From: a virus
Strand: one strand, 5' to 3'
Virus record (IMG/VR): IMGVR_UViG_3300029911_000017
Location: 16,230-80,229 of that record
DNA length: 64,000 nucleotides
Positions 1 through 64,000 of the stretch are shown here, piece by piece. The notes under the pieces are model-generated. The model was not told the origin of the DNA. It ran no database searches and saw only the letters and a program-made list of their open reading frames with translations. The position numbers were made by a program, and so were the translations under genes. Position 1 is the first letter of the stretch. Each line of letters opens with the position of its first letter.

Positions 1-2
1 TA

Positions 3-101
3 GCAGACAATACTCTGCTTATAAATCAACAACTTAGGCTTAAAATATCAAATATTAAGCTTAAATCTAAAGGGGCTGGAGGGTTGGGGGTAAATTCATA
101 A
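3..101 (+). CDS. C-terminal end of a gene entering from the left
   Basis: One frame is open from the window edge to a TAA at 99-101 and encodes 32 residues ending in GAGGLGVNS. The other two forward frames contain early stops. The next gene starts four bases later, in keeping with the tight packing here. The product cannot be identified from this fragment, and it lacks the LEPDL-type tail found on many genes of this region. The open frame could also be chance. Confidence 0.35.
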   Translation, partial: ADNTLLINQQLRLKISNIKLKSKGAGGLGVNS

Positions 102-104
102 TTT

Positions 105-632
105 ATGTTAAACAAACTCAAAGCTAAATTCATTAATTGGTTATTCAACAGTATTAAACCTGAAACTAAAGGCGCTGATATAACTTATGTAGGTAAGCAT
201 ATAATTTACATAGGTAAGAGTAATGAAGTATGTAGTTTACCTACTCATCAATTTTCGGCCCAGTCTGAATTAAAAGGACTTAAAAGTAATTTAGATAGTC
301 GTTATAGAGACGTATGTGAACTAAGATCTAATATAGAATTATTAGCAAATTCGATTAATTCTTTAAGGACAGAGATGGAATATATAAGGCAGGTAAGCAA
401 TATTATGAGAAGAGATACTGTCGTTGGAGTTCCTGCTAGCGTAGGAGGAGTACTACAAGGAATTAGAGGATCTGAAATTGTAGTTGATACTAGAAGTGTT
501 GTTCCATCATTAAATGAAGATCCTACAAATTATACAGCCTCTCTAAGACCTACAGTAAGACCAGTAGACGAGCAATCTACTACTAGAACTATGTATTCAG
601 ATGAAGATAGAAATTTAGATCCAAATCTATGA
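105..632 (+). CDS. Hypothetical coiled-coil protein with LDPNL tail
   Basis: This 175-residue protein belongs to no family I recognise. Residues about 55-100 (rich in Leu, Ser, Arg and Glu) look like a coiled coil, and the remainder is polar and probably flexible. It ends in DEDRNLDPNL, the C-terminal tail that closes the cysteine-triplet proteins downstream, although it has no cysteine repeat itself. Its stop overlaps the start of the next gene in an ATGA, so translation is probably coupled. The ATG at 105 follows an AT-rich leader without a clear Shine-Dalgarno motif. Confidence 0.75.
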   Translation: MLNKLKAKFINWLFNSIKPETKGADITYVGKHIIYIGKSNEVCSLPTHQFSAQSELKGLKSNLDSRYRDVCELRSNIELLANSINSLRTEMEYIRQVSNIMRRDTVVGVPASVGGVLQGIRGSEIVVDTRSVVPSLNEDPTNYTASLRPTVRPVDEQSTTRTMYSDEDRNLDPNL

Positions 633-1000
633 CAATAATTAAAAGAAATAATAGATACTTTGATGAAAACAATAATAGTTGGATAACTGAAGAAGAAGCT
701 ACTCAATACTCACCTACCCTAACTAATTGTAGTAGTTGTAGAGATTGTAGTTATTGTAGAGAGTGTAGAGATTGTAGAGATTGTAGTCGTTGTAGTTGGT
801 GTAATGATTGTATTGCGTGTATTAATTGTTATGATTGTAGTAATTGCAGAGATTGTTATGCTTGTCATGCTTGTAGAAGTTGCATACATTGCGCTAATTA
901 TTTAAATAAAATAAACCTAGAACCCCAAGAAATTGTTCGTGAATCAACTTTAAGAGAAGAATTTGACCCGGCCCAGAGACTTTTAGAACCAGACTTATGA
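629..1000 (+). CDS. Cysteine-triplet repeat protein 1
   Basis: First of 12 relatives. Residues 1-32 form a cap with YFDENNNSW and SPTLTNC. Residues about 33-90 are a run of about 19 cysteines at every third position, with Ser, Arg, Asn, Asp and Tyr between. A variable linker leads to the tail REEFDPAQRLLEPDL. There is no signal peptide or membrane segment. Such spacing could place all cysteines on one face of an extended three-residue-per-turn helix, binding metal or cross-linking; that is inference. I know no named family matching this architecture. The gene is coupled by ATGA to both neighbours. Confidence 0.85.
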   Translation: MTIIKRNNRYFDENNNSWITEEEATQYSPTLTNCSSCRDCSYCRECRDCRDCSRCSWCNDCIACINCYDCSNCRDCYACHACRSCIHCANYLNKINLEPQEIVRESTLREEFDPAQRLLEPDL

Positions 1001-1809
1001 GTAATACAAATTATACACATATCGTAGTATTAGTAGACAATAGTGGTAGCATGTTTAATACTAGACAAGCTACCGTAGATGGCATAAATAACTTCTTGAA
1101 TCAACAGAAGGTATTGCCAAGCCAGGATAGAAATCTTAGTTTTGCAGAAGATTTAAGTGATAGTAGTAATAATGTTAAATGTACTACTTCGGTAGTATTC
1201 TTTAGTAGTGTTAGTCATCCTAGTAATTGGTTTACTAACTATAATTCTAATCATGGAGAACCTGTTGATGTTAATTTCAATTATGTAGTTCATTTCGATA
1301 AAGTTAATATTAACGACATCACTCCTATTCAAGAGATAAGTCCTGTAGGTGGAACTCCATTAATAGATGCATTTTGTAAAGCTATTGATGATTGCACACA
1401 GTTTATTAATGTGACTAAAGAAGAAGACAGGCCTGGTAGGATTATTTTTCTAGTCATTACTGATGGGGCGGAAAATAGCAGTACTAAGTTTAAGAAGGAT
1501 GATCTGTCTAGAAGGATAGCGGATAAACAAAGTCTTAATTGGCAGTTTATCTATCTAGGTGCTAATCAGGATGCAATTCAAGAAAGTTCACAATATAGTG
1601 TAGCTCCAGGGCAAAGTTTGAATTATCAGCAAACTAGTAGTGGTATTGCATATGCTTATAGTTTAGCTTCTTCCAATGTCCTACAAAAGCGTTGTGTCGA
1701 TACTGTTGCCATGTTTACTTGTTCTATTGATGCCCTGGATAAAGTCACAAGTACTAGTCAGATAAGTTTCATCACTAATCCAACTTCAACTAATGATACT
1801 AAAATATGA
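997..1809 (+). CDS. VWA-domain protein
   Basis: A von Willebrand factor A domain is visible. Strand 1 carries the metal-site motif DNSGS at residues 14-18. A conserved threonine lies in VGGTPLIDA near residue 115, and an acidic TDGAEN loop is near residue 155. Together they make a complete MIDAS-type divalent-metal site, so the protein probably binds a protein ligand through a metal. There is no signal peptide, so it should act in the cytoplasm. It is ATGA-coupled on both sides and lacks the LEPDL tail. Phage and bacterial VWA proteins work in varied complexes; the partner here is unknown. Confidence 0.85.
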   Translation: MSNTNYTHIVVLVDNSGSMFNTRQATVDGINNFLNQQKVLPSQDRNLSFAEDLSDSSNNVKCTTSVVFFSSVSHPSNWFTNYNSNHGEPVDVNFNYVVHFDKVNINDITPIQEISPVGGTPLIDAFCKAIDDCTQFINVTKEEDRPGRIIFLVITDGAENSSTKFKKDDLSRRIADKQSLNWQFIYLGANQDAIQESSQYSVAPGQSLNYQQTSSGIAYAYSLASSNVLQKRCVDTVAMFTCSIDALDKVTSTSQISFITNPTSTNDTKI

Positions 1810-2024
1810 CTTATAAAATCTGTGAAGAAATAACTAGTAAAGGTTGGAATTATGGTGTGACTAATGCTCCAGCAGAGTTAGTTACCAAAGCTAAAAGTAT
1901 GATTGACGATGAAATGCCAGTAGTATTTGGAATGATACTGAATACAGATAAACCTAAATGGGTATTGCTAAGCGTAAATAAAGATAATCAACTTTATGTT
2001 GCGGCTAGAGGTGTTGATAGCTAA
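1806..2024 (+). CDS. Small hypothetical protein
   Basis: A 72-residue soluble protein of mixed alpha/beta character, starting in an ATGA overlap with the VWA gene. It ends before a hairpin at 2034-2056, so it is probably the last gene of the first transcription unit or of a sub-block. No family is recognised. Confidence 0.7.
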   Translation: MTYKICEEITSKGWNYGVTNAPAELVTKAKSMIDDEMPVVFGMILNTDKPKWVLLSVNKDNQLYVAARGVDS

Positions 2025-2033
2025 AAATAAGAT

Positions 2034-2056
2034 GGGAGGATAGTTACTATCTTCCC
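2034..2056 (+). terminator. Hairpin between gene blocks
   Basis: GGGAGGATAG and CTATCTTCCC form a 10-bp stem (one G-T pair) around a three-base loop. It fills one of the few intergenic gaps in this region. The bases after it are CTTAATAT rather than a T-run, so it may be a weak terminator or a structure that controls access to the next start codon at 2065. Confidence 0.45.
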
Positions 2057-2064
2057 CTTAATAT

Positions 2065-2247
2065 ATGACAATAACAAAAATAAACAATAGATGGTATGAC
2101 GAAAACAATAATAGCTGGTTATCAGAAGAAGCAGCTACTCAATACTCACCTACCCTAACTAATTGTAGAGATTGTAGAGGTTGTAGTAATTGTGATGATT
2201 GTAGTTATTGTGATGATTGTAGTAATTGTAGTGGTTGTAGTACTTGT
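2065..2247 (+). repeat. 183-bp exact repeat (copy at 4161-4343)
   Basis: The first 183 bases of two cysteine-triplet genes are identical including silent positions and diverge at the next base. This shows recent duplication or gene conversion. Confidence 0.9.
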
Positions 2248-2517
2248 AGAGGTTGTATTAGTTGTAGTGTTTGTAGTGTTTGTAGTGATTGTAGTAGTTG
2301 TAGTAGTTGTAGTGGTTGTAATAGTTGTAGTGGTTGTAGTACTTGTTATAATTGTAGTGGTTGTAATAGTTGTAGTAGTTGGTGTGATCATTGTATTAAT
2401 TGTAATAATTGTAGTAGTTGTAGTGGTTGTAATGACTGGACTAATAACATGAAATATGAACCGGTAATTAGACCATTTATAGACTGTACTAACAGACTAT
2501 TAGAACCAGACTTATGA
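2065..2517 (+). CDS. Cysteine-triplet repeat protein 2 (longest array)
   Basis: It has the full cap (NNRWYDENNNSW, SPTLTNC) and about 30 cysteines, nearly all three residues apart; the phase slips once at SSWCDHC. Tail: RPFIDCTNRLLEPDL. The first 183 bp are identical to those of the gene at 4161, while the last 20 residues nearly match the gene at 4583, so it looks like a recombinant of the two. The long Val-rich and Thr-rich frames that overlap it on both strands are by-products of the triplet repeat. Confidence 0.85.
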   Translation: MTITKINNRWYDENNNSWLSEEAATQYSPTLTNCRDCRGCSNCDDCSYCDDCSNCSGCSTCRGCISCSVCSVCSDCSSCSSCSGCNSCSGCSTCYNCSGCNSCSSWCDHCINCNNCSSCSGCNDWTNNMKYEPVIRPFIDCTNRLLEPDL

Positions 2518-2771
2518 ACAATCCAAACATATCAATAGTTATAGCTAAAAATATAGTAAATGGTAATACTATAACCTCAGAATTTAAGCTTAAACCTGAA
2601 GAAACAGCTATTATAACTGAACCAGATCACCTAGAATTTACAAACTTCATACCTAATGAAACAGTATTCATGGAAGCTGATATGAATTTAAGGATGATGA
2701 ATTCCTTCCTAGAAAAGATTAAAATTTTACCAACTAAACAAAGTATTAATATAAAAATGATAAATATATGA
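2514..2771 (+). CDS. Small hypothetical protein
   Basis: An 85-residue protein of probable beta-rich fold (alternating hydrophobics and TSEFKLKPEETAI). It starts inside the stop of the preceding cysteine-triplet gene and its own stop overlaps the next start. No family is recognised and it has no LEPDL tail. Confidence 0.7.
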   Translation: MNNPNISIVIAKNIVNGNTITSEFKLKPEETAIITEPDHLEFTNFIPNETVFMEADMNLRMMNSFLEKIKILPTKQSINIKMINI

Positions 2772-3088
2772 ATTATTTCCTCATCGTAGCCAAACCTACC
2801 AAAGAGCTAGTCCCACTTAGTATTATAAAAGATTTGTTTGATGGATTTAGTGGATCTACAAATATTTCAAAGGTATTGGACGAATCAACCGTATATATTA
2901 GAATTTCGAGTAAAGAATCACTAAAGAAGGTGGAACTTGATAATAATGATACAGTCTATTTAGCTGCTAAAGTAGATTCCACTTATTATAAAGTAATAGA
3001 TAAAGATGATTTTGAATTAGCTACACAGATTTATGCTGAGCTTAAATTGAATAAATGTAGAATACACCCTAAAATATTGTTTATATGA
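2768..3088 (+). CDS. Small hypothetical protein
   Basis: A 106-residue soluble protein opening with NYFLIVAKPTKELVPLS. The spaced beta-strand and helix pattern suggests a small alpha/beta domain. It is ATGA-coupled to both neighbours. No catalytic motif is visible. Confidence 0.7.
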   Translation: MNYFLIVAKPTKELVPLSIIKDLFDGFSGSTNISKVLDESTVYIRISSKESLKKVELDNNDTVYLAAKVDSTYYKVIDKDDFELATQIYAELKLNKCRIHPKILFI

Positions 3089-3564
3089 CTTTCCTAGAAC
3101 AATGCTTCCAAGACCATAATAGTACAATAGTTAAAATTAATATAGATTTAGTTAATAGATTGGTTCAAATATGGAATACTAATAATACTTATTCTAATTT
3201 AACTTTTGGTGGGATAGAACAAAAAAATAACAATAAATTAAAAGTAGGTCAATGTAGAGACATTAACATCTATTTAGAGATTCCAATAATAAGTTCTCTT
3301 CTATATTTTGAGTTTGATAGATTAACCTATAATTACCACTATTTTAGTCCTGGTTCGGAATATATAGAAGTTGATAATAGTCTGATTAAAATACAAAGGT
3401 CGATTGTACATTATAGTAGTGTTATTCCAGCATTGATCCGAAAAGCAAAAGATATTGAAAAGAAGAAGAAACATTATGCTAAACTAACTACCAGAAGCAT
3501 AAAAACAGCTCAGCAAGAACTCAAGAATTTCCAGGATGCTATTAAACCAAAAACCAAAAAGTAA
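3085..3564 (+). CDS. Hypothetical protein with basic C-terminus
   Basis: A 159-residue protein. The first 110 residues are mixed hydrophobic and polar. Residues about 115-159 form a helical, strongly lysine-rich segment ending in KPKTKK, which could bind nucleic acid or another acidic partner; this is inference. It closes a chain of overlapping genes and is followed by a short CA-rich leader (3565-3597). Confidence 0.7.
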   Translation: MTFLEQCFQDHNSTIVKINIDLVNRLVQIWNTNNTYSNLTFGGIEQKNNNKLKVGQCRDINIYLEIPIISSLLYFEFDRLTYNYHYFSPGSEYIEVDNSLIKIQRSIVHYSSVIPALIRKAKDIEKKKKHYAKLTTRSIKTAQQELKNFQDAIKPKTKK

Positions 3565-3597
3565 ACAACCAAACCAACAAACCAACAAACTAATATT

Positions 3598-3885
3598 ATG
3601 CCTATATCACCATTACCAGCCCTAGTCTCTGACCCTAAAGATGCCATTCTTTGGGCAGTTTTAAATCAATTAGAGAATATCGATGACACTACCGGTACTA
3701 GAATGGCTTTTGCAACTAGTGTAGCTTATAACATTCACTTAGGTCTGGATCGTCCTATATTTGAAGATATTATTAGAGAAATTAGAACTGTACTCAAGGT
3801 TCCAGAGCCGGTTATCAGTGAAGTTGAAGAACCAGGAACTATGCGGGCTGATATAACTGAATTCGATACTATGCGTGACCTTTAA
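3598..3885 (+). CDS. Small hypothetical acidic protein
   Basis: A 95-residue protein with a helical core and a C-terminus that repeats a short phrase (TMRADITEFDTMRDL). The final RDL only loosely resembles the LEPDL tail of its neighbours. The start follows an unstructured leader built of repeated AACCAACAA units, without a Shine-Dalgarno motif. Confidence 0.65.
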   Translation: MPISPLPALVSDPKDAILWAVLNQLENIDDTTGTRMAFATSVAYNIHLGLDRPIFEDIIREIRTVLKVPEPVISEVEEPGTMRADITEFDTMRDL

Positions 3886-3897
3886 TTAAGAAGTAGT

Positions 3898-4164
3898 ATG
3901 AAAACTTATGACTATAAAGTAATACTAATAAATCATGATGGTTGTAATGATTGCTACAATTGTAGTGATTGTATTGATTGTTGGGATTGTAGTGGTTGTA
4001 ATGATTGTAATAATTGTAGTAATGGTATTAATTGTAGTGATTGTGAAGGACTTTATAATTTTATAAATAAGAAAAATTGGTCAGCGCAACCTAGCATTGA
4101 TACAACAAATGAAAAACGACCTATCTTAGACATTAATGATAGAAATCTAGACCCTTTCTTATGA
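3898..4164 (+). CDS. Cysteine-triplet protein 3, divergent cap
   Basis: This 88-residue member lacks the WYDENNNSW cap and begins MKTYDYKVILINHDG instead, going straight into about 11 cysteines in CxxC steps. The register breaks at NCSNGINC. It keeps the tail, in the form DINDRNLDPFL, and ATGA coupling to the gene at 4161. It shows that cap, array and tail can be combined independently, or else it is a decaying copy. Confidence 0.75.
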   Translation: MKTYDYKVILINHDGCNDCYNCSDCIDCWDCSGCNDCNNCSNGINCSDCEGLYNFINKKNWSAQPSIDTTNEKRPILDINDRNLDPFL

Positions 4165-4586
4165 CAATAACAAAAATAAACAATAGATGGTATGACGAAA
4201 ACAATAATAGCTGGTTATCAGAAGAAGCAGCTACTCAATACTCACCTACCCTAACTAATTGTAGAGATTGTAGAGGTTGTAGTAATTGTGATGATTGTAG
4301 TTATTGTGATGATTGTAGTAATTGTAGTGGTTGTAGTACTTGTGGAGGTTGTATTAATTGTAGTGTTTGTAGTGTTTGTAGTGATTGTAGTAGTTGTGGA
4401 GGTTGTATTAATTGTAGTGTTTGTAGTGTTTGTAGTGATTGTAGTAGTTGTAATGATTGTAGTGATTGTAAAAAATGTTATAAATGTGATAATGGAACAC
4501 ATCTAGAGCCAGTTCAAATTAAGACTGAAGTTATGATAAGACCAGAATTAGACATTAATGATAGAAAGTTGGAACCAGACTTATGA
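4161..4586 (+). CDS. Cysteine-triplet repeat protein 4
   Basis: Canonical cap, about 26 cysteines, tail RPELDINDRKLEPDL. An exact 54-bp tandem duplication (4341-4394 and 4395-4448) has added 18 residues to the array, so its length is changing in units of whole triplets. The cap and first part of the array (4161-4343) are identical to 2065-2247. A short Lys/Tyr-rich stretch (KKCYKC) ends the array. Confidence 0.85.
   Translation: MTITKINNRWYDENNNSWLSEEAATQYSPTLTNCRDCRGCSNCDDCSYCDDCSNCSGCSTCGGCINCSVCSVCSDCSSCGGCINCSVCSVCSDCSSCNDCSDCKKCYKCDNGTHLEPVQIKTEVMIRPELDINDRKLEPDL
4341..4448 (+). repeat. 54-bp perfect tandem duplication
   Basis: Two identical 54-bp units, each starting TGTGGAGGTTGTATTAATTG, lie head to tail inside a cysteine array and keep the reading frame. 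The perfect identity points to a very recent slippage or unequal recombination event. Confidence 0.9.
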
Positions 4587-4960
4587 CAATAACAAAAAGA
4601 AATAATAGATGGTATGACGAAAATAATAATAGTTGGATAACTGAAGAATCAGCTACTCAATACTCACCTACCTTAACTAATTGTTATGATTGTAGAGGTT
4701 GTAGTAATTGTAGTAGTTGTAGAGATTGTTATAATTGTAGTTATTGTAGTAGTTGTAGTAATTGTAGTAGTTGTATTAATTGTAATAATTGTAGTAATTG
4801 TAGTAATTGTAATAATTGTAATAGGTGTAGTGATTGTAGTGATTGTAGTTATTGTAGTCGTTGTAGAGATTGTAGTGATTGGACTGATAATAAGAAATAT
4901 GAACCGGTAATTAGACCATTTATAGACTGTACTAACAGACTATTAGAACCAGATTTATGA
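4583..4960 (+). CDS. Cysteine-triplet repeat protein 5
   Basis: Cap NNRWYDENNNSWITEESAT, about 22 array cysteines, and tail RPFIDCTNRLLEPDL with one more cysteine. Bases 4599-4783 are identical to 10950-11134 in a family member 6.3 kb away, whereas the C-terminal segment matches the gene at 2065. Coupled by ATGA at both ends. Confidence 0.85.
   Translation: MTITKRNNRWYDENNNSWITEESATQYSPTLTNCYDCRGCSNCSSCRDCYNCSYCSSCSNCSSCINCNNCSNCSNCNNCNRCSDCSDCSYCSRCRDCSDWTDNKKYEPVIRPFIDCTNRLLEPDL
4599..4783 (+). repeat. 185-bp exact repeat (copy at 10950-11134)
   Basis: Identical sequence in two family members 6.3 kb apart; both flanks differ. It covers the end of the cap and the first half of the array. 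Confidence 0.9.
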
Positions 4961-5454
4961 ATAACAACCTTAAAATAGTAGAACAAAACATATTATTAGC
5001 AGACGCCCAAGTAGTTGCTCATTGCTGTAATAATATGAACAAAATGGGTAGTGGGGTAGCCAGAGCCCTAAGATGTAGATTTCCGGAAGTATATGCAACT
5101 GATACCAAGTCTTATATTAACTTTGGTTCAGCTATGTTGGGTAAATGTGTGTTAGTTCCTATCACTACTCTACCTAATCAGACCAAGCTACTATACGTTG
5201 CCAATCTATATGGTCAATTAGGTTATGGTACAATGCATCTTAGATATGTGCATTATGAAGGATTTTACTTAGCTTTAGAGTCATTAATAAAGCAAATGAG
5301 TGAGCAGAATATGACTAGACTGGCTTTACCTTATAAGATAGGTGCGGATAGGGCTGGCGGTAATTGGAATATTATTGAAACTATGGTTAAGGAGGTTATT
5401 AAAGGAAGTAACATTGAAGTTACTCTATATAAACTTCCTAAAAAGTTAATGTAG
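4957..5454 (+). CDS. Macro-domain protein
   Basis: The 165 residues fit a single macro domain, the fold that binds ADP-ribose and often removes it from targets. Visible marks are VAHCCNNMNKMGSGVARAL near residues 20-38 (binding loop with the conserved Asn and Gly-Ser-Gly-Val), FPEVY, and LPYKIGADRAGGNW near residues 128-141. There is no signal peptide. In a phage, likely roles are reversing host ADP-ribosylation or handling ADP-ribose signals of NAD-based defences; which one cannot be told from sequence. ATGA-coupled to the upstream cysteine-triplet gene. Confidence 0.85.
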   Translation: MNNNLKIVEQNILLADAQVVAHCCNNMNKMGSGVARALRCRFPEVYATDTKSYINFGSAMLGKCVLVPITTLPNQTKLLYVANLYGQLGYGTMHLRYVHYEGFYLALESLIKQMSEQNMTRLALPYKIGADRAGGNWNIIETMVKEVIKGSNIEVTLYKLPKKLM

Positions 5455-5456
5455 TT

Positions 5457-5690
5457 ATGACTCTTTATATCATTCTAAGACATATCAGATCTCCATCAAC
5501 TAACGCTATTATAGACGTCCTATATCAAGCGTTTCAAAATAAGGAGGCAGCCCTGGAATATATCAAATTTTTAACAGATAATAGTACTGTAGTAGGTGAA
5601 TTTGAATTGAAGGAGTTTGTATCGGTTGAGAAAGATGAGATAACAATTAGAAGTGAGGGTGGGGAAAGAAGATTAGAACCAGATTTATGA
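5457..5690 (+). CDS. Small hypothetical protein with LEPDL tail
   Basis: A 77-residue protein starting MTLYIILRHI, with an acidic alpha/beta body. It ends in IRSEGGERRLEPDL, virtually the same ending as the gene at 8148. It has no cysteine array. It resembles the genes at 6097 and 8148 in its opening (M-x-x-Y-x-I) and size, so the three may be one small family. Confidence 0.75.
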   Translation: MTLYIILRHIRSPSTNAIIDVLYQAFQNKEAALEYIKFLTDNSTVVGEFELKEFVSVEKDEITIRSEGGERRLEPDL

Positions 5691-6100
5691 CAATAACTAA
5701 AAGAGATACTAGATGGTATGACGAAAACTATAATAGCTGGGATACTAAAGAATCAGCTACTTTACACTCACCTACCCTAACTGATTGTAGATGGTGTAGA
5801 GGTTGTAGTGATTGTAGAAGGTGTAGTAATTGTAGATATTGTAGTGATTGTAATGCTTGTAGTGGTTGTAATGGTTGTAGAGATTGTTATAATTGTAGTA
5901 ATTGTATTGATTGTAGAGATTGTAATGGTTGTAGTGATTGTAGTAGTTGTAGAGATTGTATTTATTGTAGTAGTTGTAGTAATATTTCTTCAGAAAATGA
6001 TAAATCGTGGTTTAAGTCCATGTATTATGGAGATGAAGTTAATAAGGAAATAAGACCAGAATTAGACATTAATAATAGAAAGCTAGACCTAGATTTATGA
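5687..6100 (+). CDS. Cysteine-triplet repeat protein 6
   Basis: Cap RWYDENYNSWDTKESAT, about 22 cysteines at every third residue with more Arg than other members (RWC, RRC, RYC), then a linker with NDKSWFKSMYYGDE and tail RPELDINNRKLDLDL. Embedded in an ATGA-coupled run between two tail-bearing genes without arrays. Confidence 0.85.
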   Translation: MTITKRDTRWYDENYNSWDTKESATLHSPTLTDCRWCRGCSDCRRCSNCRYCSDCNACSGCNGCRDCYNCSNCIDCRDCNGCSDCSSCRDCIYCSSCSNISSENDKSWFKSMYYGDEVNKEIRPELDINNRKLDLDL

Positions 6101-6423
6101 TTGTATATGCTATTAAAATATTGAAAGTTAAATATAGTAGAAATACCCTACCTAATAAGTTTGTTAGAGTAGTTATTAAGTATATCGAATTTTATGATAG
6201 GGAAGGTTACTGTGATGATGAAGAACAGACTAGTATTGAACCTGTAGATTTATACCAAGCCTCTTTGTATCTTAGTAAAGAAGCTGTGGAACAAGAAATT
6301 AAAAGGGTAAGGATGATAAAAGAAGCGTACAAATACGAAATAGTTGAGATAGAATTAGCTGAGTTAAGTAAGCCTGAAATAAGAATAGAGAACCAGTACA
6401 GAAGATTAGATCTAGAATTATAA
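6097..6423 (+). CDS. Hypothetical protein with LDLEL tail
   Basis: A 108-residue charged protein starting MIVYAIKILKV and ending IRIENQYRRLDLEL. The body alternates beta-like stretches with an amphipathic helix (YLSKEAVEQEIKRVRMIKEAY). It carries the family tail without cysteines, like the genes at 5457 and 8148. Function unknown. Confidence 0.75.
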   Translation: MIVYAIKILKVKYSRNTLPNKFVRVVIKYIEFYDREGYCDDEEQTSIEPVDLYQASLYLSKEAVEQEIKRVRMIKEAYKYEIVEIELAELSKPEIRIENQYRRLDLEL

Positions 6424-6428
6424 ACAAT

Positions 6429-6869
6429 ATGCCTAAAGCCACAAATATAAATTGTCATGCCGCCAAAGATATCAATAAACTACCAGATAACACAGTATTG
6501 ATATCAATAAATGAAGAATATGAGCCACTTTATCCTTTAAAGTTGGATAGAGAGTCAGAAAATGTGTTAACTTTAAGATTTACTGATATAACTGCACCTT
6601 TAACTCATGAAGGCGAAATGTATCATCCTATTAGTGCTGAAGATGCTTTTAAAATATTAAAGTTCATTGATAAGCATTTAACCAAAGATTTCATAGTTCA
6701 TTGTGCAGCTGGGGTATCTAGAAGTTCAGCTATTTGTCTCTATCTACATATTATGCATTCATATGTGTTAAAAGACAATTTTTGGCTTTCTTCTTCACCT
6801 AATTGCTATGTACTTGGTATGTTAATGCGGCGTAAGGTTGAGCAGGAATCTATGTTAGACGAGATTTAG
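6429..6869 (+). CDS. Dual-specificity-like protein phosphatase
   Basis: The P-loop signature VHCAAGVSRSSA is present near residues 90-101, giving the nucleophile Cys92 and phosphate-binding Arg98 of the Cys-based CX5R phosphatases. An upstream FTDIT (Asp near 53) is a candidate general acid. The 146-residue length fits a minimal catalytic domain with no targeting sequence. It probably dephosphorylates Ser/Thr/Tyr residues or another phosphate ester in the host cytoplasm. It begins five bases after the preceding gene and lacks the LEPDL tail. Confidence 0.85.
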   Translation: MPKATNINCHAAKDINKLPDNTVLISINEEYEPLYPLKLDRESENVLTLRFTDITAPLTHEGEMYHPISAEDAFKILKFIDKHLTKDFIVHCAAGVSRSSAICLYLHIMHSYVLKDNFWLSSSPNCYVLGMLMRRKVEQESMLDEI

Positions 6870-6870
6870 T

Positions 6871-7116
6871 ATGTCAGATCCAAATCCTCGTATCTTTCCT
6901 ACTCGATTTCGGCTTTTGAGTAATATGGAAGTCATAATAACTAAAGAAATAGATGTACAGTGGTGGGGTGATCTACATTATTTATTCGATGTAATTATAG
7001 AAGATAATAATAACTACTTTTTAGTATATAATAAAGTAGGAGAGACACAGGTTAAAGCTATTATAAAAAGGAGAGAACTTAAACAGTATAATGGTGAATA
7101 CTATGAAAATAACTAA
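6871..7116 (+). CDS. Small hypothetical protein
   Basis: An 81-residue, probably beta-rich protein (DVIIEDNNNYFLVYNKVG). It follows the phosphatase by one base and overlaps the start of the next cysteine-triplet gene by 14 bp. No family is recognised. Confidence 0.7.
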   Translation: MSDPNPRIFPTRFRLLSNMEVIITKEIDVQWWGDLHYLFDVIIEDNNNYFLVYNKVGETQVKAIIKRRELKQYNGEYYENN

Positions 7117-7435
7117 AAGAGATGATAGATGGTATGACGAAAACGATAATAGTTGGTCTACAGAAGAATCAGCTACTCAATTCTCACCTACTCTAACTAA
7201 TTGTATTAGTTGTAGAGATTGTAGATGGTGTAATGATTGTAGAGATTGTAGAGATTGTTATAATTGTAGTAATTGTAGTAATTGTAGTAATTGTAGTAGT
7301 TGTACTTATTGTAGATGGTGTAATGATTGTAGTAACTGTATTGATTGTAGTGATTGGACTGATAATAAGAAGTATGAACCAGTAACTAGACCGTTTATAG
7401 ATTGTAGAGATAGACTATTAGAACCAGATTTATGA
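7103..7435 (+). CDS. Cysteine-triplet repeat protein 7
   Basis: The start at 7103 (MKITKRDDRWYDE) is chosen because it aligns with all relatives; an in-frame ATG at 7091 would only add four residues. About 17 array cysteines, then SDWTDNKKYEPV and the tail RPFIDCRDRLLEPDL shared with the genes at 2065 and 4583. Confidence 0.85.
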   Translation: MKITKRDDRWYDENDNSWSTEESATQFSPTLTNCISCRDCRWCNDCRDCRDCYNCSNCSNCSNCSSCTYCRWCNDCSNCIDCSDWTDNKKYEPVTRPFIDCRDRLLEPDL

Positions 7436-7830
7436 AAATAACAAAAATAGCTAATAGATGGTATGACGAAAACAATAATAGCTGGGATACTGAAGAAGCA
7501 GCTACTTTATATTCACCTACCCTAACTAATTGTTATAATTGTAGTAATTGTAGTAATTGTAGTGTTTGTAGTGATTGTAGTAATTGGTGTAGTAATTGTA
7601 ATGATTGTGATAGTTGTAGAGATTGTATTAATTGTAATAATTGTGGTAGTTGTAGTAGTTGTAGTAATTGTAGGAGTTGTTGTAGGTGTAGTGATTGTGA
7701 TAATTGTAAGTTTATTGCTTCTTTATTTGATAGAGTTGAAGTTGATGCAAGTTTAATTGAAAGCTGCAAAGAAAATTTAGTTAGAGAAGAATTTGACTTA
7801 AACAATAGAAAACTGGAAATAGAACTATGA
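7432..7830 (+). CDS. Cysteine-triplet repeat protein 8
   Basis: Cap ANRWYDENNNSWDTEEAAT and about 21 cysteines with two irregularities: a four-residue step at SNWC and a doubled cysteine in RSCCRC. After the array comes an acidic, cysteine-poor segment (about 45 residues) and the tail REEFDLNNRKLEIEL. ATGA-coupled on both sides. Confidence 0.85.
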   Translation: MKITKIANRWYDENNNSWDTEEAATLYSPTLTNCYNCSNCSNCSVCSDCSNWCSNCNDCDSCRDCINCNNCGSCSSCSNCRSCCRCSDCDNCKFIASLFDRVEVDASLIESCKENLVREEFDLNNRKLEIEL

Positions 7831-8099
7831 AGACACTATACGAATTTGAAGAACAACAAAAAGAACTTATAGCTGCTTGTGAGAGAGAAGCTAAAGCTAA
7901 ATTAGAAGGCAAAAATGTATTTATGGATACTTTTGCGCATCGGTTTGAAGATATAGTTGAAGAAATACAAAGAGATGCTAGGAGAGAAGGGGTTAGAGAT
8001 TGTATAAGGGATATACATATGTGTAAATCAGTTCAATCTAATCCAGACATTATTTATACCCATGAATTAATAATAGCAAGATTAATTAAACTATTATGA
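7827..8099 (+). CDS. Hypothetical helical protein
   Basis: A 90-residue highly charged protein, nearly all helix by composition (EEQQKELIAACEREAKAKLE). There is no LEPDL tail. It overlaps both neighbours by ATGA. Function unknown. Confidence 0.7.
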   Translation: MKTLYEFEEQQKELIAACEREAKAKLEGKNVFMDTFAHRFEDIVEEIQRDARREGVRDCIRDIHMCKSVQSNPDIIYTHELIIARLIKLL

Positions 8100-8194
8100 A
8101 CATATATGAAGTAGTAGATAAATATGAACTAGCACAATATATTCTAAATGAAAATATACCTAATACAGGTTCTAAAACTAAATGGTTTTCTATA
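8096..8194 (+). CDS. Possible 32-residue ORF
   Basis: An ATG in the ATGA stop overlap at 8096 opens a 32-codon frame (MNIYEVVDKYELAQYI...) ending TGA at 8194. Its opening resembles small proteins of this region, but it overlaps the next frame (start 8148) by 47 bp. Either it is a tiny coupled gene or the pair is one gene split by a frameshift. Confidence 0.4.
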
Positions 8195-8441
8195 TGATAA
8201 TGCTGATGAAATTCGGTATTTAGCAGTGAATTCTTATATAGACTATACAACAAGGGAAGTAAAAAATGCTAGAGTATTTGAAGATAGAGAAAAAATTGGA
8301 GACGAACTATATGAAATTACACTAATGAATAGTTTTAATTTTCTCGTTACTAAAATTCTTGAGTTTGAGCTAGTAGAATTTAAAGGTAATAAGTCAATTA
8401 GAAGTGAGGGAGGAGAGAGAAGATTAGAACTAGACTTATGA
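8148..8441 (+). CDS. Hypothetical protein with LELDL tail
   Basis: A 97-residue protein starting MKIYLIQVLKLNG and ending IRSEGGERRLELDL, the same ending as the gene at 5457. The opening pattern M-x-x-Y-x-I matches the genes at 5457 and 6097, which supports ATG 8148. A different frame starts at 8096 upstream, so a disrupted longer gene is possible. Confidence 0.65.
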   Translation: MKIYLIQVLKLNGFLYDNADEIRYLAVNSYIDYTTREVKNARVFEDREKIGDELYEITLMNSFNFLVTKILEFELVEFKGNKSIRSEGGERRLELDL

Positions 8442-8917
8442 CAATAACTAAAATAGATAATAGATGGTATGACGAAAACAATAATAGTTGGTCTACAGAA
8501 GAACTAGCTACTACTGACTCTCCTACCCTAACTAATTGTAGTAGTTGTAGAGATTGTAGATGGTGTAGGAATTGTATTCATTGTAAAGGTTGTATTGGTT
8601 GTATTGATTGTTATGATTGTAATGATTGTAGTAATTGTAGTAGTTGTAGTGGTTGTAGTAGTTGTATTGATTGTAATCGTTGTAGTGATTGTACTGGCTG
8701 TATTGATTGTAGTTATTGTAGTTATTGTAATAATTGTAGTGAGTGTAGTAACTGTAAAAACTGTTATAAATGTAATACCTTTTCTTTTTGTAGAAACTGT
8801 GCTTTTGGTTTTAAGAAAAGCTATTATAAACCTATGAAGTATAAACGTAGAGCTAAGAAGAGTAAAATTAGACAGGAATATGACATTAATGATAGAAGAT
8901 TGGAGATTGAACTGTGA
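8438..8917 (+). CDS. Cysteine-triplet repeat protein 9
   Basis: The largest member (159 residues), with about 27 cysteines in register plus a CRNC pair after the array. The C-terminal part is rich in Lys and Arg (YKPMKYKRRAKKSK) before the tail RQEYDINDRRLEIEL, giving a basic arm as in the genes at 9854, 10934 and 11523. The array includes Ile-containing triplets (IHC, IGC, IDC). Confidence 0.85.
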   Translation: MTITKIDNRWYDENNNSWSTEELATTDSPTLTNCSSCRDCRWCRNCIHCKGCIGCIDCYDCNDCSNCSSCSGCSSCIDCNRCSDCTGCIDCSYCSYCNNCSECSNCKNCYKCNTFSFCRNCAFGFKKSYYKPMKYKRRAKKSKIRQEYDINDRRLEIEL

Positions 8918-9159
8918 TAGCAAACCATATAATATTAACCAGCTGTTACTTAGTAGTAGGGATACTTATAGCTTTAAGAACTGTTATTGAATATACTGAC
9001 ATCCATTACTATCCTAAGAAGTGTAAGTTAATATTATTTATCCTAGTAATTGCCATATATGCTGTAATAGATGTAACAATTTGGCCTTTATATGCAATTT
9101 TAGGTTTGATATCAGGAATAAGAAGATTAACCAAAGAATTTTTTAAGAATAACAACTAG
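8914..9159 (+). CDS. Small membrane protein
   Basis: An 81-residue protein with two hydrophobic segments (residues about 5-23 and 38-66) separated by YTDIHYYPKKCK and ending in a basic tail. It starts with GTG inside a GTGA overlap with the preceding stop, the only non-ATG junction of this kind seen here. It may sit in the inner membrane with both ends in the cytoplasm. Candidate functions are lysis control or superinfection exclusion; neither is shown by sequence. Confidence 0.7.
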   Translation: MIANHIILTSCYLVVGILIALRTVIEYTDIHYYPKKCKLILFILVIAIYAVIDVTIWPLYAILGLISGIRRLTKEFFKNNN

Positions 9160-9184
9160 ACAAACAAACAAATTAACGTATAAT
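9157..9184 (+). promoter_or_regulatory. Possible sigma-70-type promoter
   Basis: TAGACA and TATAAT are spaced by 16 bp immediately before the gene at 9191. Initiation about seven bases after the -10 box would give an almost leaderless transcript. The gap also holds CA-rich repeats. No experimental support. Confidence 0.35.
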
Positions 9185-9190
9185 AAACAT

Positions 9191-9823
9191 ATGAAATTAA
9201 CATCAATAACATCAATAATGGCAGTAATTAGTCTATGCACTATTTCTGCTTTCGGTCAAACTAATGTCACTCAAGTCCCAAACTTGATGGCCAACATTCC
9301 TGTCTCAACAGCTGTGCAGGCTATCTATCAGGACATTGCAAATTCTGGTATTATGCAGGCAACTAATTGGGGAGTTAGTCCTTATGGTACTTATGCACCT
9401 AAGTCAGCTAACAAATATGGTGGTGGTGTATTGGCAGTATATAATGTCCCAACACTTACCGGGTCTTTAGGAGCAGTTGGTGCAGTGTTAGGGGCAGATT
9501 GGTTGGGGTCCTGGTCTTTGGTCAGTGGTTCAGTAACTCTTTCAACACCTACGCATCCATTAGCATCAACATCACTATTAAACTGGCTTCCTACCGGTAT
9601 TCGTAACATTGAAGCTGATCCTATTGCTATTGCTGGTATCGGAACACCCTTATCTGGGTCATCTGGGGCAGCTGAGTTGTGGGATATAGGATACAACGTT
9701 GATATTTATAATACTGCTACTAGTAAAGTCGGCGCTGGGTTTACTTGGGGTGAATGGATCAATGCCGGAACTGAGTCTGGACATAGATATCACTTATTCG
9801 TTAGTTGGAAATACAACTTCTAA
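9191..9823 (+). CDS. Outer-membrane barrel-like protein with signal peptide
   Basis: Residues 1-22 form a Sec signal peptide (MKLTSITSIMAVISLCTISA, then FGQTN). The mature 190 residues alternate in a beta-strand pattern with Gly and aromatic residues and end in HLFVSWKYNF, the terminal Phe signature recognised by the BAM machinery. This indicates export to the host outer membrane. Such a phage protein might block receptor access or alter permeability. It is set off from its neighbours by its own possible promoter. A host-derived gene acquired by the phage is plausible. No exact family assigned. Confidence 0.7.
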   Translation: MKLTSITSIMAVISLCTISAFGQTNVTQVPNLMANIPVSTAVQAIYQDIANSGIMQATNWGVSPYGTYAPKSANKYGGGVLAVYNVPTLTGSLGAVGAVLGADWLGSWSLVSGSVTLSTPTHPLASTSLLNWLPTGIRNIEADPIAIAGIGTPLSGSSGAAELWDIGYNVDIYNTATSKVGAGFTWGEWINAGTESGHRYHLFVSWKYNF

Positions 9824-9853
9824 TTTAGTTAGAGTAGTTTATACTACTACACT

Positions 9854-10177
9854 ATGAAACTAACAAAAAGAAATGATAGATGGTATGACGAAAACAATAA
9901 TAGTTGGATAACAGAACAACTAGCTACTCTACACTCACCTAATCTAACTAATTGTAACTGGTGTAGTGATTGTAGTAATTGTAATAATTGTAATAGTTGT
10001 AGTGATTGTAGTGATTGTAGAGATTGTTATATGTGTGTTAATTGTAGGAGTTGTAATCATCTTGCAAATAAGAAAAACTATAAACCACAACCTATTAAAT
10101 CTAAGAAAAAGAAGAAAATTACTAAAATTAGACAAGAATACAATATTAACGATAGAAGATTGGAACTAGAATTATGA
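9854..10177 (+). CDS. Cysteine-triplet repeat protein 10
   Basis: A short array of about 12 cysteines after the cap NDRWYDENNNSWITEQLAT. A basic arm (KSKKKKK) comes next and the tail RQEYNINDRRLELEL closes it. ATGA-coupled to the SGNH hydrolase gene. Confidence 0.85.
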   Translation: MKLTKRNDRWYDENNNSWITEQLATLHSPNLTNCNWCSDCSNCNNCNSCSDCSDCRDCYMCVNCRSCNHLANKKNYKPQPIKSKKKKKITKIRQEYNINDRRLELEL

Positions 10178-10872
10178 AAATAATAGCAGATGGTGATAGT
10201 TGGAACAGCTACCCACTTCCTTTCTCTGGTGGTGGGTTGGCTGATCATTTAGCTGTTGTGTTAGATATTGATATTGAAAACTATGCCCATCCCGGTGATA
10301 GTACTGAAGAAACAATGGGCTTAAAGAAGAGATTAAAGTTGGAACAATATCTACCAAACAGTGATATCTTATTATTCTCAGGTGGTGGTGATGATTTTGT
10401 GGGTGATCAGCTTCCTATATTTCTAAATGATAATAAGGATGGAAATATTAATAAAGCCATAGATCTTGATAGACTTGATGCAGCCATGGATCTTGCTATA
10501 GCAGATTATGAGGATCTGTTTCAGTTAAGAGATGAAATAGCTCCTAACTGTCTCATAATTACACATAGCTATGATTTTCCTGTTCCTGAAATGATTGGTA
10601 ATGGTGTATTGTGGTTAGGTCCTTGGATTAAACCTGGGATGGATCATTGTGGCTGGACTAATCCTAAAGATGCTGCTGATATAACGAAGCTTATTCTTTT
10701 AGAATTTGAAAGAAGAATAAGTTTGCTCAGTCTACCTAATCATCTTCATATTAATTTTCAAGGAACATTAACTACTTCTGACTGGGGTAATGAAATACAT
10801 CCTAATAGTAGTGGTTGGAAGAAGTTAGCTAATCAAATTAAATTGAAATTAGTCCATTATTTAAATAAATAA
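10174..10872 (+). CDS. SGNH/GDSL-type hydrolase
   Basis: Block I is GDSW at residues 7-10 with nucleophile Ser9. The GGGDD turn near residues 70-74 fits block III. Near the C-terminus DWGNEIHPNSSGW supplies the catalytic His209, with Asp203 or a water-assisted arrangement in place of the usual Asp three residues before. No signal peptide is seen. The expected reaction is ester hydrolysis, for example deacetylation of a glycan or cleavage of a lipid ester. It lies in the cysteine-triplet cluster and is followed by a terminator-type hairpin. Confidence 0.8.
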   Translation: MKIIADGDSWNSYPLPFSGGGLADHLAVVLDIDIENYAHPGDSTEETMGLKKRLKLEQYLPNSDILLFSGGGDDFVGDQLPIFLNDNKDGNINKAIDLDRLDAAMDLAIADYEDLFQLRDEIAPNCLIITHSYDFPVPEMIGNGVLWLGPWIKPGMDHCGWTNPKDAADITKLILLEFERRISLLSLPNHLHINFQGTLTTSDWGNEIHPNSSGWKKLANQIKLKLVHYLNK

Positions 10873-10886
10873 TATCAATCTTAACA

Positions 10887-10912
10887 TAGCCTCCTACAAA
10901 ATTAGGAGGCTA
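10887..10912 (+). terminator. Terminator-type hairpin
   Basis: TAGCCTCCTA and TAGGAGGCTA pair perfectly over 10 bp around the loop CAAAAT, followed by TTATCATTT. It lies just after the SGNH hydrolase gene and probably ends that transcript. Confidence 0.75.
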
Positions 10913-10933
10913 TTATCATTTACAAACAGCACT

Positions 10934-11347
10934 ATGAAACTAAGAAAACGAAATAATAGATGGTATGACGAAAATAATAATAGTTGGATAACTGAAGAAT
11001 CAGCTACTCAATACTCACCTACCTTAACTAATTGTTATGATTGTAGAGGTTGTAGTAATTGTAGTAGTTGTAGAGATTGTTATAATTGTAGTTATTGTAG
11101 TAGTTGTAGTAATTGTAGTAGTTGTATTAATTGTTATAATTGTAGTGATTGTAGTAATTGTAGAAATTGTATTAGTTGTAGTCGTTGTAGTGGTTGTAGT
11201 ATTTGTAAAGGTTGCAAACAGTCAATAGAATTAGACTTTAAGAAAAACTATAAACCACAGCCTATTAAATCTAAGAAAAAGAATAAAATTGCTAAAATTA
11301 GACAGGAATACAATATTAATGATAGAAGATTGGAGATTGAACTATGA
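10934..11347 (+). CDS. Cysteine-triplet repeat protein 11
   Basis: The cap and first half of the array (10950-11134) are identical at DNA level to 4599-4783, while the basic arm and tail (11203-11327) are identical to 11756-11880. The gene is therefore a mosaic of two other members. About 21 cysteines. First in a block after the terminator. Confidence 0.85.
   Translation: MKLRKRNNRWYDENNNSWITEESATQYSPTLTNCYDCRGCSNCSSCRDCYNCSYCSSCSNCSSCINCYNCSDCSNCRNCISCSRCSGCSICKGCKQSIELDFKKNYKPQPIKSKKKNKIAKIRQEYNINDRRLEIEL
11203..11327 (+). repeat. 125-bp exact repeat (copy at 11756-11880)
   Basis: Encodes the basic arm and most of the C-terminal tail of two neighbouring cysteine-triplet proteins. The arrays before it differ, so ends and arrays recombine separately. 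Confidence 0.9.
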
Positions 11348-11526
11348 TAATAAACAATAAAAATACAATCGATGATACTTATATATTGGTTGATAAGATA
11401 AATGGAACATTAAATTTTGAAGACCTTACCATAGTTGATTTAAGTGATGATGAAGTTAGAATACTTAATTACGCTTATGCTTTAAATGGTAGTTCTTTAC
11501 GTTATATTTCAGTAACACAATCATGA
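11344..11526 (+). CDS. Small acidic hypothetical protein
   Basis: A 60-residue protein, acidic and probably alpha/beta (LTIVDLSDDEVRILNYAYAL), joined by ATGA to cysteine-triplet genes on both sides. It has no array and no tail. No family is recognised. Confidence 0.65.
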   Translation: MIINNKNTIDDTYILVDKINGTLNFEDLTIVDLSDDEVRILNYAYALNGSSLRYISVTQS

Positions 11527-11900
11527 AACTAACAAAAAGAGCTGATAGATGGTATGACGAAAACGGTAATAGTTGGATAACTGAAGAACTAGCTACTACA
11601 TATTCACCTACCTTAACTAATTGTTATAATTGTAGAGATTGTAGTAGTTGTAGTAATTGTAGTAGTTGTATTAATTGTAGTTATTGTAGTGATTGTATTA
11701 ATTGTAATAGTTGTAGAAGTTGTAGTCGTTGTAGTGCTTGTTATAATTGTATAGGTTGTAAAGGTTGCAAACAGTCAATAGAATTAGACTTTAAGAAAAA
11801 CTATAAACCACAGCCTATTAAATCTAAGAAAAAGAATAAAATTGCTAAAATTAGACAGGAATACAATATTAATGATAGAAAGCTAGAATTAGAATTATGA
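11523..11900 (+). CDS. Cysteine-triplet repeat protein 12
   Basis: Cap ADRWYDENGNSWITEELAT, about 17 cysteines, then the segment KGCKQSIELDFKKNYKP shared exactly with protein 11 and the tail RQEYNINDRKLELEL. Last member of the family in the window. Confidence 0.85.
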   Translation: MKLTKRADRWYDENGNSWITEELATTYSPTLTNCYNCRDCSSCSNCSSCINCSYCSDCINCNSCRSCSRCSACYNCIGCKGCKQSIELDFKKNYKPQPIKSKKKNKIAKIRQEYNINDRKLELEL

Positions 11901-12004
11901 AACTTCACATATTATATAATATAGCAACAATGGCAGATATTAAGTTGACTAAGAATGAAGCTAGACCACTTAATTATAGCCCTCCCAGATATGTTCTGTT
12001 TTAA
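11897..12004 (+). CDS. Possible 35-residue ORF
   Basis: The ATGA at the end of the last cysteine-triplet gene opens a 35-codon frame (MKLHILYNIATMADIKL..., ending PPRYVLF). Its position at a conserved stop/start junction favours translation. It is followed at once by hairpin structures at 12012-12050. Confidence 0.45.
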   Translation: MKLHILYNIATMADIKLTKNEARPLNYSPPRYVLF

Positions 12005-12011
12005 TCTACCT

Positions 12012-12050
12012 AAGGTGATAGCTGCAAAGCACACCTTTTTTTAGCTATCA
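12012..12050 (+). terminator. Two overlapping hairpins with T-run
   Basis: AAGGTG (12012-12017) pairs with CACCTT (12032-12037), running into seven T residues, which is terminator-like. TGATAGCT (12016-12023) pairs perfectly with AGCTATCA (12043-12050). The two stems share bases and cannot form together, as in attenuators. It separates the accessory region from the fibre genes. Confidence 0.5.
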
Positions 12051-12096
12051 GTAAGTTTGCCTTGAATATAGATTAACTTGATTGTATTATATAGTT

Positions 12097-12648
12097 ATGT
12101 CAGCTATTATCTCATTGTGTGAAAGGAATGGTGTTATACCAGGCTTGATTACAGAGAATATAAGCTCAATTAGTTGGAAAGCTGTAGATGATGTTACTAC
12201 TCCATATAGTTCTTATAATGCTGTCCTCAATCTAGGCAATAATAGCTATACTGTATATAATTATTTTAAATTTACTGGAGTATTTACAAGTATAGGAAAT
12301 GTATCAGTTACTCATTTAACCGGTACCCTCCCTTCCGGAGTGAAATTAATGTCGAATCCAACTATAACTCAAACTAGTAATAGACCACTTTATATTACAC
12401 CTACTACAGCAACTACCTCCATCACCTCCAATGATTTAAGTAGTGTAGGTAGTTCAGTTAATCTGTTAATAGGTCCTGCTCCTAATAATGTAGATGGTGC
12501 TGGAGCTGATGGTAAGTCTAATGCAGCTGGTAATTCAGGAACTCCATTATATAGCACATATTTTATAACTCAATTACAAGTAGCCATCAATGCCAATGCT
12601 GGAGATTTAAACAATGTAATACTCCAGGTAAGTTATAATGAAGTTTAA
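12097..12648 (+). CDS. Probable tail/fibre-associated protein
   Basis: The start is set at ATG 12097 rather than an in-frame TTG at 12082. The 183 residues are beta-rich with Gly/Asn/Ser-rich C-terminal loops (GAGADGKSNAAGNSG), typical of virion surface proteins. It is first in the + strand fibre block and overlaps the next gene by 11 bp. No specific domain recognised. Confidence 0.6.
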   Translation: MSAIISLCERNGVIPGLITENISSISWKAVDDVTTPYSSYNAVLNLGNNSYTVYNYFKFTGVFTSIGNVSVTHLTGTLPSGVKLMSNPTITQTSNRPLYITPTTATTSITSNDLSSVGSSVNLLIGPAPNNVDGAGADGKSNAAGNSGTPLYSTYFITQLQVAINANAGDLNNVILQVSYNEV

Positions 12649-13012
12649 ATATTTATACAAAGTAGTTTATAATGATGGGTCTACTTATGAACAGAATGAG
12701 GAAGATATTTCTATTATAGATCCTACTAAAAGCTGTTATTCTGATCTTAAATTGGATGAAATTAAGACATTTACTCTCTATAATGACGAAAACTGGTTTA
12801 GTTTGGACCTAGCTACATTAACATTTTATTTTAAAAAGCATATAATATTTAAACCAACCCATACTAATCCTAACTATATAAAATTGAAGCACTTTAGAAG
12901 AAATACTATAACTATCCAAAGTGACGGTAAAATAATTAATACTGAGTATCATTTAGGTTATACTGGTGAAGATGATGGAAAACTTATAGGCGAGACGATA
13001 ATCATAACATAA
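12638..13012 (+). CDS. Hypothetical protein in fibre block
   Basis: A 124-residue protein rich in Tyr, Lys and Thr with alternating strand pattern. It overlaps the end of the preceding gene and sits just before a fibre gene. It may be a small tail component or assembly partner; nothing in the sequence decides this. Confidence 0.6.
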   Translation: MKFKYLYKVVYNDGSTYEQNEEDISIIDPTKSCYSDLKLDEIKTFTLYNDENWFSLDLATLTFYFKKHIIFKPTHTNPNYIKLKHFRRNTITIQSDGKIINTEYHLGYTGEDDGKLIGETIIIT

Positions 13013-13015
13013 TTT

Positions 13016-14113
13016 ATGGCTTTTACTTTTGATCTTCACAAGAACCTGGTTAGTACTTCAGTATTAGGTGCCCCTAGTCCAGCCCTATCCGGAACATCTT
13101 TAACTCTAGCTAGTGGTGGTGGAGCCTTATTTCCTAGCCCGCCATTTAATGTAGTAGTATATCCTACAGGTATTTTCCCAACCTTATTAAACTCGGAAAT
13201 CTTTAGAGTTACTGCTGTTAGTGGGGATACATTTACAGCAATAACTAGAGCACAGGAAGGAACTAGTCCAAGGTCTATATTAGTAGGGGATATAATTAGT
13301 TTAGTAGTTACAGCAAAAACACTTACTGATATTGAATCTGCTATCAATACATTAGCAGCTACTACTTCTACTTTTGATGCCTCTGCTATTATATCCGGAA
13401 CATTGCCTACGCTAAGAATGCCAGCCTTGACCGGAGATATAACAACTTCAGTAGGATCAGTATTAACTACCTTAGCTACAGTAAACTCTAATGTAGGTAT
13501 TTTTGGTGATTTACAACACATTCCAGTAATTACAGTTAATGCTAAAGGTTTGATTACTGCAGTTTCTACTCAAGCGGTATCAGGAGCTTCCTTCTTTCCA
13601 GACATAACCGATGCTGGAGGTATTGTTAGTGGTACAAGTTTAAATTACGTTAATTATATATATAATAACAGTAGTTTAAATATGACCAGGGATTTATATG
13701 GTAATTATACATTAGGGGTTACTGGAGTTAGGTTTAAAGAGAATATAGGGTGGCAATTATATCATATACCTACAACTTCCTGGTATACATTAATGAATTA
13801 CGGCTCAACCCCCCAACCAGCTTTTAATAATAACTTATTTAATAATAACTTCTCTAATGTGAGATTTATAGACAATCTAGGTTTTCAATTCTACAATACT
13901 TCTACTACTAAATGGCATACGCTTCTTTGTATAAGTAATCCAGCCGAACTAGCTTTTGATGATGGAACCACAACTACAGGTTCAGGTAGTAACTTTAGAT
14001 TTGATTTGGTAAAAGGTATGCAATATCATAATAGTACAACCAATCTATGGCATACCCTAACTACAGGCAATACCTCCTTACCCACACCTACATTAGATGC
14101 AGGTAATGTATAA
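13016..14113 (+). CDS. Tail fibre protein
   Basis: The N-terminal 115 residues (FRVTAVSGDTFTAITRAQEG and VTAKTLTDIESAI) match a phrase widespread at the start of phage fibre modules. The phrase ITVNAKGLITAVS around residue 175 is also typical of fibre shafts. The C-terminal third carries three roughly 40-residue repeats built on F/Y-x-T-T-x-x-W-H/Y-T-L. It probably forms part of an elongated trimer at the tail tip. No signal peptide. Confidence 0.75.
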   Translation: MAFTFDLHKNLVSTSVLGAPSPALSGTSLTLASGGGALFPSPPFNVVVYPTGIFPTLLNSEIFRVTAVSGDTFTAITRAQEGTSPRSILVGDIISLVVTAKTLTDIESAINTLAATTSTFDASAIISGTLPTLRMPALTGDITTSVGSVLTTLATVNSNVGIFGDLQHIPVITVNAKGLITAVSTQAVSGASFFPDITDAGGIVSGTSLNYVNYIYNNSSLNMTRDLYGNYTLGVTGVRFKENIGWQLYHIPTTSWYTLMNYGSTPQPAFNNNLFNNNFSNVRFIDNLGFQFYNTSTTKWHTLLCISNPAELAFDDGTTTTGSGSNFRFDLVKGMQYHNSTTNLWHTLTTGNTSLPTPTLDAGNV

Positions 14114-14115
14114 TT

Positions 14116-14628
14116 ATGAGTACAAATCTAATAACTAACAAGACTTTGGCTGCAACCTATGAATATGATGCCAATGCTATTCAAGTAGGTGGTGGCTGGA
14201 CTTCTCCTACCTTTACCGTAACTTTAGTAAATGGTACTAATCCTCCAGCTCAAGGTGCAGAAGTAAGTATCAATTATCTTATTACAAGTTCCAATCTACC
14301 TTTAACTAGTTCTGGTCTAATTGCTGGTTCGATTAGGCAGAATGTTGTAGTAGACGGTAATTCAGGGTCTACTACTATAAAGACTATTAATCCTTATAAT
14401 AGTAACTTATTTGATTTTGAATCAAATACTAATCTTAATTTAACCGGTAATTATCTATATATTTGGATCTCTCATGATAATCTATATAATCCAGTAACAT
14501 TATCTGTAGTAGGATCTAGTACATCAAATGGTTCATCGTTTATTTATAGCAATACCACTACTGGATTAAGTTATAATTTACAGTGTGTCAACAATCCTCC
14601 TCAACTCGCTTGGGTAGTATCTAATTAA
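14116..14628 (+). CDS. Fibre-associated beta protein with NNPPQLAW module
   Basis: The 170 residues are beta-rich. The last 30 residues, with TTTGLSYNLQCVNNPPQLAW, are a short module that also occurs three times in the fibre gene at 28506 on the other strand. This suggests an interchangeable attachment or receptor-facing hairpin. It lies between two fibre genes with spacings of two and three bases. Confidence 0.65.
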   Translation: MSTNLITNKTLAATYEYDANAIQVGGGWTSPTFTVTLVNGTNPPAQGAEVSINYLITSSNLPLTSSGLIAGSIRQNVVVDGNSGSTTIKTINPYNSNLFDFESNTNLNLTGNYLYIWISHDNLYNPVTLSVVGSSTSNGSSFIYSNTTTGLSYNLQCVNNPPQLAWVVSN

Positions 14629-14631
14629 TTT

Positions 14632-17127
14632 ATGTTTAAGAAATTCATAGCATCATCAATCCTATTATTTAGTTTAGTATCAATCCAGGCTAATATTATA
14701 TCAGTAGCTGTTATTACTGATACTAATGGGGTTTTAGCAGGTTCAAGTACTAATCTATTCCAGACCAATGCTCCGGCTTTGGCTGCAACACTGACTAATA
14801 GCACAGTGTTAGGATTTACCATACCTCAGAATATCCTTAGTAATAATGCTACTGGACCTGTAACCTTTAGTAATAATGTAACCGTGAACAACACACTATT
14901 GGTGAGTGGTAATTTTACGGCTACGAATGGCATTACACAGACAGCTAGTGAGACGATTTACGGACTAACTGGATTTGATTTCATTGGTGGCTTTCAGGCA
15001 ATTAATACAACTACTCGACAGCTTCGTGATTCTGGTGGAAACTTAGTAGCAACGTGGACGAATGGATTTAACCTCGTCGAGCCATCGAATCTAGGCGCTG
15101 GGACTAATCTGTCCGGCCCAAACATCGTCGGTATTATCAACCCGACCAATCTACCTTCGTTTGTCACTAATGGCGCATCACCAGCATTGAATCTGGTCAA
15201 CGCAACCAACTACTCGGTTTCCACCGCAACCGGCACGCTCCCAATCGCCAGCCTGCCAGGGAGTGTGGTGACGACGAATAACTACGTCAGCACAAATACT
15301 GCAATAACGATATATAATGACACTCTTGCCAGAACTTACTGCAATACAAATCATGTATCAGACATTGAAGCACAGTCATTTCTTACAACAGCTTGGAATG
15401 ATCAGTACGCATTAAGTGTCGCGTCTAATGTGGTGTCAGCTGGATGCTTTGATAGCCGGTTCAACCCCACCAATTACGATTTAATGCTGAACCCGATGAC
15501 AGTCCCATTGGGGGTGAGCTACGGTTTTACAGGCCCGAACATCAACGGAGCACGGGAGTCCGGAACCAACATTTTCACGGTCAACATTGCCCCATTAACT
15601 AATTTCTTTGCGGTCTTATGGTATTGGAATAATGCCAGCAATATGGATGCAAATAACCTTAACGAGGGTAATGGGGCGTGTCCATGGGTGGCACTTTATA
15701 ATACCAATAATTGGTCCGGCATTGCTGGTACGACCATTGACGTAAACCAAAATGAACAGATATGGGCAAGCCCATTTGGTACAAATTTCAACACTTATCA
15801 GAACCCATTTAATATTTCGACAAATCAAGCCAAGATCATGATGAATGGGCAGTACGATTCGCGCACACCGATGGGAATCCCTTATGTCATCGGCATTAGT
15901 GGTAACACCAATGGTCAAGCCAGTTATTGGTGCCAGTCGAAGCCTGGTTTCTTCACATTCGCGGCAGTGCCAACGAATGTCAACAACTTTGGTCCAGCAG
16001 GCGGCCCTTATAATCAATTATGGATTGGTGGTGCTGGAACCAATTTTGCCTTGAGTGCACCTGGGAACTTCATCACCAACGCCGTGGGCACTCTGGGTGG
16101 TTATATCCTGTACAATGTTAGTGCGGAAAATAACCCGTCTGTTGCTATCGCGGGATACAAATTTGCGACCGATTTAATGCGTTATCACTCGGCGGTTGAT
16201 TTTGGCGGGTCGAGTCTCATTAATTTTGCTGTACCTGCCAAGTTCGTCGGTCTGGGAAGCGGCATTGTCTACACCAACTCGATGCCTTATTTGTTCGCGG
16301 TCGAGAACCCAGACGTGCTGACGCTTGTTGATGCTTCGCCCGGAAGCACGATGGCGACCTATAACAATGAGGGTTATGGGACAAACTCTTGGAGTCCGGG
16401 TGCCATGACCAACCTAAACCGCTTGCGCTATCCCAGTGTAATATTTGAGACTGATGGGCCGCGCAACGATGCCTTTGCCAACACGTCCATTGCCAATATT
16501 ATCTCTTATTGGAACTCGTTTTATATCCCCTTATACAATGTGGGCATCCCAATTTGGTTAATAGATACACACTGGGACTACCGCTTTGGGGCGTCAACGA
16601 ATCTGTATTGGAAGAACGTGCAAGCGGCCTTGTATACCAACTTTCTGCAATCCATCGCCGGGGTAATCCGGGAGTCGGATTATGTGGGGTCAAATGTCGA
16701 GGCCGCATTTTCGGCCGACGTGCCCCCCATCCATCCTGACGCACGCACTCTTTTCGCGCACAATTTTAACCTCGGTTTCGCGGATCTCTGTGCATTCAAA
16801 CCGTGGCCGTATCCGAACTGGTCAGCAACATGGCTGAATTACAATTCCAGCATGGGGACGGTTGATGCCGGGATTCAGGGAATGCAACAGCTGTCGTTTC
16901 AATTGGGGGATACAAATGGCGCACAACGCACGACATTTGATGGAAGTGCATTGACCAATCTAGTATATCGCATTTACAACTTAACGAGTACTCCGACATG
17001 GTTTGGAATTTCTAACGTATCGCTTTTGTGGGAAAGCAACAATGCAGCAGGGACCGCTGTACCAATCGGATACAGAACGTACTTTGATGCTGGACAGGTG
17101 GCACATACAGCAGTGACTGGATTCTAA
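14632..17127 (+). CDS. Large secreted-type fibre with possible SGNH esterase domain
   Basis: Residues 1-20 (MFKKFIASSILLFSLVSIQA) look like a Sec signal peptide, and residues 21-60 resemble the start of the protein at 19268. Residues 60-200 are fibre-like Asn/Thr/Gly repeats. The GC-richer part (from about base 14900) encodes a roughly 550-residue domain. Near its C-terminal half are SPGST (about 571), TDGPRND (about 608-614) and DVPPIHPD (about 696-703), an order that fits the Ser, Asn and Asp/His blocks of SGNH esterases. Such a domain could deacetylate surface glycans. The family match is tentative; the shift of base composition suggests transfer. Confidence 0.6.
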   Translation: MFKKFIASSILLFSLVSIQANIISVAVITDTNGVLAGSSTNLFQTNAPALAATLTNSTVLGFTIPQNILSNNATGPVTFSNNVTVNNTLLVSGNFTATNGITQTASETIYGLTGFDFIGGFQAINTTTRQLRDSGGNLVATWTNGFNLVEPSNLGAGTNLSGPNIVGIINPTNLPSFVTNGASPALNLVNATNYSVSTATGTLPIASLPGSVVTTNNYVSTNTAITIYNDTLARTYCNTNHVSDIEAQSFLTTAWNDQYALSVASNVVSAGCFDSRFNPTNYDLMLNPMTVPLGVSYGFTGPNINGARESGTNIFTVNIAPLTNFFAVLWYWNNASNMDANNLNEGNGACPWVALYNTNNWSGIAGTTIDVNQNEQIWASPFGTNFNTYQNPFNISTNQAKIMMNGQYDSRTPMGIPYVIGISGNTNGQASYWCQSKPGFFTFAAVPTNVNNFGPAGGPYNQLWIGGAGTNFALSAPGNFITNAVGTLGGYILYNVSAENNPSVAIAGYKFATDLMRYHSAVDFGGSSLINFAVPAKFVGLGSGIVYTNSMPYLFAVENPDVLTLVDASPGSTMATYNNEGYGTNSWSPGAMTNLNRLRYPSVIFETDGPRNDAFANTSIANIISYWNSFYIPLYNVGIPIWLIDTHWDYRFGASTNLYWKNVQAALYTNFLQSIAGVIRESDYVGSNVEAAFSADVPPIHPDARTLFAHNFNLGFADLCAFKPWPYPNWSATWLNYNSSMGTVDAGIQGMQQLSFQLGDTNGAQRTTFDGSALTNLVYRIYNLTSTPTWFGISNVSLLWESNNAAGTAVPIGYRTYFDAGQVAHTAVTGF

Positions 17128-17129
17128 CT

Positions 17130-17177
17130 ATGACCCTAACCACCGCAATCCTGTTTTTGACCAATATTATTAAGTGA
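17130..17177 (+). CDS. Possible 15-residue hydrophobic peptide
   Basis: In the 75-bp gap after the large fibre gene an ATG opens a frame for a hydrophobic peptide (MTLTTAILFLTNIIK). It may be a remnant of a longer membrane protein or chance. The rest of the gap shows no promoter or hairpin I can support. Confidence 0.2.
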   Translation: MTLTTAILFLTNIIK

Positions 17178-17202
17178 ATTCCGAAATCAGACTTAAATTA
17201 AA

Positions 17203-19035
17203 ATGAAGATCGTGAATCAAGTATTTATTCTATTATTGTTATCAATTAACTATATTTTAGCTTCTACCTCCATACCTAATGAGTATTGGGTATCTACAGT
17301 TAATACCGGTAATATCTTTCCTACTAATGGTACTATAGATAATCCATTAGACGGTTCAAATAATACTAATTTCGATTTGAATATGGGTCTAATCCCAGCA
17401 AATTCTACTATTCACTTATTAACAGGTACATTCCAAACTAAAGGATCGTGGCAAGGATATGGATTAAAGTCTGGACAGAAAGTATGCGGTAGTGGCATTG
17501 ATAATACTATAGTCCAATTAGTAGCACCAACTTTTGTAGGAGGTTCAGGAGTATCAGTAATGGGAAATTTTGGTTCAGTTACTAACAATGAGATACAAGA
17601 CTTAACTATAGATTGTAATGTAAGTAATGTTTTAGATACATATAGTGGAGTTGGATTGATTGGTACAGAAAATAGTATAAGAAGAGTTAAGGTAATTAAC
17701 TGCGGTAAATTTGGTGGCAATAGTGAGGCTTGGGGAATAGTGATAGCAAATTATTATTTACCAGACAGTATAGGAAATATTATAGAAGAATGTGAAGTAT
17801 CTCAGTATAGGGGTGGTGGAGGTATCACTAGTATAGCATTAGCAGGTGGTGGAGATAATTTTGGTAGTAATTCAGAACCAGCTCAAACTATATCTGGTAT
17901 TATAAGAAATAATAAAGTTATATTAGTTAGTACAAATTATCCTATATATTCAAAAGGTTCATGGTTTGGTATCGGTTTAGGTGGTTGGCAGCATGATGTA
18001 TTGATTGAAGGCAATTATCTAGAAGGTTGTGACGTTGGCATACCTGGAGATACGGGTTGGGCACATAATGTAATAATTCAAAATAATCAAATACTGGATT
18101 GTGATTACGGAGTAGAAGCTATAGGATTTGATAGAGTTAATATAACTATAGCCAATAATCATGTAAGGATATTAAGTTTCTTTAATAACTCAACTAATGT
18201 AGGAGCTGAACCATTTCCTCCCTGTGCATTCTATTTTTATCCAGGAACTATATATACTTCATTTACGAACATCTGGATAACAGGGAATGTAGTTGAATAT
18301 GTAGCAGGTGTATCTAATGCAATCTGGCAAGGATTCGTAGCTGGTGGGGCATTTACTGGATTAAATGTAAGCGGTAATAGTTATGATAGTTCAATGAATT
18401 ATAATATATTTACCTGGGCACCTTCCATTAATGTAGCTATTCATAACAATACAGATTTATTCGGAAATCCAATGCTAGGTATAGGTACTAATATATTCAC
18501 TGATCCTATAAATGTGAGGAATGATTTAACTGTAAATGGTGCTATAACAGGTAATGGGTCTACTATAACAAATATTAATACTACTAATTTGGTTGGGTTT
18601 ATAACATCTTCATTAATATCAGGTAACTACTCTAATATAGTTAACTTTACAAGTACTAGTAATACATTCATAGGTAATTATATAGGTAATGGAGTTAATC
18701 TTACTAATCTAACCGCCTCCAATCTATTACCTGGAACTTATTCTAATAACTTTACCGGTACTTTTAGTGGGAGTGGACTTAATCTAACTAATTTAAATAC
18801 TACTAACCTAAATAAGGGTACAATTAGTTCTTCATTGATTTCTGGCACATATTCCAATACAATTAATCTTAACAACAATACTAATAAGTTAACTGGTACA
18901 TTTTCAGGTAATGGTAGTGGAGTTACAAATATACCTTATCTAGGATTAATAGGTGGATTGACAACTAATGAAGTAATATCATCTAATATAACTCTAGTAT
19001 ATAGTAATGGGGTATTAGTAGGTATTAAGAAATAA
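17203..19035 (+). CDS. Tail spike with right-handed beta-helix and signal peptide
   Basis: A signal-peptide-like N-terminus (VNQVFILLLLSINYILA) precedes a Gly/Asn-rich domain with short repeated strands (TIDCN, IEGNYLEGCDVG, IIQNNQILDCDYG) typical of right-handed parallel beta-helix polysaccharide-binding or -degrading proteins. Residues from about 440 form repeats of the form GNG-x-x-LTNLN-x-x-NL, as in trimeric fibres. The gene is AT-rich throughout, unlike its two large neighbours. It probably recognises or cleaves a host glycan. Catalytic residues cannot be assigned by eye. Confidence 0.7.
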   Translation: MKIVNQVFILLLLSINYILASTSIPNEYWVSTVNTGNIFPTNGTIDNPLDGSNNTNFDLNMGLIPANSTIHLLTGTFQTKGSWQGYGLKSGQKVCGSGIDNTIVQLVAPTFVGGSGVSVMGNFGSVTNNEIQDLTIDCNVSNVLDTYSGVGLIGTENSIRRVKVINCGKFGGNSEAWGIVIANYYLPDSIGNIIEECEVSQYRGGGGITSIALAGGGDNFGSNSEPAQTISGIIRNNKVILVSTNYPIYSKGSWFGIGLGGWQHDVLIEGNYLEGCDVGIPGDTGWAHNVIIQNNQILDCDYGVEAIGFDRVNITIANNHVRILSFFNNSTNVGAEPFPPCAFYFYPGTIYTSFTNIWITGNVVEYVAGVSNAIWQGFVAGGAFTGLNVSGNSYDSSMNYNIFTWAPSINVAIHNNTDLFGNPMLGIGTNIFTDPINVRNDLTVNGAITGNGSTITNINTTNLVGFITSSLISGNYSNIVNFTSTSNTFIGNYIGNGVNLTNLTASNLLPGTYSNNFTGTFSGSGLNLTNLNTTNLNKGTISSSLISGTYSNTINLNNNTNKLTGTFSGNGSGVTNIPYLGLIGGLTTNEVISSNITLVYSNGVLVGIKK

Positions 19036-19036
19036 T

Positions 19037-19264
19037 ATGAATACGAACGAAATTCAATTAGCACAACAAATAGCTAGTGCAGCAGGTTATCATTTAAGTG
19101 GTTATGAAGTAGCATTACTACTTGCACTCCCTCACACACTCTATCTTCATATCTGGGCTTGTATTAAGTTCTGGACTCAATTAGGTGGGTGGAAGGGTGT
19201 TAGTCTATTCTTTAAAACTGGTACTTTAAATCCAGAGATAATTGAGGAAGTTAAACCGAAATAA
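19037..19264 (+). CDS. Small protein with one hydrophobic segment
   Basis: A 75-residue protein with an amphipathic N-terminus and one hydrophobic stretch (VALLLALPHTLYLHIWACI, residues about 25-43), then an acidic tail. Placed between two spike genes, it might be a holin-like or membrane-anchored protein; a structural adaptor is also possible. No family is recognised. Confidence 0.6.
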   Translation: MNTNEIQLAQQIASAAGYHLSGYEVALLLALPHTLYLHIWACIKFWTQLGGWKGVSLFFKTGTLNPEIIEEVKPK

Positions 19265-19267
19265 TTT

Positions 19268-21160
19268 ATGTTTAAGAAATATTTAATACCGTTAGCTTTA
19301 TTATTTAATGTATTTTGCGTTAAAGCCCAACTAGTAGATTTGGAAGTTGTTACTGATACTAACGAAGTTCTGCTAGGTCAAAGTACAAATATATTTGCCT
19401 CCAACTCTATTCCTTTTAATGCTGCAGTAAATGCTAGTAGCCCTACAATTGTGACTAATTTTACCTTTATTTCACCGATGCAATATGGTGCAGTTGGTAA
19501 CGGTATAGCAAATGATACTTTGGCTTTGAGCAATTCAGTTACCGCCATGAACGCGGGCAACATCCTGGTATGGGATGGGCAGGGGCAGACGTATTATATC
19601 ACCTCTGGAGTTGCTTGGACTAGGGGACATATTGAAATTAGGAATGCAACCATAGTAGTCCCTAGTAATTTCGTTGGGTCTGTGTTTATACACAGCCAAT
19701 CAATACAAGGACAGTTAGGCAATGGAGCTTATTATCACGGTCTAACAATTGAGAGACAAGGAACAAATGCCCCCGATCCATCCGTTGTAGGTATCCAAAA
19801 TGGGGTATTAGGATTTAGCTATTTCGAAGATTTAAAAACAGAATTTGTTCACTTTTCAAACCTCTGGAGGAATGTAGAGATTATTAATACACCGCAATTC
19901 GATATTAGACATTGTATGATGGGTAACTGTTGGAGCAACAAGGTTTATGTGGCCCAGTCGGTTGCACAATCGCAGACGTCGAGCGAGGGCGGTGACGAGA
20001 GCATAATCACGCTGAACGACATGAACACCCTGGATGACAATAACTCGTCACCGACCAGCGTTGTTGATTCACAGCGTCATAATTGCATCGACATCCAGCT
20101 AGATGCGTACTGCATCCATCTAGAGGTCAGCTACAATAACGGCGGCAGCGATAAGCAAGCTTTCAAAGTGTCGCCCTGGGTGGGTGGATCAACGATCTTT
20201 TTCCGGGGTGGCGAATATGAAGGGATGTTTGCGAGCTATCCCACAAATCTGTGCCAGTTCGAAATCTGGAACTCAGTAGTGCACTTCGAGGATTGCCACA
20301 TTGCGGGGAACGGTGTCTTTGGAACAAGTAATTATCTTGCCGCAATTGGTTTGTACGCGACGAACGGTCAGCATATCTCTTTCCGGTCGGACACGTTTAC
20401 CGGCCAGCTGCCGAATGAGACGAACGTATTCGATATTTGGACGGCAGACGGATTCATGGGCAACATTGATTTTTTGCAATATCCGCAATATTTATCTGCA
20501 AACACATGTGGTTTTACGTGGCATACAAACTTGAATGATGTAGGGGTAAATTATCCGATTCAAGGGACGGTGCCGGCAGTAATTAGCGGGACAAATACGG
20601 TAGTTTGGGCGCCAGGCCAAGGCACGGTAACAATTGGGGCGGCAGGATGTATGGTTGCAGTGAATGAAAACGGCGTAGGACAATATTGCACGTTTGGCAA
20701 TTCAGCGAATTTTAATAACGGTTTTTTGTCGCTTGGGAATGCTTATTTTAATAACGGAGTCACGGAAAACGGAGGAAGACCAGACATGTCGGTCAATGCT
20801 CCTTATTCTCACGTCTTAGACTTTTTTGTGCAATCATCAGGTTTATCAGATTCACACTGGGTTAACGGGACAAATTGGGTAGCAGATGTTGTTGATTATA
20901 CCAATCAAGCTAATGTATTTGCTGGTTCAATCGGAATATTAGGTACTAATCAAGCAACTATGACCTCTACCGGTTATACTAACAATAATACCTATGATGT
21001 TAGAGTATTCAATCTTCAAGGTACAACTATCATATTTAGTAATAACGTTAGTACCGCCAATGCTATTATAGGTACGATTGCTGTTAATAATGATTTCCTT
21101 ACTCTACATCCTCACGAAATGTTATATGGTACTGGTATGACTGGTAGTATCATACAATAA
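19268..21160 (+). CDS. Pectate-lyase-like tail spike with signal peptide
   Basis: It starts with MFKKYLIPLALLFNVFCVKA, followed by VVTDTNEVLLGQSTNIF, closely resembling the start of the protein at 14632. Residues about 70-95 (FISPMQYGAVGNGIANDTLA) are the classic opening of pectate-lyase-3 type beta-helices in phage spikes. Bases from about 19530 to 20880 are markedly GC-richer than both ends of the same gene, consistent with exchange of the receptor-specific domain. The AT-rich last 90 residues end LHPHEMLYGTGMTGSIIQ and may be a trimerisation or anchoring domain. Confidence 0.75.
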   Translation: MFKKYLIPLALLFNVFCVKAQLVDLEVVTDTNEVLLGQSTNIFASNSIPFNAAVNASSPTIVTNFTFISPMQYGAVGNGIANDTLALSNSVTAMNAGNILVWDGQGQTYYITSGVAWTRGHIEIRNATIVVPSNFVGSVFIHSQSIQGQLGNGAYYHGLTIERQGTNAPDPSVVGIQNGVLGFSYFEDLKTEFVHFSNLWRNVEIINTPQFDIRHCMMGNCWSNKVYVAQSVAQSQTSSEGGDESIITLNDMNTLDDNNSSPTSVVDSQRHNCIDIQLDAYCIHLEVSYNNGGSDKQAFKVSPWVGGSTIFFRGGEYEGMFASYPTNLCQFEIWNSVVHFEDCHIAGNGVFGTSNYLAAIGLYATNGQHISFRSDTFTGQLPNETNVFDIWTADGFMGNIDFLQYPQYLSANTCGFTWHTNLNDVGVNYPIQGTVPAVISGTNTVVWAPGQGTVTIGAAGCMVAVNENGVGQYCTFGNSANFNNGFLSLGNAYFNNGVTENGGRPDMSVNAPYSHVLDFFVQSSGLSDSHWVNGTNWVADVVDYTNQANVFAGSIGILGTNQATMTSTGYTNNNTYDVRVFNLQGTTIIFSNNVSTANAIIGTIAVNNDFLTLHPHEMLYGTGMTGSIIQ

Positions 21161-21161
21161 G

Positions 21162-21266
21162 ATGTTCAATCTAGTTCATCAGTATATGAGGTATGATGGT
21201 AGCCTTAATTGGTGGGAGCATGCCTGGTTTATTGAATGGAAAAGACTGGCTAATATCTCTTCTTGA
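21162..21266 (+). CDS. Possible 34-residue aromatic-rich ORF
   Basis: An ATG right after the spike stop opens 34 codons (MFNLVHQYMRYDGSLNWWEH...). Its strong aromatic content (Trp, Tyr, Phe) is unusual for chance translation of AT-rich DNA. No match recognised. Confidence 0.4.
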   Translation: MFNLVHQYMRYDGSLNWWEHAWFIEWKRLANISS

Positions 21267-21298
21267 CTAGTTCTTTATTTCATCATAGTATTTCAATT

Positions 21299-21532
21299 AT
21301 GAATAAAGGATATTTACTTACAATACCGGAAGAGGTCACATTAACTCCAGAAGTGTTTAAGCAGATGATGAATCAATATAAACATTATAGGAGTGTTTCA
21401 TATACATTTAGTAAGAAACATACTAATGATATTCTCAATTATAGGAAGTCTTCAGGAAAGAGTAATATAATCCCTGGTAATGTATATAATCTGCCTATTA
21501 CTTATAACGCAGATATTACTGGCGTTAAATAG
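21299..21532 (+). CDS. Small hypothetical protein at strand switch
   Basis: The start is placed at ATG 21299 (MNKGYLLTIPEEV), because the longer frame would use a TTG at 21263. The 77-residue product is basic in its middle part. It is the last + strand gene and its end overlaps the convergent gene by 8 bp. Function unknown. Confidence 0.6.
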   Translation: MNKGYLLTIPEEVTLTPEVFKQMMNQYKHYRSVSYTFSKKHTNDILNYRKSSGKSNIIPGNVYNLPITYNADITGVK

Positions 21533-21791
21533 GAAGATAAATCGGCCTTCTAGTCATTCTGGCATTACAGTTATAACTAACTTTATTAGTTTGTGTAAAG
21601 CCAGAAGTATTAATTATCCTGGCATGACTACGATAACAATGCTCAGAAGTTTTATATACCAAGGTATTCTCTCTCCAAACCGGTTGCCCTAACTCACACA
21701 ATCCTAGAATACCAGGCATTACAGGATTAATAGGTGGTATTATAGCTGGACTACCTAATTCCGGCTCGCCATATTCAATAGTTCCTATCAT
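21525..21791 (-). CDS. Small hypothetical protein, last of the structural module
   Basis: An 88-residue protein with a Pro/Gly-rich start (GSPAIIPPINPVMPGI) and a cysteine/arginine-containing remainder. It begins two bases after the stop of the upstream gene, as expected of a real member of this tandem series. No family is recognised. Confidence 0.55.
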   Translation of the reverse strand: MIGTIEYGEPELGSPAIIPPINPVMPGILGLCELGQPVWRENTLVYKTSEHCYRSHARIINTSGFTQTNKVSYNCNARMTRRPIYLPI

Positions 21792-21792
21792 A

Positions 21793-22164
21793 TTAGTTAT
21801 TGAACATTTTAGGGAATTTATCGAATTGGGTAGGAACGTTTAACTTCACCTTATTATCTAACAATCTTTCATTAAAGAAGGTAGATATATTACTCCCTCT
21901 AGGTCTCATATTTTTAGATAGAATAGAAGCAAGAATAAGTCTAGGTCTATTAACTACTCCTCCTACTACCTTATAAGCAGCATAGCCTAGTAAATTCTGT
22001 CTCGGGTCTCTAATATTGCTATAATAGTTCTTTCCAGTAAGTTTCTTATACCCACCAGAATACCACATCTTATCAGCAGCTCTTTGTAAAGCACTGACAG
22101 ATTCTGGACTGAGGTTTAGTCTTTCTTTGCCTCTCTCCTCTGCATGATAAGGTTTAATATTCAT
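21793..22164 (-). CDS. Hypothetical basic protein
   Basis: A 123-residue protein beginning NIKPYHAEERGKERLNLS. The H-x-x-x-R...R-x-x-L-S phrase is seen in some small nuclease or toxin-like domains, but the position after tail genes argues for a virion or assembly role. The start overlaps the preceding stop by four bases. Confidence 0.6.
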   Translation of the reverse strand: MNIKPYHAEERGKERLNLSPESVSALQRAADKMWYSGGYKKLTGKNYYSNIRDPRQNLLGYAAYKVVGGVVNRPRLILASILSKNMRPRGSNISTFFNERLLDNKVKLNVPTQFDKFPKMFNN

Positions 22165-22628
22165 CCTGCACTAAAATATTGAATACCTACATAATTAGGT
22201 ATTGGTCTACCTACATCATTATTACAGTATCTATTATTGATATTGATATTAAAGTAATTACTACTAGCTGCAGGAGTGATCGAAAATACTAGCTGTGTCA
22301 AAACATGTCTAGTATTAACATCTCGATCTGTAGAGCCGGCTAGCGTTAAATAGTATATACCTGGCAGAAAGGTTTGTGCAGTACTAGCTCTTATCTTTAT
22401 AATAACAAATCCATCTTCTAATACTATGCCATCATCTCTAGAACCTTCCCAGACTAGACCCGGACCATCTAATTCAGCTTTAAGATATGCATGTAATGTA
22501 TATTTAGCAGTATCTATCAGTTCAAAAATAGGAATAATAATATTATCTCCTTGATAGTGGTTAGGAGCTTCTTGTTTCACACCATACATTTCAAATTGGG
22601 TTGGCAAGTAATTTGGTAACTCTTTCAT
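22161..22628 (-). CDS. Probable tail protein, beta-rich
   Basis: The 155 residues show regular strands (GDNIIIPIFELIDTAKYTL, FVIIKIRAS, GIYYLTLAG), like immunoglobulin-like or baseplate-associated beta domains. The C-terminus is Asn-rich. It lies directly downstream of the tandem tail family at 22955-28504 and is probably a peripheral tail part. Confidence 0.6.
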   Translation of the reverse strand: MKELPNYLPTQFEMYGVKQEAPNHYQGDNIIIPIFELIDTAKYTLHAYLKAELDGPGLVWEGSRDDGIVLEDGFVIIKIRASTAQTFLPGIYYLTLAGSTDRDVNTRHVLTQLVFSITPAASSNYFNININNRYCNNDVGRPIPNYVGIQYFSAG

Positions 22629-22646
22629 AATTCATTATAGCTTAAT

Positions 22647-22958
22647 CTAGATACACTTCAAAGTAGTTTTACCAGAGCTATCTCTAGTATAATAACAGAT
22701 TTTATCCACTTTTAATATAGTTTTTGCAACTATATGATCACCCTGGCTTAACATATCTAGACTGCGTTCAAAGGTGTTCTTATTAGCAGCATAGACTGGT
22801 CCAGCACTACAACCACAACCACTCTTCTTTACTGCATCCTGGGCTTTCTTAGCTATGTCTTTAATAGGAGTAAGACTAGATAAGGCCATTAATTGAGGAT
22901 ATTGGCTTAATAGTCTTATTACATGGTCTATTCCACTTATAGTATAACTGTTACTCAT
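22647..22958 (-). CDS. Hypothetical protein with CGC motif
   Basis: A 103-residue protein with a helical N-terminal half, a KSGCGCSAGP turn in the middle and a beta-like end with two more cysteines (KICYYTRDSSGKTTLKCI). The cysteine pair could form a disulphide or bind metal. Overlaps the preceding gene by four bases. Confidence 0.6.
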   Translation of the reverse strand: MSNSYTISGIDHVIRLLSQYPQLMALSSLTPIKDIAKKAQDAVKKSGCGCSAGPVYAANKNTFERSLDMLSQGDHIVAKTILKVDKICYYTRDSSGKTTLKCI

Positions 22959-23704
22959 ATTGTAGGAGGGTTAGGTAGGGTTGTAGGAAGTATATCTGTA
23001 ATGTTAAAATCCAACCCAATATAAACACGACTATTGTTAATATCATCGTATACTTTAAAGTGATTCCCTGCTTTTATATAGATTGGGTTGCCAGTATTTG
23101 AGGGACTAGCTCCATTAACCGTACTAACTATGCTGCTACAATCATTTACTACACCTTTAATATTGATACAAGGTAGTGGATGTCCTTCATTTCTACCCAC
23201 TTCTATACTTAATTCTTGTTTTTCTGGTAATAAAGTTAATTGATATCCATCACTTAAACTCACATTTCCAGTAAGATTATTCCCATTTATATTAAGATTA
23301 GTCAGACCTAAAGTGTTGGGGTAAATCTCTATCAAAGTAGTAGGTTCAAATACAGCATTGACATTAAAGGTAAGATTATTTGATATGTGGGTTGCATCTC
23401 CTACTACTAATAAACTATTACTACTATTTCTTACATAATAAGGATAAGTTGCAGTAAGATAGTTAGGTATCGTAAATACAGGTTGTCCAGTTATGTTTAT
23501 GGATAATGCAGTAGTTGTAATTATGGTATTTAAAGTAACCGAACTAGGCACACTACTATAGAATAAGCAGGCATCAAGTATCAATGGTTTAATATATATT
23601 GTAGTACTCCCTGTAGTGATTGAATAAGGACTATTTGCTACTAAAGGATAATCCCTTAAAGCATTTTCATTCAGCCACTCTAATATTGTTGAACTATTAC
23701 TCAT
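22955..23704 (-). CDS. Tail protein of the R-x-YP family, copy 5
   Basis: The N-terminus ILEWLNENALRDYPLV matches the gene at 27635 (LDYLNTNSLRNYPIK), followed by LILDACL in place of LIVDLVL. The rest is beta-rich with Asn/Ser/Thr loops, including an INIKG / VNGASPSNTGNPI segment echoed in the relatives. It probably forms a peripheral tail or baseplate attachment. It overlaps its upstream neighbour by eight bases. Confidence 0.7.
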   Translation of the reverse strand: MSNSSTILEWLNENALRDYPLVANSPYSITTGSTTIYIKPLILDACLFYSSVPSSVTLNTIITTTALSINITGQPVFTIPNYLTATYPYYVRNSSNSLLVVGDATHISNNLTFNVNAVFEPTTLIEIYPNTLGLTNLNINGNNLTGNVSLSDGYQLTLLPEKQELSIEVGRNEGHPLPCINIKGVVNDCSSIVSTVNGASPSNTGNPIYIKAGNHFKVYDDINNSRVYIGLDFNITDILPTTLPNPPTI

Positions 23705-25130
23705 AAACTACAGACCTGGCTACATTTAAGTTACTGTCTTTAATAGGTATATTCAAGGTTAAAGTATTTCCAGTAGTTTGAGCGATGGACATTACTGCAT
23801 CACCTGTAATAGTAATTTGATTATTATATGGTGATACTCCATTAATAGTTTTTAAAGGTATAATGCTATTCAATGTAATAGTAGGTCCTCCAATAAATAC
23901 AGTGTTTATATTATTCGATAAGTTGTAAGTTGATTGAAAATAAGGAGTTATATAAAGTGTATTAGTGTTGATATTGTATATATTAAAACTAGTACTATAC
24001 ATATTCCAACCATACAATGCATTATTATAGATGAATATCCCTCCTAACCAAGGAACATGTTGATTAGCAGTATAATGTATAGAGTTATTTATAGTTGGAT
24101 CTACTAGAGGGCCTAATAATGTAGAAGTAGCAGTAAGACCACTAACTGTAACAGTATAAATAAAGCTGCTAAAATATACAATACTCGGCAATGTACTATA
24201 ATCTTGTGGACCATTAGTAAAGGTATAAAAAGTACTATTTAGATAAGTTAGTCCTAGAGTATTAGTTATCCCAGTATCGATTCCAGTATTATTAACGGTA
24301 TATGGATAATGACCATAGTTATAAAGACTATTGTTTATTAATACCCAAAGATTAGAAGCATTATCTGTAGTGATACCAGTTATATTTCCAGTTATATTAG
24401 TTAATAATGGTGTAGCTGGAATACTGGATAAATCATAGATGGTAGCTTTATTATATTCATTTAATACTCCAATTAAATGAGAACTTTCATCATAGATAAT
24501 ATCATACACCTTATCTAATGTAGTTTGAGGGGAAAGCGTATTATTTACAGTATTTGCTAGAATGAGTTCCTGGCTAGAGTTAAAAAGGTATGCTTGGTTA
24601 GCAGATAATTCTAAAGTTTGTAGATTTGTAGGTAGACTAGCAGCACTGATGGTAGGGTAGCCGAAGTAGGAGCTAGTGTTATATATTAGATTGTTATCGA
24701 AAGCTATACTTACATTCCCTAATAAGCCATTAATACTATATACTCCATTAGTAGAGGTAATTGTCCTTACCGTATTATTATTGAAAGCGGCATTTAAAGT
24801 AATTATATTACTGTATTTCTTAGCTATTATATCAGATATTAACTGGCCAAATACTAGACATCCGTAGCTTCTATTAATAGTCCTTAGTCTAACTGATACA
24901 CCTTCAGACAAAGTAGATAATGCATAAGCAAAATCATAAGCTCCATCATCCATTAATATATTTAGTATAAGCTCAGTTTCAGTAATGGTAATAGTATTTA
25001 ATGTAGGTACAAAATTATCATAGCTAATAAATGATGCATCACAGAATACTCCATTTAATCCTCCAGCATTGACTAGAGGATATTCAGTATTATTTATATT
25101 TTGCCAGTTAGTTATTCCTATTCCTTGCAT
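23697..25130 (-). CDS. Tail protein of the R-x-YP family, copy 4 (divergent)
   Basis: 477 residues. The N-terminus keeps only NNTEYPLVNAG of the family motif. The central part has repeating strands with NITGNITGITTDN and LTYLNSTFYTF, suggestive of a beta-propeller-like body, and the end carries TINGVSPYNNQITITGD, shared with other copies. It probably presents a binding domain on the tail. Confidence 0.65.
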   Translation of the reverse strand: MQGIGITNWQNINNTEYPLVNAGGLNGVFCDASFISYDNFVPTLNTITITETELILNILMDDGAYDFAYALSTLSEGVSVRLRTINRSYGCLVFGQLISDIIAKKYSNIITLNAAFNNNTVRTITSTNGVYSINGLLGNVSIAFDNNLIYNTSSYFGYPTISAASLPTNLQTLELSANQAYLFNSSQELILANTVNNTLSPQTTLDKVYDIIYDESSHLIGVLNEYNKATIYDLSSIPATPLLTNITGNITGITTDNASNLWVLINNSLYNYGHYPYTVNNTGIDTGITNTLGLTYLNSTFYTFTNGPQDYSTLPSIVYFSSFIYTVTVSGLTATSTLLGPLVDPTINNSIHYTANQHVPWLGGIFIYNNALYGWNMYSTSFNIYNINTNTLYITPYFQSTYNLSNNINTVFIGGPTITLNSIIPLKTINGVSPYNNQITITGDAVMSIAQTTGNTLTLNIPIKDSNLNVARSVVYE

Positions 25131-25131
25131 A

Positions 25132-25953
25132 TTAAGAGTATTGTGGCCAGGTACTATATTCTGGATTAACTATGGTATTAATAGGCTCATAGCTAGTCTG
25201 GGATGGGTTAATAGGAGGTAGATTGATAGGAACACAAACATTAGACAAGGTTATTCCAGGTGTAGTTATAATTAGTTGAGTAACTCCATCTACTACACCA
25301 GTACTTATTACTAATGGAGATATGGCATAGATATCAATATTTCCATTAAGGTTAGGTATTACAGTATTTATACCAGATATTACAAAGTTATTGCAAGATA
25401 ACTGGGTTGAACTTAAATCCCCTCTAGATAATATATTAACTGGATAAAGGACAGATAGATTTAGTTCTGAACCTGTATTTATACCAAGACTAGTACTGGT
25501 CAATGTAATAGCACCCGTCATAGTTGTACCTTTGATAGTTATACCAGTTACTAGAGGTGGTGAGATAATCGTAATAGTGCTTCCTTCAATCAATCCATTA
25601 GTATTGTTAAACGAGAATGTTTGCTTAGGCATGATTCTGGCACTATTCCCTATCGTAACATTTCCTATCACTCCTTCATTAAAGTTATAGATGATTAAGT
25701 TTTGATTATTTGTAGTAATTACACTATTAGCATAACCTATTGGACCATTATTACCTGCAAATGTAATCCCTATATTCCCATTATCAGTTACAATCTTGTT
25801 AATATATAAATCTAAATCTGATAATAGACAACTTATCTTTAAACCTACTATAATATCGGTAGGTAATTTATTATTATAAGAATCAAATCCACCGTTAAAA
25901 TTCCTAAACGGATATTGTCTTAACCAATTGCTCTGTATAAAATTTAATTCCAT
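25132..25953 (-). CDS. Tail protein of the R-x-YP family, copy 3
   Basis: The N-terminus is ELNFIQSNWLRQYPFRNF followed by LPTDIIVGLKI. The 273-residue body is beta-rich with repeated ITIKGTTMTGAITL / FVISGINTVIPNLNGNIDI phrases. Proline-rich at the very end (INLPPINPSQTSYEP). One base separates it from the copy on either side. Confidence 0.7.
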   Translation of the reverse strand: MELNFIQSNWLRQYPFRNFNGGFDSYNNKLPTDIIVGLKISCLLSDLDLYINKIVTDNGNIGITFAGNNGPIGYANSVITTNNQNLIIYNFNEGVIGNVTIGNSARIMPKQTFSFNNTNGLIEGSTITIISPPLVTGITIKGTTMTGAITLTSTSLGINTGSELNLSVLYPVNILSRGDLSSTQLSCNNFVISGINTVIPNLNGNIDIYAISPLVISTGVVDGVTQLIITTPGITLSNVCVPINLPPINPSQTSYEPINTIVNPEYSTWPQYS

Positions 25954-25954
25954 A

Positions 25955-27631
25955 TTAAATTAGCACTATATTCACAGTCTTGCTAGCACTTCCTACTCCA
26001 GAAGTAGTAAAAGTTATGGGATATGTACCACTTAAAGTTGCAGCACAGGTTAGAGTTAAGTAATAATGATTACTATTTACAGGATTAATACTTAAACTAG
26101 TAAATCCAGAACCACTATGACTAGCTGTAACTCCATCAAATATAGTCTGATTAAGAGTTACTGTACCTACTATTCCTGAAACTGCCAAGCTTAAATTTCC
26201 AGTAGTATTAGTTGGATCTAGAAAACCTAAATCAAATGATACTACTTGATAAGCTATAGGTGATAATATGTTACCTGGAACTGAATAGATGTATTGAACT
26301 ACATAAGCTAGTGTGAAGTTAAAATTACTTGGGTTTAAAGGCAAAACAAATCCACTTATCCCAACACTACTAGTAGTTAATAAAAAGGTTGCATCATATA
26401 AAGCAGTTCCTTGATTTAAATGGGACATGCCTGATACTGCCGCTTCTTGTAAAGTCAGTCCAGCTAATGTAGTAGTGGCACAATTAAATGAAGTATTGAA
26501 TAATGGAGCAGTACTGGATGAAAATACTGGGGTAGGCTGAACCTTCTTAGTATTATCTTCCACTAAATAATAAGTTCCACTTACTATAGTAAACTCAGAG
26601 GTATTTAAAGATAGTGATAATGAAGTAGTTATAGCTGAATTAGTAGAATAATACACACCTACAACGATGGTATGATATTGATTAACTATATTAGTAATAC
26701 TGTTGGCCTGAGCTAATATATATGGAGTAGATGGTTGTAGCTGTGCATTTTGAGTTATAGTATAGTTAGTAAGCCAGGTATTATAATTGGTATTAGTTGT
26801 ATTAGCATAACCAGCCATCTGAGTTGTTAAATCTGTAACTCTATTATAGTAGTCAGCAAAATTGATTATATTAGCTGCAGTACATTCGGGGTTACATATA
26901 TTTTGTAGATGTAATCCACTTATTCCTGCATAAGAAGAATAGCAGCCATCATTAGTTAACACAAAATTTCCCGTACTATCAGCTTCAACCTCATTAATAG
27001 TTAAGATTGCACTACTAGCAGGACAATTATCATATTGTCCTTGGCCTAACCCTTGATTAACATCAAAAGTACAAGTATTAGGTGTAGTGGTAAAGCCAAG
27101 ATTTGTTCCTTCACTCAAAGCCAATCCAGTTCCAGGTACTAGTATAGCTCCGGTATCATATATAGTAGTTATTCCTAAACTAGTAGTATTAATCAAAGCT
27201 ATTCTAGTTATATTAGGAGGTAGTAGTTTTACACAAGATAAACAGATTGAACAACTACCATCAAAGGTATAAGTTCCGTAAGATAATCCAGTAAAATAAG
27301 TTGTTAATGCAGTAACGTTAATATCTACATATAATACTTTAGTAGAAGTACTTATATTAAATGTACTTATACAGGCAGGACTAGGTATAGGTACCGTTAT
27401 TGATAAGCTTGCTGAACCAGTGAAATTAAATATCCAGGAAATAGAACTATACACTATTGTTGTTAAGGATAGTGAGGAAAATACACTATCCAGAGCTATT
27501 AATTGAGCATCGACAATAACATTATTAGGCAGAACTCCACTATTACCGCCACTACTCCATATTAATGTAGCTGTATCCCGGAATGGATAGCGAATTTGGC
27601 TACATTCATTTTGATATTCTAAAACCTGCAT
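25955..27631 (-). CDS. Tail protein of the R-x-YP family, copy 2 (largest)
   Basis: The N-terminus VLEYQNECSQIRYPFRDT and LPNNVIVDAQLIA define it as a family member. It is 558 residues long, with cysteine-containing loops near residues 125-140 and 245-255 (CSICLSC, CNPEC). The last 100 residues resemble an immunoglobulin-like domain (TLSGTYPITFTTSGVGSA). The larger size may reflect inserted receptor-binding domains. Confidence 0.7.
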   Translation of the reverse strand: MQVLEYQNECSQIRYPFRDTATLIWSSGGNSGVLPNNVIVDAQLIALDSVFSSLSLTTIVYSSISWIFNFTGSASLSITVPIPSPACISTFNISTSTKVLYVDINVTALTTYFTGLSYGTYTFDGSCSICLSCVKLLPPNITRIALINTTSLGITTIYDTGAILVPGTGLALSEGTNLGFTTTPNTCTFDVNQGLGQGQYDNCPASSAILTINEVEADSTGNFVLTNDGCYSSYAGISGLHLQNICNPECTAANIINFADYYNRVTDLTTQMAGYANTTNTNYNTWLTNYTITQNAQLQPSTPYILAQANSITNIVNQYHTIVVGVYYSTNSAITTSLSLSLNTSEFTIVSGTYYLVEDNTKKVQPTPVFSSSTAPLFNTSFNCATTTLAGLTLQEAAVSGMSHLNQGTALYDATFLLTTSSVGISGFVLPLNPSNFNFTLAYVVQYIYSVPGNILSPIAYQVVSFDLGFLDPTNTTGNLSLAVSGIVGTVTLNQTIFDGVTASHSGSGFTSLSINPVNSNHYYLTLTCAATLSGTYPITFTTSGVGSASKTVNIVLI

Positions 27632-27634
27632 AGA

Positions 27635-28504
27635 TTAGCACTGACATTGGTAGTTCAGTAATGTTGTTGCTTGAGTAATAGCAGCTTGCAGGTTATTTGT
27701 AAAGTTTCTTATATTGATCACACTAGTCTCCAAGCTATTTACTTGAGTAGTTAGTGTTTCTATAGCTGTACAACCCAAACAAGTCTGGCCACAATTATCA
27801 GCAATAGATAAACCGAATTGTGCAGTTGTTAATGCTACACATTGCTCAGGAATTAGCGTAAAATTACCATCTGAATTAGGAGGCACCCCATTAATAGTAG
27901 TAATAGGGATTTGATTGGAAACACAAATTTTATTTAGTCCTAAATCTTCACCAGCATCTATATAGACTACCCCACTACCTAGTCTGAATTGGATGTTACT
28001 ATGACCATCAATTTGTACATAGCCAGTTTGAGTTGAGGTATTGCCTTTAACATCACTAAATGATATCCAGCTAAGTCCTGGATTACTAGGACTATAAACT
28101 CTCATTAATAAAGTTGTAGCAGTATAACTAAAGATAAAGTTTCCTGATACTAAATCTACTAAATCATCTCCTGAACCAATAGTAATATTCCCAGTAGCTG
28201 AGGGGAAGTTTGAACCAGGAATCAAAGATAAATCAGTATTATAGTTAGTTAGTGGTAATGTAGTTTGAAATACCCCCATTTCTCCTAAAGTTTGATCAGA
28301 TATTTCAATAGATAAATTTGTAGGAGAGACAGATACAGCAGAAATATAAAGGCTTAAACTCACTGTACCTGGATTACATAATACCAAATCTACAATTAAA
28401 CTGTTCGGAATAGTAAACAATCCATCCACAGAAGTTCTAGAGCAACCATCCTTAATAGGGTAGTTACGTAGTGAATTCGTGTTAAGATAATCTAATGTTA
28501 CCAT
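27635..28504 (-). CDS. Tail protein of the R-x-YP family, copy 1
   Basis: The start is taken at ATG 28504 because the longer frame would begin with TTG. The N-terminus is VTLDYLNTNSLRNYPIKDG, followed by IPNSLIVDLVLC. Near the C-terminus INGVPPNSDGNFTL precedes a helical end with cysteines (CGQTCLGC and CQC) that may form a small coiled-coil knob. First of five adjacent relatives, directly after a fibre gene. Confidence 0.7.
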   Translation of the reverse strand: MVTLDYLNTNSLRNYPIKDGCSRTSVDGLFTIPNSLIVDLVLCNPGTVSLSLYISAVSVSPTNLSIEISDQTLGEMGVFQTTLPLTNYNTDLSLIPGSNFPSATGNITIGSGDDLVDLVSGNFIFSYTATTLLMRVYSPSNPGLSWISFSDVKGNTSTQTGYVQIDGHSNIQFRLGSGVVYIDAGEDLGLNKICVSNQIPITTINGVPPNSDGNFTLIPEQCVALTTAQFGLSIADNCGQTCLGCTAIETLTTQVNSLETSVINIRNFTNNLQAAITQATTLLNYQCQC

Positions 28505-28505
28505 A

Positions 28506-30701
28506 TTATGCAATTATCCAAAGAACACCAAGTATACCTATGGAATTACTATAGTTAGAATTCACTCTAGCTATTCTGAAGTTTACATATGACCCTCCTG
28601 AGAACGCAGAGGCTGGAATAGTGAAATAAGGATTATTGTTTGAATCAGTATAAATAGTAGTCTGAGTTAAACTAGGGAATAGTGAACCAGGTATACTTAC
28701 ATTAGATAATACTGTAGCACTTGATATGGAAGAGGTATTATAGCTTACTGCATATTCAAATGTAAAGGCAGCCGTACCAGAACCAACCGTATTATTATCA
28801 GTAAAGCATACTAATTGAATAGAGATTGGCGTATTACTTGGTATAGTAGCAGGCACCATAAACTTGCCTACAAACCCCAGCTTTTGATTAACTATAGGAT
28901 TCTTTAGTCTAAGATATGCATTAAGTCCTTTATATATAAAATCTGCCTCTTCTGGCTCAATATCGGCAACTTCTCCGGTTAATGAGAAATTACTAAGTGA
29001 AAGGACTAATTGACCTGGTATATTCTGCGTAACTACTAATCCAGGTCCTACCACTACACTATTTATTACTGGTGCAGTTTGTGTAGTAGTTAATCCAGTA
29101 GAAGTATTATAAGCTATACTTTGTAGTGCAGTTCCATTACCAGTACTTCCTATATTAGTAATAGGAAGTTGTAGCTGTATATTTAAATTCCCTACCGTAG
29201 CAGGTTGACCGGCAGGATTAGTTATGGTTAAAGCTGAGTTAGTCGGTGTTAGACTAGTAACTACACTATCACTAAAGTTAGGATTAAGCTTGGTTATAAG
29301 CAATTGCAAATCTACTGGACCTGGACTTCCTGACCAAGGTACATAATTGATTTGATTTTGAGTCCACCATAATCCATTCTCATCTATAATATAAGCTCCG
29401 TTAGGGTGGTCAGTATCATTTAAGGTCTGTAATATACCATTCATGAAAACCATGGTATAAGCTACTGGATAAGCTGGTAAAGCATTCAACAATTCCAAAG
29501 CATTATCTTTTTGCAGAGCTGTCAAATAATAGGGTTGAGTATTATCTTCTGTAGTTGCAATAATTACTGCAGCAGTAGGAAGATTATAATAGAATTGAGC
29601 ATTAGTAGGCGGTGTGATTAATAGTACTGATTGAGCATCTGAAGCATTAACCCAACCTACTTTATTAGTCATGTCAGTAGTAGCATTTGGATTATGAATA
29701 ATAGTCCAAACATTAGTATTAACTGAGGTTGTAAGCCAGGCTAGTTGGGGAGGAGCACCAATAGCTTCAATAGTATAGTTTAGATTAGTAGTTGTATTAT
29801 TCCATACCATCACTGCTCCGTTATTAGTATTGGGAGAACCGGTTAGTACCCAAGCTAGTTGGGGTGGGTTATTGACACAGCTAATAGTATAATTAAGTCC
29901 ATTAGTAGGATCGGTCCAGATTAAACCTGCTCCATTATTGTTAGCATTAATAGCAGTAGCGGTAACAACCCAGGCTAGTTGGGGTGGGTTATTAACACTA
30001 CTAATAGTATAATTAAGACCAGTAGTAGTATTATGCCATACAAATAAAGAACCATTGTCAGCACTAGGTAATGACGGTGTACCAGCTACTAGAGGAGGGA
30101 CTTCTATTCTATAATTAAAATATAGTTGATTTAAAGAATCAATGTTAGGAGCTAGTACCAGGCTTTCTGAACCAATATAATAACCTACAAATATACCAGC
30201 ACCACTAGGATAGATGGTTAATTTACCAGGCTCATTACTAGAGAGATAAAGTGGTCCAGGTTGTAAAGTCCCTTCAGCTAAACTTGCAGTATCTAGTACC
30301 TGACTAAAATCAATACCACTTATCAATCCTCTTACATAAATATCACCATATACTACAGGACCGGTTTGCCCTTCATATATATCATCTACTATACCAAATA
30401 TAAAGGCAGAGGTAGCAGGAATTAGATGACCGGTACTATCAGGTGAATATCCAGCTTGCGCAGGATATAAGACTGCCTGCCCACTAGAGTTATTAAAGTA
30501 AACTGGTGTGCCTGGAGCTAGGTTACCATAAATAGGTTGGTTATAACTGATTAATACAGTCTTATCTGACTTATTATTCAGCATTTCAAATAGATATTGA
30601 TCTCTATTAGCTAGTGCAGTAACTACAGGATTAACCGTAGCTTGATTCAATATACTAACACCGTCTGTAAATAACGGCACATTTGCAGTCCATGTACTCA
30701 T
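28506..30701 (-). CDS. Large tail fibre/adaptor protein
   Basis: The N-terminal 200 residues (NKSDKTVLISYNQPIYGNLA and PVYFNNSSGQAVLYPA) resemble virion attachment domains. Residues about 210-330 contain three copies of a module ending in N-N/A-PPQLAW; the same module closes the gene at 14116. The remainder is beta-rich to the C-terminus. It follows the baseplate wedge genes and is probably the first fibre attached to the baseplate. Confidence 0.7.
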   Translation of the reverse strand: MSTWTANVPLFTDGVSILNQATVNPVVTALANRDQYLFEMLNNKSDKTVLISYNQPIYGNLAPGTPVYFNNSSGQAVLYPAQAGYSPDSTGHLIPATSAFIFGIVDDIYEGQTGPVVYGDIYVRGLISGIDFSQVLDTASLAEGTLQPGPLYLSSNEPGKLTIYPSGAGIFVGYYIGSESLVLAPNIDSLNQLYFNYRIEVPPLVAGTPSLPSADNGSLFVWHNTTTGLNYTISSVNNPPQLAWVVTATAINANNNGAGLIWTDPTNGLNYTISCVNNPPQLAWVLTGSPNTNNGAVMVWNNTTTNLNYTIEAIGAPPQLAWLTTSVNTNVWTIIHNPNATTDMTNKVGWVNASDAQSVLLITPPTNAQFYYNLPTAAVIIATTEDNTQPYYLTALQKDNALELLNALPAYPVAYTMVFMNGILQTLNDTDHPNGAYIIDENGLWWTQNQINYVPWSGSPGPVDLQLLITKLNPNFSDSVVTSLTPTNSALTITNPAGQPATVGNLNIQLQLPITNIGSTGNGTALQSIAYNTSTGLTTTQTAPVINSVVVGPGLVVTQNIPGQLVLSLSNFSLTGEVADIEPEEADFIYKGLNAYLRLKNPIVNQKLGFVGKFMVPATIPSNTPISIQLVCFTDNNTVGSGTAAFTFEYAVSYNTSSISSATVLSNVSIPGSLFPSLTQTTIYTDSNNNPYFTIPASAFSGGSYVNFRIARVNSNYSNSIGILGVLWIIA

Positions 30702-30704
30702 ATT

Positions 30705-31229
30705 TTAAGAAGCACGAAAAGTTAATCCCCAAGTAATTACTAATCCTTGAGTACTATTATATGTAATAGGGCTAAAAGCAATTCTAGAAAATAGCTTATC
30801 ACCAGAAGAGCTACTCGGAACACTAGCATTGACAAGACCCAAACTAGTAATAAAATTTCCATTAGGTATTGTAGAACCTGTAATATACACACTAAAATAG
30901 ACCAGATTTGATGTATAACCTGCTTCATTTGAATAGTTGGGTGAAAATGTTAATGGTATTCTAGTAAATGTACTACCAAAACTAGTTACCGTATCATTGA
31001 CTGTTACTGTAGGAATAGCCCCTACATTATCATTAGCTACATACATATGAGTAATACCAGTATTAGGTAATCCACTCAATGCTTTGGCTGTAATGTCTGC
31101 TCCACCTAAAACAATAGTGTTCTGTTGTTCAAGTATCAGTTCTTTACTACCTTCAGGATTAACACGCCATATCCGAACTCTACCAAATGCATCTTTATTT
31201 ACAGTATAGGCTTTATCTAAATAGTCCAT
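30705..31229 (-). CDS. Probable baseplate/fibre linker protein
   Basis: A 174-residue beta-rich protein (VRIWRVNPEGSKELILEQQN, then VYITGSTIPNGNFITSLGLV) that resembles small fibre-associated or tail-tip proteins of phages. Placed between the baseplate wedge at 31270 and the large fibre. No catalytic motif. Confidence 0.65.
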   Translation of the reverse strand: MDYLDKAYTVNKDAFGRVRIWRVNPEGSKELILEQQNTIVLGGADITAKALSGLPNTGITHMYVANDNVGAIPTVTVNDTVTSFGSTFTRIPLTFSPNYSNEAGYTSNLVYFSVYITGSTIPNGNFITSLGLVNASVPSSSSGDKLFSRIAFSPITYNSTQGLVITWGLTFRAS

Positions 31230-31269
31230 AATAATGATAATAACAGTTTTATTCTAGCATCTCAATGTT

Positions 31270-32940
31270 TTAAGATGCAATAGTTAAGCTCACACCAGTA
31301 ATTGGTGAAATAGGATTAGTTACAATAACCCGGCTCGGACTCATATCTTTAATCAGCAATCCTGAACCTGAGTTAAATGATACTAAATCGTTAGTCTTTT
31401 GTAGTGGTTGATAAGTCCTCATTCCATCATCGATCACTTCAGTATTCATCTGGTAAATTTCATCTCCAACATTACCAATATCACATAAAACTATCAAGAA
31501 TATATTAGGAGGCAGCATATCCTTTACTGCTTCGAAATATTGTTGAAATGCTGCAACTTGGTCAGTAGTAAAGAACTTTATCCTTAATAGAGCGGCACAA
31601 CTCTTTAATATGCAATTAAATATGAAATTTACTGGATTAATTACATTAACTGGATTTGAATTGGATAGAGGTGGGGATATTTGAGTATTAACCAAGTTTA
31701 AAAATGCTGTATTTTTTAATGATGCTTGATAGTTAGCTACGTCAGTTGGATTGCCTATTACTGGGAAGATAGGAAATCCATTATTATCCAAAGAGATTGG
31801 TTCCAGATCATTATTGAATTGAACTGAATAATTAGCAGAGACTAATATCATACTAGCAGGTAATACTAAAGGAACCAGAGATAATCCAGTAACAGGTACT
31901 AATAATCCTGATTGATGTGTAGGGTCAATTACATATCTAGTTGTAGGCGTAGATATATTAATACCTAATTGTGTCTGCCACCAATTAGCAGTATTTACTT
32001 CATCATATACTTCTACTACTTCTACTGGAACATCACCTATATTCAATACAGAACTTACAATTATACCAGGTTTGATGGTATATGTATTTGGATATCTATA
32101 AGCTCCAGTATTAGTTACAAATACATTATATCCATTATCACTTAATATGGATTGGATAGTTGATTGCTGAGTAATGACCGGCAAGCCTAGACTACTAAGA
32201 GCAATTGCTTTTAGATCATTTATGGTAGGTCCATTAGTAAACATTTGTACTACACTTGCTAATACTTGTTTACCTAGTTCTGAATGAGGGACATCAAGGC
32301 CGAATAAATAACCTATATTGTATTTTAAACTCTCACTATCTATGGCCGCATTATAACACCATAGAGTAAGTAATCTATCTCCAGAATCTGTACCGTCAGA
32401 ATTATAGATGATAGTTGGAGTTACCCCAGGTATGGTAAAAGGGTTTCCATAAAAGAATAACCTTTCATTTATTAATTGAAAGTTCTGACCATTAACCCAT
32501 ACATAGTTAGGATTGATTATCTGATCTACTATAATAGAAGTTAACATCAAGCTATTAGGTAGAATTACACTATAAACATTGGTATCTTCAGGTATGGGGG
32601 CTCCGAATAAATACGGATTCCCCATCACTTCAGCTCCAAACAATACATTTTCACCAAATAATAAGGTGTTATTATCCATTGCCGATAAATATATGTAAAT
32701 AGGATACCAATTTTGATGATCAAATATACTTATCTGTTTACTACTATAACTATTAATCAATTCAAGCATGTTAGTATATGCTTGTTGTGCTGCCGCTGCT
32801 TGCCCAGAAGTCAACCCAGTAATAACTTGTTGCTCACTAAATACTCGCTGCCAGAAATAGCCTAGAGAATTGAACAAATATCTACTATCGGTAGCATTGT
32901 TACCAGGATAAATATCTTGATTGTAACTTAAGAAGCTCAT
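31270..32940 (-). CDS. Baseplate wedge protein
   Basis: 556 residues without repeats. It starts within the stop overlap of the gpJ/gp6-like gene, which is the usual order for the second wedge protein of contractile tails (gpI/gp7 position). Aromatic-rich segments (YFWQRVF, FDHQNWYPIYIY) fit a large structural wedge subunit. Assignment rests mainly on order and size. Confidence 0.6.
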   Translation of the reverse strand: MSFLSYNQDIYPGNNATDSRYLFNSLGYFWQRVFSEQQVITGLTSGQAAAAQQAYTNMLELINSYSSKQISIFDHQNWYPIYIYLSAMDNNTLLFGENVLFGAEVMGNPYLFGAPIPEDTNVYSVILPNSLMLTSIIVDQIINPNYVWVNGQNFQLINERLFFYGNPFTIPGVTPTIIYNSDGTDSGDRLLTLWCYNAAIDSESLKYNIGYLFGLDVPHSELGKQVLASVVQMFTNGPTINDLKAIALSSLGLPVITQQSTIQSILSDNGYNVFVTNTGAYRYPNTYTIKPGIIVSSVLNIGDVPVEVVEVYDEVNTANWWQTQLGINISTPTTRYVIDPTHQSGLLVPVTGLSLVPLVLPASMILVSANYSVQFNNDLEPISLDNNGFPIFPVIGNPTDVANYQASLKNTAFLNLVNTQISPPLSNSNPVNVINPVNFIFNCILKSCAALLRIKFFTTDQVAAFQQYFEAVKDMLPPNIFLIVLCDIGNVGDEIYQMNTEVIDDGMRTYQPLQKTNDLVSFNSGSGLLIKDMSPSRVIVTNPISPITGVSLTIAS

Positions 32941-34511
32941 TTAACAGTTATATTAATATTTTGTGTCCCAGAATCATTATAATAGCTTAAGAAGAACATT
33001 GTATTTGCTGGAGAGACACCATATTGAGTTAATGTAGTAGGTATCTCTAAGAAGTCATTTCCTTCAATTATAATATTTTCATCAGTAGCGTTTTGATTTG
33101 CATCATAAGGAGCTAGTATTTGTCCATTTAACAATATAGGTAAATCTACTCTAGCTATATTAAACTGATGACAAATACTGACTATTTGACTTACTGCTAC
33201 TGAACTTCCGATAGGCAGGCTATTGACATAATTAAATATGGCAGATTGGATAGCAGATACATTAATTACATCAGTTACATTATTTCTTACAATAGAAATA
33301 GACATGCTAACATTACAAGGAATAATACCTTTAGCTAGATAATCGGTACAAGGAATCCTATTATTATTGTTTAAAAACAGTGCTTGGGTAGGACTTAGAT
33401 TAAATGGAGCAATAGCTGTTATATTGAATGTAAACGGCTGACTCATTACAGGAGGTACATAAGTAATAGCTAAAGTTGCGGTCTGATAAATGGAATATCT
33501 AGCTTGAGCAGGTGTGGTTATCTGACTAGGAGTAGTATTATCATAACCATAAGTAACTGTAAATGGTAAATAAGCTAAGTTTGTAGCTGCTGCATCCTGT
33601 ACATTAACTATTCTATAAAATCCAGGAGCTTGAGTAGCTGGAATAGTAACATCCCAGACTGCATTGATTGAATCATAAGAACCAACTATTTGGAAGCTTG
33701 TTTGTGGAATAGTAATGTCATTTTTAACATATACATCTACACAACCAGGTACTTTTATATTTAGAAGGTTATTTTGACTTCTTATATTTACTGGAGAAGT
33801 TGTATCTGCTAAATATGCCCCTCTAAAGCTGGGATATAACTGAGTTAATTGATTATTAATACTAGCAGCAGTTAATAGATTTGTTGTAGCCAGCCCAGTT
33901 CTGAATCTAGTAATAAGTTGTTGGTCTGTTTCTTGATTAATACCTTGTGAGAAAGTGCCATAAGCCACTGAATTTACATAGTTTGGAATAGCACTAGTAG
34001 CATTTAGTATGAATGGAGCTAGATTAGATACTGCAGTTTGAATACCTATCGTAGTAGCATAAACAGGTATGATAAAGTAATACAAACCATTTTGAAGTAT
34101 GAATGAACCAGAATTTAAGGTTATCGGACTAGTAGTTTGATAAGTATAGCCTAGAGCTGGTTGGGTAAACGAAGTCCCACTAGGTAAAACATAAGTGTTG
34201 GCATTTTGTGCAGAAGTGAATACTTTAATATTACCAGCAGCTGCCGCTCCTTGAATTCTAGTTACATTATAATTACTAGCAATTTGATCTATTATAGAGC
34301 TGTAAGTAGGTGTTAAGCTATTGATGACTTGACTAATAGCTTGTTCTGTAGATATAGCATCAATATCATTATATACCTGATTCTGTATTTGAGATTCCAA
34401 ACCTAGTATTAGCTCACTAAATACTGAACCTGGAGATAAATCAAGAGTAGGTGCTGATGATTGTATAAATGCAGTCAATCTAGCTAAAGTCTGGGCAATT
34501 GTTTCTGACAT
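32937..34511 (-). CDS. Baseplate J-like (gp6-like) wedge protein
   Basis: The N-terminus has LDLSPGSVFSELILGLESQ, the typical opening of baseplate J proteins, followed by IYTIS-like segments and the conserved Q-G-x-N-x-ETDQQLITRFR around residues 185-202 (QGINQETDQQLITRFRTGL). The 524-residue length suits this family. In contractile machines this protein forms the ring that joins wedges around the hub. Adjacent genes encode other baseplate parts. Confidence 0.8.
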   Translation of the reverse strand: MSETIAQTLARLTAFIQSSAPTLDLSPGSVFSELILGLESQIQNQVYNDIDAISTEQAISQVINSLTPTYSSIIDQIASNYNVTRIQGAAAAGNIKVFTSAQNANTYVLPSGTSFTQPALGYTYQTTSPITLNSGSFILQNGLYYFIIPVYATTIGIQTAVSNLAPFILNATSAIPNYVNSVAYGTFSQGINQETDQQLITRFRTGLATTNLLTAASINNQLTQLYPSFRGAYLADTTSPVNIRSQNNLLNIKVPGCVDVYVKNDITIPQTSFQIVGSYDSINAVWDVTIPATQAPGFYRIVNVQDAAATNLAYLPFTVTYGYDNTTPSQITTPAQARYSIYQTATLAITYVPPVMSQPFTFNITAIAPFNLSPTQALFLNNNNRIPCTDYLAKGIIPCNVSMSISIVRNNVTDVINVSAIQSAIFNYVNSLPIGSSVAVSQIVSICHQFNIARVDLPILLNGQILAPYDANQNATDENIIIEGNDFLEIPTTLTQYGVSPANTMFFLSYYNDSGTQNINITVK

Positions 34512-34514
34512 AAA

Positions 34515-34958
34515 TTAAAGTGGTAAAGGTAATAAAACTGTAACTGTGGTACCTGCTTGAGTAGTTAAAGTCATGGAATAATTTACATATGTCCCAGTAC
34601 TGGTCACGTTATTTAGTTGCACTGTGCTTAACTGTTCATCCAAGAATAAAGAGGGTGTTTGACTATTCTGATAACTCTTAAAGTTTTGAATAACAATAGC
34701 ATTATAGTTGTTAAATAAATTCTTGGCAGTCTGTATATTATTACTGGATAACCCTATCAAATCTTCAACAAATCCTGAATTTATAAGACTTATAATATAA
34801 CGTTGTATTAACTTTTGTACCCCAGCTATATATTGAGTAGGATAGCCAAATGAATAAGTAATATTCTGAGTAGCGGTACTTAATGGATTTAAAGTACCAG
34901 AAATATACATATCAACTAGTCTACCACTATAATCTACTGATGTTCCTGAGACTGGCAT
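34515..34958 (-). CDS. Probable small baseplate protein
   Basis: A 147-residue protein located directly before the J-like gene, where gp25-like (W) proteins often lie. Sequence features (FGYPTQYIAGVQKLIQRYII) do not clearly show the gp25 signature, so the role as a gp25 equivalent is positional. Its start overlaps the previous stop by one base (TAATG). Confidence 0.55.
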   Translation of the reverse strand: MPVSGTSVDYSGRLVDMYISGTLNPLSTATQNITYSFGYPTQYIAGVQKLIQRYIISLINSGFVEDLIGLSSNNIQTAKNLFNNYNAIVIQNFKSYQNSQTPSLFLDEQLSTVQLNNVTSTGTYVNYSMTLTTQAGTTVTVLLPLPL

Positions 34959-35371
34959 TAAGTACCTTTCATTATTGCTTGTAACAAATTATATCTACCT
35001 AAACTTATTGCTATGGATGTTGAGGTTCTAATATCTTTATTCTCAATATCATCCCGATAATTTCTCAGCCTAGGTTGATGTCTATACACCATTGATTTAG
35101 CTAGACTATATATATTATCTGCTTCTAGTTGTAGTTGGGCTACTGGTACATTGGTTAATGTTTTAGCTTGTGCCACAGCTGCTACTTGGGCATCAAATGC
35201 TTTATTAGGGACACTTGAATCAAAATAAGTATCTATATTGCTTGGTGTAAGTATATCAGTTATTCCTAGTAAACACCACTGTCTTTCAGTAGGATCAGTA
35301 TACATTGAAGTATATGTATCACTTAACCAAGTTCTAATAGATTCTGCTAATTGTGTATATGTTTGAGGCAT
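34958..35371 (-). CDS. Hypothetical baseplate-region protein
   Basis: A 137-residue, mostly helical protein (SIRTWLSDTYTSMYTDPTERQ; QLQLEADNIYSLAKSMVYRH). It lies between the sigma-like gene and the baseplate genes and overlaps both by one base. It could be an assembly factor. No family is recognised. Confidence 0.55.
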   Translation of the reverse strand: MPQTYTQLAESIRTWLSDTYTSMYTDPTERQWCLLGITDILTPSNIDTYFDSSVPNKAFDAQVAAVAQAKTLTNVPVAQLQLEADNIYSLAKSMVYRHQPRLRNYRDDIENKDIRTSTSIAISLGRYNLLQAIMKGT

Positions 35372-36012
35372 TATTCATCATCCTCCCAACCAGATTTAAC
35401 TTTATCTCCTATAACTTTTACCCTACTTATTACAGTATTGGTAGAGATATTCAATTTTTTAGCTATCTCTTCGTTATTTAATGTAGGTTTATTATTAAAA
35501 CCAGTTTTATATTCAAATATTACTCTATCTAAATCTGATAAATCATGGTATACAAAATGAAGCCAATCATCATTTTGATTAGTTAAAAAGACTGGAGTAT
35601 GTGTTAAACTACTTAGATTAACTTCATTGGCTTTGTTTTGTTTTATCTTATTTACATGAACCAATGGTATATGTGTATACTCACTTACTTCCATAGCTGA
35701 TGGTTCTCTACCTAATTCATCTTTTAGATATAGTTCCGCCTCATTAATGTGCTGTGATTTAAATTGTTTATTTTCAGGCAATCTCACTGCAGCACCATAT
35801 AAAGTTGATATTCTACTAAGCTTCTTCAATTGATTAGTAAGATGAGTACTGAATTTAATATTCTTAGAAGGATCAAATGACTCAGCTGCTTTATGAGCTA
35901 ACTTATATGCCTCAGCCAATACTACTTCATAAGGAATTAACTTACTATATTTTCCAGCTTCATATTTTATCATTTTATCGTAGTCAGCTAAAAGTTTTTT
36001 AATATCGTTCAT
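35371..36012 (-). CDS. Sigma-70-like transcription factor
   Basis: 213 residues with the domain order of a small sigma factor. Residues 15-70 have the region 2 pattern (AAESFDPSKNIKFSTHLTNQLKKLSRI). Residues 95-125 (DELGREPSAMEVSEYTHIPL) match region 3. Residues 155-200 (DLDRVIFEYKTG... EEIAKKLNISTNTVISRV) match the region 4 helix-turn-helix. It should redirect host RNA polymerase, most likely to late phage promoters. Being nested in the baseplate operon, it would be made together with the genes it might activate. A degenerate or DNA-binding-only role cannot be excluded. Confidence 0.75.
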   Translation of the reverse strand: MNDIKKLLADYDKMIKYEAGKYSKLIPYEVVLAEAYKLAHKAAESFDPSKNIKFSTHLTNQLKKLSRISTLYGAAVRLPENKQFKSQHINEAELYLKDELGREPSAMEVSEYTHIPLVHVNKIKQNKANEVNLSSLTHTPVFLTNQNDDWLHFVYHDLSDLDRVIFEYKTGFNNKPTLNNEEIAKKLNISTNTVISRVKVIGDKVKSGWEDDE

Positions 36013-36013
36013 A

Positions 36014-37687
36014 TTAACTAGGAGATATATCAGTTACAAAATGGTTACAAAAATCCTGACTATTAGCATATGTATAATTATATAGAGGCACAGAAGTTAA
36101 GCCAGAACTAATTGATTTACCAGGTCTTCCCCCGTTAAAGTTTACATTGGTTGATGCATTACCACTGCCAGGAGTTACTTGAAATGAATGACTTACTTCA
36201 GTTACGTAAAAGTGAACCCAAGTACCAGGATGATTAGTATATGCAGCCCCAGGAGCACCAGGAGTCCAATTATTGTTAAATGGCATTGATATCGAACCAA
36301 CTCTATCGCCATACTTTATTCTACAATATTCACCTTGAGCCCAGGCATTTAAGAATGATAAAATATTATCCCGTTCAGCCAGTATCTGGCTCTTATTAGC
36401 CATGAAATTATCAGTAGCTTCTTCAGTTTCCACTTTTTTAGTTATCAAATTATCTCCATTTTTTATATTTGTCTGAATAGCCATACTACCTTGAGTAACT
36501 ATCCTACTAACGTATGATTCCGCTAACTGAGGTAGTGTTTTTACTACAATATTACCTAAGGTATTAGGAGCAGGATCTATATAATAACCATTTAATACAT
36601 TAACCCCTCCAACTGCCCAAGTTCCTTGCAAACCTACTGTATCTGGTACTACATATACGCCTTTAATCGTATTCTCTCCATTATCATTAAAGTTAAAAGA
36701 ATCATAATCAGCAGGGTAAGCCACATTTCTTTGTATTGACCTTTTATTGACTAGTAGTGAAGGATCTATAGTAACTTGTAGATATGCCGCTTCAGGAACA
36801 ACAAAGGCAGTTTTATTACCAACTACAAATGTCGAACCATATTGTCCTATAAAGCGTATCATTGAATTAAGTACTGTATCATCCAGACCAGACATGGCAC
36901 TTATGATGGAACAGGCGATGGTCGGACTACCAGCACTTAATAAGGTATTACTAGCTTGTAATACCTCATTTGAAGTATAACTTGTATTAATTTGATTTAA
37001 GAGATTCTTAACAACTGGTAATAGATTATTGGCATTTATTTGTTGGGCTTCGATAACCTTGCCTAAAGCATTTTGTATGTTTAAATAACTGTTAGCTACT
37101 TGTAGAACACCAGTAGTTGCTTGATATACTACTACAATTTTAAATAATTGAATAATAAATGGAATAATAGGTAATGTCAGGTCAGGTGTAAATTGTGGTC
37201 CACTAAATATGCCATATAAAGGTAAATCACTGGTCAAGAATTGAGTATTGGCTGAAGCTGGTCCAAATTGATTAGGTTCATAAGTTACTGGTTGTTGGAC
37301 CGTAAACATATTAGCAGTACCGGCGTTGAGTCCTAATATTCTAGGATAAATTTCATTCAACAATACAAACTTATGCTTGATTATTAAAGCCGAAGATAAG
37401 CTACCAGGATGTTGGGATATATTAACACCATCCAACCAGCCATTAAATTGTAAGCAACCAGGATCATAGGATAACCCACCAGTCTTTATAGTTACCGTAA
37501 GATCTCTTCTACGGTAGTTATCAAAGTCACAGAAAGTTTGCAGTCCTGATGGATCTACATCTACTTGAGCTACAGGCAACCTATTTATTCCATAAGATAT
37601 AGAAGCTCCTAATACCTTTAAGTTTGGGATAATAGCAGTTATAATCGGGTCGGTGCTGCTCAAAGTTATCTGTACATTTGTATTCAT
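36014..37687 (-). CDS. Baseplate hub protein
   Basis: 557 residues. The N-terminal part (VLGASISYGINRLPVAQVDVDPSG, then FNGWLDGVNISQHPGSLSSA) resembles the gp27/gpD-like hub fold, a phage/T6SS family that forms the trimeric ring under the tail tube. The C-terminus contains GEYCRIKYGDRVGSISMPF and TWVHFYVTEVSHSF, as expected of the last hub domain. It lies downstream of the tape measure, as is usual for hub genes. Confidence 0.7.
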   Translation of the reverse strand: MNTNVQITLSSTDPIITAIIPNLKVLGASISYGINRLPVAQVDVDPSGLQTFCDFDNYRRRDLTVTIKTGGLSYDPGCLQFNGWLDGVNISQHPGSLSSALIIKHKFVLLNEIYPRILGLNAGTANMFTVQQPVTYEPNQFGPASANTQFLTSDLPLYGIFSGPQFTPDLTLPIIPFIIQLFKIVVVYQATTGVLQVANSYLNIQNALGKVIEAQQINANNLLPVVKNLLNQINTSYTSNEVLQASNTLLSAGSPTIACSIISAMSGLDDTVLNSMIRFIGQYGSTFVVGNKTAFVVPEAAYLQVTIDPSLLVNKRSIQRNVAYPADYDSFNFNDNGENTIKGVYVVPDTVGLQGTWAVGGVNVLNGYYIDPAPNTLGNIVVKTLPQLAESYVSRIVTQGSMAIQTNIKNGDNLITKKVETEEATDNFMANKSQILAERDNILSFLNAWAQGEYCRIKYGDRVGSISMPFNNNWTPGAPGAAYTNHPGTWVHFYVTEVSHSFQVTPGSGNASTNVNFNGGRPGKSISSGLTSVPLYNYTYANSQDFCNHFVTDISPS

Positions 37688-37689
37688 CT

Positions 37690-38139
37690 TTAACCTAATT
37701 TATATGAATAATTACAGATTAGCCCAGCCAATTTTTGCAAATTAGTAGTGCCATTTTCATATATATCCAAATATAAAGGATAGTTGGTATTGTAATTTAA
37801 CATATTGGTAGTAGTTATATTACCAATGACACTTGAAGCCACACTTATTAAATTTGGCGGAGTAGTTTGAAACACTGCTAAATCTTGTAATGTATAGGCT
37901 ATTCTAGGATCTACTTGTTTAAAAACCTGATCTAATTTACAAGCAACTATTAACTGAGTATAAGCATTAGTTCTGGTAAGAATATCAGTCTCTGTATTGG
38001 ATGGATACAATAAACTATAGAAGCTGCTTAATTGTGTAGGTAAAGTTATGGTTGTAAAGGTTGAATCAATATATTCTCCAGCTATATTAGTGGGAGTAAT
38101 ATTCATCAATCTAGTTCTAAAATTATTAATGTATGACAT
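37690..38139 (-). CDS. Hypothetical tail/baseplate protein
   Basis: A 149-residue protein (YIDSTFTTITLPTQLSSFYS) with a balanced alpha/beta character. The tight spacing (two bases on one side, one on the other) and position between two tail proteins suggest a baseplate hub accessory. No family is recognised. Confidence 0.55.
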   Translation of the reverse strand: MSYINNFRTRLMNITPTNIAGEYIDSTFTTITLPTQLSSFYSLLYPSNTETDILTRTNAYTQLIVACKLDQVFKQVDPRIAYTLQDLAVFQTTPPNLISVASSVIGNITTTNMLNYNTNYPLYLDIYENGTTNLQKLAGLICNYSYKLG

Positions 38140-38140
38140 A

Positions 38141-38659
38141 TTAACAGTTTGAAATAAATACTGGTGATGGCAAAGTATGATCTACAATCTCGAATTGCAG
38201 GTTATACTCTACAAAGTTTATGGCTGAAGACTCGGATGAAGCCTTAAAAGAGAAACTGGATAATACACACCAGAATGTAGTATTTCCAAAGGTTATCTGT
38301 TGTGACTTGCCTCTTAATTGATTTCCTATTACATTCATTAACTGATCTACTCCAGGATAGTTTGTAGGTCCATTATAACTGAATTGTGAAGAAGAAGTTA
38401 AACAGGAACCAGCAATTAACCCACTAATAGACAAACTACCCAATCCTTTACCGAAATAAAAGAAGGTAACCAAATCATTGAAGGTTAAAAAGTATTGTAC
38501 CGTATCTTTATTCTGAATGCTTACTTCACAAACTATTAACATAGCATCTGGATTAATAAGATTGGTGAGAAATGGTATATGAACAGAGTTATTTACAGTT
38601 ATTCCTCCTTGAAAGACACTGTTACCATTATCAGGGATTGTATAAAATATAGCAGCCAT
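38141..38659 (-). CDS. Probable tail-tube-like or hub-adaptor protein
   Basis: A 172-residue beta-rich protein. The segment YNLQFEIVDHTLPSPVF at the end and the short strands through the body fit the tube/LysM-like adaptors encoded directly after the tape measure in contractile phages. Evidence is positional and compositional. Confidence 0.55.
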   Translation of the reverse strand: MAAIFYTIPDNGNSVFQGGITVNNSVHIPFLTNLINPDAMLIVCEVSIQNKDTVQYFLTFNDLVTFFYFGKGLGSLSISGLIAGSCLTSSSQFSYNGPTNYPGVDQLMNVIGNQLRGKSQQITFGNTTFWCVLSSFSFKASSESSAINFVEYNLQFEIVDHTLPSPVFISNC

Positions 38660-38666
38660 ATTACGT

Positions 38667-41375
38667 TTACATGTTGGTTAAGGTACTGTTTATTTGTTGT
38701 AATTGCGTGACTAAACTAGCAATACCATTTTTTATACCATCCATATCACTTGCTTGTTTCACAGCACTATCCTTAATTGCCTGACTATCTGCATCAGCTT
38801 GGGTCTTTTCTCCTACTAATCCTGTTACAGTAGAATTAGAACCAGCTATGGCTTGTACGGTTTCAGCAGCTTTTTTAGCCGCATCTTCTGAATCAAATTC
38901 TTTCCCCCAATCTTTACCTATGCCCAAGCCAAACTTTAATGTGTCTCCAGTTAATACATATTTACCATTTTTATTTTTTTCATAACCCATTCCAGCCTCA
39001 CTCTGTATACCATTTAATACATCCCAAGCATTACTACCAAGGCTACTAATAGCCTTACCTAACTGACCACCTTCCCCACCACCTTTTTGAAGGTCTGAAG
39101 CCCAACCCATCAACATATCATTGAAACCTTTATTCCTTTGAGCTGTATTCCCTAACGCATCTACCGTAGCTCCAACTAAAGGTTGTTTTAAGAAATCAGC
39201 AATACTACCTTGAGAAAAATCTCCAACATAACCTGATAACGTTCCACCATTAACCATATGTTGGGTAGCGGTGAATAATTGCTGAGCTGAAGCTGAATCC
39301 ATATTAGCAGGATTAGCTACTAGTTTTTTCAATGCATCAGCACTTGGCCCAGCCTTTAATATGTCTTGTATAGCACTGGATTTTATTCCAAATTTCTGAG
39401 CTAAAGCTGCAAAAGTAGCTACATTTTTAGCAGCTGGTCCTTTAGCTCCAGATACAAGCATTAAATTCTCTATAGAATTAGCACCTGTTAACTTCTGTAT
39501 CTGGTCTACATTTTTCATTATACCAGCAGTTACAGTATTATCTTTTGAGAATCCCAAACTTTCAAACATGGATGAAATACCCTTATCTTTCAAATCACCA
39601 CTAAACAAAGACTGAATCATTCTTTGCATAGTAGGGGCATTCATTTTACCCATATGATAAGATACAGTTTTATCTAATAATATAGTAGATTGTACTCTAT
39701 TTCTTAACAATGCATCTTGTTTAGCAAATGTACTATTATTAGCTACCGCATAATCATAAAGATACCCTTTAGATAAAGCATCTTCCCAAGCCGGTCCAAA
39801 TTCCCCTTGATTTAATCTTCTATCAGTTAACAATTGCTTAAAATTACCACTTCTAATCAAACCAGCAGCATATTTACCATAACTATTATTACCATAGAAT
39901 AAGTTTATACCTTGTAGTAAACCTTGTACTTGAGCTTGTCCACCAGCTTTTAATATTTCCGGAGCATCTTGAAAACCATATCTAGTAGCAGCAGGATTGT
40001 ATTGGGTATATCTCTGCATATCCACAGCATTTACACCAGTTGCTCTAGCTATACTTTCTTGAAATGCCTGCCAACCACCAGCAGTCTTATTACCAGATAC
40101 GGCATAATTTCTTATTGCTTGTTGCACAGTTCCATTACCTTGAAAGTAAGTGTGCATAGCGGCTAATTGAGTAGATATACCTTGTCCAGCACTACTTAAA
40201 TTCCCCTCAATAGTACTTCTAAACATATTAGCAGTACCACCTAAATAACGAACATCTTGCCCAGTCATACCAGAAGCCATCACCATAGTCCTTAAAGCTG
40301 CCTCACTAGCCATGGGTCCTAATTCAGCACCACCTAAATGAGATAATAGAGGATTACTTCCTGCTACTCCTTGTGCCTGACCTATAACATTCAGCATAGT
40401 ATCGTAACTAATACCAGTTACTCTAGCAGTGGCTTTTAAAGTACGTAGATTATTCTCTAATGCTGTCTGACCAGCTGTAGTATTGAGATTGTAATTACTG
40501 TATCCTACAAATGAGCTTAATCTATCTGCTAATTGCTTGCCACTTAAGTCATTACCAAAAGCAGATCTAGCAGCATCTAATAACTTGGGTATTCCGGCAT
40601 TATTACTCCCACCAAATTGTTCACTTATCTTTATTAAATCAGTAAATCCCTTTCCACCTACCAGACCATTTCTAATCATCTCATCTCTAGCACCCATCAA
40701 ATTCTCATAACTAAAGCCCAAAGTATTAGTATAATTTACACCTCTAGTAATCTTAAAAGAATCTTCCGTACCTTTAGATATGCCAGCTTTAGCACCCTTC
40801 TCCACAGCATCAGTAATTTGCTTAAGGCTGTCTGGGGCTAGTTTAATACCAGTATTCTGTTGATTATAGAAGTACTTCTCAAAAGCGTCTGCAGCCCCTC
40901 TAAGCTCTCCAATACTAGTACCAGTGACTTTACCTAACCCTGCAGCTCCAATGCCTTGTAGGTTAGCGAAAGCGGCCATTTGAGCTTGTATAGGGTTACC
41001 TCCTAAGAAAGGCTTCATTAAAGTAGCAGCAATACCATCTGGATTGCTCATCATACTAGTAGCTACCGTACTTAGTAGACTATTTTGATTTAAACCGCCT
41101 AAATTCTGAAATGGCCTCCAACTAGCAACAGTATTTCTAGCTATCTGCATCATCTGAATACTCTGCTGCCTTTGAGCCATAGCATCATATATACCTTCAG
41201 GAGTACCCGGAGAAGGTATAGGAGCCATCATATTACCCATTAAGGCTGTAAGCAAGCTACCACTACCAAAAGATAGTCTATCTCCGTAACCTGCCCCAGT
41301 AGAATAGGAATGAAGCCCTGCAAATTGAGCTAGACTTGCAGGTTGTTCACCAGGTAAATATATAAAATGTCCCAT
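38667..41375 (-). CDS. Tail tape measure protein
   Basis: A 902-residue protein, the longest uninterrupted frame of the tail block, starting in a TAATG overlap with the frameshifted chaperone gene. That order is diagnostic for the tape measure. It is rich in Ala, Gly and Gln with many helical stretches (MAQRQQSIQMMQIARNTVA), as expected of a protein that threads the tail tube and sets its length. No lysozyme or peptidase motif is evident to me. Confidence 0.8.
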   Translation of the reverse strand: MGHFIYLPGEQPASLAQFAGLHSYSTGAGYGDRLSFGSGSLLTALMGNMMAPIPSPGTPEGIYDAMAQRQQSIQMMQIARNTVASWRPFQNLGGLNQNSLLSTVATSMMSNPDGIAATLMKPFLGGNPIQAQMAAFANLQGIGAAGLGKVTGTSIGELRGAADAFEKYFYNQQNTGIKLAPDSLKQITDAVEKGAKAGISKGTEDSFKITRGVNYTNTLGFSYENLMGARDEMIRNGLVGGKGFTDLIKISEQFGGSNNAGIPKLLDAARSAFGNDLSGKQLADRLSSFVGYSNYNLNTTAGQTALENNLRTLKATARVTGISYDTMLNVIGQAQGVAGSNPLLSHLGGAELGPMASEAALRTMVMASGMTGQDVRYLGGTANMFRSTIEGNLSSAGQGISTQLAAMHTYFQGNGTVQQAIRNYAVSGNKTAGGWQAFQESIARATGVNAVDMQRYTQYNPAATRYGFQDAPEILKAGGQAQVQGLLQGINLFYGNNSYGKYAAGLIRSGNFKQLLTDRRLNQGEFGPAWEDALSKGYLYDYAVANNSTFAKQDALLRNRVQSTILLDKTVSYHMGKMNAPTMQRMIQSLFSGDLKDKGISSMFESLGFSKDNTVTAGIMKNVDQIQKLTGANSIENLMLVSGAKGPAAKNVATFAALAQKFGIKSSAIQDILKAGPSADALKKLVANPANMDSASAQQLFTATQHMVNGGTLSGYVGDFSQGSIADFLKQPLVGATVDALGNTAQRNKGFNDMLMGWASDLQKGGGEGGQLGKAISSLGSNAWDVLNGIQSEAGMGYEKNKNGKYVLTGDTLKFGLGIGKDWGKEFDSEDAAKKAAETVQAIAGSNSTVTGLVGEKTQADADSQAIKDSAVKQASDMDGIKNGIASLVTQLQQINSTLTNM

Positions 41376-41773
41376 TAAGGTTTAGGAGGTTTCTTTGTTA
41401 ACTTCTTATTAGTTACTGCTTTAGGTTGCTGCATTAACTTCTTCATAGCTGCCAAGTTATCTTTGATTGCTTTAATTTCAGTCTTAGGTATATCCTTAAT
41501 ATTAGCCAATTTTTTGTTGTTGGGCAAAACTATTCCACAATAAGCTTCATACTTATCAAACACATTCTTAGCTATATCTTTGGATTTACCTGAAAGAGGG
41601 AGAAGACTAGACAACATTAATGCCTGAACCTTTAACAATTCAGCCACTACTTGATTTTCTAGATAATTTACTAGGTAATCCTCCCTAAGCCGGCTAAACG
41701 GCATGGGATATTCAAAACTAGTCAAGCCGCCAACATACCCTCTAGTTATAGCTATGGCGCGACGGCTATTTAA
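41375..41773 (-). CDS. Tail assembly chaperone, -1 frame extension
   Basis: No ATG initiates this frame in its first part, but the frame is open without a stop from the slippery site at 41773-41779. A -1 shift there would fuse the 166-residue upstream product to 132 residues (beginning LNSRRAIAITRGYVGGL and ending KKLTKKPPKP), giving about 298 residues. This is the G/G-T chaperone arrangement known from lambda and many tailed phages, and the tape measure gene follows. The alternative is independent initiation at TTG 41725 or ATG 41704. Confidence 0.75.
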   Translation of the reverse strand, partial: LNSRRAIAITRGYVGGLTSFEYPMPFSRLREDYLVNYLENQVVAELLKVQALMLSSLLPLSGKSKDIAKNVFDKYEAYCGIVLPNNKKLANIKDIPKTEIKAIKDNLAAMKKLMQQPKAVTNKKLTKKPPKP

Positions 41774-42270
41774 AAATTTTCTTTGAAACTTTCCTCAGTC
41801 AATGCCCTGACTTTCTTCTCAAAGCTCTGGAAAGCTGCTGTTATACCACTAATTTTGAAAGTAGGCCAGTTATCCATTATCTTGAGTTTTTCAATCAAAT
41901 AAGTTGTGCCAGTTTTAAGGTCAGTTGGATTGCTGGTTTCATTTATACCAGCGTTAAATGGCTTTTTATCTAATTCTATTAAACTAGCTGCTATTCTATA
42001 TTGAATAACTTTAATAAGGTAAGCATCATTATCCTTGGCTGTACCATTTTCTTTGTCTAGTTGCATTTGTAGCATGACTAGATTGCTTTCAGCCATATTC
42101 AATGTCTTAAACTTGGCTGTTAGTTTTCCATTAAAAAGAGTTTCCTCTGCTACATAAGGTTTATCTGCTAAGAAAGCTTTAAAGAATTGCTCCTTCTCCG
42201 CTTCAGTTAACTTCTCTTTTACTTCTTTTAATTGATCTGTCTGTGTATTAGGTAATATTAGGTCTTCCAT
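41770..42270 (-). CDS. Tail assembly chaperone (short form)
   Basis: A 166-residue acidic, helical protein (LKEVKEKLTEAEKEQFFKAFL) placed two genes after the tube and directly before the tape measure. It ends at TAA right after the slippery heptamer, so most ribosomes make this form and a fraction extend it. Such proteins bind the tape measure during tail assembly and are not kept in the virion. Confidence 0.75.
   Translation of the reverse strand: MEDLILPNTQTDQLKEVKEKLTEAEKEQFFKAFLADKPYVAEETLFNGKLTAKFKTLNMAESNLVMLQMQLDKENGTAKDNDAYLIKVIQYRIAASLIELDKKPFNAGINETSNPTDLKTGTTYLIEKLKIMDNWPTFKISGITAAFQSFEKKVRALTEESFKENF
41773..41779 (-). promoter_or_regulatory. Slippery heptamer for -1 frameshift
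   Basis: On the minus strand the sequence reads GAA AAT TTT TAA, so the heptamer A-AAT-TTT matches the X-XXY-YYZ rule in the zero frame and sits immediately before the stop codon. The -1 frame downstream stays open through the next gene. Confidence 0.75.
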
Positions 42271-42272
42271 AT

Positions 42273-44615
42273 TTAAAATGATTTATAATCTGTGAATATA
42301 TTTTTAACGGCGAAAGGTTGTTCTTGGGAGATTAATCCCACTGCTTTGTTTGCTAGATCGGTATTTGATATATTACTTAAAGGTATGGTGATATAGGTTT
42401 GAGCATTATCATTACCTGGATAAGGATAAGTATTATTTACCGGGGTTTCAATCCAATTATTTAAGTTTTCATTTAACAAGGCATCAATTTGCTGGGATAC
42501 GGTTTGAGGAATAACATCAGAAGCTTCCAACTCATAATAACTGCTAGGTAGAAATTGAAATTTGATAGTATTGTATTGTGTAGGAGTGCTAAATACATCT
42601 AGTAGTTTAGCTGTGTTTGTAGCCTCTAATTGAGTTACCACTGCTTGTACCTGGGTTATGAACTTGTTAGATTGAGGTAATAATCCTTCTACTGGAATTT
42701 CTCCACCACCAAAGTTAGCTGCCCCAAAGTATTGTCCTTTAATACCAACTAAACTTTGAGACAATCCTATCATTACATTTGACCCATTACTAAAGCTTAT
42801 TATTTCCTGGTCTGCAAATACACCAGTTACATTACTAGATAGATATAAGCTTTGATCACTTAATAGTAGTAGATCATTGGTAGTTTGAATAATTGCGTCC
42901 GGAGAAGTAGCTATGAGTGAATTGCTGGCATTTAATCCTATTTGACTAGCGTTAGCACTTATTGATGAATTGGGAGCATTTATTACAATACCAGATACAC
43001 TAGATATTACAGTTGAGTTAGGATAAGTAGATACATTGTTGGTAAAGTCCTGACCATCTGTATGTAATACTATCCCGCCTTGGCTACTATATAGATATTG
43101 TGCCAAGTTTGTCTTTACTCTCATACCACCAGAAGTACTGCTTAAATCTATATCTTGTTGAGCTGCAATACTTATATTACCACCAACCTTACCTATAATA
43201 TTTCGATTAGGTTGAACTATTAAATCCTTGGCTGGTTGAATATAGATGTTGCCACCTTCCATATTAATAGCACTACCCCAACTATCAGAAAGACTTATTC
43301 CACCATTCTTCATTAAAGCTATGCAACTCTTATTCTTTTTAAAACTAGAACCAGTTAATGGATCTACAAAGGTGATATTATTTAACTCTGTCTCTTTAGT
43401 AATATCATCATTAACATAGAAATCCTTGGTCTGGGCTTTAAAATTAGCATAACCTATCTCTTCATTGATATAAGCTAGATAATCTTTCAGCTGTAGATAA
43501 TAAAGAAAAGCTGTGTCATTGTAATTTGCATCTAGTGCAGTATAAGTATCAGTAAATGTATAATCTTCGGTAGTAGGATAATCTAATAGATCACCAGCAT
43601 CACCAGTAGGGTCTTCTGGAGTTCTAATTCTATGTGGTACTCTAATCCAATCAGTTTTCTCCAAATATATACCATTGGCACTTCTAAGAATGAGTGTACC
43701 GTCTAATCCTGCTTTAACTTGTAGCAAACCGGTATCTGGTGTTTTAGGTACAGTTCCGTCCAAAGTGTGAGGTATATTAGCAGGTTTAACTATTAAAAAG
43801 TTCACAAATTGCCCTAATTTACCTACAAATACTTTCATTCTTTCCAACATATTTAATTGGTCAGAAGATAATTTATAGAATCTTGATAAATTAGATTCGG
43901 TTTGTGGATCGGTAGGTGATATAGCAGGATTGACGGAATTCCCCATACTTTCATCTGGATCATGAGTAGCGCCAATTTCAAGATGGATTCCTTGTCCATC
44001 ATGAAATACTCTTAACTCACCCAAAGCTGTATAATGTTGAAAGTTATGACTAATAATTCTAACCAAATCATCCAGAAAGTGACATTGAATTTGTGATAGT
44101 TCAGAAGCTTTGAGATTAGCAAATAACTTAAATAAACCCATCATTACACCAAATTCATTGGCAATAACTTTCTCACCCTGCACAGTATCAGTAGGTAGAT
44201 TATTATTTAATACTGCACCTTTAGTTATATGAGAGGCATAACCAGTTTTATGAACTGAATCATGTACCGGCTCCCTACTAGCCAGGATTGCTTTATTAGC
44301 TAAAACTGAGGAAGCTAAAACACCATTGGATTCAGGACTAGGAATAGTGCCAATTAATATTGTACTATCACCACTTCTACCTTGACACAATACTCTAGAA
44401 CCAACTCCAGGTAAGATAGTTTCATTAAATCCCATAGCTGCACTGTAAGTAGCACAAAGGGGATGTGCTTGATAAGTCATAAATCCAGACTCACCATCAG
44501 GAGAGACAATTATACAATGAGTAGCCGGATCACAACTAACTACAGTGGCATTAAAAATATCACTATTAAGATAGGGGGCGAAATTTTTACTCAGTTCTTG
44601 TTGACTTAGAGACAT
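42273..44615 (-). CDS. Baseplate spike/hub protein with OB-like domain
   Basis: 780 residues. Residues about 18-95 (DIFNATVVSCDPATHCIIVSP; LPGVGSRVLCQGRSGDSTILIG) look like the OB-fold domain of gp5/VgrG-type spikes. The long middle and C-terminal parts show short repeated strands (GGNISIAAQQDIDLSSTSGG; IVINAPNSSISANASQIGLN), the signature of an intertwined beta-helical needle. It would form the central membrane-piercing spike. No lysozyme domain is seen. It is encoded between the tube and the chaperones. Confidence 0.7.
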   Translation of the reverse strand: MSLSQQELSKNFAPYLNSDIFNATVVSCDPATHCIIVSPDGESGFMTYQAHPLCATYSAAMGFNETILPGVGSRVLCQGRSGDSTILIGTIPSPESNGVLASSVLANKAILASREPVHDSVHKTGYASHITKGAVLNNNLPTDTVQGEKVIANEFGVMMGLFKLFANLKASELSQIQCHFLDDLVRIISHNFQHYTALGELRVFHDGQGIHLEIGATHDPDESMGNSVNPAISPTDPQTESNLSRFYKLSSDQLNMLERMKVFVGKLGQFVNFLIVKPANIPHTLDGTVPKTPDTGLLQVKAGLDGTLILRSANGIYLEKTDWIRVPHRIRTPEDPTGDAGDLLDYPTTEDYTFTDTYTALDANYNDTAFLYYLQLKDYLAYINEEIGYANFKAQTKDFYVNDDITKETELNNITFVDPLTGSSFKKNKSCIALMKNGGISLSDSWGSAINMEGGNIYIQPAKDLIVQPNRNIIGKVGGNISIAAQQDIDLSSTSGGMRVKTNLAQYLYSSQGGIVLHTDGQDFTNNVSTYPNSTVISSVSGIVINAPNSSISANASQIGLNASNSLIATSPDAIIQTTNDLLLLSDQSLYLSSNVTGVFADQEIISFSNGSNVMIGLSQSLVGIKGQYFGAANFGGGEIPVEGLLPQSNKFITQVQAVVTQLEATNTAKLLDVFSTPTQYNTIKFQFLPSSYYELEASDVIPQTVSQQIDALLNENLNNWIETPVNNTYPYPGNDNAQTYITIPLSNISNTDLANKAVGLISQEQPFAVKNIFTDYKSF

Positions 44616-44624
44616 AAATGATAA

Positions 44625-44664
44625 AACCTAGTTTAGCTATTAAAGGATAAAGCCAAACTAGGTT
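44625..44664 (-). terminator. Terminator-type hairpin after the tube gene
   Basis: On the minus strand AACCTAGTTTGGCT pairs with AGCTAAACTAGGTT over 14 positions with one mismatch, followed by TTATC. It lies in the gap after the tail tube gene and could reduce read-through into the spike and chaperone genes. Confidence 0.65.
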
Positions 44665-44683
44665 GTTGTCAAATTTCTTATTA

Positions 44684-45220
44684 TTAGCTAGGACCAGTAG
44701 GAGGAAAGTTAGGATCTTGGGAAACATTAATAGGAGACCAGCCAGATGTAAGTAGTTGCAAGAATTCAATAGTAATATTATCAACTACTTGTAGGTCATC
44801 AGCGTTACCTTGGAATGAGTAAGCAGTGACGTAACAACCAGCTAATTGAAAAGCACCAGTAGAAGTAGAACAATCAGTAGCATTTGCACCACTAAGATTA
44901 ATATGAATGGTTGCTGGGTTTAAACAGACATTCCAACCTAGCAATGTAGTAAAAATATCTTGCTGAGTACCAACAAATAAACGGCCAATCGTCATGGTAC
45001 CTATAGGACGACCTGGAATTATAACTGCTTGATTCTGTTGGCTAGAAAGTGTGTATCTACGAGACACTGATTGCTGATATTGAAGCTGCACATTAGTAGC
45101 TTGATAAATATCATCAAAACTACCATCCACACCTTCCCATTGTATATAAATCTGGTCAGCTGTAATTGGATGGGTGATTCCAAATTGTGGCTTGCCAAAG
45201 ATGTCTTGGTTTGTTGCCAT
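44684..45220 (-). CDS. Tail tube protein
   Basis: A 178-residue beta-rich protein following the sheath gene by one small ORF. The segment QIYIQWEGVDGSFDDIYQATNV and the later TIEFLQLL are in keeping with tube subunits that stack as hexameric rings. A CAGGAT motif nine bases before the start, one of few Shine-Dalgarno-like sites here, and a terminator behind it suit a highly produced protein. Assignment is by order, size and signals. Confidence 0.7.
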   Translation of the reverse strand: MATNQDIFGKPQFGITHPITADQIYIQWEGVDGSFDDIYQATNVQLQYQQSVSRRYTLSSQQNQAVIIPGRPIGTMTIGRLFVGTQQDIFTTLLGWNVCLNPATIHINLSGANATDCSTSTGAFQLAGCYVTAYSFQGNADDLQVVDNITIEFLQLLTSGWSPINVSQDPNFPPTGPS

Positions 45221-45228
45221 ATATTATT

Positions 45229-45234
45229 ATCCTG
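45229..45234 (-). promoter_or_regulatory. Ribosome binding site of tail tube gene
   Basis: CAGGAT lies at a suitable distance before ATG 45220. The slightly longer ACAGGATA also precedes the gene at 55697 (56501-56506). Confidence 0.55.
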
Positions 45235-45245
45235 TAAATATTTTG

Positions 45246-45446
45246 TTAAATTAAGCCTAAATCAGCTGCTACTTCACTAAAATTCTTATCTTCACCTTTA
45301 GTAAATCTTATCCAACCTTTACCAGTATCTTGAATTTTATAGATTACGTTTGGTCTGCCTTCGTCATCAGCTATCAATAATGCTGTGGCCTCAGTTGTAT
45401 CTAGTAATACTGGGTTTTTAAGCCCACCTGCTACTAAAATTCTCAT
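45246..45446 (-). CDS. Small virion-region protein
   Basis: A 66-residue protein (RILVAGGLKNPVLLD; KIQDTGKGWIRFTKGEDKNF) whose start overlaps the sheath stop by one base (TAATG). Coupled translation with the sheath suggests a small sheath- or tube-associated component. No family is recognised. Confidence 0.65.
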   Translation of the reverse strand: MRILVAGGLKNPVLLDTTEATALLIADDEGRPNVIYKIQDTGKGWIRFTKGEDKNFSEVAADLGLI

Positions 45447-47104
45447 TAAACACTCAGAGACAAGGTGATAAAGTTCATTGGGTATGGAACCTGCAATGTA
45501 ACTACAATATCAATCTGGTCTAGATAAGTTGGGTCTTGCTGAATACTATTAATAGTATATCCGATTAATTGATTACCAGCTCTTTCAGTAAAGGTTTCCA
45601 ACATGTAAAATTGCAATACTGAATTGATAGCAGCTTTAACTCCAAGAACCGTAGCTGGTGTAATGTTGTAAATACCTATGAATGGAGTTAGAGCAGCTTG
45701 TAGTGCATAGCTAATACTATCTACGTTAGCTGTAATACTATCTTCTGAGAAATTAAGATTAGTATTATCACCAGTTAATTGCTGTCTAGTATAGGCTGTA
45801 GCACCTTTACCTACCTGTGTTACAATCCAGACACCAGCCGCAGCTAATTGATTGAGTTGTGTATCAGTAAAAGTAGACAAAGGTTTATCTAGATAGTAAG
45901 GTCCAAGAACCTGAGTATTGGTTAAACTCTGATTAGGAGCAGCACCAGACCTCGTAGCAGCTAATGAAGCAGCTAAGTAATATCCAGAAACATTAGTACT
46001 AGGTCCAATATAATAAGTATCAGGGAAAACATAGTGTATTCTACGAGGACCAGTATTAATGTTAATATTCTCAGCTAATCCGTCTGGAAGAGCTGCAATA
46101 TATGCATTAATTTGTGTTTGTAAACTACCAATACCAGAAAGTGAGGGAGACAACCAACAAGTACGCCATTTAGCATTGGCTGGTGTACTCATAGAGTTTA
46201 TATGACTAATAACGGCAGCACTGATTCCAGAAATAGTTGCATCATTAGTTAACGGTACAATACCATAGTAATTATTTGATTTAGCAGCCAAGGCTAAAAT
46301 AGCATTGTAGCCAGCCAAGTTATTAGTAGGAACTGCACCATAATAAACAGTATTGTTATTACTATTTAATACTGCACAATAAAGACCATAAGCTAAAGGA
46401 TTTGCACTAGGATTAGCAGTAGGATTACCAAACAAATTTTCGATATCTGTTATTGTGTTGACCGAGCCAATAGCAGAACTATAAGCAGTATTAAGAACAG
46501 GTGAAGAACTTATAGTAACAGTGCCAGGAACTGCATTTACACCACTACCATTAGAATCAGTAACCACCAGAACTGGTGTAAGATAACTATTACCACCATT
46601 TACAACAGTATAACTAGTAATAGCACCAGTAGATAGAGTTGCAGCACCAGGAACAGCGTTATGCCCAGTAGAATCTCCAGGAGCATTAGTTACTGTGATA
46701 ACTGGAGAAGTATAATTAAATCCACCAGAAACTACAGTATATGAACCAACTGCATTACCACTTAAATTTGATGTGATTACTGCACCATAACCAGTAGGAT
46801 CAGCAATTGAAACTATAGGTGGAAGAGTATACAAAGAACCAGCAGTACCCAGAGCTACAGCAGTAATTGCACCTACTGGAACACAATTAGCTGTAATAAT
46901 TGCACCAGCACCAGAACCGGTTGAATCAGTTACTGCAACTACTGGGGCTGTGTAACCAGTACCAGCAGTACCCAGAGCTACAGCAGTAATAGAATTATTA
47001 GTGTAAGCGGGACCAATTATCAAGGCAGAAAGTGGGCTTACTACAGAAGTTGGCGTATTAGTAAATTGCTGACTAATCTGTAGTTGGGGGACTGTATATG
47101 CCAT
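45446..47104 (-). CDS. Tail sheath protein with inserted beta repeats
   Basis: The C-terminal 330 residues fit a contractile sheath, including a long Ala/Leu-rich core and the terminal domain FTERAGNQLIGYTINSIQQD... DIVVTLQVPYPMNFI. Residues about 40-185 hold four tandem repeats built on G-x-x-Y-T-x-P-x-x-x-V-T-D-x-x-G-S-G, a beta-solenoid-like module normally found in fibres. The insert follows the first N-terminal strand (SALIIGPAYTNN) and would lie on the outside of the sheath. The protein contracts to drive the tube through the envelope. Confidence 0.8.
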   Translation of the reverse strand: MAYTVPQLQISQQFTNTPTSVVSPLSALIIGPAYTNNSITAVALGTAGTGYTAPVVAVTDSTGSGAGAIITANCVPVGAITAVALGTAGSLYTLPPIVSIADPTGYGAVITSNLSGNAVGSYTVVSGGFNYTSPVITVTNAPGDSTGHNAVPGAATLSTGAITSYTVVNGGNSYLTPVLVVTDSNGSGVNAVPGTVTISSSPVLNTAYSSAIGSVNTITDIENLFGNPTANPSANPLAYGLYCAVLNSNNNTVYYGAVPTNNLAGYNAILALAAKSNNYYGIVPLTNDATISGISAAVISHINSMSTPANAKWRTCWLSPSLSGIGSLQTQINAYIAALPDGLAENININTGPRRIHYVFPDTYYIGPSTNVSGYYLAASLAATRSGAAPNQSLTNTQVLGPYYLDKPLSTFTDTQLNQLAAAGVWIVTQVGKGATAYTRQQLTGDNTNLNFSEDSITANVDSISYALQAALTPFIGIYNITPATVLGVKAAINSVLQFYMLETFTERAGNQLIGYTINSIQQDPTYLDQIDIVVTLQVPYPMNFITLSLSV

Positions 47105-47184
47105 AAAATTATTTATCTCTTGTTAGATTACTTAAATGTCTTACTATAATATTATCTTGTTATACTGGCTTAGGCAACTACTTT

Positions 47185-47868
47185 TTATAACGAAATCTCT
47201 TCTATTAAGTCCTGCACTGCATTATAAATCTCAATAGATATATGCTTCATTTTCAGTGAGTTTCTAGTAATAGACCAACTATCATTATAAGTTACATTAA
47301 GCATTAATTGGATGGAAAAGTTGTTTTTACCTTCTTTTAAGAGTTCAGGAGCTGACATCTTTTCTAGTTCAAATGTTCTAATACCGAAATCTTGTTGAAT
47401 AGTACGTCTAAAATATAATAGTGGTTGTTTAACGTATTCAGCTAAGTTTTCAACTACCTCTACTGGTTCGGCTGCTACACAAGTAATGATGACTGGTAAT
47501 TTAACAAATACATCTCTAATCTCTAATCCATCTGGTTGATTACCTGCTATAGCCTGTCTCAGTACTTTGGCCTGAAAATCTGCCTCACCTCTTTGAACAT
47601 AGATAGCTGGAACCTTACTCATCGTCTTAGGTTTCCAATCATAACCAATAGCTAATAGAATGTCACTCTCAGCTTCTATCGCACTATATTTTTGAGCTAG
47701 CCTGACACCTACATCACAAGGTTTATTAGTGAGCATATACCTCTTTATTATTTCATATACTATTCTAGGTATGGTGATAGTATTTAAAAATAATCTATCA
47801 TGTTCACATACTTCAAGTCCATGTCTTTGACTAGGGGTAAGTGCAGTTGAGGTAATATTGTAGCTCAT
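47185..47868 (-). CDS. Probable tail terminator/completion protein
   Basis: 227 residues, encoded directly before the sheath gene after a short gap, where contractile phages place their tail-completion protein. The segments IPAIYVQRGEADFQ-like (VPAIYVQRGEADFQAKVLRQ) and SIQLMLNVTYNDSW are mixed alpha/beta. Assignment is positional. The gap 47105-47184 contains no clear promoter, only an AT-rich leader with GATAAATAA near the sheath start. Confidence 0.55.
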   Translation of the reverse strand: MSYNITSTALTPSQRHGLEVCEHDRLFLNTITIPRIVYEIIKRYMLTNKPCDVGVRLAQKYSAIEAESDILLAIGYDWKPKTMSKVPAIYVQRGEADFQAKVLRQAIAGNQPDGLEIRDVFVKLPVIITCVAAEPVEVVENLAEYVKQPLLYFRRTIQQDFGIRTFELEKMSAPELLKEGKNNFSIQLMLNVTYNDSWSITRNSLKMKHISIEIYNAVQDLIEEISL

Positions 47869-48665
47869 AGAACTGGAAATGGAGGAACTTGAATGCTTTG
47901 TGTAGTATCAGTACTTGGTATTAATCTTAGTGTAGGAGATTGTAGTAATATCATAGTAGTACCAGGAAAGTATTTATTTGCCGGGTCTATTACTATGAAT
48001 CTCTTACCATCTCTCATTACTATTATATCATGTTGATCTATATATGGGAACCCTGCACTTCTAATTAACAACATTTCTGAAAATTGTGTCCCTCGACCCG
48101 CAGCATCATAATCTTCTTTAACTTCCCTGTTCTCAATACTTATCCTAGTCAATACTGGTTCATAATATCCACCTACCACACCAGTACCGAAAGTCTTAAC
48201 TGTATCTAGCATAGGTTCCCCAGTTATAGGATCTGTTTCTGCTATACAGTCAGTCGCATAGTTCTTTCGCTTTAATAAGTAAACATATAGTCCAGCATAG
48301 TTAAATCTTACCTGTTCCCTTCTAGTAATTTCCGAAGCTAATAGATAGTGATGTTGAGTTACTGAATCTGAAGGATGCCAGCCAAAGAAATTGCTATAAT
48401 AACATTTCTTATTTAAATCTGTTAACCTTAGTTTGTAGAAGAATCCAGGTAGTTGATTCTGCCTAATATTAGTATTATCTATTACAAAGAAAGTAGTACT
48501 AGGGATACAATATAGTGTAGTTTTAAATGATTCATCTTCAAATGCTAGTAGTTCAAAAGTATAAGGTGCCCTGCCATTAAATAAAGGGTCAATGTCATAT
48601 TGTACCGTAATGACATTTCCAACTATACTTAATTGTATATTAATGAATGGATTAGTGTTTAACAT
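47865..48665 (-). CDS. Neck/head-tail connector protein
   Basis: A 266-residue protein that begins with a fibronectin/Ig-like strand pattern (IQLSIVGNVITVQYDIDPLF) and continues with RITGEP-like loops and an alpha/beta end. It overlaps both neighbours by a few bases in the head-completion to tail-completion gene run. Probably part of the neck. Confidence 0.55.
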   Translation of the reverse strand: MLNTNPFINIQLSIVGNVITVQYDIDPLFNGRAPYTFELLAFEDESFKTTLYCIPSTTFFVIDNTNIRQNQLPGFFYKLRLTDLNKKCYYSNFFGWHPSDSVTQHHYLLASEITRREQVRFNYAGLYVYLLKRKNYATDCIAETDPITGEPMLDTVKTFGTGVVGGYYEPVLTRISIENREVKEDYDAAGRGTQFSEMLLIRSAGFPYIDQHDIIVMRDGKRFIVIDPANKYFPGTTMILLQSPTLRLIPSTDTTQSIQVPPFPVL

Positions 48666-48954
48666 TTAGTCTAGTAAATTTATCGTAGTATTCTTTAGTA
48701 ATATTCCAGGCAGTTTTCCCCTTACTTCTACCACTCATAAATAGGTTAGGATTATTCATTATCTTATCGTGAATCATTTTCTGTATTTGATCCTGAGCCA
48801 CAACCTTACTACCAGACAGTCTCTTTAATGATGATTTAATCTTCTTCTCACAACACCACTGCCTTAAGTTCAATGCAAACTTCTTATCACCTAGTATTTG
48901 ATTAGTGGTAGGTCCACTTTTAGCATTATCTACTATCTTATCGTATTCAGCCAT
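48652..48954 (-). CDS. Small head-tail joining region protein
   Basis: A 100-residue basic, helical protein (NLRQWCCEKKIKSSLKRLSG). It overlaps the next gene by 14 bp and follows the head-completion gene by one base. Its role is unknown; a neck or assembly factor fits the context. Confidence 0.6.
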   Translation of the reverse strand: MAEYDKIVDNAKSGPTTNQILGDKKFALNLRQWCCEKKIKSSLKRLSGSKVVAQDQIQKMIHDKIMNNPNLFMSGRSKGKTAWNITKEYYDKFTRLNVKH

Positions 48955-48955
48955 A

Positions 48956-49396
48956 TCATCTAGCTACATAGATCAACTCTGAAGGCATAGTTCCAAATGC
49001 ATTAGCTACATTGATAGTGATCTTTATATTAACTACCTTATCTTTAAACTCTTCCCAGAATTGATTACCTATACTAGCAAAAATCTGTGCCTTATTCTTA
49101 TCTTGAACAGTTACCCCATCCGCAGAATAGTCTAATTGATTGCTAGCTTCATTTATACTAGCACTTCTTAATAGATGCCCTGCCACACCTATAAGAAGTG
49201 TGTATCTATAAGGAAAGGTTTGAGGAGTAAATGATACTACAAAAGGTGCAGTTTCATTAAAAAAATCCGTACAGCGATTCAAGGCATTATCTATATCTTC
49301 AGTAGACCATCTAACCCCACGTAAGAGAGAGTTAAGTTCTTTACGGTCCATGCAGAAGGTTCTTATATCAGTTTCTGTAATTTGAGCTATTGCCAT
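48956..49396 (-). CDS. Head completion/adaptor protein
   Basis: A 146-residue helical protein (TETDIRTFCMDRKELNSLLRG; WSTEDIDNALNRCTDFFNE), similar in size and composition to gp6/gp15-type adaptors that bind under the portal. It is the first gene after the endonuclease insertion and has a TATAAATA box upstream at 49461-49468. Confidence 0.6.
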   Translation of the reverse strand: MAIAQITETDIRTFCMDRKELNSLLRGVRWSTEDIDNALNRCTDFFNETAPFVVSFTPQTFPYRYTLLIGVAGHLLRSASINEASNQLDYSADGVTVQDKNKAQIFASIGNQFWEEFKDKVVNIKITINVANAFGTMPSELIYVAR

Positions 49397-49460
49397 ATTA
49401 TTATTGTAGTTAATTCAAGCACTCTTCTTTCATTTTATATAAATCTAGTAATTGTAACAT

Positions 49461-49468
49461 TATTTATA
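49461..49468 (-). promoter_or_regulatory. TATAAATA box, possible late promoter
   Basis: On the minus strand TATAAATA stands about 65 bases before the head-completion gene. It equals the late-promoter core of T4-type phages. Whether the phage's own sigma-like factor (35371) reads it is unknown. Confidence 0.35.
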
Positions 49469-49481
49469 TTCTATTCTTATA

Positions 49482-50624
49482 TTACTGTATTTTATCAGCT
49501 TCAGCAATCTTCTTATAAACCCAGCGTAATTTGCCCACATCCCAGATTCTATATAAACCATTCTGAATGCTCCATTGTTTCTCAGTCAATCCTGCAGGGC
49601 AATTTGTATTTCCCTTTTTCTGTGACTGCTTCGATAATCTAACTATCTTACTACTATTAATATTAACATAGCTGTAGTCTGCATCCAAACTATCTTCTAG
49701 TACAAACCCAAGCTTAGGATATACTCCACCCGAGAACCACCTACAATCAGACCAGCTAATCAACTCAGTAATTCCAGTATGATTCAACAAGAACTTAAAT
49801 AATTTCGAAGCCCCACCAGTAACATTAACATCATATTTAAAGCACAGTCTATCTAATACAAACTTACCTATGTCTCTATGATGCTTGCCAAAACTCATAA
49901 CTCCTAGCAACTCATTGTTAAAATACAGACCCGCAAATACAAAGCTCAAAAAGCTCTTCCCTTGTATATGGTTTTCGTCATAAAATGCATTACCCATATC
50001 TTTGGAGATAATCCGTACTTCACATTTCCTAGCATAGAATATCCGGGAGTTCTTACCTAGCATGGATAAGATAGCACCTTTTACCTGCTTATTTCTATTT
50101 ATCCATTCATCTTCAAAAATAGTAATTAGATGTATATTGTTATTCTTACAGTTAGTATATTTAGTGTAGTTATACTTTTGCCCACATCCTTTAGATTCAT
50201 TGCAATCCTTTAATATGCAGTAGTTTATACCTACTTTAAGGTCATCATTATATAGATCTGCGTCTTTAGTAGAGGTAAAGGTCAAACTAGTTATCTCTTC
50301 CAGCCAAGTTTTAATAGGTAGTATAGGGTTCAAGGTTCTATTCCTTTTAGGTATATTGTTCTCTCTTAATAGCTTTAATAGTGTAGGATTAGTTATATTA
50401 TGTTTACTCCATATATCAGCTACCTTCATTCCAGTATTATAATCGTTAATTAGTTCAGTTATATTTACTTTAGCTTTTTGACGATTAAGATTACCTAGTT
50501 TCTTAGCTTTATCCTTTATCCTAGGCCAGGTCGTGTTAAATAAGGCTTCCAGATCTTCTTGAGGGGCAAATCTATATAGGTCTTTTAGTTGTAGTTCTTC
50601 TTCCAGAGTCCAGAGTTTATTCAT
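49482..50624 (-). CDS. Vsr/EDxHD-like homing endonuclease with GNAT-like domain
   Basis: 380 residues. Residues 1-90 hold helix-turn-helix-like DNA-binding segments. Residues about 105-180 resemble the phage Vsr/EDxHD nuclease core (DADLYNDDLKVGINYCILK ... NIHLITIFEDEW), but the usual Trp-His-Ser-Glu after the second strand is replaced by a cysteine-containing insert (KDCNESKGCGQKY), so activity may be changed. Residues about 200-340 (LLGVMSFGKHHR, SWSDCRWFSGGVYPKLGF) match the acetyltransferase-like domain often attached to these enzymes. It overlaps the endonuclease VII-like gene by eight bases between capsid and neck genes, a typical mobile insertion. Confidence 0.75.
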   Translation of the reverse strand: MNKLWTLEEELQLKDLYRFAPQEDLEALFNTTWPRIKDKAKKLGNLNRQKAKVNITELINDYNTGMKVADIWSKHNITNPTLLKLLRENNIPKRNRTLNPILPIKTWLEEITSLTFTSTKDADLYNDDLKVGINYCILKDCNESKGCGQKYNYTKYTNCKNNNIHLITIFEDEWINRNKQVKGAILSMLGKNSRIFYARKCEVRIISKDMGNAFYDENHIQGKSFLSFVFAGLYFNNELLGVMSFGKHHRDIGKFVLDRLCFKYDVNVTGGASKLFKFLLNHTGITELISWSDCRWFSGGVYPKLGFVLEDSLDADYSYVNINSSKIVRLSKQSQKKGNTNCPAGLTEKQWSIQNGLYRIWDVGKLRWVYKKIAEADKIQ

Positions 50625-51054
50625 GTTTTTGGAGATAGGTTATAGCGTTATTTAGATTAGTTATACTGTCTTTGAATTGCCCAAGCCCAAAATTACAGTC
50701 AATATAGAGCAAACCTCTTACTTTATTAGTAGTGTGGTTATGATCAACACTTAGATTAACTTTAAAAGTAGAAGCATCTTTACCACATATAGCACACTTA
50801 TTATTTTGCAATTGTAGTATGTCATTATATTTTTCTAATGTTATATTAAATTTTCTTTTTAAATCTCTTCTTCTATCATAATCAGGATTTTTCTCTTTCC
50901 ATTTAGCTATAGTAGTATATTTATGAGCTATTCTGTATTGTTTATCACATAGTATACAACTAGCTCTAGGTTTGCCTTTACGTATTCCTTTCTTTCTAAT
51001 ATAGAATGCTGATATATCTTTAGTTAATTTACACTGAGTACACTGTTTATTCAT
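50617..51054 (-). CDS. Endonuclease VII-type HNH nuclease
   Basis: A 145-residue protein with two zinc-knuckle motifs: CTQC...CILC in the N-terminal 40 residues and CAICG near residue 90. The metal-binding core LSVDHNHTTNKVRGLL near residues 100-116 is diagnostic of the recombination endonuclease VII family (HNH/beta-beta-alpha-metal). Free-standing copies of this type act as homing endonucleases in phages. A TTGACA stands about 30 bases upstream, possibly giving it its own promoter, and the capsid terminator lies between it and the capsid gene. Confidence 0.85.
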   Translation of the reverse strand: MNKQCTQCKLTKDISAFYIRKKGIRKGKPRASCILCDKQYRIAHKYTTIAKWKEKNPDYDRRRDLKRKFNITLEKYNDILQLQNNKCAICGKDASTFKVNLSVDHNHTTNKVRGLLYIDCNFGLGQFKDSITNLNNAITYLQKHE

Positions 51055-51107
51055 GTTTACTACCTTATCAGAAAGAAATAAATTGTCAAGTAAGAAATGA
51101 AAGAAGA

Positions 51108-51137
51108 AGGCCTCCTACTAGTGAAAGTAGAAGGCCT
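51108..51137 (-). terminator. Terminator after the major capsid gene
   Basis: AGGCCTCCTAC and GTAGAAGGCCT pair over 11 positions with one mismatch around an eight-base loop. On the minus strand it is followed by TTCTTCTTTCATTTCTT. It lies 32 bases after the capsid stop codon. Confidence 0.75.
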
Positions 51138-51168
51138 ATGAAACCCTTAATTTTAAAGGGAATTATTA

Positions 51169-52128
51169 TTATACAAAATCAACACGGAAAGCACCTTTTG
51201 GTCCACCTATACTCATGCCCACGTTCAAGTACTGGAAGAACTGTAGGAAAAACGCCTTAGTCTCCATAAATACTGTTAACGGTTGGAGACGGAAGTATTT
51301 GCCTAGAAATTCCTCAGAACTGAAGAAGTAGATAGTACCATCAGGAACCAATTCACGTTTAATAGTCATGATAGTCTTGATACCGAGAATAGAAGGAGGA
51401 GGAGTACCCTCTAAATAAGCACGTTCAGCTTCATCACCACCAACTTCACTACGTTCAAACTTCAAGAAGTCAGCCATAGTTACGTTGTTAGCAAGCATAA
51501 CACCCTTACTAGAAGCACCATCAGGTTGGAGCGGTCCGAAGGGAACGCGCAATCTCTGGAACGCTTTAACTGCTTCAATAAAGTTTGTTCTAGTAATACC
51601 ACCACTCAAGGTAATATAGCTAGGCAGACCAGTAGCAGTAAAGGAGTTAGCAGTATTAGCTACACCAAGGATACTGTTAACCTTTTCCAAGAGCTTACTA
51701 TCAAGTTCAGTAGCCAAGTCTTTAGTACTGTTTTCAAGCAAGATTTGGCGAATATCGTAATCATAACCACGAAGTTTATCAATATCTTTCTGGAACACAG
51801 GACTCATCAACCTAGAGAAGTAAACTGGATAACGAGTACCAGCGAATTGGTAACCATCTGGAACGTTACCTAGTGGGACTGTAACTGCCGGAGGTTGATC
51901 AGGTTCACGATCACACCATTTCACATGCAATTCAGGATTCTCACTCTTATCAAGTTCATCATTAGCGATGTCAATAGGAGTAAGGATCTTCTCTGCAAAT
52001 GAATTTTCACGGAGTTTATTACGAGTAAAGGTAAGAGCAGATTGAGCTGCTTTCTTTTCATTTCCACCCTCTAACATATCAACAAAAGTATTATTGAATA
52101 CTTTAATATCAGCAATTTTTTCTAACAT
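51169..52128 (-). CDS. Major capsid protein (HK97-type)
   Basis: 319 residues. The body from about residue 100 (YPVYFSRLMSPVFQKDIDKLRGYDYDIRQ) contains the long spine-helix region, and the end (GTIYFFSSEEFLGKYFRLQPLTVFMETK... GMSIGGPKGAFRVDFV) the P-domain strands expected of HK97-fold phage capsids. Codon choice is richer in C and G than in neighbours, with a strong AAAGGAAA ribosome binding site before the ATG and a terminator behind, all pointing to very high expression. It follows the decoration protein gene by 19 bases. Confidence 0.8.
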   Translation of the reverse strand: MLEKIADIKVFNNTFVDMLEGGNEKKAAQSALTFTRNKLRENSFAEKILTPIDIANDELDKSENPELHVKWCDREPDQPPAVTVPLGNVPDGYQFAGTRYPVYFSRLMSPVFQKDIDKLRGYDYDIRQILLENSTKDLATELDSKLLEKVNSILGVANTANSFTATGLPSYITLSGGITRTNFIEAVKAFQRLRVPFGPLQPDGASSKGVMLANNVTMADFLKFERSEVGGDEAERAYLEGTPPPSILGIKTIMTIKRELVPDGTIYFFSSEEFLGKYFRLQPLTVFMETKAFFLQFFQYLNVGMSIGGPKGAFRVDFV

Positions 52129-52135
52129 ATAATTA

Positions 52136-52143
52136 TTTCCTTT
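52136..52143 (-). promoter_or_regulatory. Ribosome binding site of capsid gene
   Basis: On the minus strand AAAGGAAA lies seven bases before ATG 52128, one of the best Shine-Dalgarno-like sequences in the window. Confidence 0.65.
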
Positions 52144-52147
52144 AAGG

Positions 52148-52768
52148 TTAGACGGTAGCAGCGAGCTTAATCGTCAGAACAGGGACATTAATTTGGGCCT
52201 TGTAAGTGTTTGATTTAGTAGTAGGTGTATAAGCTGGAAAAGCTGTATTACCTGATGCATTAGAAGCAGCATAGTCAGCAGCTTCAGTAGCAGATGTATA
52301 GTTCTGTGTAAGTGAAGAACCGGCACCAGCAATAGGAGGACCAAGTGAGCTGGGGGTTGACAATTGCAAGAACCGAACGTCTCTAACCCATCCAACCAAA
52401 GTACCAGTAGAGGTTTTCTGTACTAGACCAGGGTTATTAGTACTACCATAAATAGCAGTACCGACAGGGTAGTTAGTGAGTGAAATGACAGAAACGCTGT
52501 CAGTAGCAATATCTACTTGGTCGGTTTCAAGAATAGTATTTCCATCCAAAGAATAGAGGGCGATTTTCTGACTCTCAATAACATCACCATCTGTAGAGTT
52601 ATTGATAGCAAAACCACGAATACCATTTGAACCTGAGCCACCAGCAGTAATACTACCAGTAGTTGAATCGATGCGGCATAACATTCCAGCATAAATGCCT
52701 GAAGTAGCTGGGCCAATAAGATCGGCTTGTGCTAGCGAATGACTTGTACCTTTTCTTACGTTAATCAT
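52148..52768 (-). CDS. Capsid decoration/stabilising protein
   Basis: A 206-residue Gly/Ser/Thr-rich beta protein. The phrase GIYAGMLCRIDSTTGSITAG and GIRGFAINNSTDGD resemble head decoration proteins that bind the outer capsid lattice. It lies directly upstream of the capsid gene behind a good promoter and an AAAAGGAT ribosome binding site. Its last 70 residues are Ala/Ser/Thr-rich and could be an exposed arm. Confidence 0.7.
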   Translation of the reverse strand: MINVRKGTSHSLAQADLIGPATSGIYAGMLCRIDSTTGSITAGGSGSNGIRGFAINNSTDGDVIESQKIALYSLDGNTILETDQVDIATDSVSVISLTNYPVGTAIYGSTNNPGLVQKTSTGTLVGWVRDVRFLQLSTPSSLGPPIAGAGSSLTQNYTSATEAADYAASNASGNTAFPAYTPTTKSNTYKAQINVPVLTIKLAATV

Positions 52769-52774
52769 ATAAAA

Positions 52775-52782
52775 ATCCTTTT
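52775..52782 (-). promoter_or_regulatory. Ribosome binding site of decoration gene
   Basis: AAAAGGAT on the minus strand lies six bases before ATG 52768. Confidence 0.6.
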
Positions 52783-52859
52783 ATAAGGTTTAAAATTGTT
52801 CTCTTTTGATGAGTAGGTTATGCTGGTCAAGATAACCGACCACTTACTAGATTAATATT

Positions 52860-52888
52860 ATTTTAAGGTAATTATATAGTTATGTCAA
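52860..52888 (-). promoter_or_regulatory. Sigma-70-like promoter of decoration/capsid genes
   Basis: On the minus strand a perfect TTGACA (52888-52883) is followed after exactly 17 bp by TAAAAT (52865-52860), one base off the -10 consensus. The transcript would start about 85 bases before the decoration gene and cover the capsid gene up to its terminator. The host's main sigma factor should recognise it. Confidence 0.65.
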
Positions 52889-52909
52889 TTAATTATATAA
52901 TAAGTACTA

Positions 52910-53302
52910 TTATGAAAGAAGAAGACTTGGAGAATGCTTTTGTAGATATTTTATAGCATTTGTGAGGGTGTTAATATTCTCATCAGCCCTACTTAGTATA
53001 TAATTGCAGTTGTTATGCACAATACCTCTAACCTTGCCTGTCTTGTGTGAATGATCTAAATGAATACTTTTTAATATTGTAAAGTCTAAAGGTTTATTAC
53101 ATATAGGACAAATATTTTTCTGTTTAATTAATATATTATTATATTCTTCTAGTGTGATATTATACAGTCTTTTTAACCTACTATTTCTATACTGTAGTTT
53201 AATTTCAGGCCGGTTTCTATATTCTTTACCTCTAGCTGCAATTCTTAGTTTAACTTCAGGCCTGCTTCTATATATTTTATTCCAAATAGGGTTATTACTC
53301 AT
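52910..53302 (-). CDS. Endonuclease VII-type HNH nuclease
   Basis: The start is set at ATG 53302 (MSNNPIWNKIY), overlapping the stop of the adjacent nuclease gene by eight bases. Zinc knuckle CPICNKPL precedes the core LDHSHKTGKVRGIVHNNCN, the endonuclease VII signature. The N-terminal half has two similar short phrases (RSRPEVKLRIAARGKEY and RNRPEIKLQYRNSRL) that may be DNA-binding repeats. The N-terminal zinc pair seen in its relatives is missing, so it may be a reduced copy. It lies between capsid and head genes, like the other mobile nucleases. Confidence 0.8.
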   Translation of the reverse strand: MSNNPIWNKIYRSRPEVKLRIAARGKEYRNRPEIKLQYRNSRLKRLYNITLEEYNNILIKQKNICPICNKPLDFTILKSIHLDHSHKTGKVRGIVHNNCNYILSRADENINTLTNAIKYLQKHSPSLLLS

Positions 53303-53789
53303 TATCTTGTAAATATTTAATAGCATTTAATAACGTTTGTGGATTTTCATAAGCAAATCCTAATAAGTGATTACATTTACTATGCAAAACACCACGTATT
53401 TTGCTGGTTATGTGGTCATGATCTAGATGGGTATGCCTAGTATTAACAAGATCTAATGGTTGTTCACAAATAGGACATTTATTATCTTGTGCTTTAAGTA
53501 GACTATTATATTCTTCTAGCGTAATACCAAATCTTCTTTTTAGATCATTATTCCTACGTCTTAATTTATTTTCAGGTTTAGCATCATAGTCTATATTATA
53601 ATGTGTTATACAGAGACCTAAATGTTTAACTGGGAAATTACAACCTGCTCTTATACATACTTTTGGTTTTTCTGGTTTTATAGGTAATTCTAGTGTTCCG
53701 TGTTTCTTAAGTCTATAGTAATGTTTTTGGCAATATCCATTACTATTTACATTTTTATCACAGTCTTCAACCTTACATTTGCTTGGCAT
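53295..53789 (-). CDS. Endonuclease VII-type HNH nuclease with extra zinc motifs
   Basis: A 164-residue protein with cysteine/histidine clusters at the N-terminus (CKVEDCDKNVNSNGYCQKHY and CIRAGCNFPVKHLGLCITHY), two similar zinc-finger-like units probably for DNA binding. The C-terminal half has CPICEQPL and LDHDHITSKIRGVLHSKCN, the endonuclease VII catalytic module. A TTGACT/TATATT promoter-like pair lies just upstream. The adjacent downstream gene is a relative, so the pair probably arose by duplication or successive insertion. Confidence 0.85.
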   Translation of the reverse strand: MPSKCKVEDCDKNVNSNGYCQKHYYRLKKHGTLELPIKPEKPKVCIRAGCNFPVKHLGLCITHYNIDYDAKPENKLRRRNNDLKRRFGITLEEYNSLLKAQDNKCPICEQPLDLVNTRHTHLDHDHITSKIRGVLHSKCNHLLGFAYENPQTLLNAIKYLQDNE

Positions 53790-53797
53790 AATTCTCT

Positions 53798-53825
53798 AAT
53801 ATATCTAATTATATAATTAAGTCAA
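53798..53825 (-). promoter_or_regulatory. Possible sigma-70-like promoter of nuclease genes
   Basis: TTGACT and TATATT are separated by 16 bp on the minus strand, ending nine bases before ATG 53789. Free-standing homing nuclease genes often carry their own promoters. Confidence 0.4.
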
Positions 53826-53880
53826 ATAATATAATGAAAGAAGAAGGCTTTGAAATTAATACTAATACCTAAAAATAAGA

Positions 53881-53908
53881 AGGGTGGTTAAACTTAATTA
53901 ACCACCCT
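53881..53908 (-). terminator. Terminator-type hairpin after head genes
   Basis: AGGGTGGTTAA pairs perfectly with TTAACCACCCT over 11 bp around a six-base loop. It follows the head gene ending at 53936 and precedes the nuclease insertion, so it probably ends the scaffold-gene transcript. Confidence 0.75.
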
Positions 53909-53935
53909 CAATATATGAATAATCAATCAACCAAC

Positions 53936-54331
53936 CTATTCGTCAACCAAAGTTCTAGCACTATAACCGAAAGCAGCTTCCATTACGGGGTCGTAGGATT
54001 CAGCAGTTTTAGGTCTAGCCGCAATTCTAGCAGGTTTACCTATTTGCGCCACATCACTAGCAGCACAAACCTTTTCGAGTGTCCTTATTATATAGATAGG
54101 ATCTTCCATAGCTTTTTTAACAAAGCTTCTCTTCTCATGTTCCCCACTCAAAAAATCACTATCATATAAAACATCAGCAACCTTATTCAAAGCCATCTTA
54201 TATTTTTCTTTATTTAATTCTTGAACGGTAGCAGCTTTTATTTGATTCAACAATCTATCTTGCAAATCTTCATTTACTTCTATAGCTAACTTAATAAAGG
54301 ATGCCGCTTGATGTAAAAAATTATTATCCAT
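53936..54331 (-). CDS. Head-region protein with helical N-terminus
   Basis: A 131-residue protein that starts MDNNFLHQAASFIKLAIEVNE, resembling the F-x-K-x-A helices at the start of other head proteins in this module. The remainder is charged and helical and ends GYSARTLVDE. Overlaps the preceding small gene by eight bases. Probably a minor internal head protein. Confidence 0.6.
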   Translation of the reverse strand: MDNNFLHQAASFIKLAIEVNEDLQDRLLNQIKAATVQELNKEKYKMALNKVADVLYDSDFLSGEHEKRSFVKKAMEDPIYIIRTLEKVCAASDVAQIGKPARIAARPKTAESYDPVMEAAFGYSARTLVDE

Positions 54332-54488
54332 TAGCTTGTTTAGATAGATGTTTTACTGCACTTATATAATCGATTACCTTTAACTTTTCTTTATCTGGGA
54401 GTTTATCCAGACTATTGCTATTAACTTTGCTAGAAGTAGGTTTATTTACTTCTAGCTTAGTCTGAAGTTTATTTAACAGAGAAGGCAT
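54324..54488 (-). CDS. 54-residue head-region protein
   Basis: A frame too short for usual gene calls, starting in a TAATG overlap with the scaffold-like gene and ending inside the start of the next gene. The product (MPSLLNKLQTKLEVNK... ISAVKHLSKQANG) is basic and helical. Its exact fit between two overlapping neighbours supports it as a real gene. Function unknown. Confidence 0.7.
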   Translation of the reverse strand: MPSLLNKLQTKLEVNKPTSSKVNSNSLDKLPDKEKLKVIDYISAVKHLSKQANG

Positions 54489-55654
54489 TATTTAGCAGAC
54501 TCAGTCTTAAGTCTAGCAATAACTTCTTCCACTACTCTACCACCCCAGGAAGCAAATTTAGCATCAAGTTTAGCTTCTTCTGCCTGCTTCTCAATAGTAG
54601 TTTCATAATGAGCTACCTTGTCAGCCAGTTCTTTAGCTTTCTTTTCAGCTGCATACTTCTCATTAGTCAAAGCATTAACCTTCTGTTCAAATGCAGCCTT
54701 GATTTGATTAGCTTGTTCTTCTTCCTGTGCCTGCTTCAAAAGAGCATAGAACGCTTGGGCACCGGCTTCTTCTGCCTGCTTAACTTGCTGTTCTTCTGCC
54801 TGTTTCTGGAGTTGAGCATCATTAACATTAGCTTGCTTAGTAACAGGTTTAGGAGCAACTACTTTATTCTCATTTTCTAGTTCAGCCGCAGCAGTAGCAA
54901 TAAGAGCTTCGAAGTCTCTCCTACCCGCTTCCTTATAGATATTAGCATCTACACTAGCAGTCTTACTCTTCAAGAATTCACGAGCAAACTGTCTACCCAA
55001 CTCAAAGCTAGCTTCCTTATCCAATTCAAGTTCTTCAGCATTCTTAATAGCCTTGTCATTACCTTTTTCCTGCTTAAATTCTTGAGGATTGTGTTCGGGA
55101 TGACCTTCCTTATTCTTATTAACCTTCTCAGTCTCTTTACTAACAGAGACGTAATGTGTATCAGCAGAGGGTTTACCGGTAGCCTTACCAGCTTCACCTG
55201 ACTTCTGCATCTCATTAATAGTATCTAACAATTGCTGACCTAACTGAGCCAACTTTTCATTAGCGCCAGATTCAGCAGCCATTTTCTTACCTTCATGTTG
55301 CATAATTGTAGTAGGAGCTTCTTCTTTAGCTACTTCAGCAGGCTTAGTATTAGGAACCGCACATTCTTCTTTCTTGGCTTCCTTGGCAATTTCCGCTACT
55401 TTTTCAGGTTCAGGAGTAGGAGTGGCTTCAGCATTCTTAATAGCCTTGTCATTACCCATCTCTTGTTTAAACTCTTGAGGATTATGTTCGGGGTGACCTT
55501 CTTTATTCTTGTCTACCTTTTCATGTTCCTTGCTTACTTCTGTATAATGTGTATCAGCTCCAGGCTTACCTGTAGCTACTCCTGCAGTGGCTTCTTTCTT
55601 GATCATAGTATTAAGTTGTTCTAGAAAGGCTGCATTCTTAGTAATTTTACCCAT
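54488..55654 (-). CDS. Scaffold-like head protein with internal duplication
   Basis: 388 residues, extremely rich in Lys, Glu, Ala and Gln. Residues about 24-75 and 158-209 are near-identical repeats containing GKP-x-ADTHY, NKEGHPEHNPQEFKQE and GNDKAIKNAE. The C-terminal half is a long coiled coil (KAAFEQKVNALTNEKYAAEKK). This composition and the position two genes above the capsid fit an internal scaffold or core protein. The duplicated DNA has diverged in codons, so the duplication is not recent. Confidence 0.65.
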   Translation of the reverse strand: MGKITKNAAFLEQLNTMIKKEATAGVATGKPGADTHYTEVSKEHEKVDKNKEGHPEHNPQEFKQEMGNDKAIKNAEATPTPEPEKVAEIAKEAKKEECAVPNTKPAEVAKEEAPTTIMQHEGKKMAAESGANEKLAQLGQQLLDTINEMQKSGEAGKATGKPSADTHYVSVSKETEKVNKNKEGHPEHNPQEFKQEKGNDKAIKNAEELELDKEASFELGRQFAREFLKSKTASVDANIYKEAGRRDFEALIATAAAELENENKVVAPKPVTKQANVNDAQLQKQAEEQQVKQAEEAGAQAFYALLKQAQEEEQANQIKAAFEQKVNALTNEKYAAEKKAKELADKVAHYETTIEKQAEEAKLDAKFASWGGRVVEEVIARLKTESAK

Positions 55655-55696
55655 AATTATTATTGGTTAGTGGTTATTAGTTATTATCTAGCTTTA

Positions 55697-56497
55697 TTAG
55701 GAGGGACCTTGGGGACCAGCTGGCATTGGAGGCATTGCACCAGGACCTCCTGGGGGTGCTCCGGCAGGACCTGCTCCGGCTGGACTTGGTCCACCACCTT
55801 GGCCACTAATTGCAGCTAAAAGACTTTGAATTATTTGTTGCTGTTCTTCAGGAGGCAAGCTTTGAAGCATCTGCATAATTTGTGCAGTTTCAGCATCAGC
55901 ACCTGGAGCACCTTGGCTAGGATCACTACCAGGACCACTAGGACCACCAGGACTTGGAGGTGCACCAGCAGAAGGATCACTAGGAGGAGCACCGGCACCA
56001 GCATCAGGAGGTTGCTTAAACATTCCGGTACTATCATCTGAACCATGTGCTTGCTTCTCTCTATCAACAACATCAACTAAAAGTGAAACAGCTTCATCTT
56101 GACTTAGACCAGCTTGTTTAGCCATACCAATAAACCCTTCAGCATATTGGCTGAGTCTTGGGTCATTAGCGATGGCATTAACCTTAGACATAAATGCCAA
56201 CTTAGTATTGGTGGCATCTAGAGCAGTCTTGGTGAATTGCAAAGCTTGGGCAACATTAGCACCATTCATAAATGCTTCATTAAGAATACCATTTACATAA
56301 CTAATCGAAGAAGCATTCTTTTCCATTCCAGCATTCTTAAGTAAACTATCTACAATATCTAGTTTAGGAGCAGCTGCAGTTTTTGTTTGTCTACTAGCAA
56401 TTTGAGAGGCCTTGTTTAGAAGGGCGGCAATGTTTTGTTGAGGTACACCATTAGCCAAAGCTTGCTTAGTGAACTCTTGGACGTATAAATTATTCAT
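55697..56497 (-). CDS. Head protein with Pro/Gly-rich tail
   Basis: It begins MNNLYVQEFTKQALANGVP, a variant of the GF-x-KAA helix shared by head proteins here. Residues 1-150 are helical. The last 100 residues are collagen-like in composition (GAPPSPGGPSGPGS; GAGPAGAPPGGPG) with an embedded LQSLPPEEQQQIIQSLLAAI helix. An ACAGGAT motif precedes the start, suggesting abundant production. Possibly an inner-capsid or scaffold-associated protein. Confidence 0.6.
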   Translation of the reverse strand: MNNLYVQEFTKQALANGVPQQNIAALLNKASQIASRQTKTAAAPKLDIVDSLLKNAGMEKNASSISYVNGILNEAFMNGANVAQALQFTKTALDATNTKLAFMSKVNAIANDPRLSQYAEGFIGMAKQAGLSQDEAVSLLVDVVDREKQAHGSDDSTGMFKQPPDAGAGAPPSDPSAGAPPSPGGPSGPGSDPSQGAPGADAETAQIMQMLQSLPPEEQQQIIQSLLAAISGQGGGPSPAGAGPAGAPPGGPGAMPPMPAGPQGPS

Positions 56498-56560
56498 GAT
56501 ATCCTGTGTTGTTATAATTATAATATGTTAAATTGATTAAATCGTCAACTATTTAGTATC

Positions 56561-57433
56561 TTAAGGACCGTGGTTTATAGCACCATTAATTACGTTAGTT
56601 TCATCTTGATTAGGCTTTGGTGCATTGAATGCTCCATCAGTTAAGGCAGACAAAGGACCATGACTACCACCAGGAGCACTAGAAGGTAATTCTTGTTGGC
56701 CTAATAGTTTAGCTAGTACATGTGGGTCAATTGAAGCACCACCTAATCCACCCAAACCAGCTCCAGTCAATCCACCTAGTAAAGCTCCACTACCTCTATG
56801 TTCTTTCCCACCAGCCATAGCTCCTAAACTAGCTCCACCCAATCCACCACCTATAGCACCAGCAGCTTCAGGGTGTTGAGCTATTAATTGTTGTAATTGA
56901 TGCATATCAAAGGCGTGCTTCAATAATTTAACAGCTAATAGAGGTTGTACTCCGTTAGTCAGTGCAGTCTTTATAAATCCTCTATCAAATGCTTCTTTGT
57001 TCATGTCTTTAAGTGCTTCAGGTTTAACTATCTCTTTAATTAGTTTCTTATCTTCTTGTTCATCTCCATGTCCGATACACTCAGGACATTTACCACATTC
57101 ACAACTACCTCGCTTAACATCAATACCGGTCATGTCTTTGAATTTTTCTGGAGAATAGTGCCCATTAATATTGTTGATGTTATTACGATATTCTTCATAC
57201 CAGCCTGCTCGCTTTTCTTTATTCATCTGTTTCTTAATAGTTTTAAGTATTTCTGCTCTTTTAGGCAGTGATTTATCTATATGTCCTCTTCCCATAAAAT
57301 GTTCTACAGAGCTTGGTTTCAGTTCGTGCGCAACTTCTTCTACTTTAGGATAGCCTTTACCACTAGCTTCACCCTTTTGAACTGCATGCACAAAATTAAA
57401 GAACTTTTCTTGTTTCTGACTAGTACTAGGCAT
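56561..57433 (-). CDS. Head protein: DUF3008-like start, cysteine motif, glycine zipper
   Basis: Residues 2-45 (STSQKQEKFFNFVHAVQKGE ... AHELKPSSVEHFMG) match the DUF3008-type N-terminus seen in phage proteins. A CECGKCPEC cluster lies near residue 112, a probable zinc site. DRGFIKTALTNGVQPLLAVKLL near residues 152-173 is the shared head motif. Residues 190-235 are a Gly-zipper (GGGLGGASLGAMAGG). Gly-zipper segments can enter membranes, so a role in DNA ejection is possible. A TATAAATA box lies upstream. Confidence 0.65.
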   Translation of the reverse strand: MPSTSQKQEKFFNFVHAVQKGEASGKGYPKVEEVAHELKPSSVEHFMGRGHIDKSLPKRAEILKTIKKQMNKEKRAGWYEEYRNNINNINGHYSPEKFKDMTGIDVKRGSCECGKCPECIGHGDEQEDKKLIKEIVKPEALKDMNKEAFDRGFIKTALTNGVQPLLAVKLLKHAFDMHQLQQLIAQHPEAAGAIGGGLGGASLGAMAGGKEHRGSGALLGGLTGAGLGGLGGASIDPHVLAKLLGQQELPSSAPGGSHGPLSALTDGAFNAPKPNQDETNVINGAINHGP

Positions 57434-57471
57434 ATTGTTAATTGTAAGTGATATCTTTAATCATTTTAACT

Positions 57472-57479
57472 TATTTATA
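57472..57479 (-). promoter_or_regulatory. TATAAATA box, possible late promoter
   Basis: On the minus strand TATAAATA stands about 40 bases before ATG 57433, overlapping the end of the upstream nuclease gene. It matches the box at 49461-49468. Confidence 0.35.
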
Positions 57480-57900
57480 TATTATTACAAGCTGATAAAT
57501 GTGTTAATATATCTTCTGCAACTTTATCAAACTCTTTTAGTATGGCAGAACCTTTATATCTTAGAACAATATAATTTAACTTTTGTAATCTACTATTTAT
57601 CCTGGCATCACGAAATCTTCTTTTAGCTCCTGAATGCCATCTATCTCCATCACAATAAATCAATACATTATTATCTAAAACAAAGTCAGGAACAGAAATA
57701 TTCTTTATACTTACTTGAGATTTAAAGTTTATATTTTGTTTCTCCAACCATTCTCTCATCTTCTTCTCTATATCAGTTTCATGGTGATGGCTAGCTATGT
57801 AGAATAGAGAACCACATTTTCTAGAACAGTAGTTTTTCCATCTACCTTTTAATACTTTACCACAATTTTTACATTTAAGTTCCATATTACTTCGATTCAT
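57475..57900 (-). CDS. Vsr-like homing endonuclease with zinc ribbon
   Basis: A 141-residue protein. Residues 10-31 (CKNCGKVLKGRWKNYCSRKC) form a treble-clef or zinc-ribbon DNA-binding unit. Residues about 65-120 (PDFVLDNNVLIYCDGDRWHS ... LNYIVLRYKGS) match the PD-(D/E)xK/Vsr-type core with catalytic Asp and His-like positions. Start at 57900 overlaps the ligase stop by 14 bp; the second Met at 57885 begins after that stop and is equally plausible. A mobile nuclease inserted between ligase and head genes. Confidence 0.75.
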   Translation of the reverse strand: MNRSNMELKCKNCGKVLKGRWKNYCSRKCGSLFYIASHHHETDIEKKMREWLEKQNINFKSQVSIKNISVPDFVLDNNVLIYCDGDRWHSGAKRRFRDARINSRLQKLNYIVLRYKGSAILKEFDKVAEDILTHLSACNNI

Positions 57901-59287
57901 GCCAGGCTAGGAATGAGGGTTGGAATAAGGCCCCACTTCTCATCTGCTTACTATATCTTACATTAGCTACTCGTCCTAAATAATCTTTAGGATTGTTGTA
58001 TATATCTTTTCTAGTAGCATCAGTCAATCCACTCGCAACCTCACCTACTACTTTACTTTTAGGTGTTAAAGAATATTTAACTGCACCCACTCCTTTATTC
58101 TTCAATCTACCCTTACCTTCAGAAAATCCTCTAGCATATACATCTCTTTCAATAAAGTTCTTCAATTTAAAAGGCTCATTATTTTTTCTAGACCAGGCTA
58201 CCACACCCTCACTAGTCAACTTATTCTTACCTTTAGCTATATCCTGTATCTTCTTAACTACATTTTCTCTATCTAGATACGGTACTTCTTCAAATTTATC
58301 TTTAGGTAGGTGTTGTAGTATCTCTTGTATTTTAGCTCTTCTATTATCTGGGCCACCTTTAAATCCTACTATATCAAATATGGCAGCTTTAAGTTTTATC
58401 TTTTCCTTCTTCTGTGTATTTAATGACTTCTCAGTACTAGAATTAAGCAGCCCACCTAAAGTTTGTTCAGGTATAGCTTCACCATTTCTAATACCATATA
58501 GTTCACCTCTCAATATAGTACCAACCAATTCATCTGGTATATCCAAGTCTTGTTTATCTAGTCCGAACATTTTAAGAGTATGTATTATAGGCCTCCCAGT
58601 CTTACTAACTCTATAAGATACTACATCTACACTATTTTTATTAAGTCTAAACAAGTTCGAAGCCCCACTCAATTTAGCTGAGATTAGATGTGTCTTAGAT
58701 AGTTCTTTTAAGTCTGGATTAGTTAGAGACTTCATTTTTAATTTATTCAATGCTTCTGGATTCTTAATATACTTCTTAGCATTGGTAGGACTTGTATTTA
58801 ATGCCAACCAGTTTTTACCTTTAGTATTGATTAAGGAGAACTGTTCAGGAAACTTTCTATGTAATAAGGTGAAGTTAATCTTTTTAGGTTCAGCTTTAGT
58901 TACAATAGCACTGCCTGATTCATTGGTGGTTACTTTTCCAGCCCCATATCCACTTTTAATCTCTCCTCGAAAATCTGCATATTCTCTAGTATGTAAAGGT
59001 TGTTGGATAAATAACCTCTTCTCTCCAGGTTTAGGTAGTCCATGTTTAGATACAAAACTATGGAGTTCTTTATCTCCTAATCTAATATCATGGTGAAATC
59101 CAGCCTTCCTAGCATAATGATTTTGAACAACGAACTTAAGCTTTTTATAGAGTGGAATATCTTTTACATTTCCATAGTTGTTTCTATCTTTAATTCCAGG
59201 AGCAAAATCAGCTAGCTTAGTATAAAGAGGAACTCCACCAAATTTGGTGGAGTTCTTTATTATATCTCTTAGTACTTCAAAACTCAT
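57887..59287 (-). CDS. LigD-type 3'-phosphoesterase/ATP-dependent DNA ligase fusion
   Basis: 466 residues. Residues 50-120 match the LigD phosphoesterase domain: KFVVQNHYARKAGFHHDIRL holds His57 and Asp67, and QPLHTREYADFRGEIKSGYG holds His99, the metal-site residues. The rest is an ATP-dependent ligase: KLSGASN (Lys205, the adenylated lysine; the usual K-x-DG is K-x-SG here), RGELYG near 260 (motif III), AAIFDIVG near 301 (IV), EGVVAW...FKLK near 360-380 (V), and an OB domain with SGLTDATR and RSGALFQPSFLAWHESK. It should trim 3' ends and seal nicks. It stands among head genes, not replication genes. Confidence 0.85.
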   Translation of the reverse strand: MSFEVLRDIIKNSTKFGGVPLYTKLADFAPGIKDRNNYGNVKDIPLYKKLKFVVQNHYARKAGFHHDIRLGDKELHSFVSKHGLPKPGEKRLFIQQPLHTREYADFRGEIKSGYGAGKVTTNESGSAIVTKAEPKKINFTLLHRKFPEQFSLINTKGKNWLALNTSPTNAKKYIKNPEALNKLKMKSLTNPDLKELSKTHLISAKLSGASNLFRLNKNSVDVVSYRVSKTGRPIIHTLKMFGLDKQDLDIPDELVGTILRGELYGIRNGEAIPEQTLGGLLNSSTEKSLNTQKKEKIKLKAAIFDIVGFKGGPDNRRAKIQEILQHLPKDKFEEVPYLDRENVVKKIQDIAKGKNKLTSEGVVAWSRKNNEPFKLKNFIERDVYARGFSEGKGRLKNKGVGAVKYSLTPKSKVVGEVASGLTDATRKDIYNNPKDYLGRVANVRYSKQMRSGALFQPSFLAWHESK

Positions 59288-59430
59288 TTAATATATTGTT
59301 TAAGCCAACCAGCCCTCTTATTATATAGTTTGTTAGTGAAGTTATTATCTATACCTAATTCTGCAGCAGCTTTGAAGAAACCAGCTTTGAATGCTATTTT
59401 TATTTTATTTTCTTTAACTGACTTATTCAT
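59284..59430 (-). CDS. 48-residue protein with GF-x-KAA motif
   Basis: A small frame (MNKSVKENKIKIAFKAGFFK AAAELGI... with RAGWLKQYIK at its end) fills the gap between two head-region genes and ends in an ATGA overlap with the ligase start. It contains the FKAGFFKAA version of the motif found in neighbouring head proteins. It might be a targeting subunit for the ligase or a stand-alone minor head protein. Confidence 0.7.
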   Translation of the reverse strand: MNKSVKENKIKIAFKAGFFKAAAELGIDNNFTNKLYNKRAGWLKQYIK

Positions 59431-59435
59431 AGAGT

Positions 59436-60098
59436 TTAACCCATCCTTGCACCAATCATATCACCAAAAGGCAAAGCAGTGAGATAAGGATGTTCATTCT
59501 TCATTTTAAGTGCCCTATGTTGTGATTCATTAGTAGTATTATTTGTAATATATTTGTTTATTGCACCACCCAAACCTCCGCCCAAACCTCCAACCAAACC
59601 TCCAACACCAGTACCAATTAAGGCTCCTACTCCACCATTCATTAGCATTTCTTTTGTGTTTAGTATTTCGGGGTCAGGCCCAACGTGGCTACCTGCATAT
59701 CCACCAATAGCAGCACCAGCAAGACCACCTAATAGTGCCATAGGTTTTGCCCATTGTTTAGCACTATGCCATGTATTTTCACCCGTTGTCCTTGCCTTCA
59801 TATCTTGCAAACTTTGATTCATCCTTTTCCCTCGTTCATCTTTTTTACCTAAGAAACGGCTGGCGAACATTTCTGGGGTACCTAACAAACTAACATAAGG
59901 AACAGAACCTAACATCATACCAGGAACTGATCTAGCTGGATTATCTACATATGTTTGCGCAGCTATAGCTTTTTGGGCAAAGTATCTACCTAACCCAGAA
60001 GATTCAGCTAATTTGAGTAGTTCTCCTGTCTGTAATAGATTTAATCCATTATCGATAGCAGCTTTAATGAAACCGTATTTAAAAGATTCTTCATTCAT
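59436..60098 (-). CDS. Head protein with GF-x-KAA start and glycine zipper
   Basis: The N-terminus is MNEESFKYGFIKAAIDNGLN LLQTGELLKLA, a full copy of the head motif. Residues about 120-185 are a Gly/Ala-rich zipper with membrane potential (LLGGLAGAAIGGYAGS; GALIGTGVGGLVGG). Probably an inner-head protein that may be ejected with DNA to form a membrane channel; this is inferred from composition. Confidence 0.65.
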   Translation of the reverse strand: MNEESFKYGFIKAAIDNGLNLLQTGELLKLAESSGLGRYFAQKAIAAQTYVDNPARSVPGMMLGSVPYVSLLGTPEMFASRFLGKKDERGKRMNQSLQDMKARTTGENTWHSAKQWAKPMALLGGLAGAAIGGYAGSHVGPDPEILNTKEMLMNGGVGALIGTGVGGLVGGLGGGLGGAINKYITNNTTNESQHRALKMKNEHPYLTALPFGDMIGARMG

Positions 60099-60101
60099 AA
60101 C

Positions 60102-62660
60102 TTACTGATTCATTAAAATAGTATTAAGTAGAATATCATCAGTTAGCTTACCTTGTTCATTAATGTAGTTTAAACTAGCTAGCTGATACTCCGCATACTT
60201 CTTTGCAAATTCCAGGTCACATGCTTCTTTAGTAGGTTCTTGTTCTTCTCTCTTAATATTCCCACTACCACAAATTACAATCATTAGTCTTCTAACTACT
60301 GGACCTTCTTTCAAACTATGCCCTTCCTCCAAACCTTTAACCGTCTTATCCAAATCATGAGGAGTATGAGTATGCAGGCTAGGATCAAATGTTTCAGAGT
60401 TTACAGCCTTATCATTATCCAGCTTATTATAGATATGAGGTAAATGTGTCTTCATTCCTTCTACTCGCTCAGGCTTAACCTTATCATCAAACACATATCT
60501 ACTAAAATCCTCAGGCTTTAAAACTATTCCATGATCTGCCAATGTCTTCAATACAGTACCTGGATCTAGTTTACGTAATGAATCTATGCTATTACTATCT
60601 ATATTAGGAGTATGCTTAAGTTTATGTCCATGTTCCTTAATAAACTTATCCTTACTAGTAACTGGATTACCTTTAGTTACAGCATCCACATACTTTTCTA
60701 ATTCTGCTAATTTCGTTAGTAATTCCCTTTTATCCGAAGCTTTCTTACTAATCATTAATTCATCAGGTATATAAATATCACTGTATAGATTAAGGAAGTG
60801 AGAGGGAGGAAGTGGTTTATAAGTTAAATCTGACGCTAGTTTGGATAAGCTCATACCAATCCTGTCAGCAGGTCTACGTACATAACTAATCTCAAACCAT
60901 CTAGGGTCCGGAGTATTAATCATTCGGCACATTTCACCCTCTTTATTAATTTCTCCTAAATGATTCTTAACGCAATCACATCTATCATTCTCTGTTTTAG
61001 CTCTATGACCACACCAAGAGCATAGGTCAGAGGCCATTTTTGCAGCCATACTCCAATTCGTATTACCTGTTCGTTCTTGCTCATCTAGAATATCTGCACA
61101 TTTATCTCTATCCAATCCTACTACTAATTCTATTCTACGCATCTTGTCATTATAAGCTGAAGCTTTTATAGTTCCATACTTAGGATCATTTGGTTTATTT
61201 TGATGATGCCTATGCACAGCTCTTTTACTATCAGAGAAATAATGATGATTTTTGATACAATCCTTCTCTAAAAAGCAATCGCCGTTGCGATTGCTATTAT
61301 GTACTTGGATGTCCACTACATATGTATTATCTTCTTCAACTTCTAGATTATACTTTATTGTATCTTCTATTTCAGATAGTTCAACCAGTCCAACTTGTAA
61401 TACTAAATGATTACTACTAATCCAAGATCTACCTGCAAGATATTTTGGTTGTTTACTTGATGGAGCTAGTCGAAGAGTATATTGTAGTATTTTATTCGAA
61501 TGACAACTCCCAACCCCTACAGTATAAATAACATGGTCAGTTTTTCCAAAGCATCCATTAGAGTGTTTATTCATTCCTTTATAAACATTCGAAGTTATAC
61601 CACAAGAAGCCAATAACCGATGTAAATCATAAGCTAGATTTCTAGAAGCTGTGGAGGCTGACATTGAACCTATATATCTGGCTGCTCCATTTGAATCAGG
61701 TCCTATAACATGTCCATCACCATCAAAATAAGCAGCTAAGAACTTAAGTTTCCACTCAATAGATTGCTGGAATATTATAGGTGATAAGAATTTTATAGTG
61801 GAATGACAACCAAATAGTTTTAGGCATTGTTGGGCTTTTTCATAATTTTGGAACGAAAATCTTCTGCCATATTCACTAGTAAATGATTTTTGAATACTAG
61901 TTTCGGCCCCATTCAGTTTCTTTATAATAGATTGGATCTTATCAATACAAGGCTGATCCCCAACCGCCATAGTAAACAGGATTTTTGTATACTCACCACA
62001 ATGACTTCTATCTTCTCTATATTCTTTCGCCAAACATCCTTCAGCTAAGTAATAACCAAACAAATAAGCATCATCTTCAGAAAATACTTCTTTTTTATCT
62101 TCATTATCTATATTAATAGGAGTTAATACATAATCTCCAGGTTTAATCTCACTAGCTGGAATATAGGGGGCTTTGCTTATAATATCATCCAATACATCTT
62201 TGGGATTCACACCATCATCTAATAATGAAGGACAGCGATGTTTAGTTCTAAAATCTACAGCTTTAATTACTTGTATAGGATGATTATCAGTGCATTCTAT
62301 TCTATCACACAGACTAACAATATCTAATGATACTTTAACTCCACTAAAATCATTTTCGTAGGTTTTTAGCACTTTTCTATATCTGCCTTTATGTGTAAGT
62401 ACTAAATCTCCAACTTTTATATCTTCTATAGGTTTTATACCATTGATAGTTTGTACTGGTGCTCCTTTAAAGAAACATCCTGTACCTTCATATGATCCTA
62501 CAGCAATTATATGCAAATCCTCTTGATTTGGAGTCTTTTCGTACTTCAATAATGATTTAGCAGAAGCCCTCTTCTTTAACTCTTTGCCTGAGTCTTTTAA
62601 AAGCACCACACTTTCACAATCAAAATCAAAGTCATTATTACCAGTAAATTTAAGAATCAT
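60102..62660 (-). CDS. Putative prohead protease interrupted by an intein
   Basis: The 852-residue precursor splits into extein 1-61, intein 62-455 and extein 456-852. Joined exteins read AVGSYEGTG+SNRNGDCF, the N-R-N-G phrase of S80-like (T4 gp21 type) prohead proteases. HRHH near residue 483 and Ser537 in NTNWSMAAKMAS are candidate catalytic residues. DLCSWCGHRAKTENDRCDC suggests a zinc loop. The 300-residue C-terminal part may be a core/scaffold portion. It would cleave scaffold and other head proteins during maturation. The protease assignment is moderate; a core structural role is the alternative. Confidence 0.65.
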   Translation of the reverse strand: MILKFTGNNDFDFDCESVVLLKDSGKELKKRASAKSLLKYEKTPNQEDLHIIAVGSYEGTGCFFKGAPVQTINGIKPIEDIKVGDLVLTHKGRYRKVLKTYENDFSGVKVSLDIVSLCDRIECTDNHPIQVIKAVDFRTKHRCPSLLDDGVNPKDVLDDIISKAPYIPASEIKPGDYVLTPINIDNEDKKEVFSEDDAYLFGYYLAEGCLAKEYREDRSHCGEYTKILFTMAVGDQPCIDKIQSIIKKLNGAETSIQKSFTSEYGRRFSFQNYEKAQQCLKLFGCHSTIKFLSPIIFQQSIEWKLKFLAAYFDGDGHVIGPDSNGAARYIGSMSASTASRNLAYDLHRLLASCGITSNVYKGMNKHSNGCFGKTDHVIYTVGVGSCHSNKILQYTLRLAPSSKQPKYLAGRSWISSNHLVLQVGLVELSEIEDTIKYNLEVEEDNTYVVDIQVHNSNRNGDCFLEKDCIKNHHYFSDSKRAVHRHHQNKPNDPKYGTIKASAYNDKMRRIELVVGLDRDKCADILDEQERTGNTNWSMAAKMASDLCSWCGHRAKTENDRCDCVKNHLGEINKEGEMCRMINTPDPRWFEISYVRRPADRIGMSLSKLASDLTYKPLPPSHFLNLYSDIYIPDELMISKKASDKRELLTKLAELEKYVDAVTKGNPVTSKDKFIKEHGHKLKHTPNIDSNSIDSLRKLDPGTVLKTLADHGIVLKPEDFSRYVFDDKVKPERVEGMKTHLPHIYNKLDNDKAVNSETFDPSLHTHTPHDLDKTVKGLEEGHSLKEGPVVRRLMIVICGSGNIKREEQEPTKEACDLEFAKKYAEYQLASLNYINEQGKLTDDILLNTILMNQ
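61296..62477 (-). mobile_element. Intein with LAGLIDADG homing endonuclease
   Basis: The 394-residue insert begins at Cys62 (CFFKGAPVQTINGIKPIEDI, block A) and contains the block B-like CTDNHPIQV. Two LAGLIDADG-type motifs follow: DAYLFGYYLAEGCL and FLAAYFDGDGHV. It ends EEDNTYVVDIQVHN, with penultimate His, terminal Asn and Ser as the first downstream residue. All residues needed for standard splicing are present. The insertion point lies within the most conserved motif of the host protein, as usual for inteins. Confidence 0.92.
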
Positions 62661-62664
62661 GATA

Positions 62665-63288
62665 TTACTTTAAATTAGCTGCATTCTCTCTTACCGCATT
62701 AAGATTGTTAACATCGTTATATCTTTCATCTTGCAGCCCATATTCATGTAGCCCACTAGATAATCCATAACCTAAACCTGCACCTAACAAACCTTTAAAT
62801 GATAACGTCTTTGTAGGATACTTGCCAAATTTGAGTTCTGGAGGAGCACCTTTATATTTGGCATACCAATGATCTGGATATTTTTCTGTATCTATTTGTT
62901 TTCTAGCATATTGTGATAGTCCAGGTAACACTGCCCCTCCACCCAATGAACTTAGTCCTGGATGTCCTGCCACCCAATCTAAACCACTATGTATCATGCC
63001 TTTCTGTTCTGTAGGTTTAGGAGTAGAAGCAGGGTTAAGCAAATCACCTAACCCAGCAGAAGGATCATGTGATGCTTCTGGATCTAAATAATCTTTGGCA
63101 GCGCGCATACCTCCACCAGTAACACCACCTAAAGCACCACCTAATAGCATACTCTTTAACAAACTTCTTTTCTTGTGTTCTTCTGGAGATAGTAGATTAG
63201 CAGCACCCATACCAACTGCTCCAATTCCAGCACCTACACCTGCACTACTACCCAAACCTTTAAGTAAATCGATTGTTTGTTGGTCCAT
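62665..63288 (-). CDS. Glycine-zipper head protein
   Basis: 207 residues. Two Gly/Ala-rich segments (VGAGIGAVGMGAANLL and LGGALGGVTGGG) flank a short basic loop, and a third lies near the C-terminus (GLLGAGLGYGLSSG). Likely a minor capsid or ejection protein, similar in composition to those at 56561 and 59436 but without a clear GF-x-KAA motif. Confidence 0.6.
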   Translation of the reverse strand: MDQQTIDLLKGLGSSAGVGAGIGAVGMGAANLLSPEEHKKRSLLKSMLLGGALGGVTGGGMRAAKDYLDPEASHDPSAGLGDLLNPASTPKPTEQKGMIHSGLDWVAGHPGLSSLGGGAVLPGLSQYARKQIDTEKYPDHWYAKYKGAPPELKFGKYPTKTLSFKGLLGAGLGYGLSSGLHEYGLQDERYNDVNNLNAVRENAANLK

Positions 63289-63292
63289 AAAA

Positions 63293-63658
63293 TTAAATTA
63301 CAGTAATAAATTCATTGCTGAAGTTATCTGTGGTAGATCTCAATGTAGTTATAGCACTAGTAATTCTAGTAACCATTGTAGTTCTATATAAGTCTAGATT
63401 AGCCTCTACAGTAACATCAAATGGTACAGTTCCTGAGAATGAAATACAGACTGGGAAATCGTTAGGGAAGTCATAGTAATTACTAGGCATAGTATACATT
63501 TGAGTTCCATTAGTAAAAGAGCCACCAAAATCTATACTAGGTTGCCCAAATTTCCTGACTAACAAATAATCTGTATCACTAATGCTTTCAGGATCAATAG
63601 TGAATAGAAACTTAAAGTTATCATTTACTATTTGTTGTTGTACTCTTAGTTTAGCCAT
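63293..63658 (-). CDS. Virion structural protein
   Basis: A 121-residue beta-rich protein (NFKFLFTIDPESISDTDYLLV; VPFDVTVEANLDLYRTTMVT). Its place between two head genes suggests a minor head or decoration component. The upstream leader contains the recurring ATGAAAGAAGAGTGCTT sequence also found before the head-completion gene at 49396. Confidence 0.6.
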   Translation of the reverse strand: MAKLRVQQQIVNDNFKFLFTIDPESISDTDYLLVRKFGQPSIDFGGSFTNGTQMYTMPSNYYDFPNDFPVCISFSGTVPFDVTVEANLDLYRTTMVTRITSAITTLRSTTDNFSNEFITVI

Positions 63659-63694
63659 AAATTTGTTATATAGTTAAGAAGCACTCTTCTTTCA

Positions 63695-64000
63695 TTATTC
63701 CCCTGCTACTGGATTAGGAGGCGGTTGTAGTCCTCTTTGTAGTTGATGTTGCTTAAATAAACCTGTATTCGCCTTAATTAAGTCAGCTGCCTCAAATGGT
63801 GAAATGGCCTGACTCGCACCAGCTTGTCTAAGGAATGCTCTAGTAATTTCCTTCTCACTACTTAATTCTGGAGCAATTCTAAGCATTTGTTGGTAAGCAT
63901 CTACTACATGATGAGTAGGAAACTTACTTATAATAGGATCAGTAGCTACAAGTTCTTGTAGTAATAATGCTCTATCCCTGTTCGCTTCAGGAGTATTAGT
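63695..64000 (-). CDS. C-terminal part of a virion protein, cut by window edge
   Basis: The frame is open from the right edge to the TAA at 63695. The 101 visible residues (beginning TNTPEANRDRALLLQELVA and ending NPVAGE) are helical. The ATG at 63886 is internal, since the frame continues upstream. The phrases DPIISKFPTHHVVDAYQQM and FLRQAGASQAISPFEAADLI recall C-terminal parts of phage head proteins. Identity cannot be fixed without the rest. Confidence 0.7.
   Translation of the reverse strand, partial: TNTPEANRDRALLLQELVATDPIISKFPTHHVVDAYQQMLRIAPELSSEKEITRAFLRQAGASQAISPFEAADLIKANTGLFKQHQLQRGLQPPPNPVAGE

Follow-up and report, generated by a model that had tools for sequence, protein, structure and literature searches.

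Capped cysteine-repeat proteins with a common C-terminal tag in a variable region of a phage genome

Twelve CXX genes in one phage region

The stretch analyzed here (the window) comprises 64,000 nucleotides of the viral record IMGVR_UViG_3300029911_000017. Between positions 629 and 11900, twelve genes on the + strand encode proteins composed of an N-terminal cap, an array of Cys-x-x triplets (CXX), and a fixed tail, one of them lacking the cap; all twelve open reading frames (ORFs) are present over this span, as a previous sequence-only reading had reported. CXX protein 1 (629..1000) contains the cap, 19 Cys, and the tail, hereafter the tag, and CXX protein 2 (2065..2517) the cap, 31 Cys, and the tag. 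CXX protein 3 (3898..4164) is the capless member, with 11 Cys and the tag, and is 100% identical to its counterpart in the related phage L011. It is followed by CXX proteins 4 (4161..4586), 5 (4583..4960), 6 (5687..6100), 7 (7091..7435, where alignment points to an inner ATG at 7103 as the likelier start of the cap), 8 (7432..7830), 9 (8438..8917, whose structure was modelled with AlphaFold), 10 (9854..10177), 11 (10934..11347), and 12 (11523..11900). Several neighbouring CXX genes are linked by ATGA overlaps. A family search of the 80-kb viral record recovered all twelve window genes and two further members upstream, at 1134-1529 and 7415-7948 (G000 coordinates), and scans for promoters, terminators, and Rfam families gave nothing useful.

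The window proteins contain 11-31 Cys each, slightly extending the range of 11-30 given earlier, and their longest unbroken runs comprise 9-27 triplets. The arrays had been described as pure; the step between adjacent array cysteines is indeed exactly three residues in 229 of 235 cases, but it deviates in the other 6. Among the x residues (n=460), said to be mostly Ser, Asn, Asp, Arg, Gly, and Tyr, Ile (25) is almost as frequent as Gly (29), and aromatic and branched residues are present. We also observe that CxC spacing is rare, CxxC being almost exclusive. Codon use is very uniform, with 227 TGT versus 3 TGC for the array cysteines, whose third positions hardly vary, and AGT for all 137 serines counted at x positions. 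Since Cys makes up only 0.8% (76/9168 residues) of 20 other window genes, the Cys-rich arrays are not due to chance.

Judged from sequence comparison, the window CXX ORFs behave as genuine proteins, in which Cys is retained while x changes and the Ser codons track GC content across phages. In three gap-free array pairs from near-identical phages, 58 of 58 Cys are retained, whereas no more than 67 of the 113 x residues are unchanged. Across 49 proteins of the phage group, 1097 of 1132 Cys steps are exactly three. In a set of 122 arrays (8-59 triplets), counted after proline-rich and Asn-rich x1 reading frames had been taken out, the Ser codons shift from AGT in AT-rich phages to TCC/TCG in GC-rich ones, with C-S-x retained.

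A C-terminal tag common to unrelated proteins

The motif R-x-[LIM]-[DE]-x-x-[LIM] ends 16 of the 237 window ORFs of at least 40 amino acids, namely the 12 CXX proteins and 4 others, all on the + strand and inside 105-11900; away from ORF ends, it occurs at 0 of 27,966 positions in these 237 ORFs. The four unrelated proteins lie at 105..632 (ending in RNLDPNL), 5457..5690 (RRLEPDL), 6097..6423 (RRLDLEL, with a TAA stop and the next gene following without an ATGA overlap), and 8148..8441 (RRLELDL). The fixed tail described earlier thus closes all twelve CXX proteins without being specific to them; it is a general C-terminal tag common to CXX and unrelated small proteins. In the phage group, 85 distinct tagged proteins were counted across 14 loci (48 CXX and 37 others), orthologues from related contigs being scored separately. 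The tail was also considered as ribosome-binding or overlap DNA, which we reject because the Leu and acidic codons vary and several tagged genes stop with TAA.

Profile matches and spread in phages

All five window members scanned match phrog_15341 (PHROGs v4, function not assigned), with E values of 3e-7 to 1e-19. In the four capped members scanned, the match covers cap and array (E 2e-14 to 1e-19), and it stops short of the tag. Further CXX types also match this profile. Pfam gave no counting match for the 5 window members (E up to 1) or for 10 other CXX proteins (E up to 0.01), PF00805, PF00132, and PF18836 being found in none of them at these thresholds, and NCBIfam matched 0 of 10 CXX proteins, one of them from the window, at E 0.1. 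Among the members scanned, the statement that no named family has this build is therefore borne out: the profile searches match nameless PHROGs only, and a match to a characterized family was looked for and not found. No prior description of this phage Cys-x-x repeat was found in the open-access literature searched.

By sequence, many phages and prophages carry the Cys-x-x repeat, which occurs there with several caps and C-terminal domains. When a complete CXX protein was used as the tblastn query, phage and plasmid sequences gave no match, perhaps owing to low-complexity masking by BLAST, and a first profile scan of genome contigs with a window-type alignment found no relative; cap-only and C-domain queries did recover relatives. 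Confirmed relatives were taken in for 80 of 104 in one search and 80 of 364 in the search with C-domain 1. In the latter 80, at least five CXX triplets precede the domain in 76; in 3 more, the preceding CXX stretch is short or truncated, and in 1 no frame was found. For the CXX-type C-domain 2, CXX precedes the domain in two of the three loci found, the search pattern having missed one. Of thirteen further genome loci, 8 show complete CXX ORFs, 4 show none, and one (L145, Streptomyces) looks unrelated by eye. Because 63 of 78 second-type loci carry a single CXX ORF, a repertoire of copies is not the general function of these proteins.

The abundance of Cys, about one third of the array, could indicate a metal or redox protein resembling metallothionein, whose cysteines would coordinate Zn, Cu(I), or Fe or serve as a thiol buffer, the x residues being of minor importance. 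Cys is the most constant array residue (all 58 retained in the three pairs), and inspection of the window members by eye revealed no secretion signal, which would probably place them in the reducing cytosol. Nevertheless, neither Pfam nor NCBIfam gave a metallothionein match for the members scanned, the spacing is nearly all CxxC (229/235) with CxC rare, and aromatic and branched residues occupy x positions. Strong change at x would be tolerated by a metal sink, but not explained by it. We consider this explanation unlikely, if a serious one.

Divergence between related phages

Compared with the near-identical phage L011, 16 of 18 non-CXX genes are 97-100% identical, the other two having no counterpart, whereas 10 of the 12 CXX genes are only 57-82% identical. 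In syntenic comparisons, arrays are 55-69% identical in 9 of 12 cases and tails 97-100% identical in 6 of 12. Between related phages, CXX copies have been fused, lost, and duplicated, and L024 shows a 6.3-kb deletion, in which the array of gene 5 has crossed over with that of gene 11, although this could be an assembly collapse. A general assembly error is disfavoured, since a two-gene CXX region is letter-identical in five contigs with different IMG accessions. A longest-exact-match test set one syntenic gene against about 49 other members (51 in total), so that chance favours the others.

Equal-length arrays differ almost solely at x codons, next to identical tail DNA. In 37 twelve-triplet arrays, pN is 0.441 and pS 0.097 at the x codons, giving a pN/pS of about 4.5, against 0.52 in the caps; the Cys pN of 0.000 in this set is by construction, as the arrays were picked as pure C-x-x, and the low pS may come from homogenized repeats, so that the ratio is no clean test of selection. 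Strong selection for diversity had been proposed: the diversification is indeed strong when the CXX genes are set against their neighbours, and selection may be its driver. Alternatively, a repetitive DNA tract could change neutrally by slippage and conversion, as minisatellites do, with Cys alone constrained and no selection for diversity. This alternative agrees with the predominance of TGT over TGC, as homogenized repeats would show, and with the fusion and duplication of copies. The excess of pN at x codons relative to the caps, even if pS is lowered by homogenization, and the near-confinement of differences between same-length arrays to x codons beside unchanged tail DNA speak against it, and we regard purely neutral change as rather unlikely. 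The many NNT x codons had raised the possibility of a diversity-generating retroelement, which is disfavoured: reverse transcriptase (PF00078) was found in 0 of 5 viral records, possibly incomplete, AGA, AAA, and TGG are used, and Ser at x positions is always AGT.

Predicted fold of the array

The sequence-only reading pictured a helix of three residues per turn, along one side of which all thiols would line up. A cysteine-cored solenoid is favoured over such a polyproline II-like helix, because the models and the module context both point there, even if model confidence in the array is moderate to low. The module context comes from the protein at 7415-7948 of G000, whose C-domain 2 is homologous (profile match of 99.4%, E 5e-22) to the C-domains of phage solenoid proteins, where it ends YdcK/hexapeptide (PF18836, PF00132) and pentapeptide (PF00805) repeat proteins. 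These proteins, such as Ruminococcus phage phiRM10 gp34 and EBPR siphovirus 1 gp3, resemble the CXX proteins in combining an N-terminal part, a repeat, and a homologous C-domain, but instead of Cys-x-x they repeat a unit of 5 or roughly 6 residues.

Structure prediction had been proposed earlier as a check. The AlphaFold models show a cap with a pLDDT of about 90 and an array in which beta bridges recur at every third residue and the cysteines probably point inward; however, the array pLDDT, about 76-85 close to the cap, drops to about 34-44 further on, and Foldseek found no significant match for the CXX models. The best row of the fold comparison is the beetle antifreeze protein 1ezg (TmAFP), with a Z of 7.7 over 78 residues (next row, 4.3), although a Z below 8 may reflect a mere common arrangement and this alignment takes in low-confidence residues. 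For that fold, PMC8038014 gives C2, S5, C8, and A11 as inward residues, i.e. i, i+3, which is similar to the predicted CXX array in having an inward residue every third position and core Cys, and the AlphaFold array geometry may be borrowed from 1ezg. TmAFP differs in its 12-residue TCTxSxNCxxAx repeat, Thr ranks, and disulphides. Ice binding by the CXX proteins is rejected because TxT ranks are missing and Thr accounts for only 5 of the 460 x residues in the window. The lag-4 signal that would correspond to a 12-residue coil is weak (x1 z of 2.4 and 4.2), and other lags rise too.

Weak rows of the fold comparison include AlbG, AhQnr, and QnrB1, and the slot of the CXX array is shared with pentapeptide solenoids, which together recall a DNA mimic acting on gyrase or nucleases in the manner of Qnr/MfpA. 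The arrays are nearly neutral, however, with a mean charge of -0.16 per triplet in the 122 arrays (5-95% range, -0.50 to +0.07), making such mimicry very improbable. Least credible of all is a thiazole/oxazole RiPP precursor, with the cap as leader and the C-S-x array heterocyclized: Cys and Ser are modifiable, and heterocycloanthracin, a named C-x-x repeat bacteriocin precursor, likewise consists of a leader and repeated Cys-Xaa-Xaa according to PMC2674419, but that precursor (TIGR03601) has 88 residues and requires cyclodehydratase machinery, whereas CXX arrays reach 59 triplets and in many cases precede conserved domains, 0 of 10 CXX proteins match NCBIfam at E 0.1, YcaO is found in 0 of 10 viral records (possibly incomplete) and is absent from 4 of 5 CXX-carrying bacterial genomes (lying about 330 kb off in the fifth), and radical SAM proteins occur in 0 of 10 viral records, their abundance in 3 of 3 bacterial genomes searched being usual for bacteria.

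Possible role of the CXX proteins

We propose that the CXX proteins are capped, cysteine-cored solenoids with a reshuffled binding surface and a single address tag, probably used in counter-defence, a tentative reading to which we assign a probability of roughly 0.4. The short folded cap would start a narrow beta-solenoid, with the Cys of each triplet lining the core and the two x residues forming an exposed, changeable surface. The C-terminal module would set the destination of the solenoid, through a short tag here and a domain elsewhere. Within this phage group, the gene would have multiplied and its arrays been reshuffled via recombination between copies, so that the binding surfaces carried by the phage would keep changing under a single address tag. 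Most likely, they would serve to bind or decoy variable host molecules, a binding or counter-defence role that we infer by analogy with the tagged, injected internal proteins of T4.

According to PMC12373910, the only shared part of T4 Ip1-3 is a packaging leader, and the proteins are injected and block GmrSD. T4 IPI-III resemble the CXX set as unrelated small accessory proteins with a common terminal signal, variable between phages, but their signal is N-terminal and cleaved, whereas the putative CXX tag is C-terminal, no shared T4-type N-terminal leader being found in the tagged set. The tag may be an address, possibly for the capsid. In a more specific version, each 12-residue coil of the solenoids would contain about four cysteines, and the tag would direct their recombination-diversified repertoire into virions, from which they would be injected to act as variable proteins of counter-defence; this version appears quite unlikely to us.

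If the proposed solenoid is correct, its core, formed by cysteines in a column, would be of an unusual kind for a protein, and Cys-x-x would become the third repeat among the phage solenoid modules slotted between a cap and a C-domain. The phage would moreover maintain a fast-changing protein family under one common tag, and the partner or destination of that tag should expose the role of dozens of nameless small phage proteins. The hexapeptide homologues carrying C-domain 2 are located close to replication or recombination genes, and so, by eye, do CXX genes in some smaller phages; given such neighbours, an early cytosolic role fits better than injection.

A family of cysteine-repeat proteins

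The window covers bases 16230-80229 of a viral record of 80,229 bases. Twelve ORFs on the plus strand at 629-11900 encode proteins with three parts: a cap, whose consensus RWYDENNNSW is followed by a helix-like segment leading to SPTLTNC, an array of Cys-x-x triplets, and a tail (CXX proteins; x1 and x2 are the two non-Cys residues). Only the ORF at 3898-4164 is without the cap. Each contains 11-31 Cys, with longest pure runs of 9-27 triplets, and the step from one array Cys to the next is exactly three residues in 229 of 235 cases. The twelve-gene family proposed in a sequence-only reading is therefore borne out, with small corrections. Two additional members occur upstream of the window in the same record, at 1134-1529 and 7415-7948 in record numbering, the second of which ends in a C-terminal domain (C-domain 2). 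By eye, the protein at 1134-1529 ends in an apparent membrane-spanning helix instead of the tag described below.

The CXX members scanned gave no NCBIfam match and no meaningful Pfam match (one sub-threshold CAF1 row, E 0.096), and the PHROGs match, phrog_15341, is annotated there as of unknown function. We found no published description of this phage Cys-x-x repeat in the open-access literature, the nearest named C-x-x repeat in print being the bacteriocin precursor heterocycloanthracin (PMC2674419). The earlier statement that no named family has this build agrees with these profile searches, which returned no characterised family, and on sequence grounds the CXX family is real and uncharacterised. 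Window-type relatives comprise 46 confirmed stretches in 31 loci, several sharing contigs, and relatives of a second type comprise 104 confirmed stretches. Bacterial or metagenome-assembled genomes account for 13 loci, with a complete CXX ORF in 8. Weak cap matches occur in 15 Campylobacter phage records (best E 2e-3); the two of these that were opened are both Firehammervirus, and there the CXX array adjoins the portal gene.

Several observations bear on whether these genes are protein-coding. In three gap-free array pairs from two near-identical phages, 58/58 Cys are kept versus 67/113 x residues. Cap pN/pS is 0.52 over 40 distinct caps, which are, by this ratio, under purifying selection. 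For x codons, pN is 0.441 and pS 0.097 in 37 distinct twelve-triplet arrays, whose Cys constancy is by construction because they were picked as pure C-x-x. Across 122 distinct arrays, from phages differing in base composition, the C-S-x triplet is constant, with Asp, Gly, Arg, Asn, Ser or Tyr at x2 in most cases. Over the same arrays, Ser codons shift from AGT to TCC/TCG and Cys codons from TGT to TGC, a pattern that a DNA-only constraint would not produce. The sequence evidence thus says that the CXX genes encode real proteins.

Modular architecture and predicted fold

As judged by eye, the array sits between swappable parts: there are four or more different caps, and the C-terminal domains are likewise of several kinds. 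C-domain 2 also terminates phage proteins with a YdcK/hexapeptide or pentapeptide solenoid middle; profile comparison of the CXX-type and solenoid-type sets gave a probability of 99.4% (E 5e-22). In 8/8 additional viral loci retrieved by a hexapeptide-type query, the repeat preceding the domain was hexapeptide-like. Since this domain is common to CXX and solenoid proteins, the array occupies a beta-solenoid slot.

Two AlphaFold models are alike in form, with a confident cap (pLDDT about 90) followed by a beta bridge every third residue, and in both pLDDT falls along the array from about 76-85 to about 34-44. Foldseek gave no significant match for either model, the weak rows for the window member including antifreeze and pentapeptide beta-helices. 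The top VIA-align row was a beetle antifreeze protein (78 residues, rmsd 3.4; next row Z 4.3). Its Z of 7.7 falls short of 8, the value under which the tool itself urges caution, and the alignment runs partly over low-confidence residues. The inward residues of the beetle protein, C2, S5, C8 and A11 (PMC8038014), have the same i, i+3 spacing as the array Cys. The solenoid slot, the predicted bridges and this spacing favour a narrow solenoid with Cys inside and about four triplets per coil. This fold is a prediction, and the x residues show a weak signal at lag 4. The three-residue-per-turn helix suggested from sequence alone is probably wrong, given the models and the solenoid-slot context. 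As for ice binding, it is disfavoured, threonine being scarce in the arrays.

Hypervariability of the arrays

One related locus, L010, is identical letter for letter to the first 13,000 bases of the window. Another, L011, is from a near-identical phage: 16/18 non-CXX cluster proteins are 97-100% identical, the remaining two genes having no L011 counterpart, and six flanking genes together show one synonymous difference in about 600 sites. The gene for a VWA-like protein (997-1809, plus strand; phrog_7371, E 5e-35) has no counterpart there; its place would be between two CXX genes. CXX genes, by contrast, reach only 57-82% identity with their best L011 match in 10 of 12 cases; of the remaining two, the gene that lacks the cap is 100% identical and the other, which has a cap, 93%. 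Over the 12 syntenic comparisons, array identity is 55-69% in nine, including Cys, which by definition make up one third of array residues, and tail identity is 97-100% in six. For the pair 13086/13133, all 31 differences in the x codons are nonsynonymous and none is synonymous, next to tail DNA that does not differ.

Gene-order comparison revealed a fusion (8654 and 8995 into one), a gain (12497 into two) and, between 2192 and 3628, a CXX loss that also removed the genes in between. For 10/10 genes, the copy with the longest exact match to the array was a non-syntenic one, in a test biased toward the larger set. These fusions, gains, losses and non-syntenic matches are signs of recombination, both among copies and among phages, and five viral records searched for a reverse transcriptase contained none. 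Strong diversification of the copies is supported. The strong selection for diversity proposed previously may or may not drive it: array synonymous sites are themselves homogenised, so that pN/pS does not separate selection for diversity from tolerance of it. Locus L024 contains, at 10001-10414, a chimeric gene joining CXX genes 5 and 11 (window order) with about 6.3 kb missing, either a real deletion or an assembly collapse.

A shared C-terminal tag

The motif R-x-[LIM]-[DE]-x-x-[LIM] terminates 16 of the 237 window ORFs, all within the CXX cluster, and occurs at 0/27,966 positions elsewhere in these ORFs; by eye, the likeness spans about 16 residues. The tail described earlier as fixed is indeed present, but it is not specific to CXX proteins and belongs to a wider tag system, as four of the bearers are unrelated to them. 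Counting orthologues from related contigs separately, 85 distinct tagged proteins occur in 14 loci of this phage group (48 CXX, 37 others), of which at least one match (RVIESRL) is probably due to chance. Among the 37 others are runs of proteins 72-97 residues long, and the tagged non-CXX proteins that were scanned matched nothing clearly in Pfam or PHROGs. A TAA stop ends several tagged genes, so the tag is kept at the protein level. At 6662-9157 of L012, a run of 80-95-residue proteins shares the tag, with one CXX gene among them; several start alike ('VGD-V'), and there was no Pfam match for two scanned or PHROG match for one.

T4 internal proteins have only a leader in common, are packaged and injected, and block subtype-specific restriction enzymes (PMC12373910). 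The tag recalls this arrangement in that small, variable proteins unrelated to one another share a signal at one end; in the present case it sits at the C-terminus, and its role is inferred. A head-maturation-protease-like gene is present at 60102-62660 (minus strand). Its product seems to be interrupted by an intein with endonuclease similarity, and PHROGs matched it both to head maturation protease and to endonuclease.

Possible function

We propose that the cap would start a solenoid, Cys would fill its core, x residues would form an exposed surface continually altered by recombination, and the C-terminal module would set the destination, with many variants under one tag in this phage group. 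By analogy, the most plausible gain would be binding or decoying variable host molecules, e.g. defence proteins. The main rival is a metal or thiol protein. Neutral repeat turnover possibly underlies the array variation, but does not explain the kept Cys. Strong DNA mimicry is disfavoured by the near-neutral array charge, and a RiPP precursor is unlikely, with YcaO absent in 10/10 viral records and 4/5 bacterial genomes, no family match, and conserved domains after the array.

Outside this phage group, single copies predominate: second-type loci have one CXX ORF in 63/78, two or three in 6 and none complete in 9. Some single-copy CXX genes lie, by eye, near replication and recombination genes, as do C-domain 2 relatives of the hexapeptide type. 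This placement suggests that the proteins act early and in the cytosol, and it speaks against injection as a general feature.

Two other plus-strand genes sit among the CXX genes of the window. The product of 4957-5454 is macro-domain-like (phrog_335, E 9e-33, with Pfam Macro below cut-off), and that of 6429-6869 resembles a dual-specificity phosphatase (Pfam below cut-off). A terminator-like hairpin at 10886-10913 (plus strand), upstream of CXX gene 11, is the only one in 1-14000, compared with a shuffle mean of 3.4. On the minus strand, small proteins resembling HNH endonucleases were noted by eye among the structural genes (50617-51054, 52910-53326 and 53295-53789). Also by eye, the minus-strand products of 55697-56497, 56561-57433 and 59436-60098 have in common a brief 'F-K-AL-NG' segment that may be a shared structural motif.
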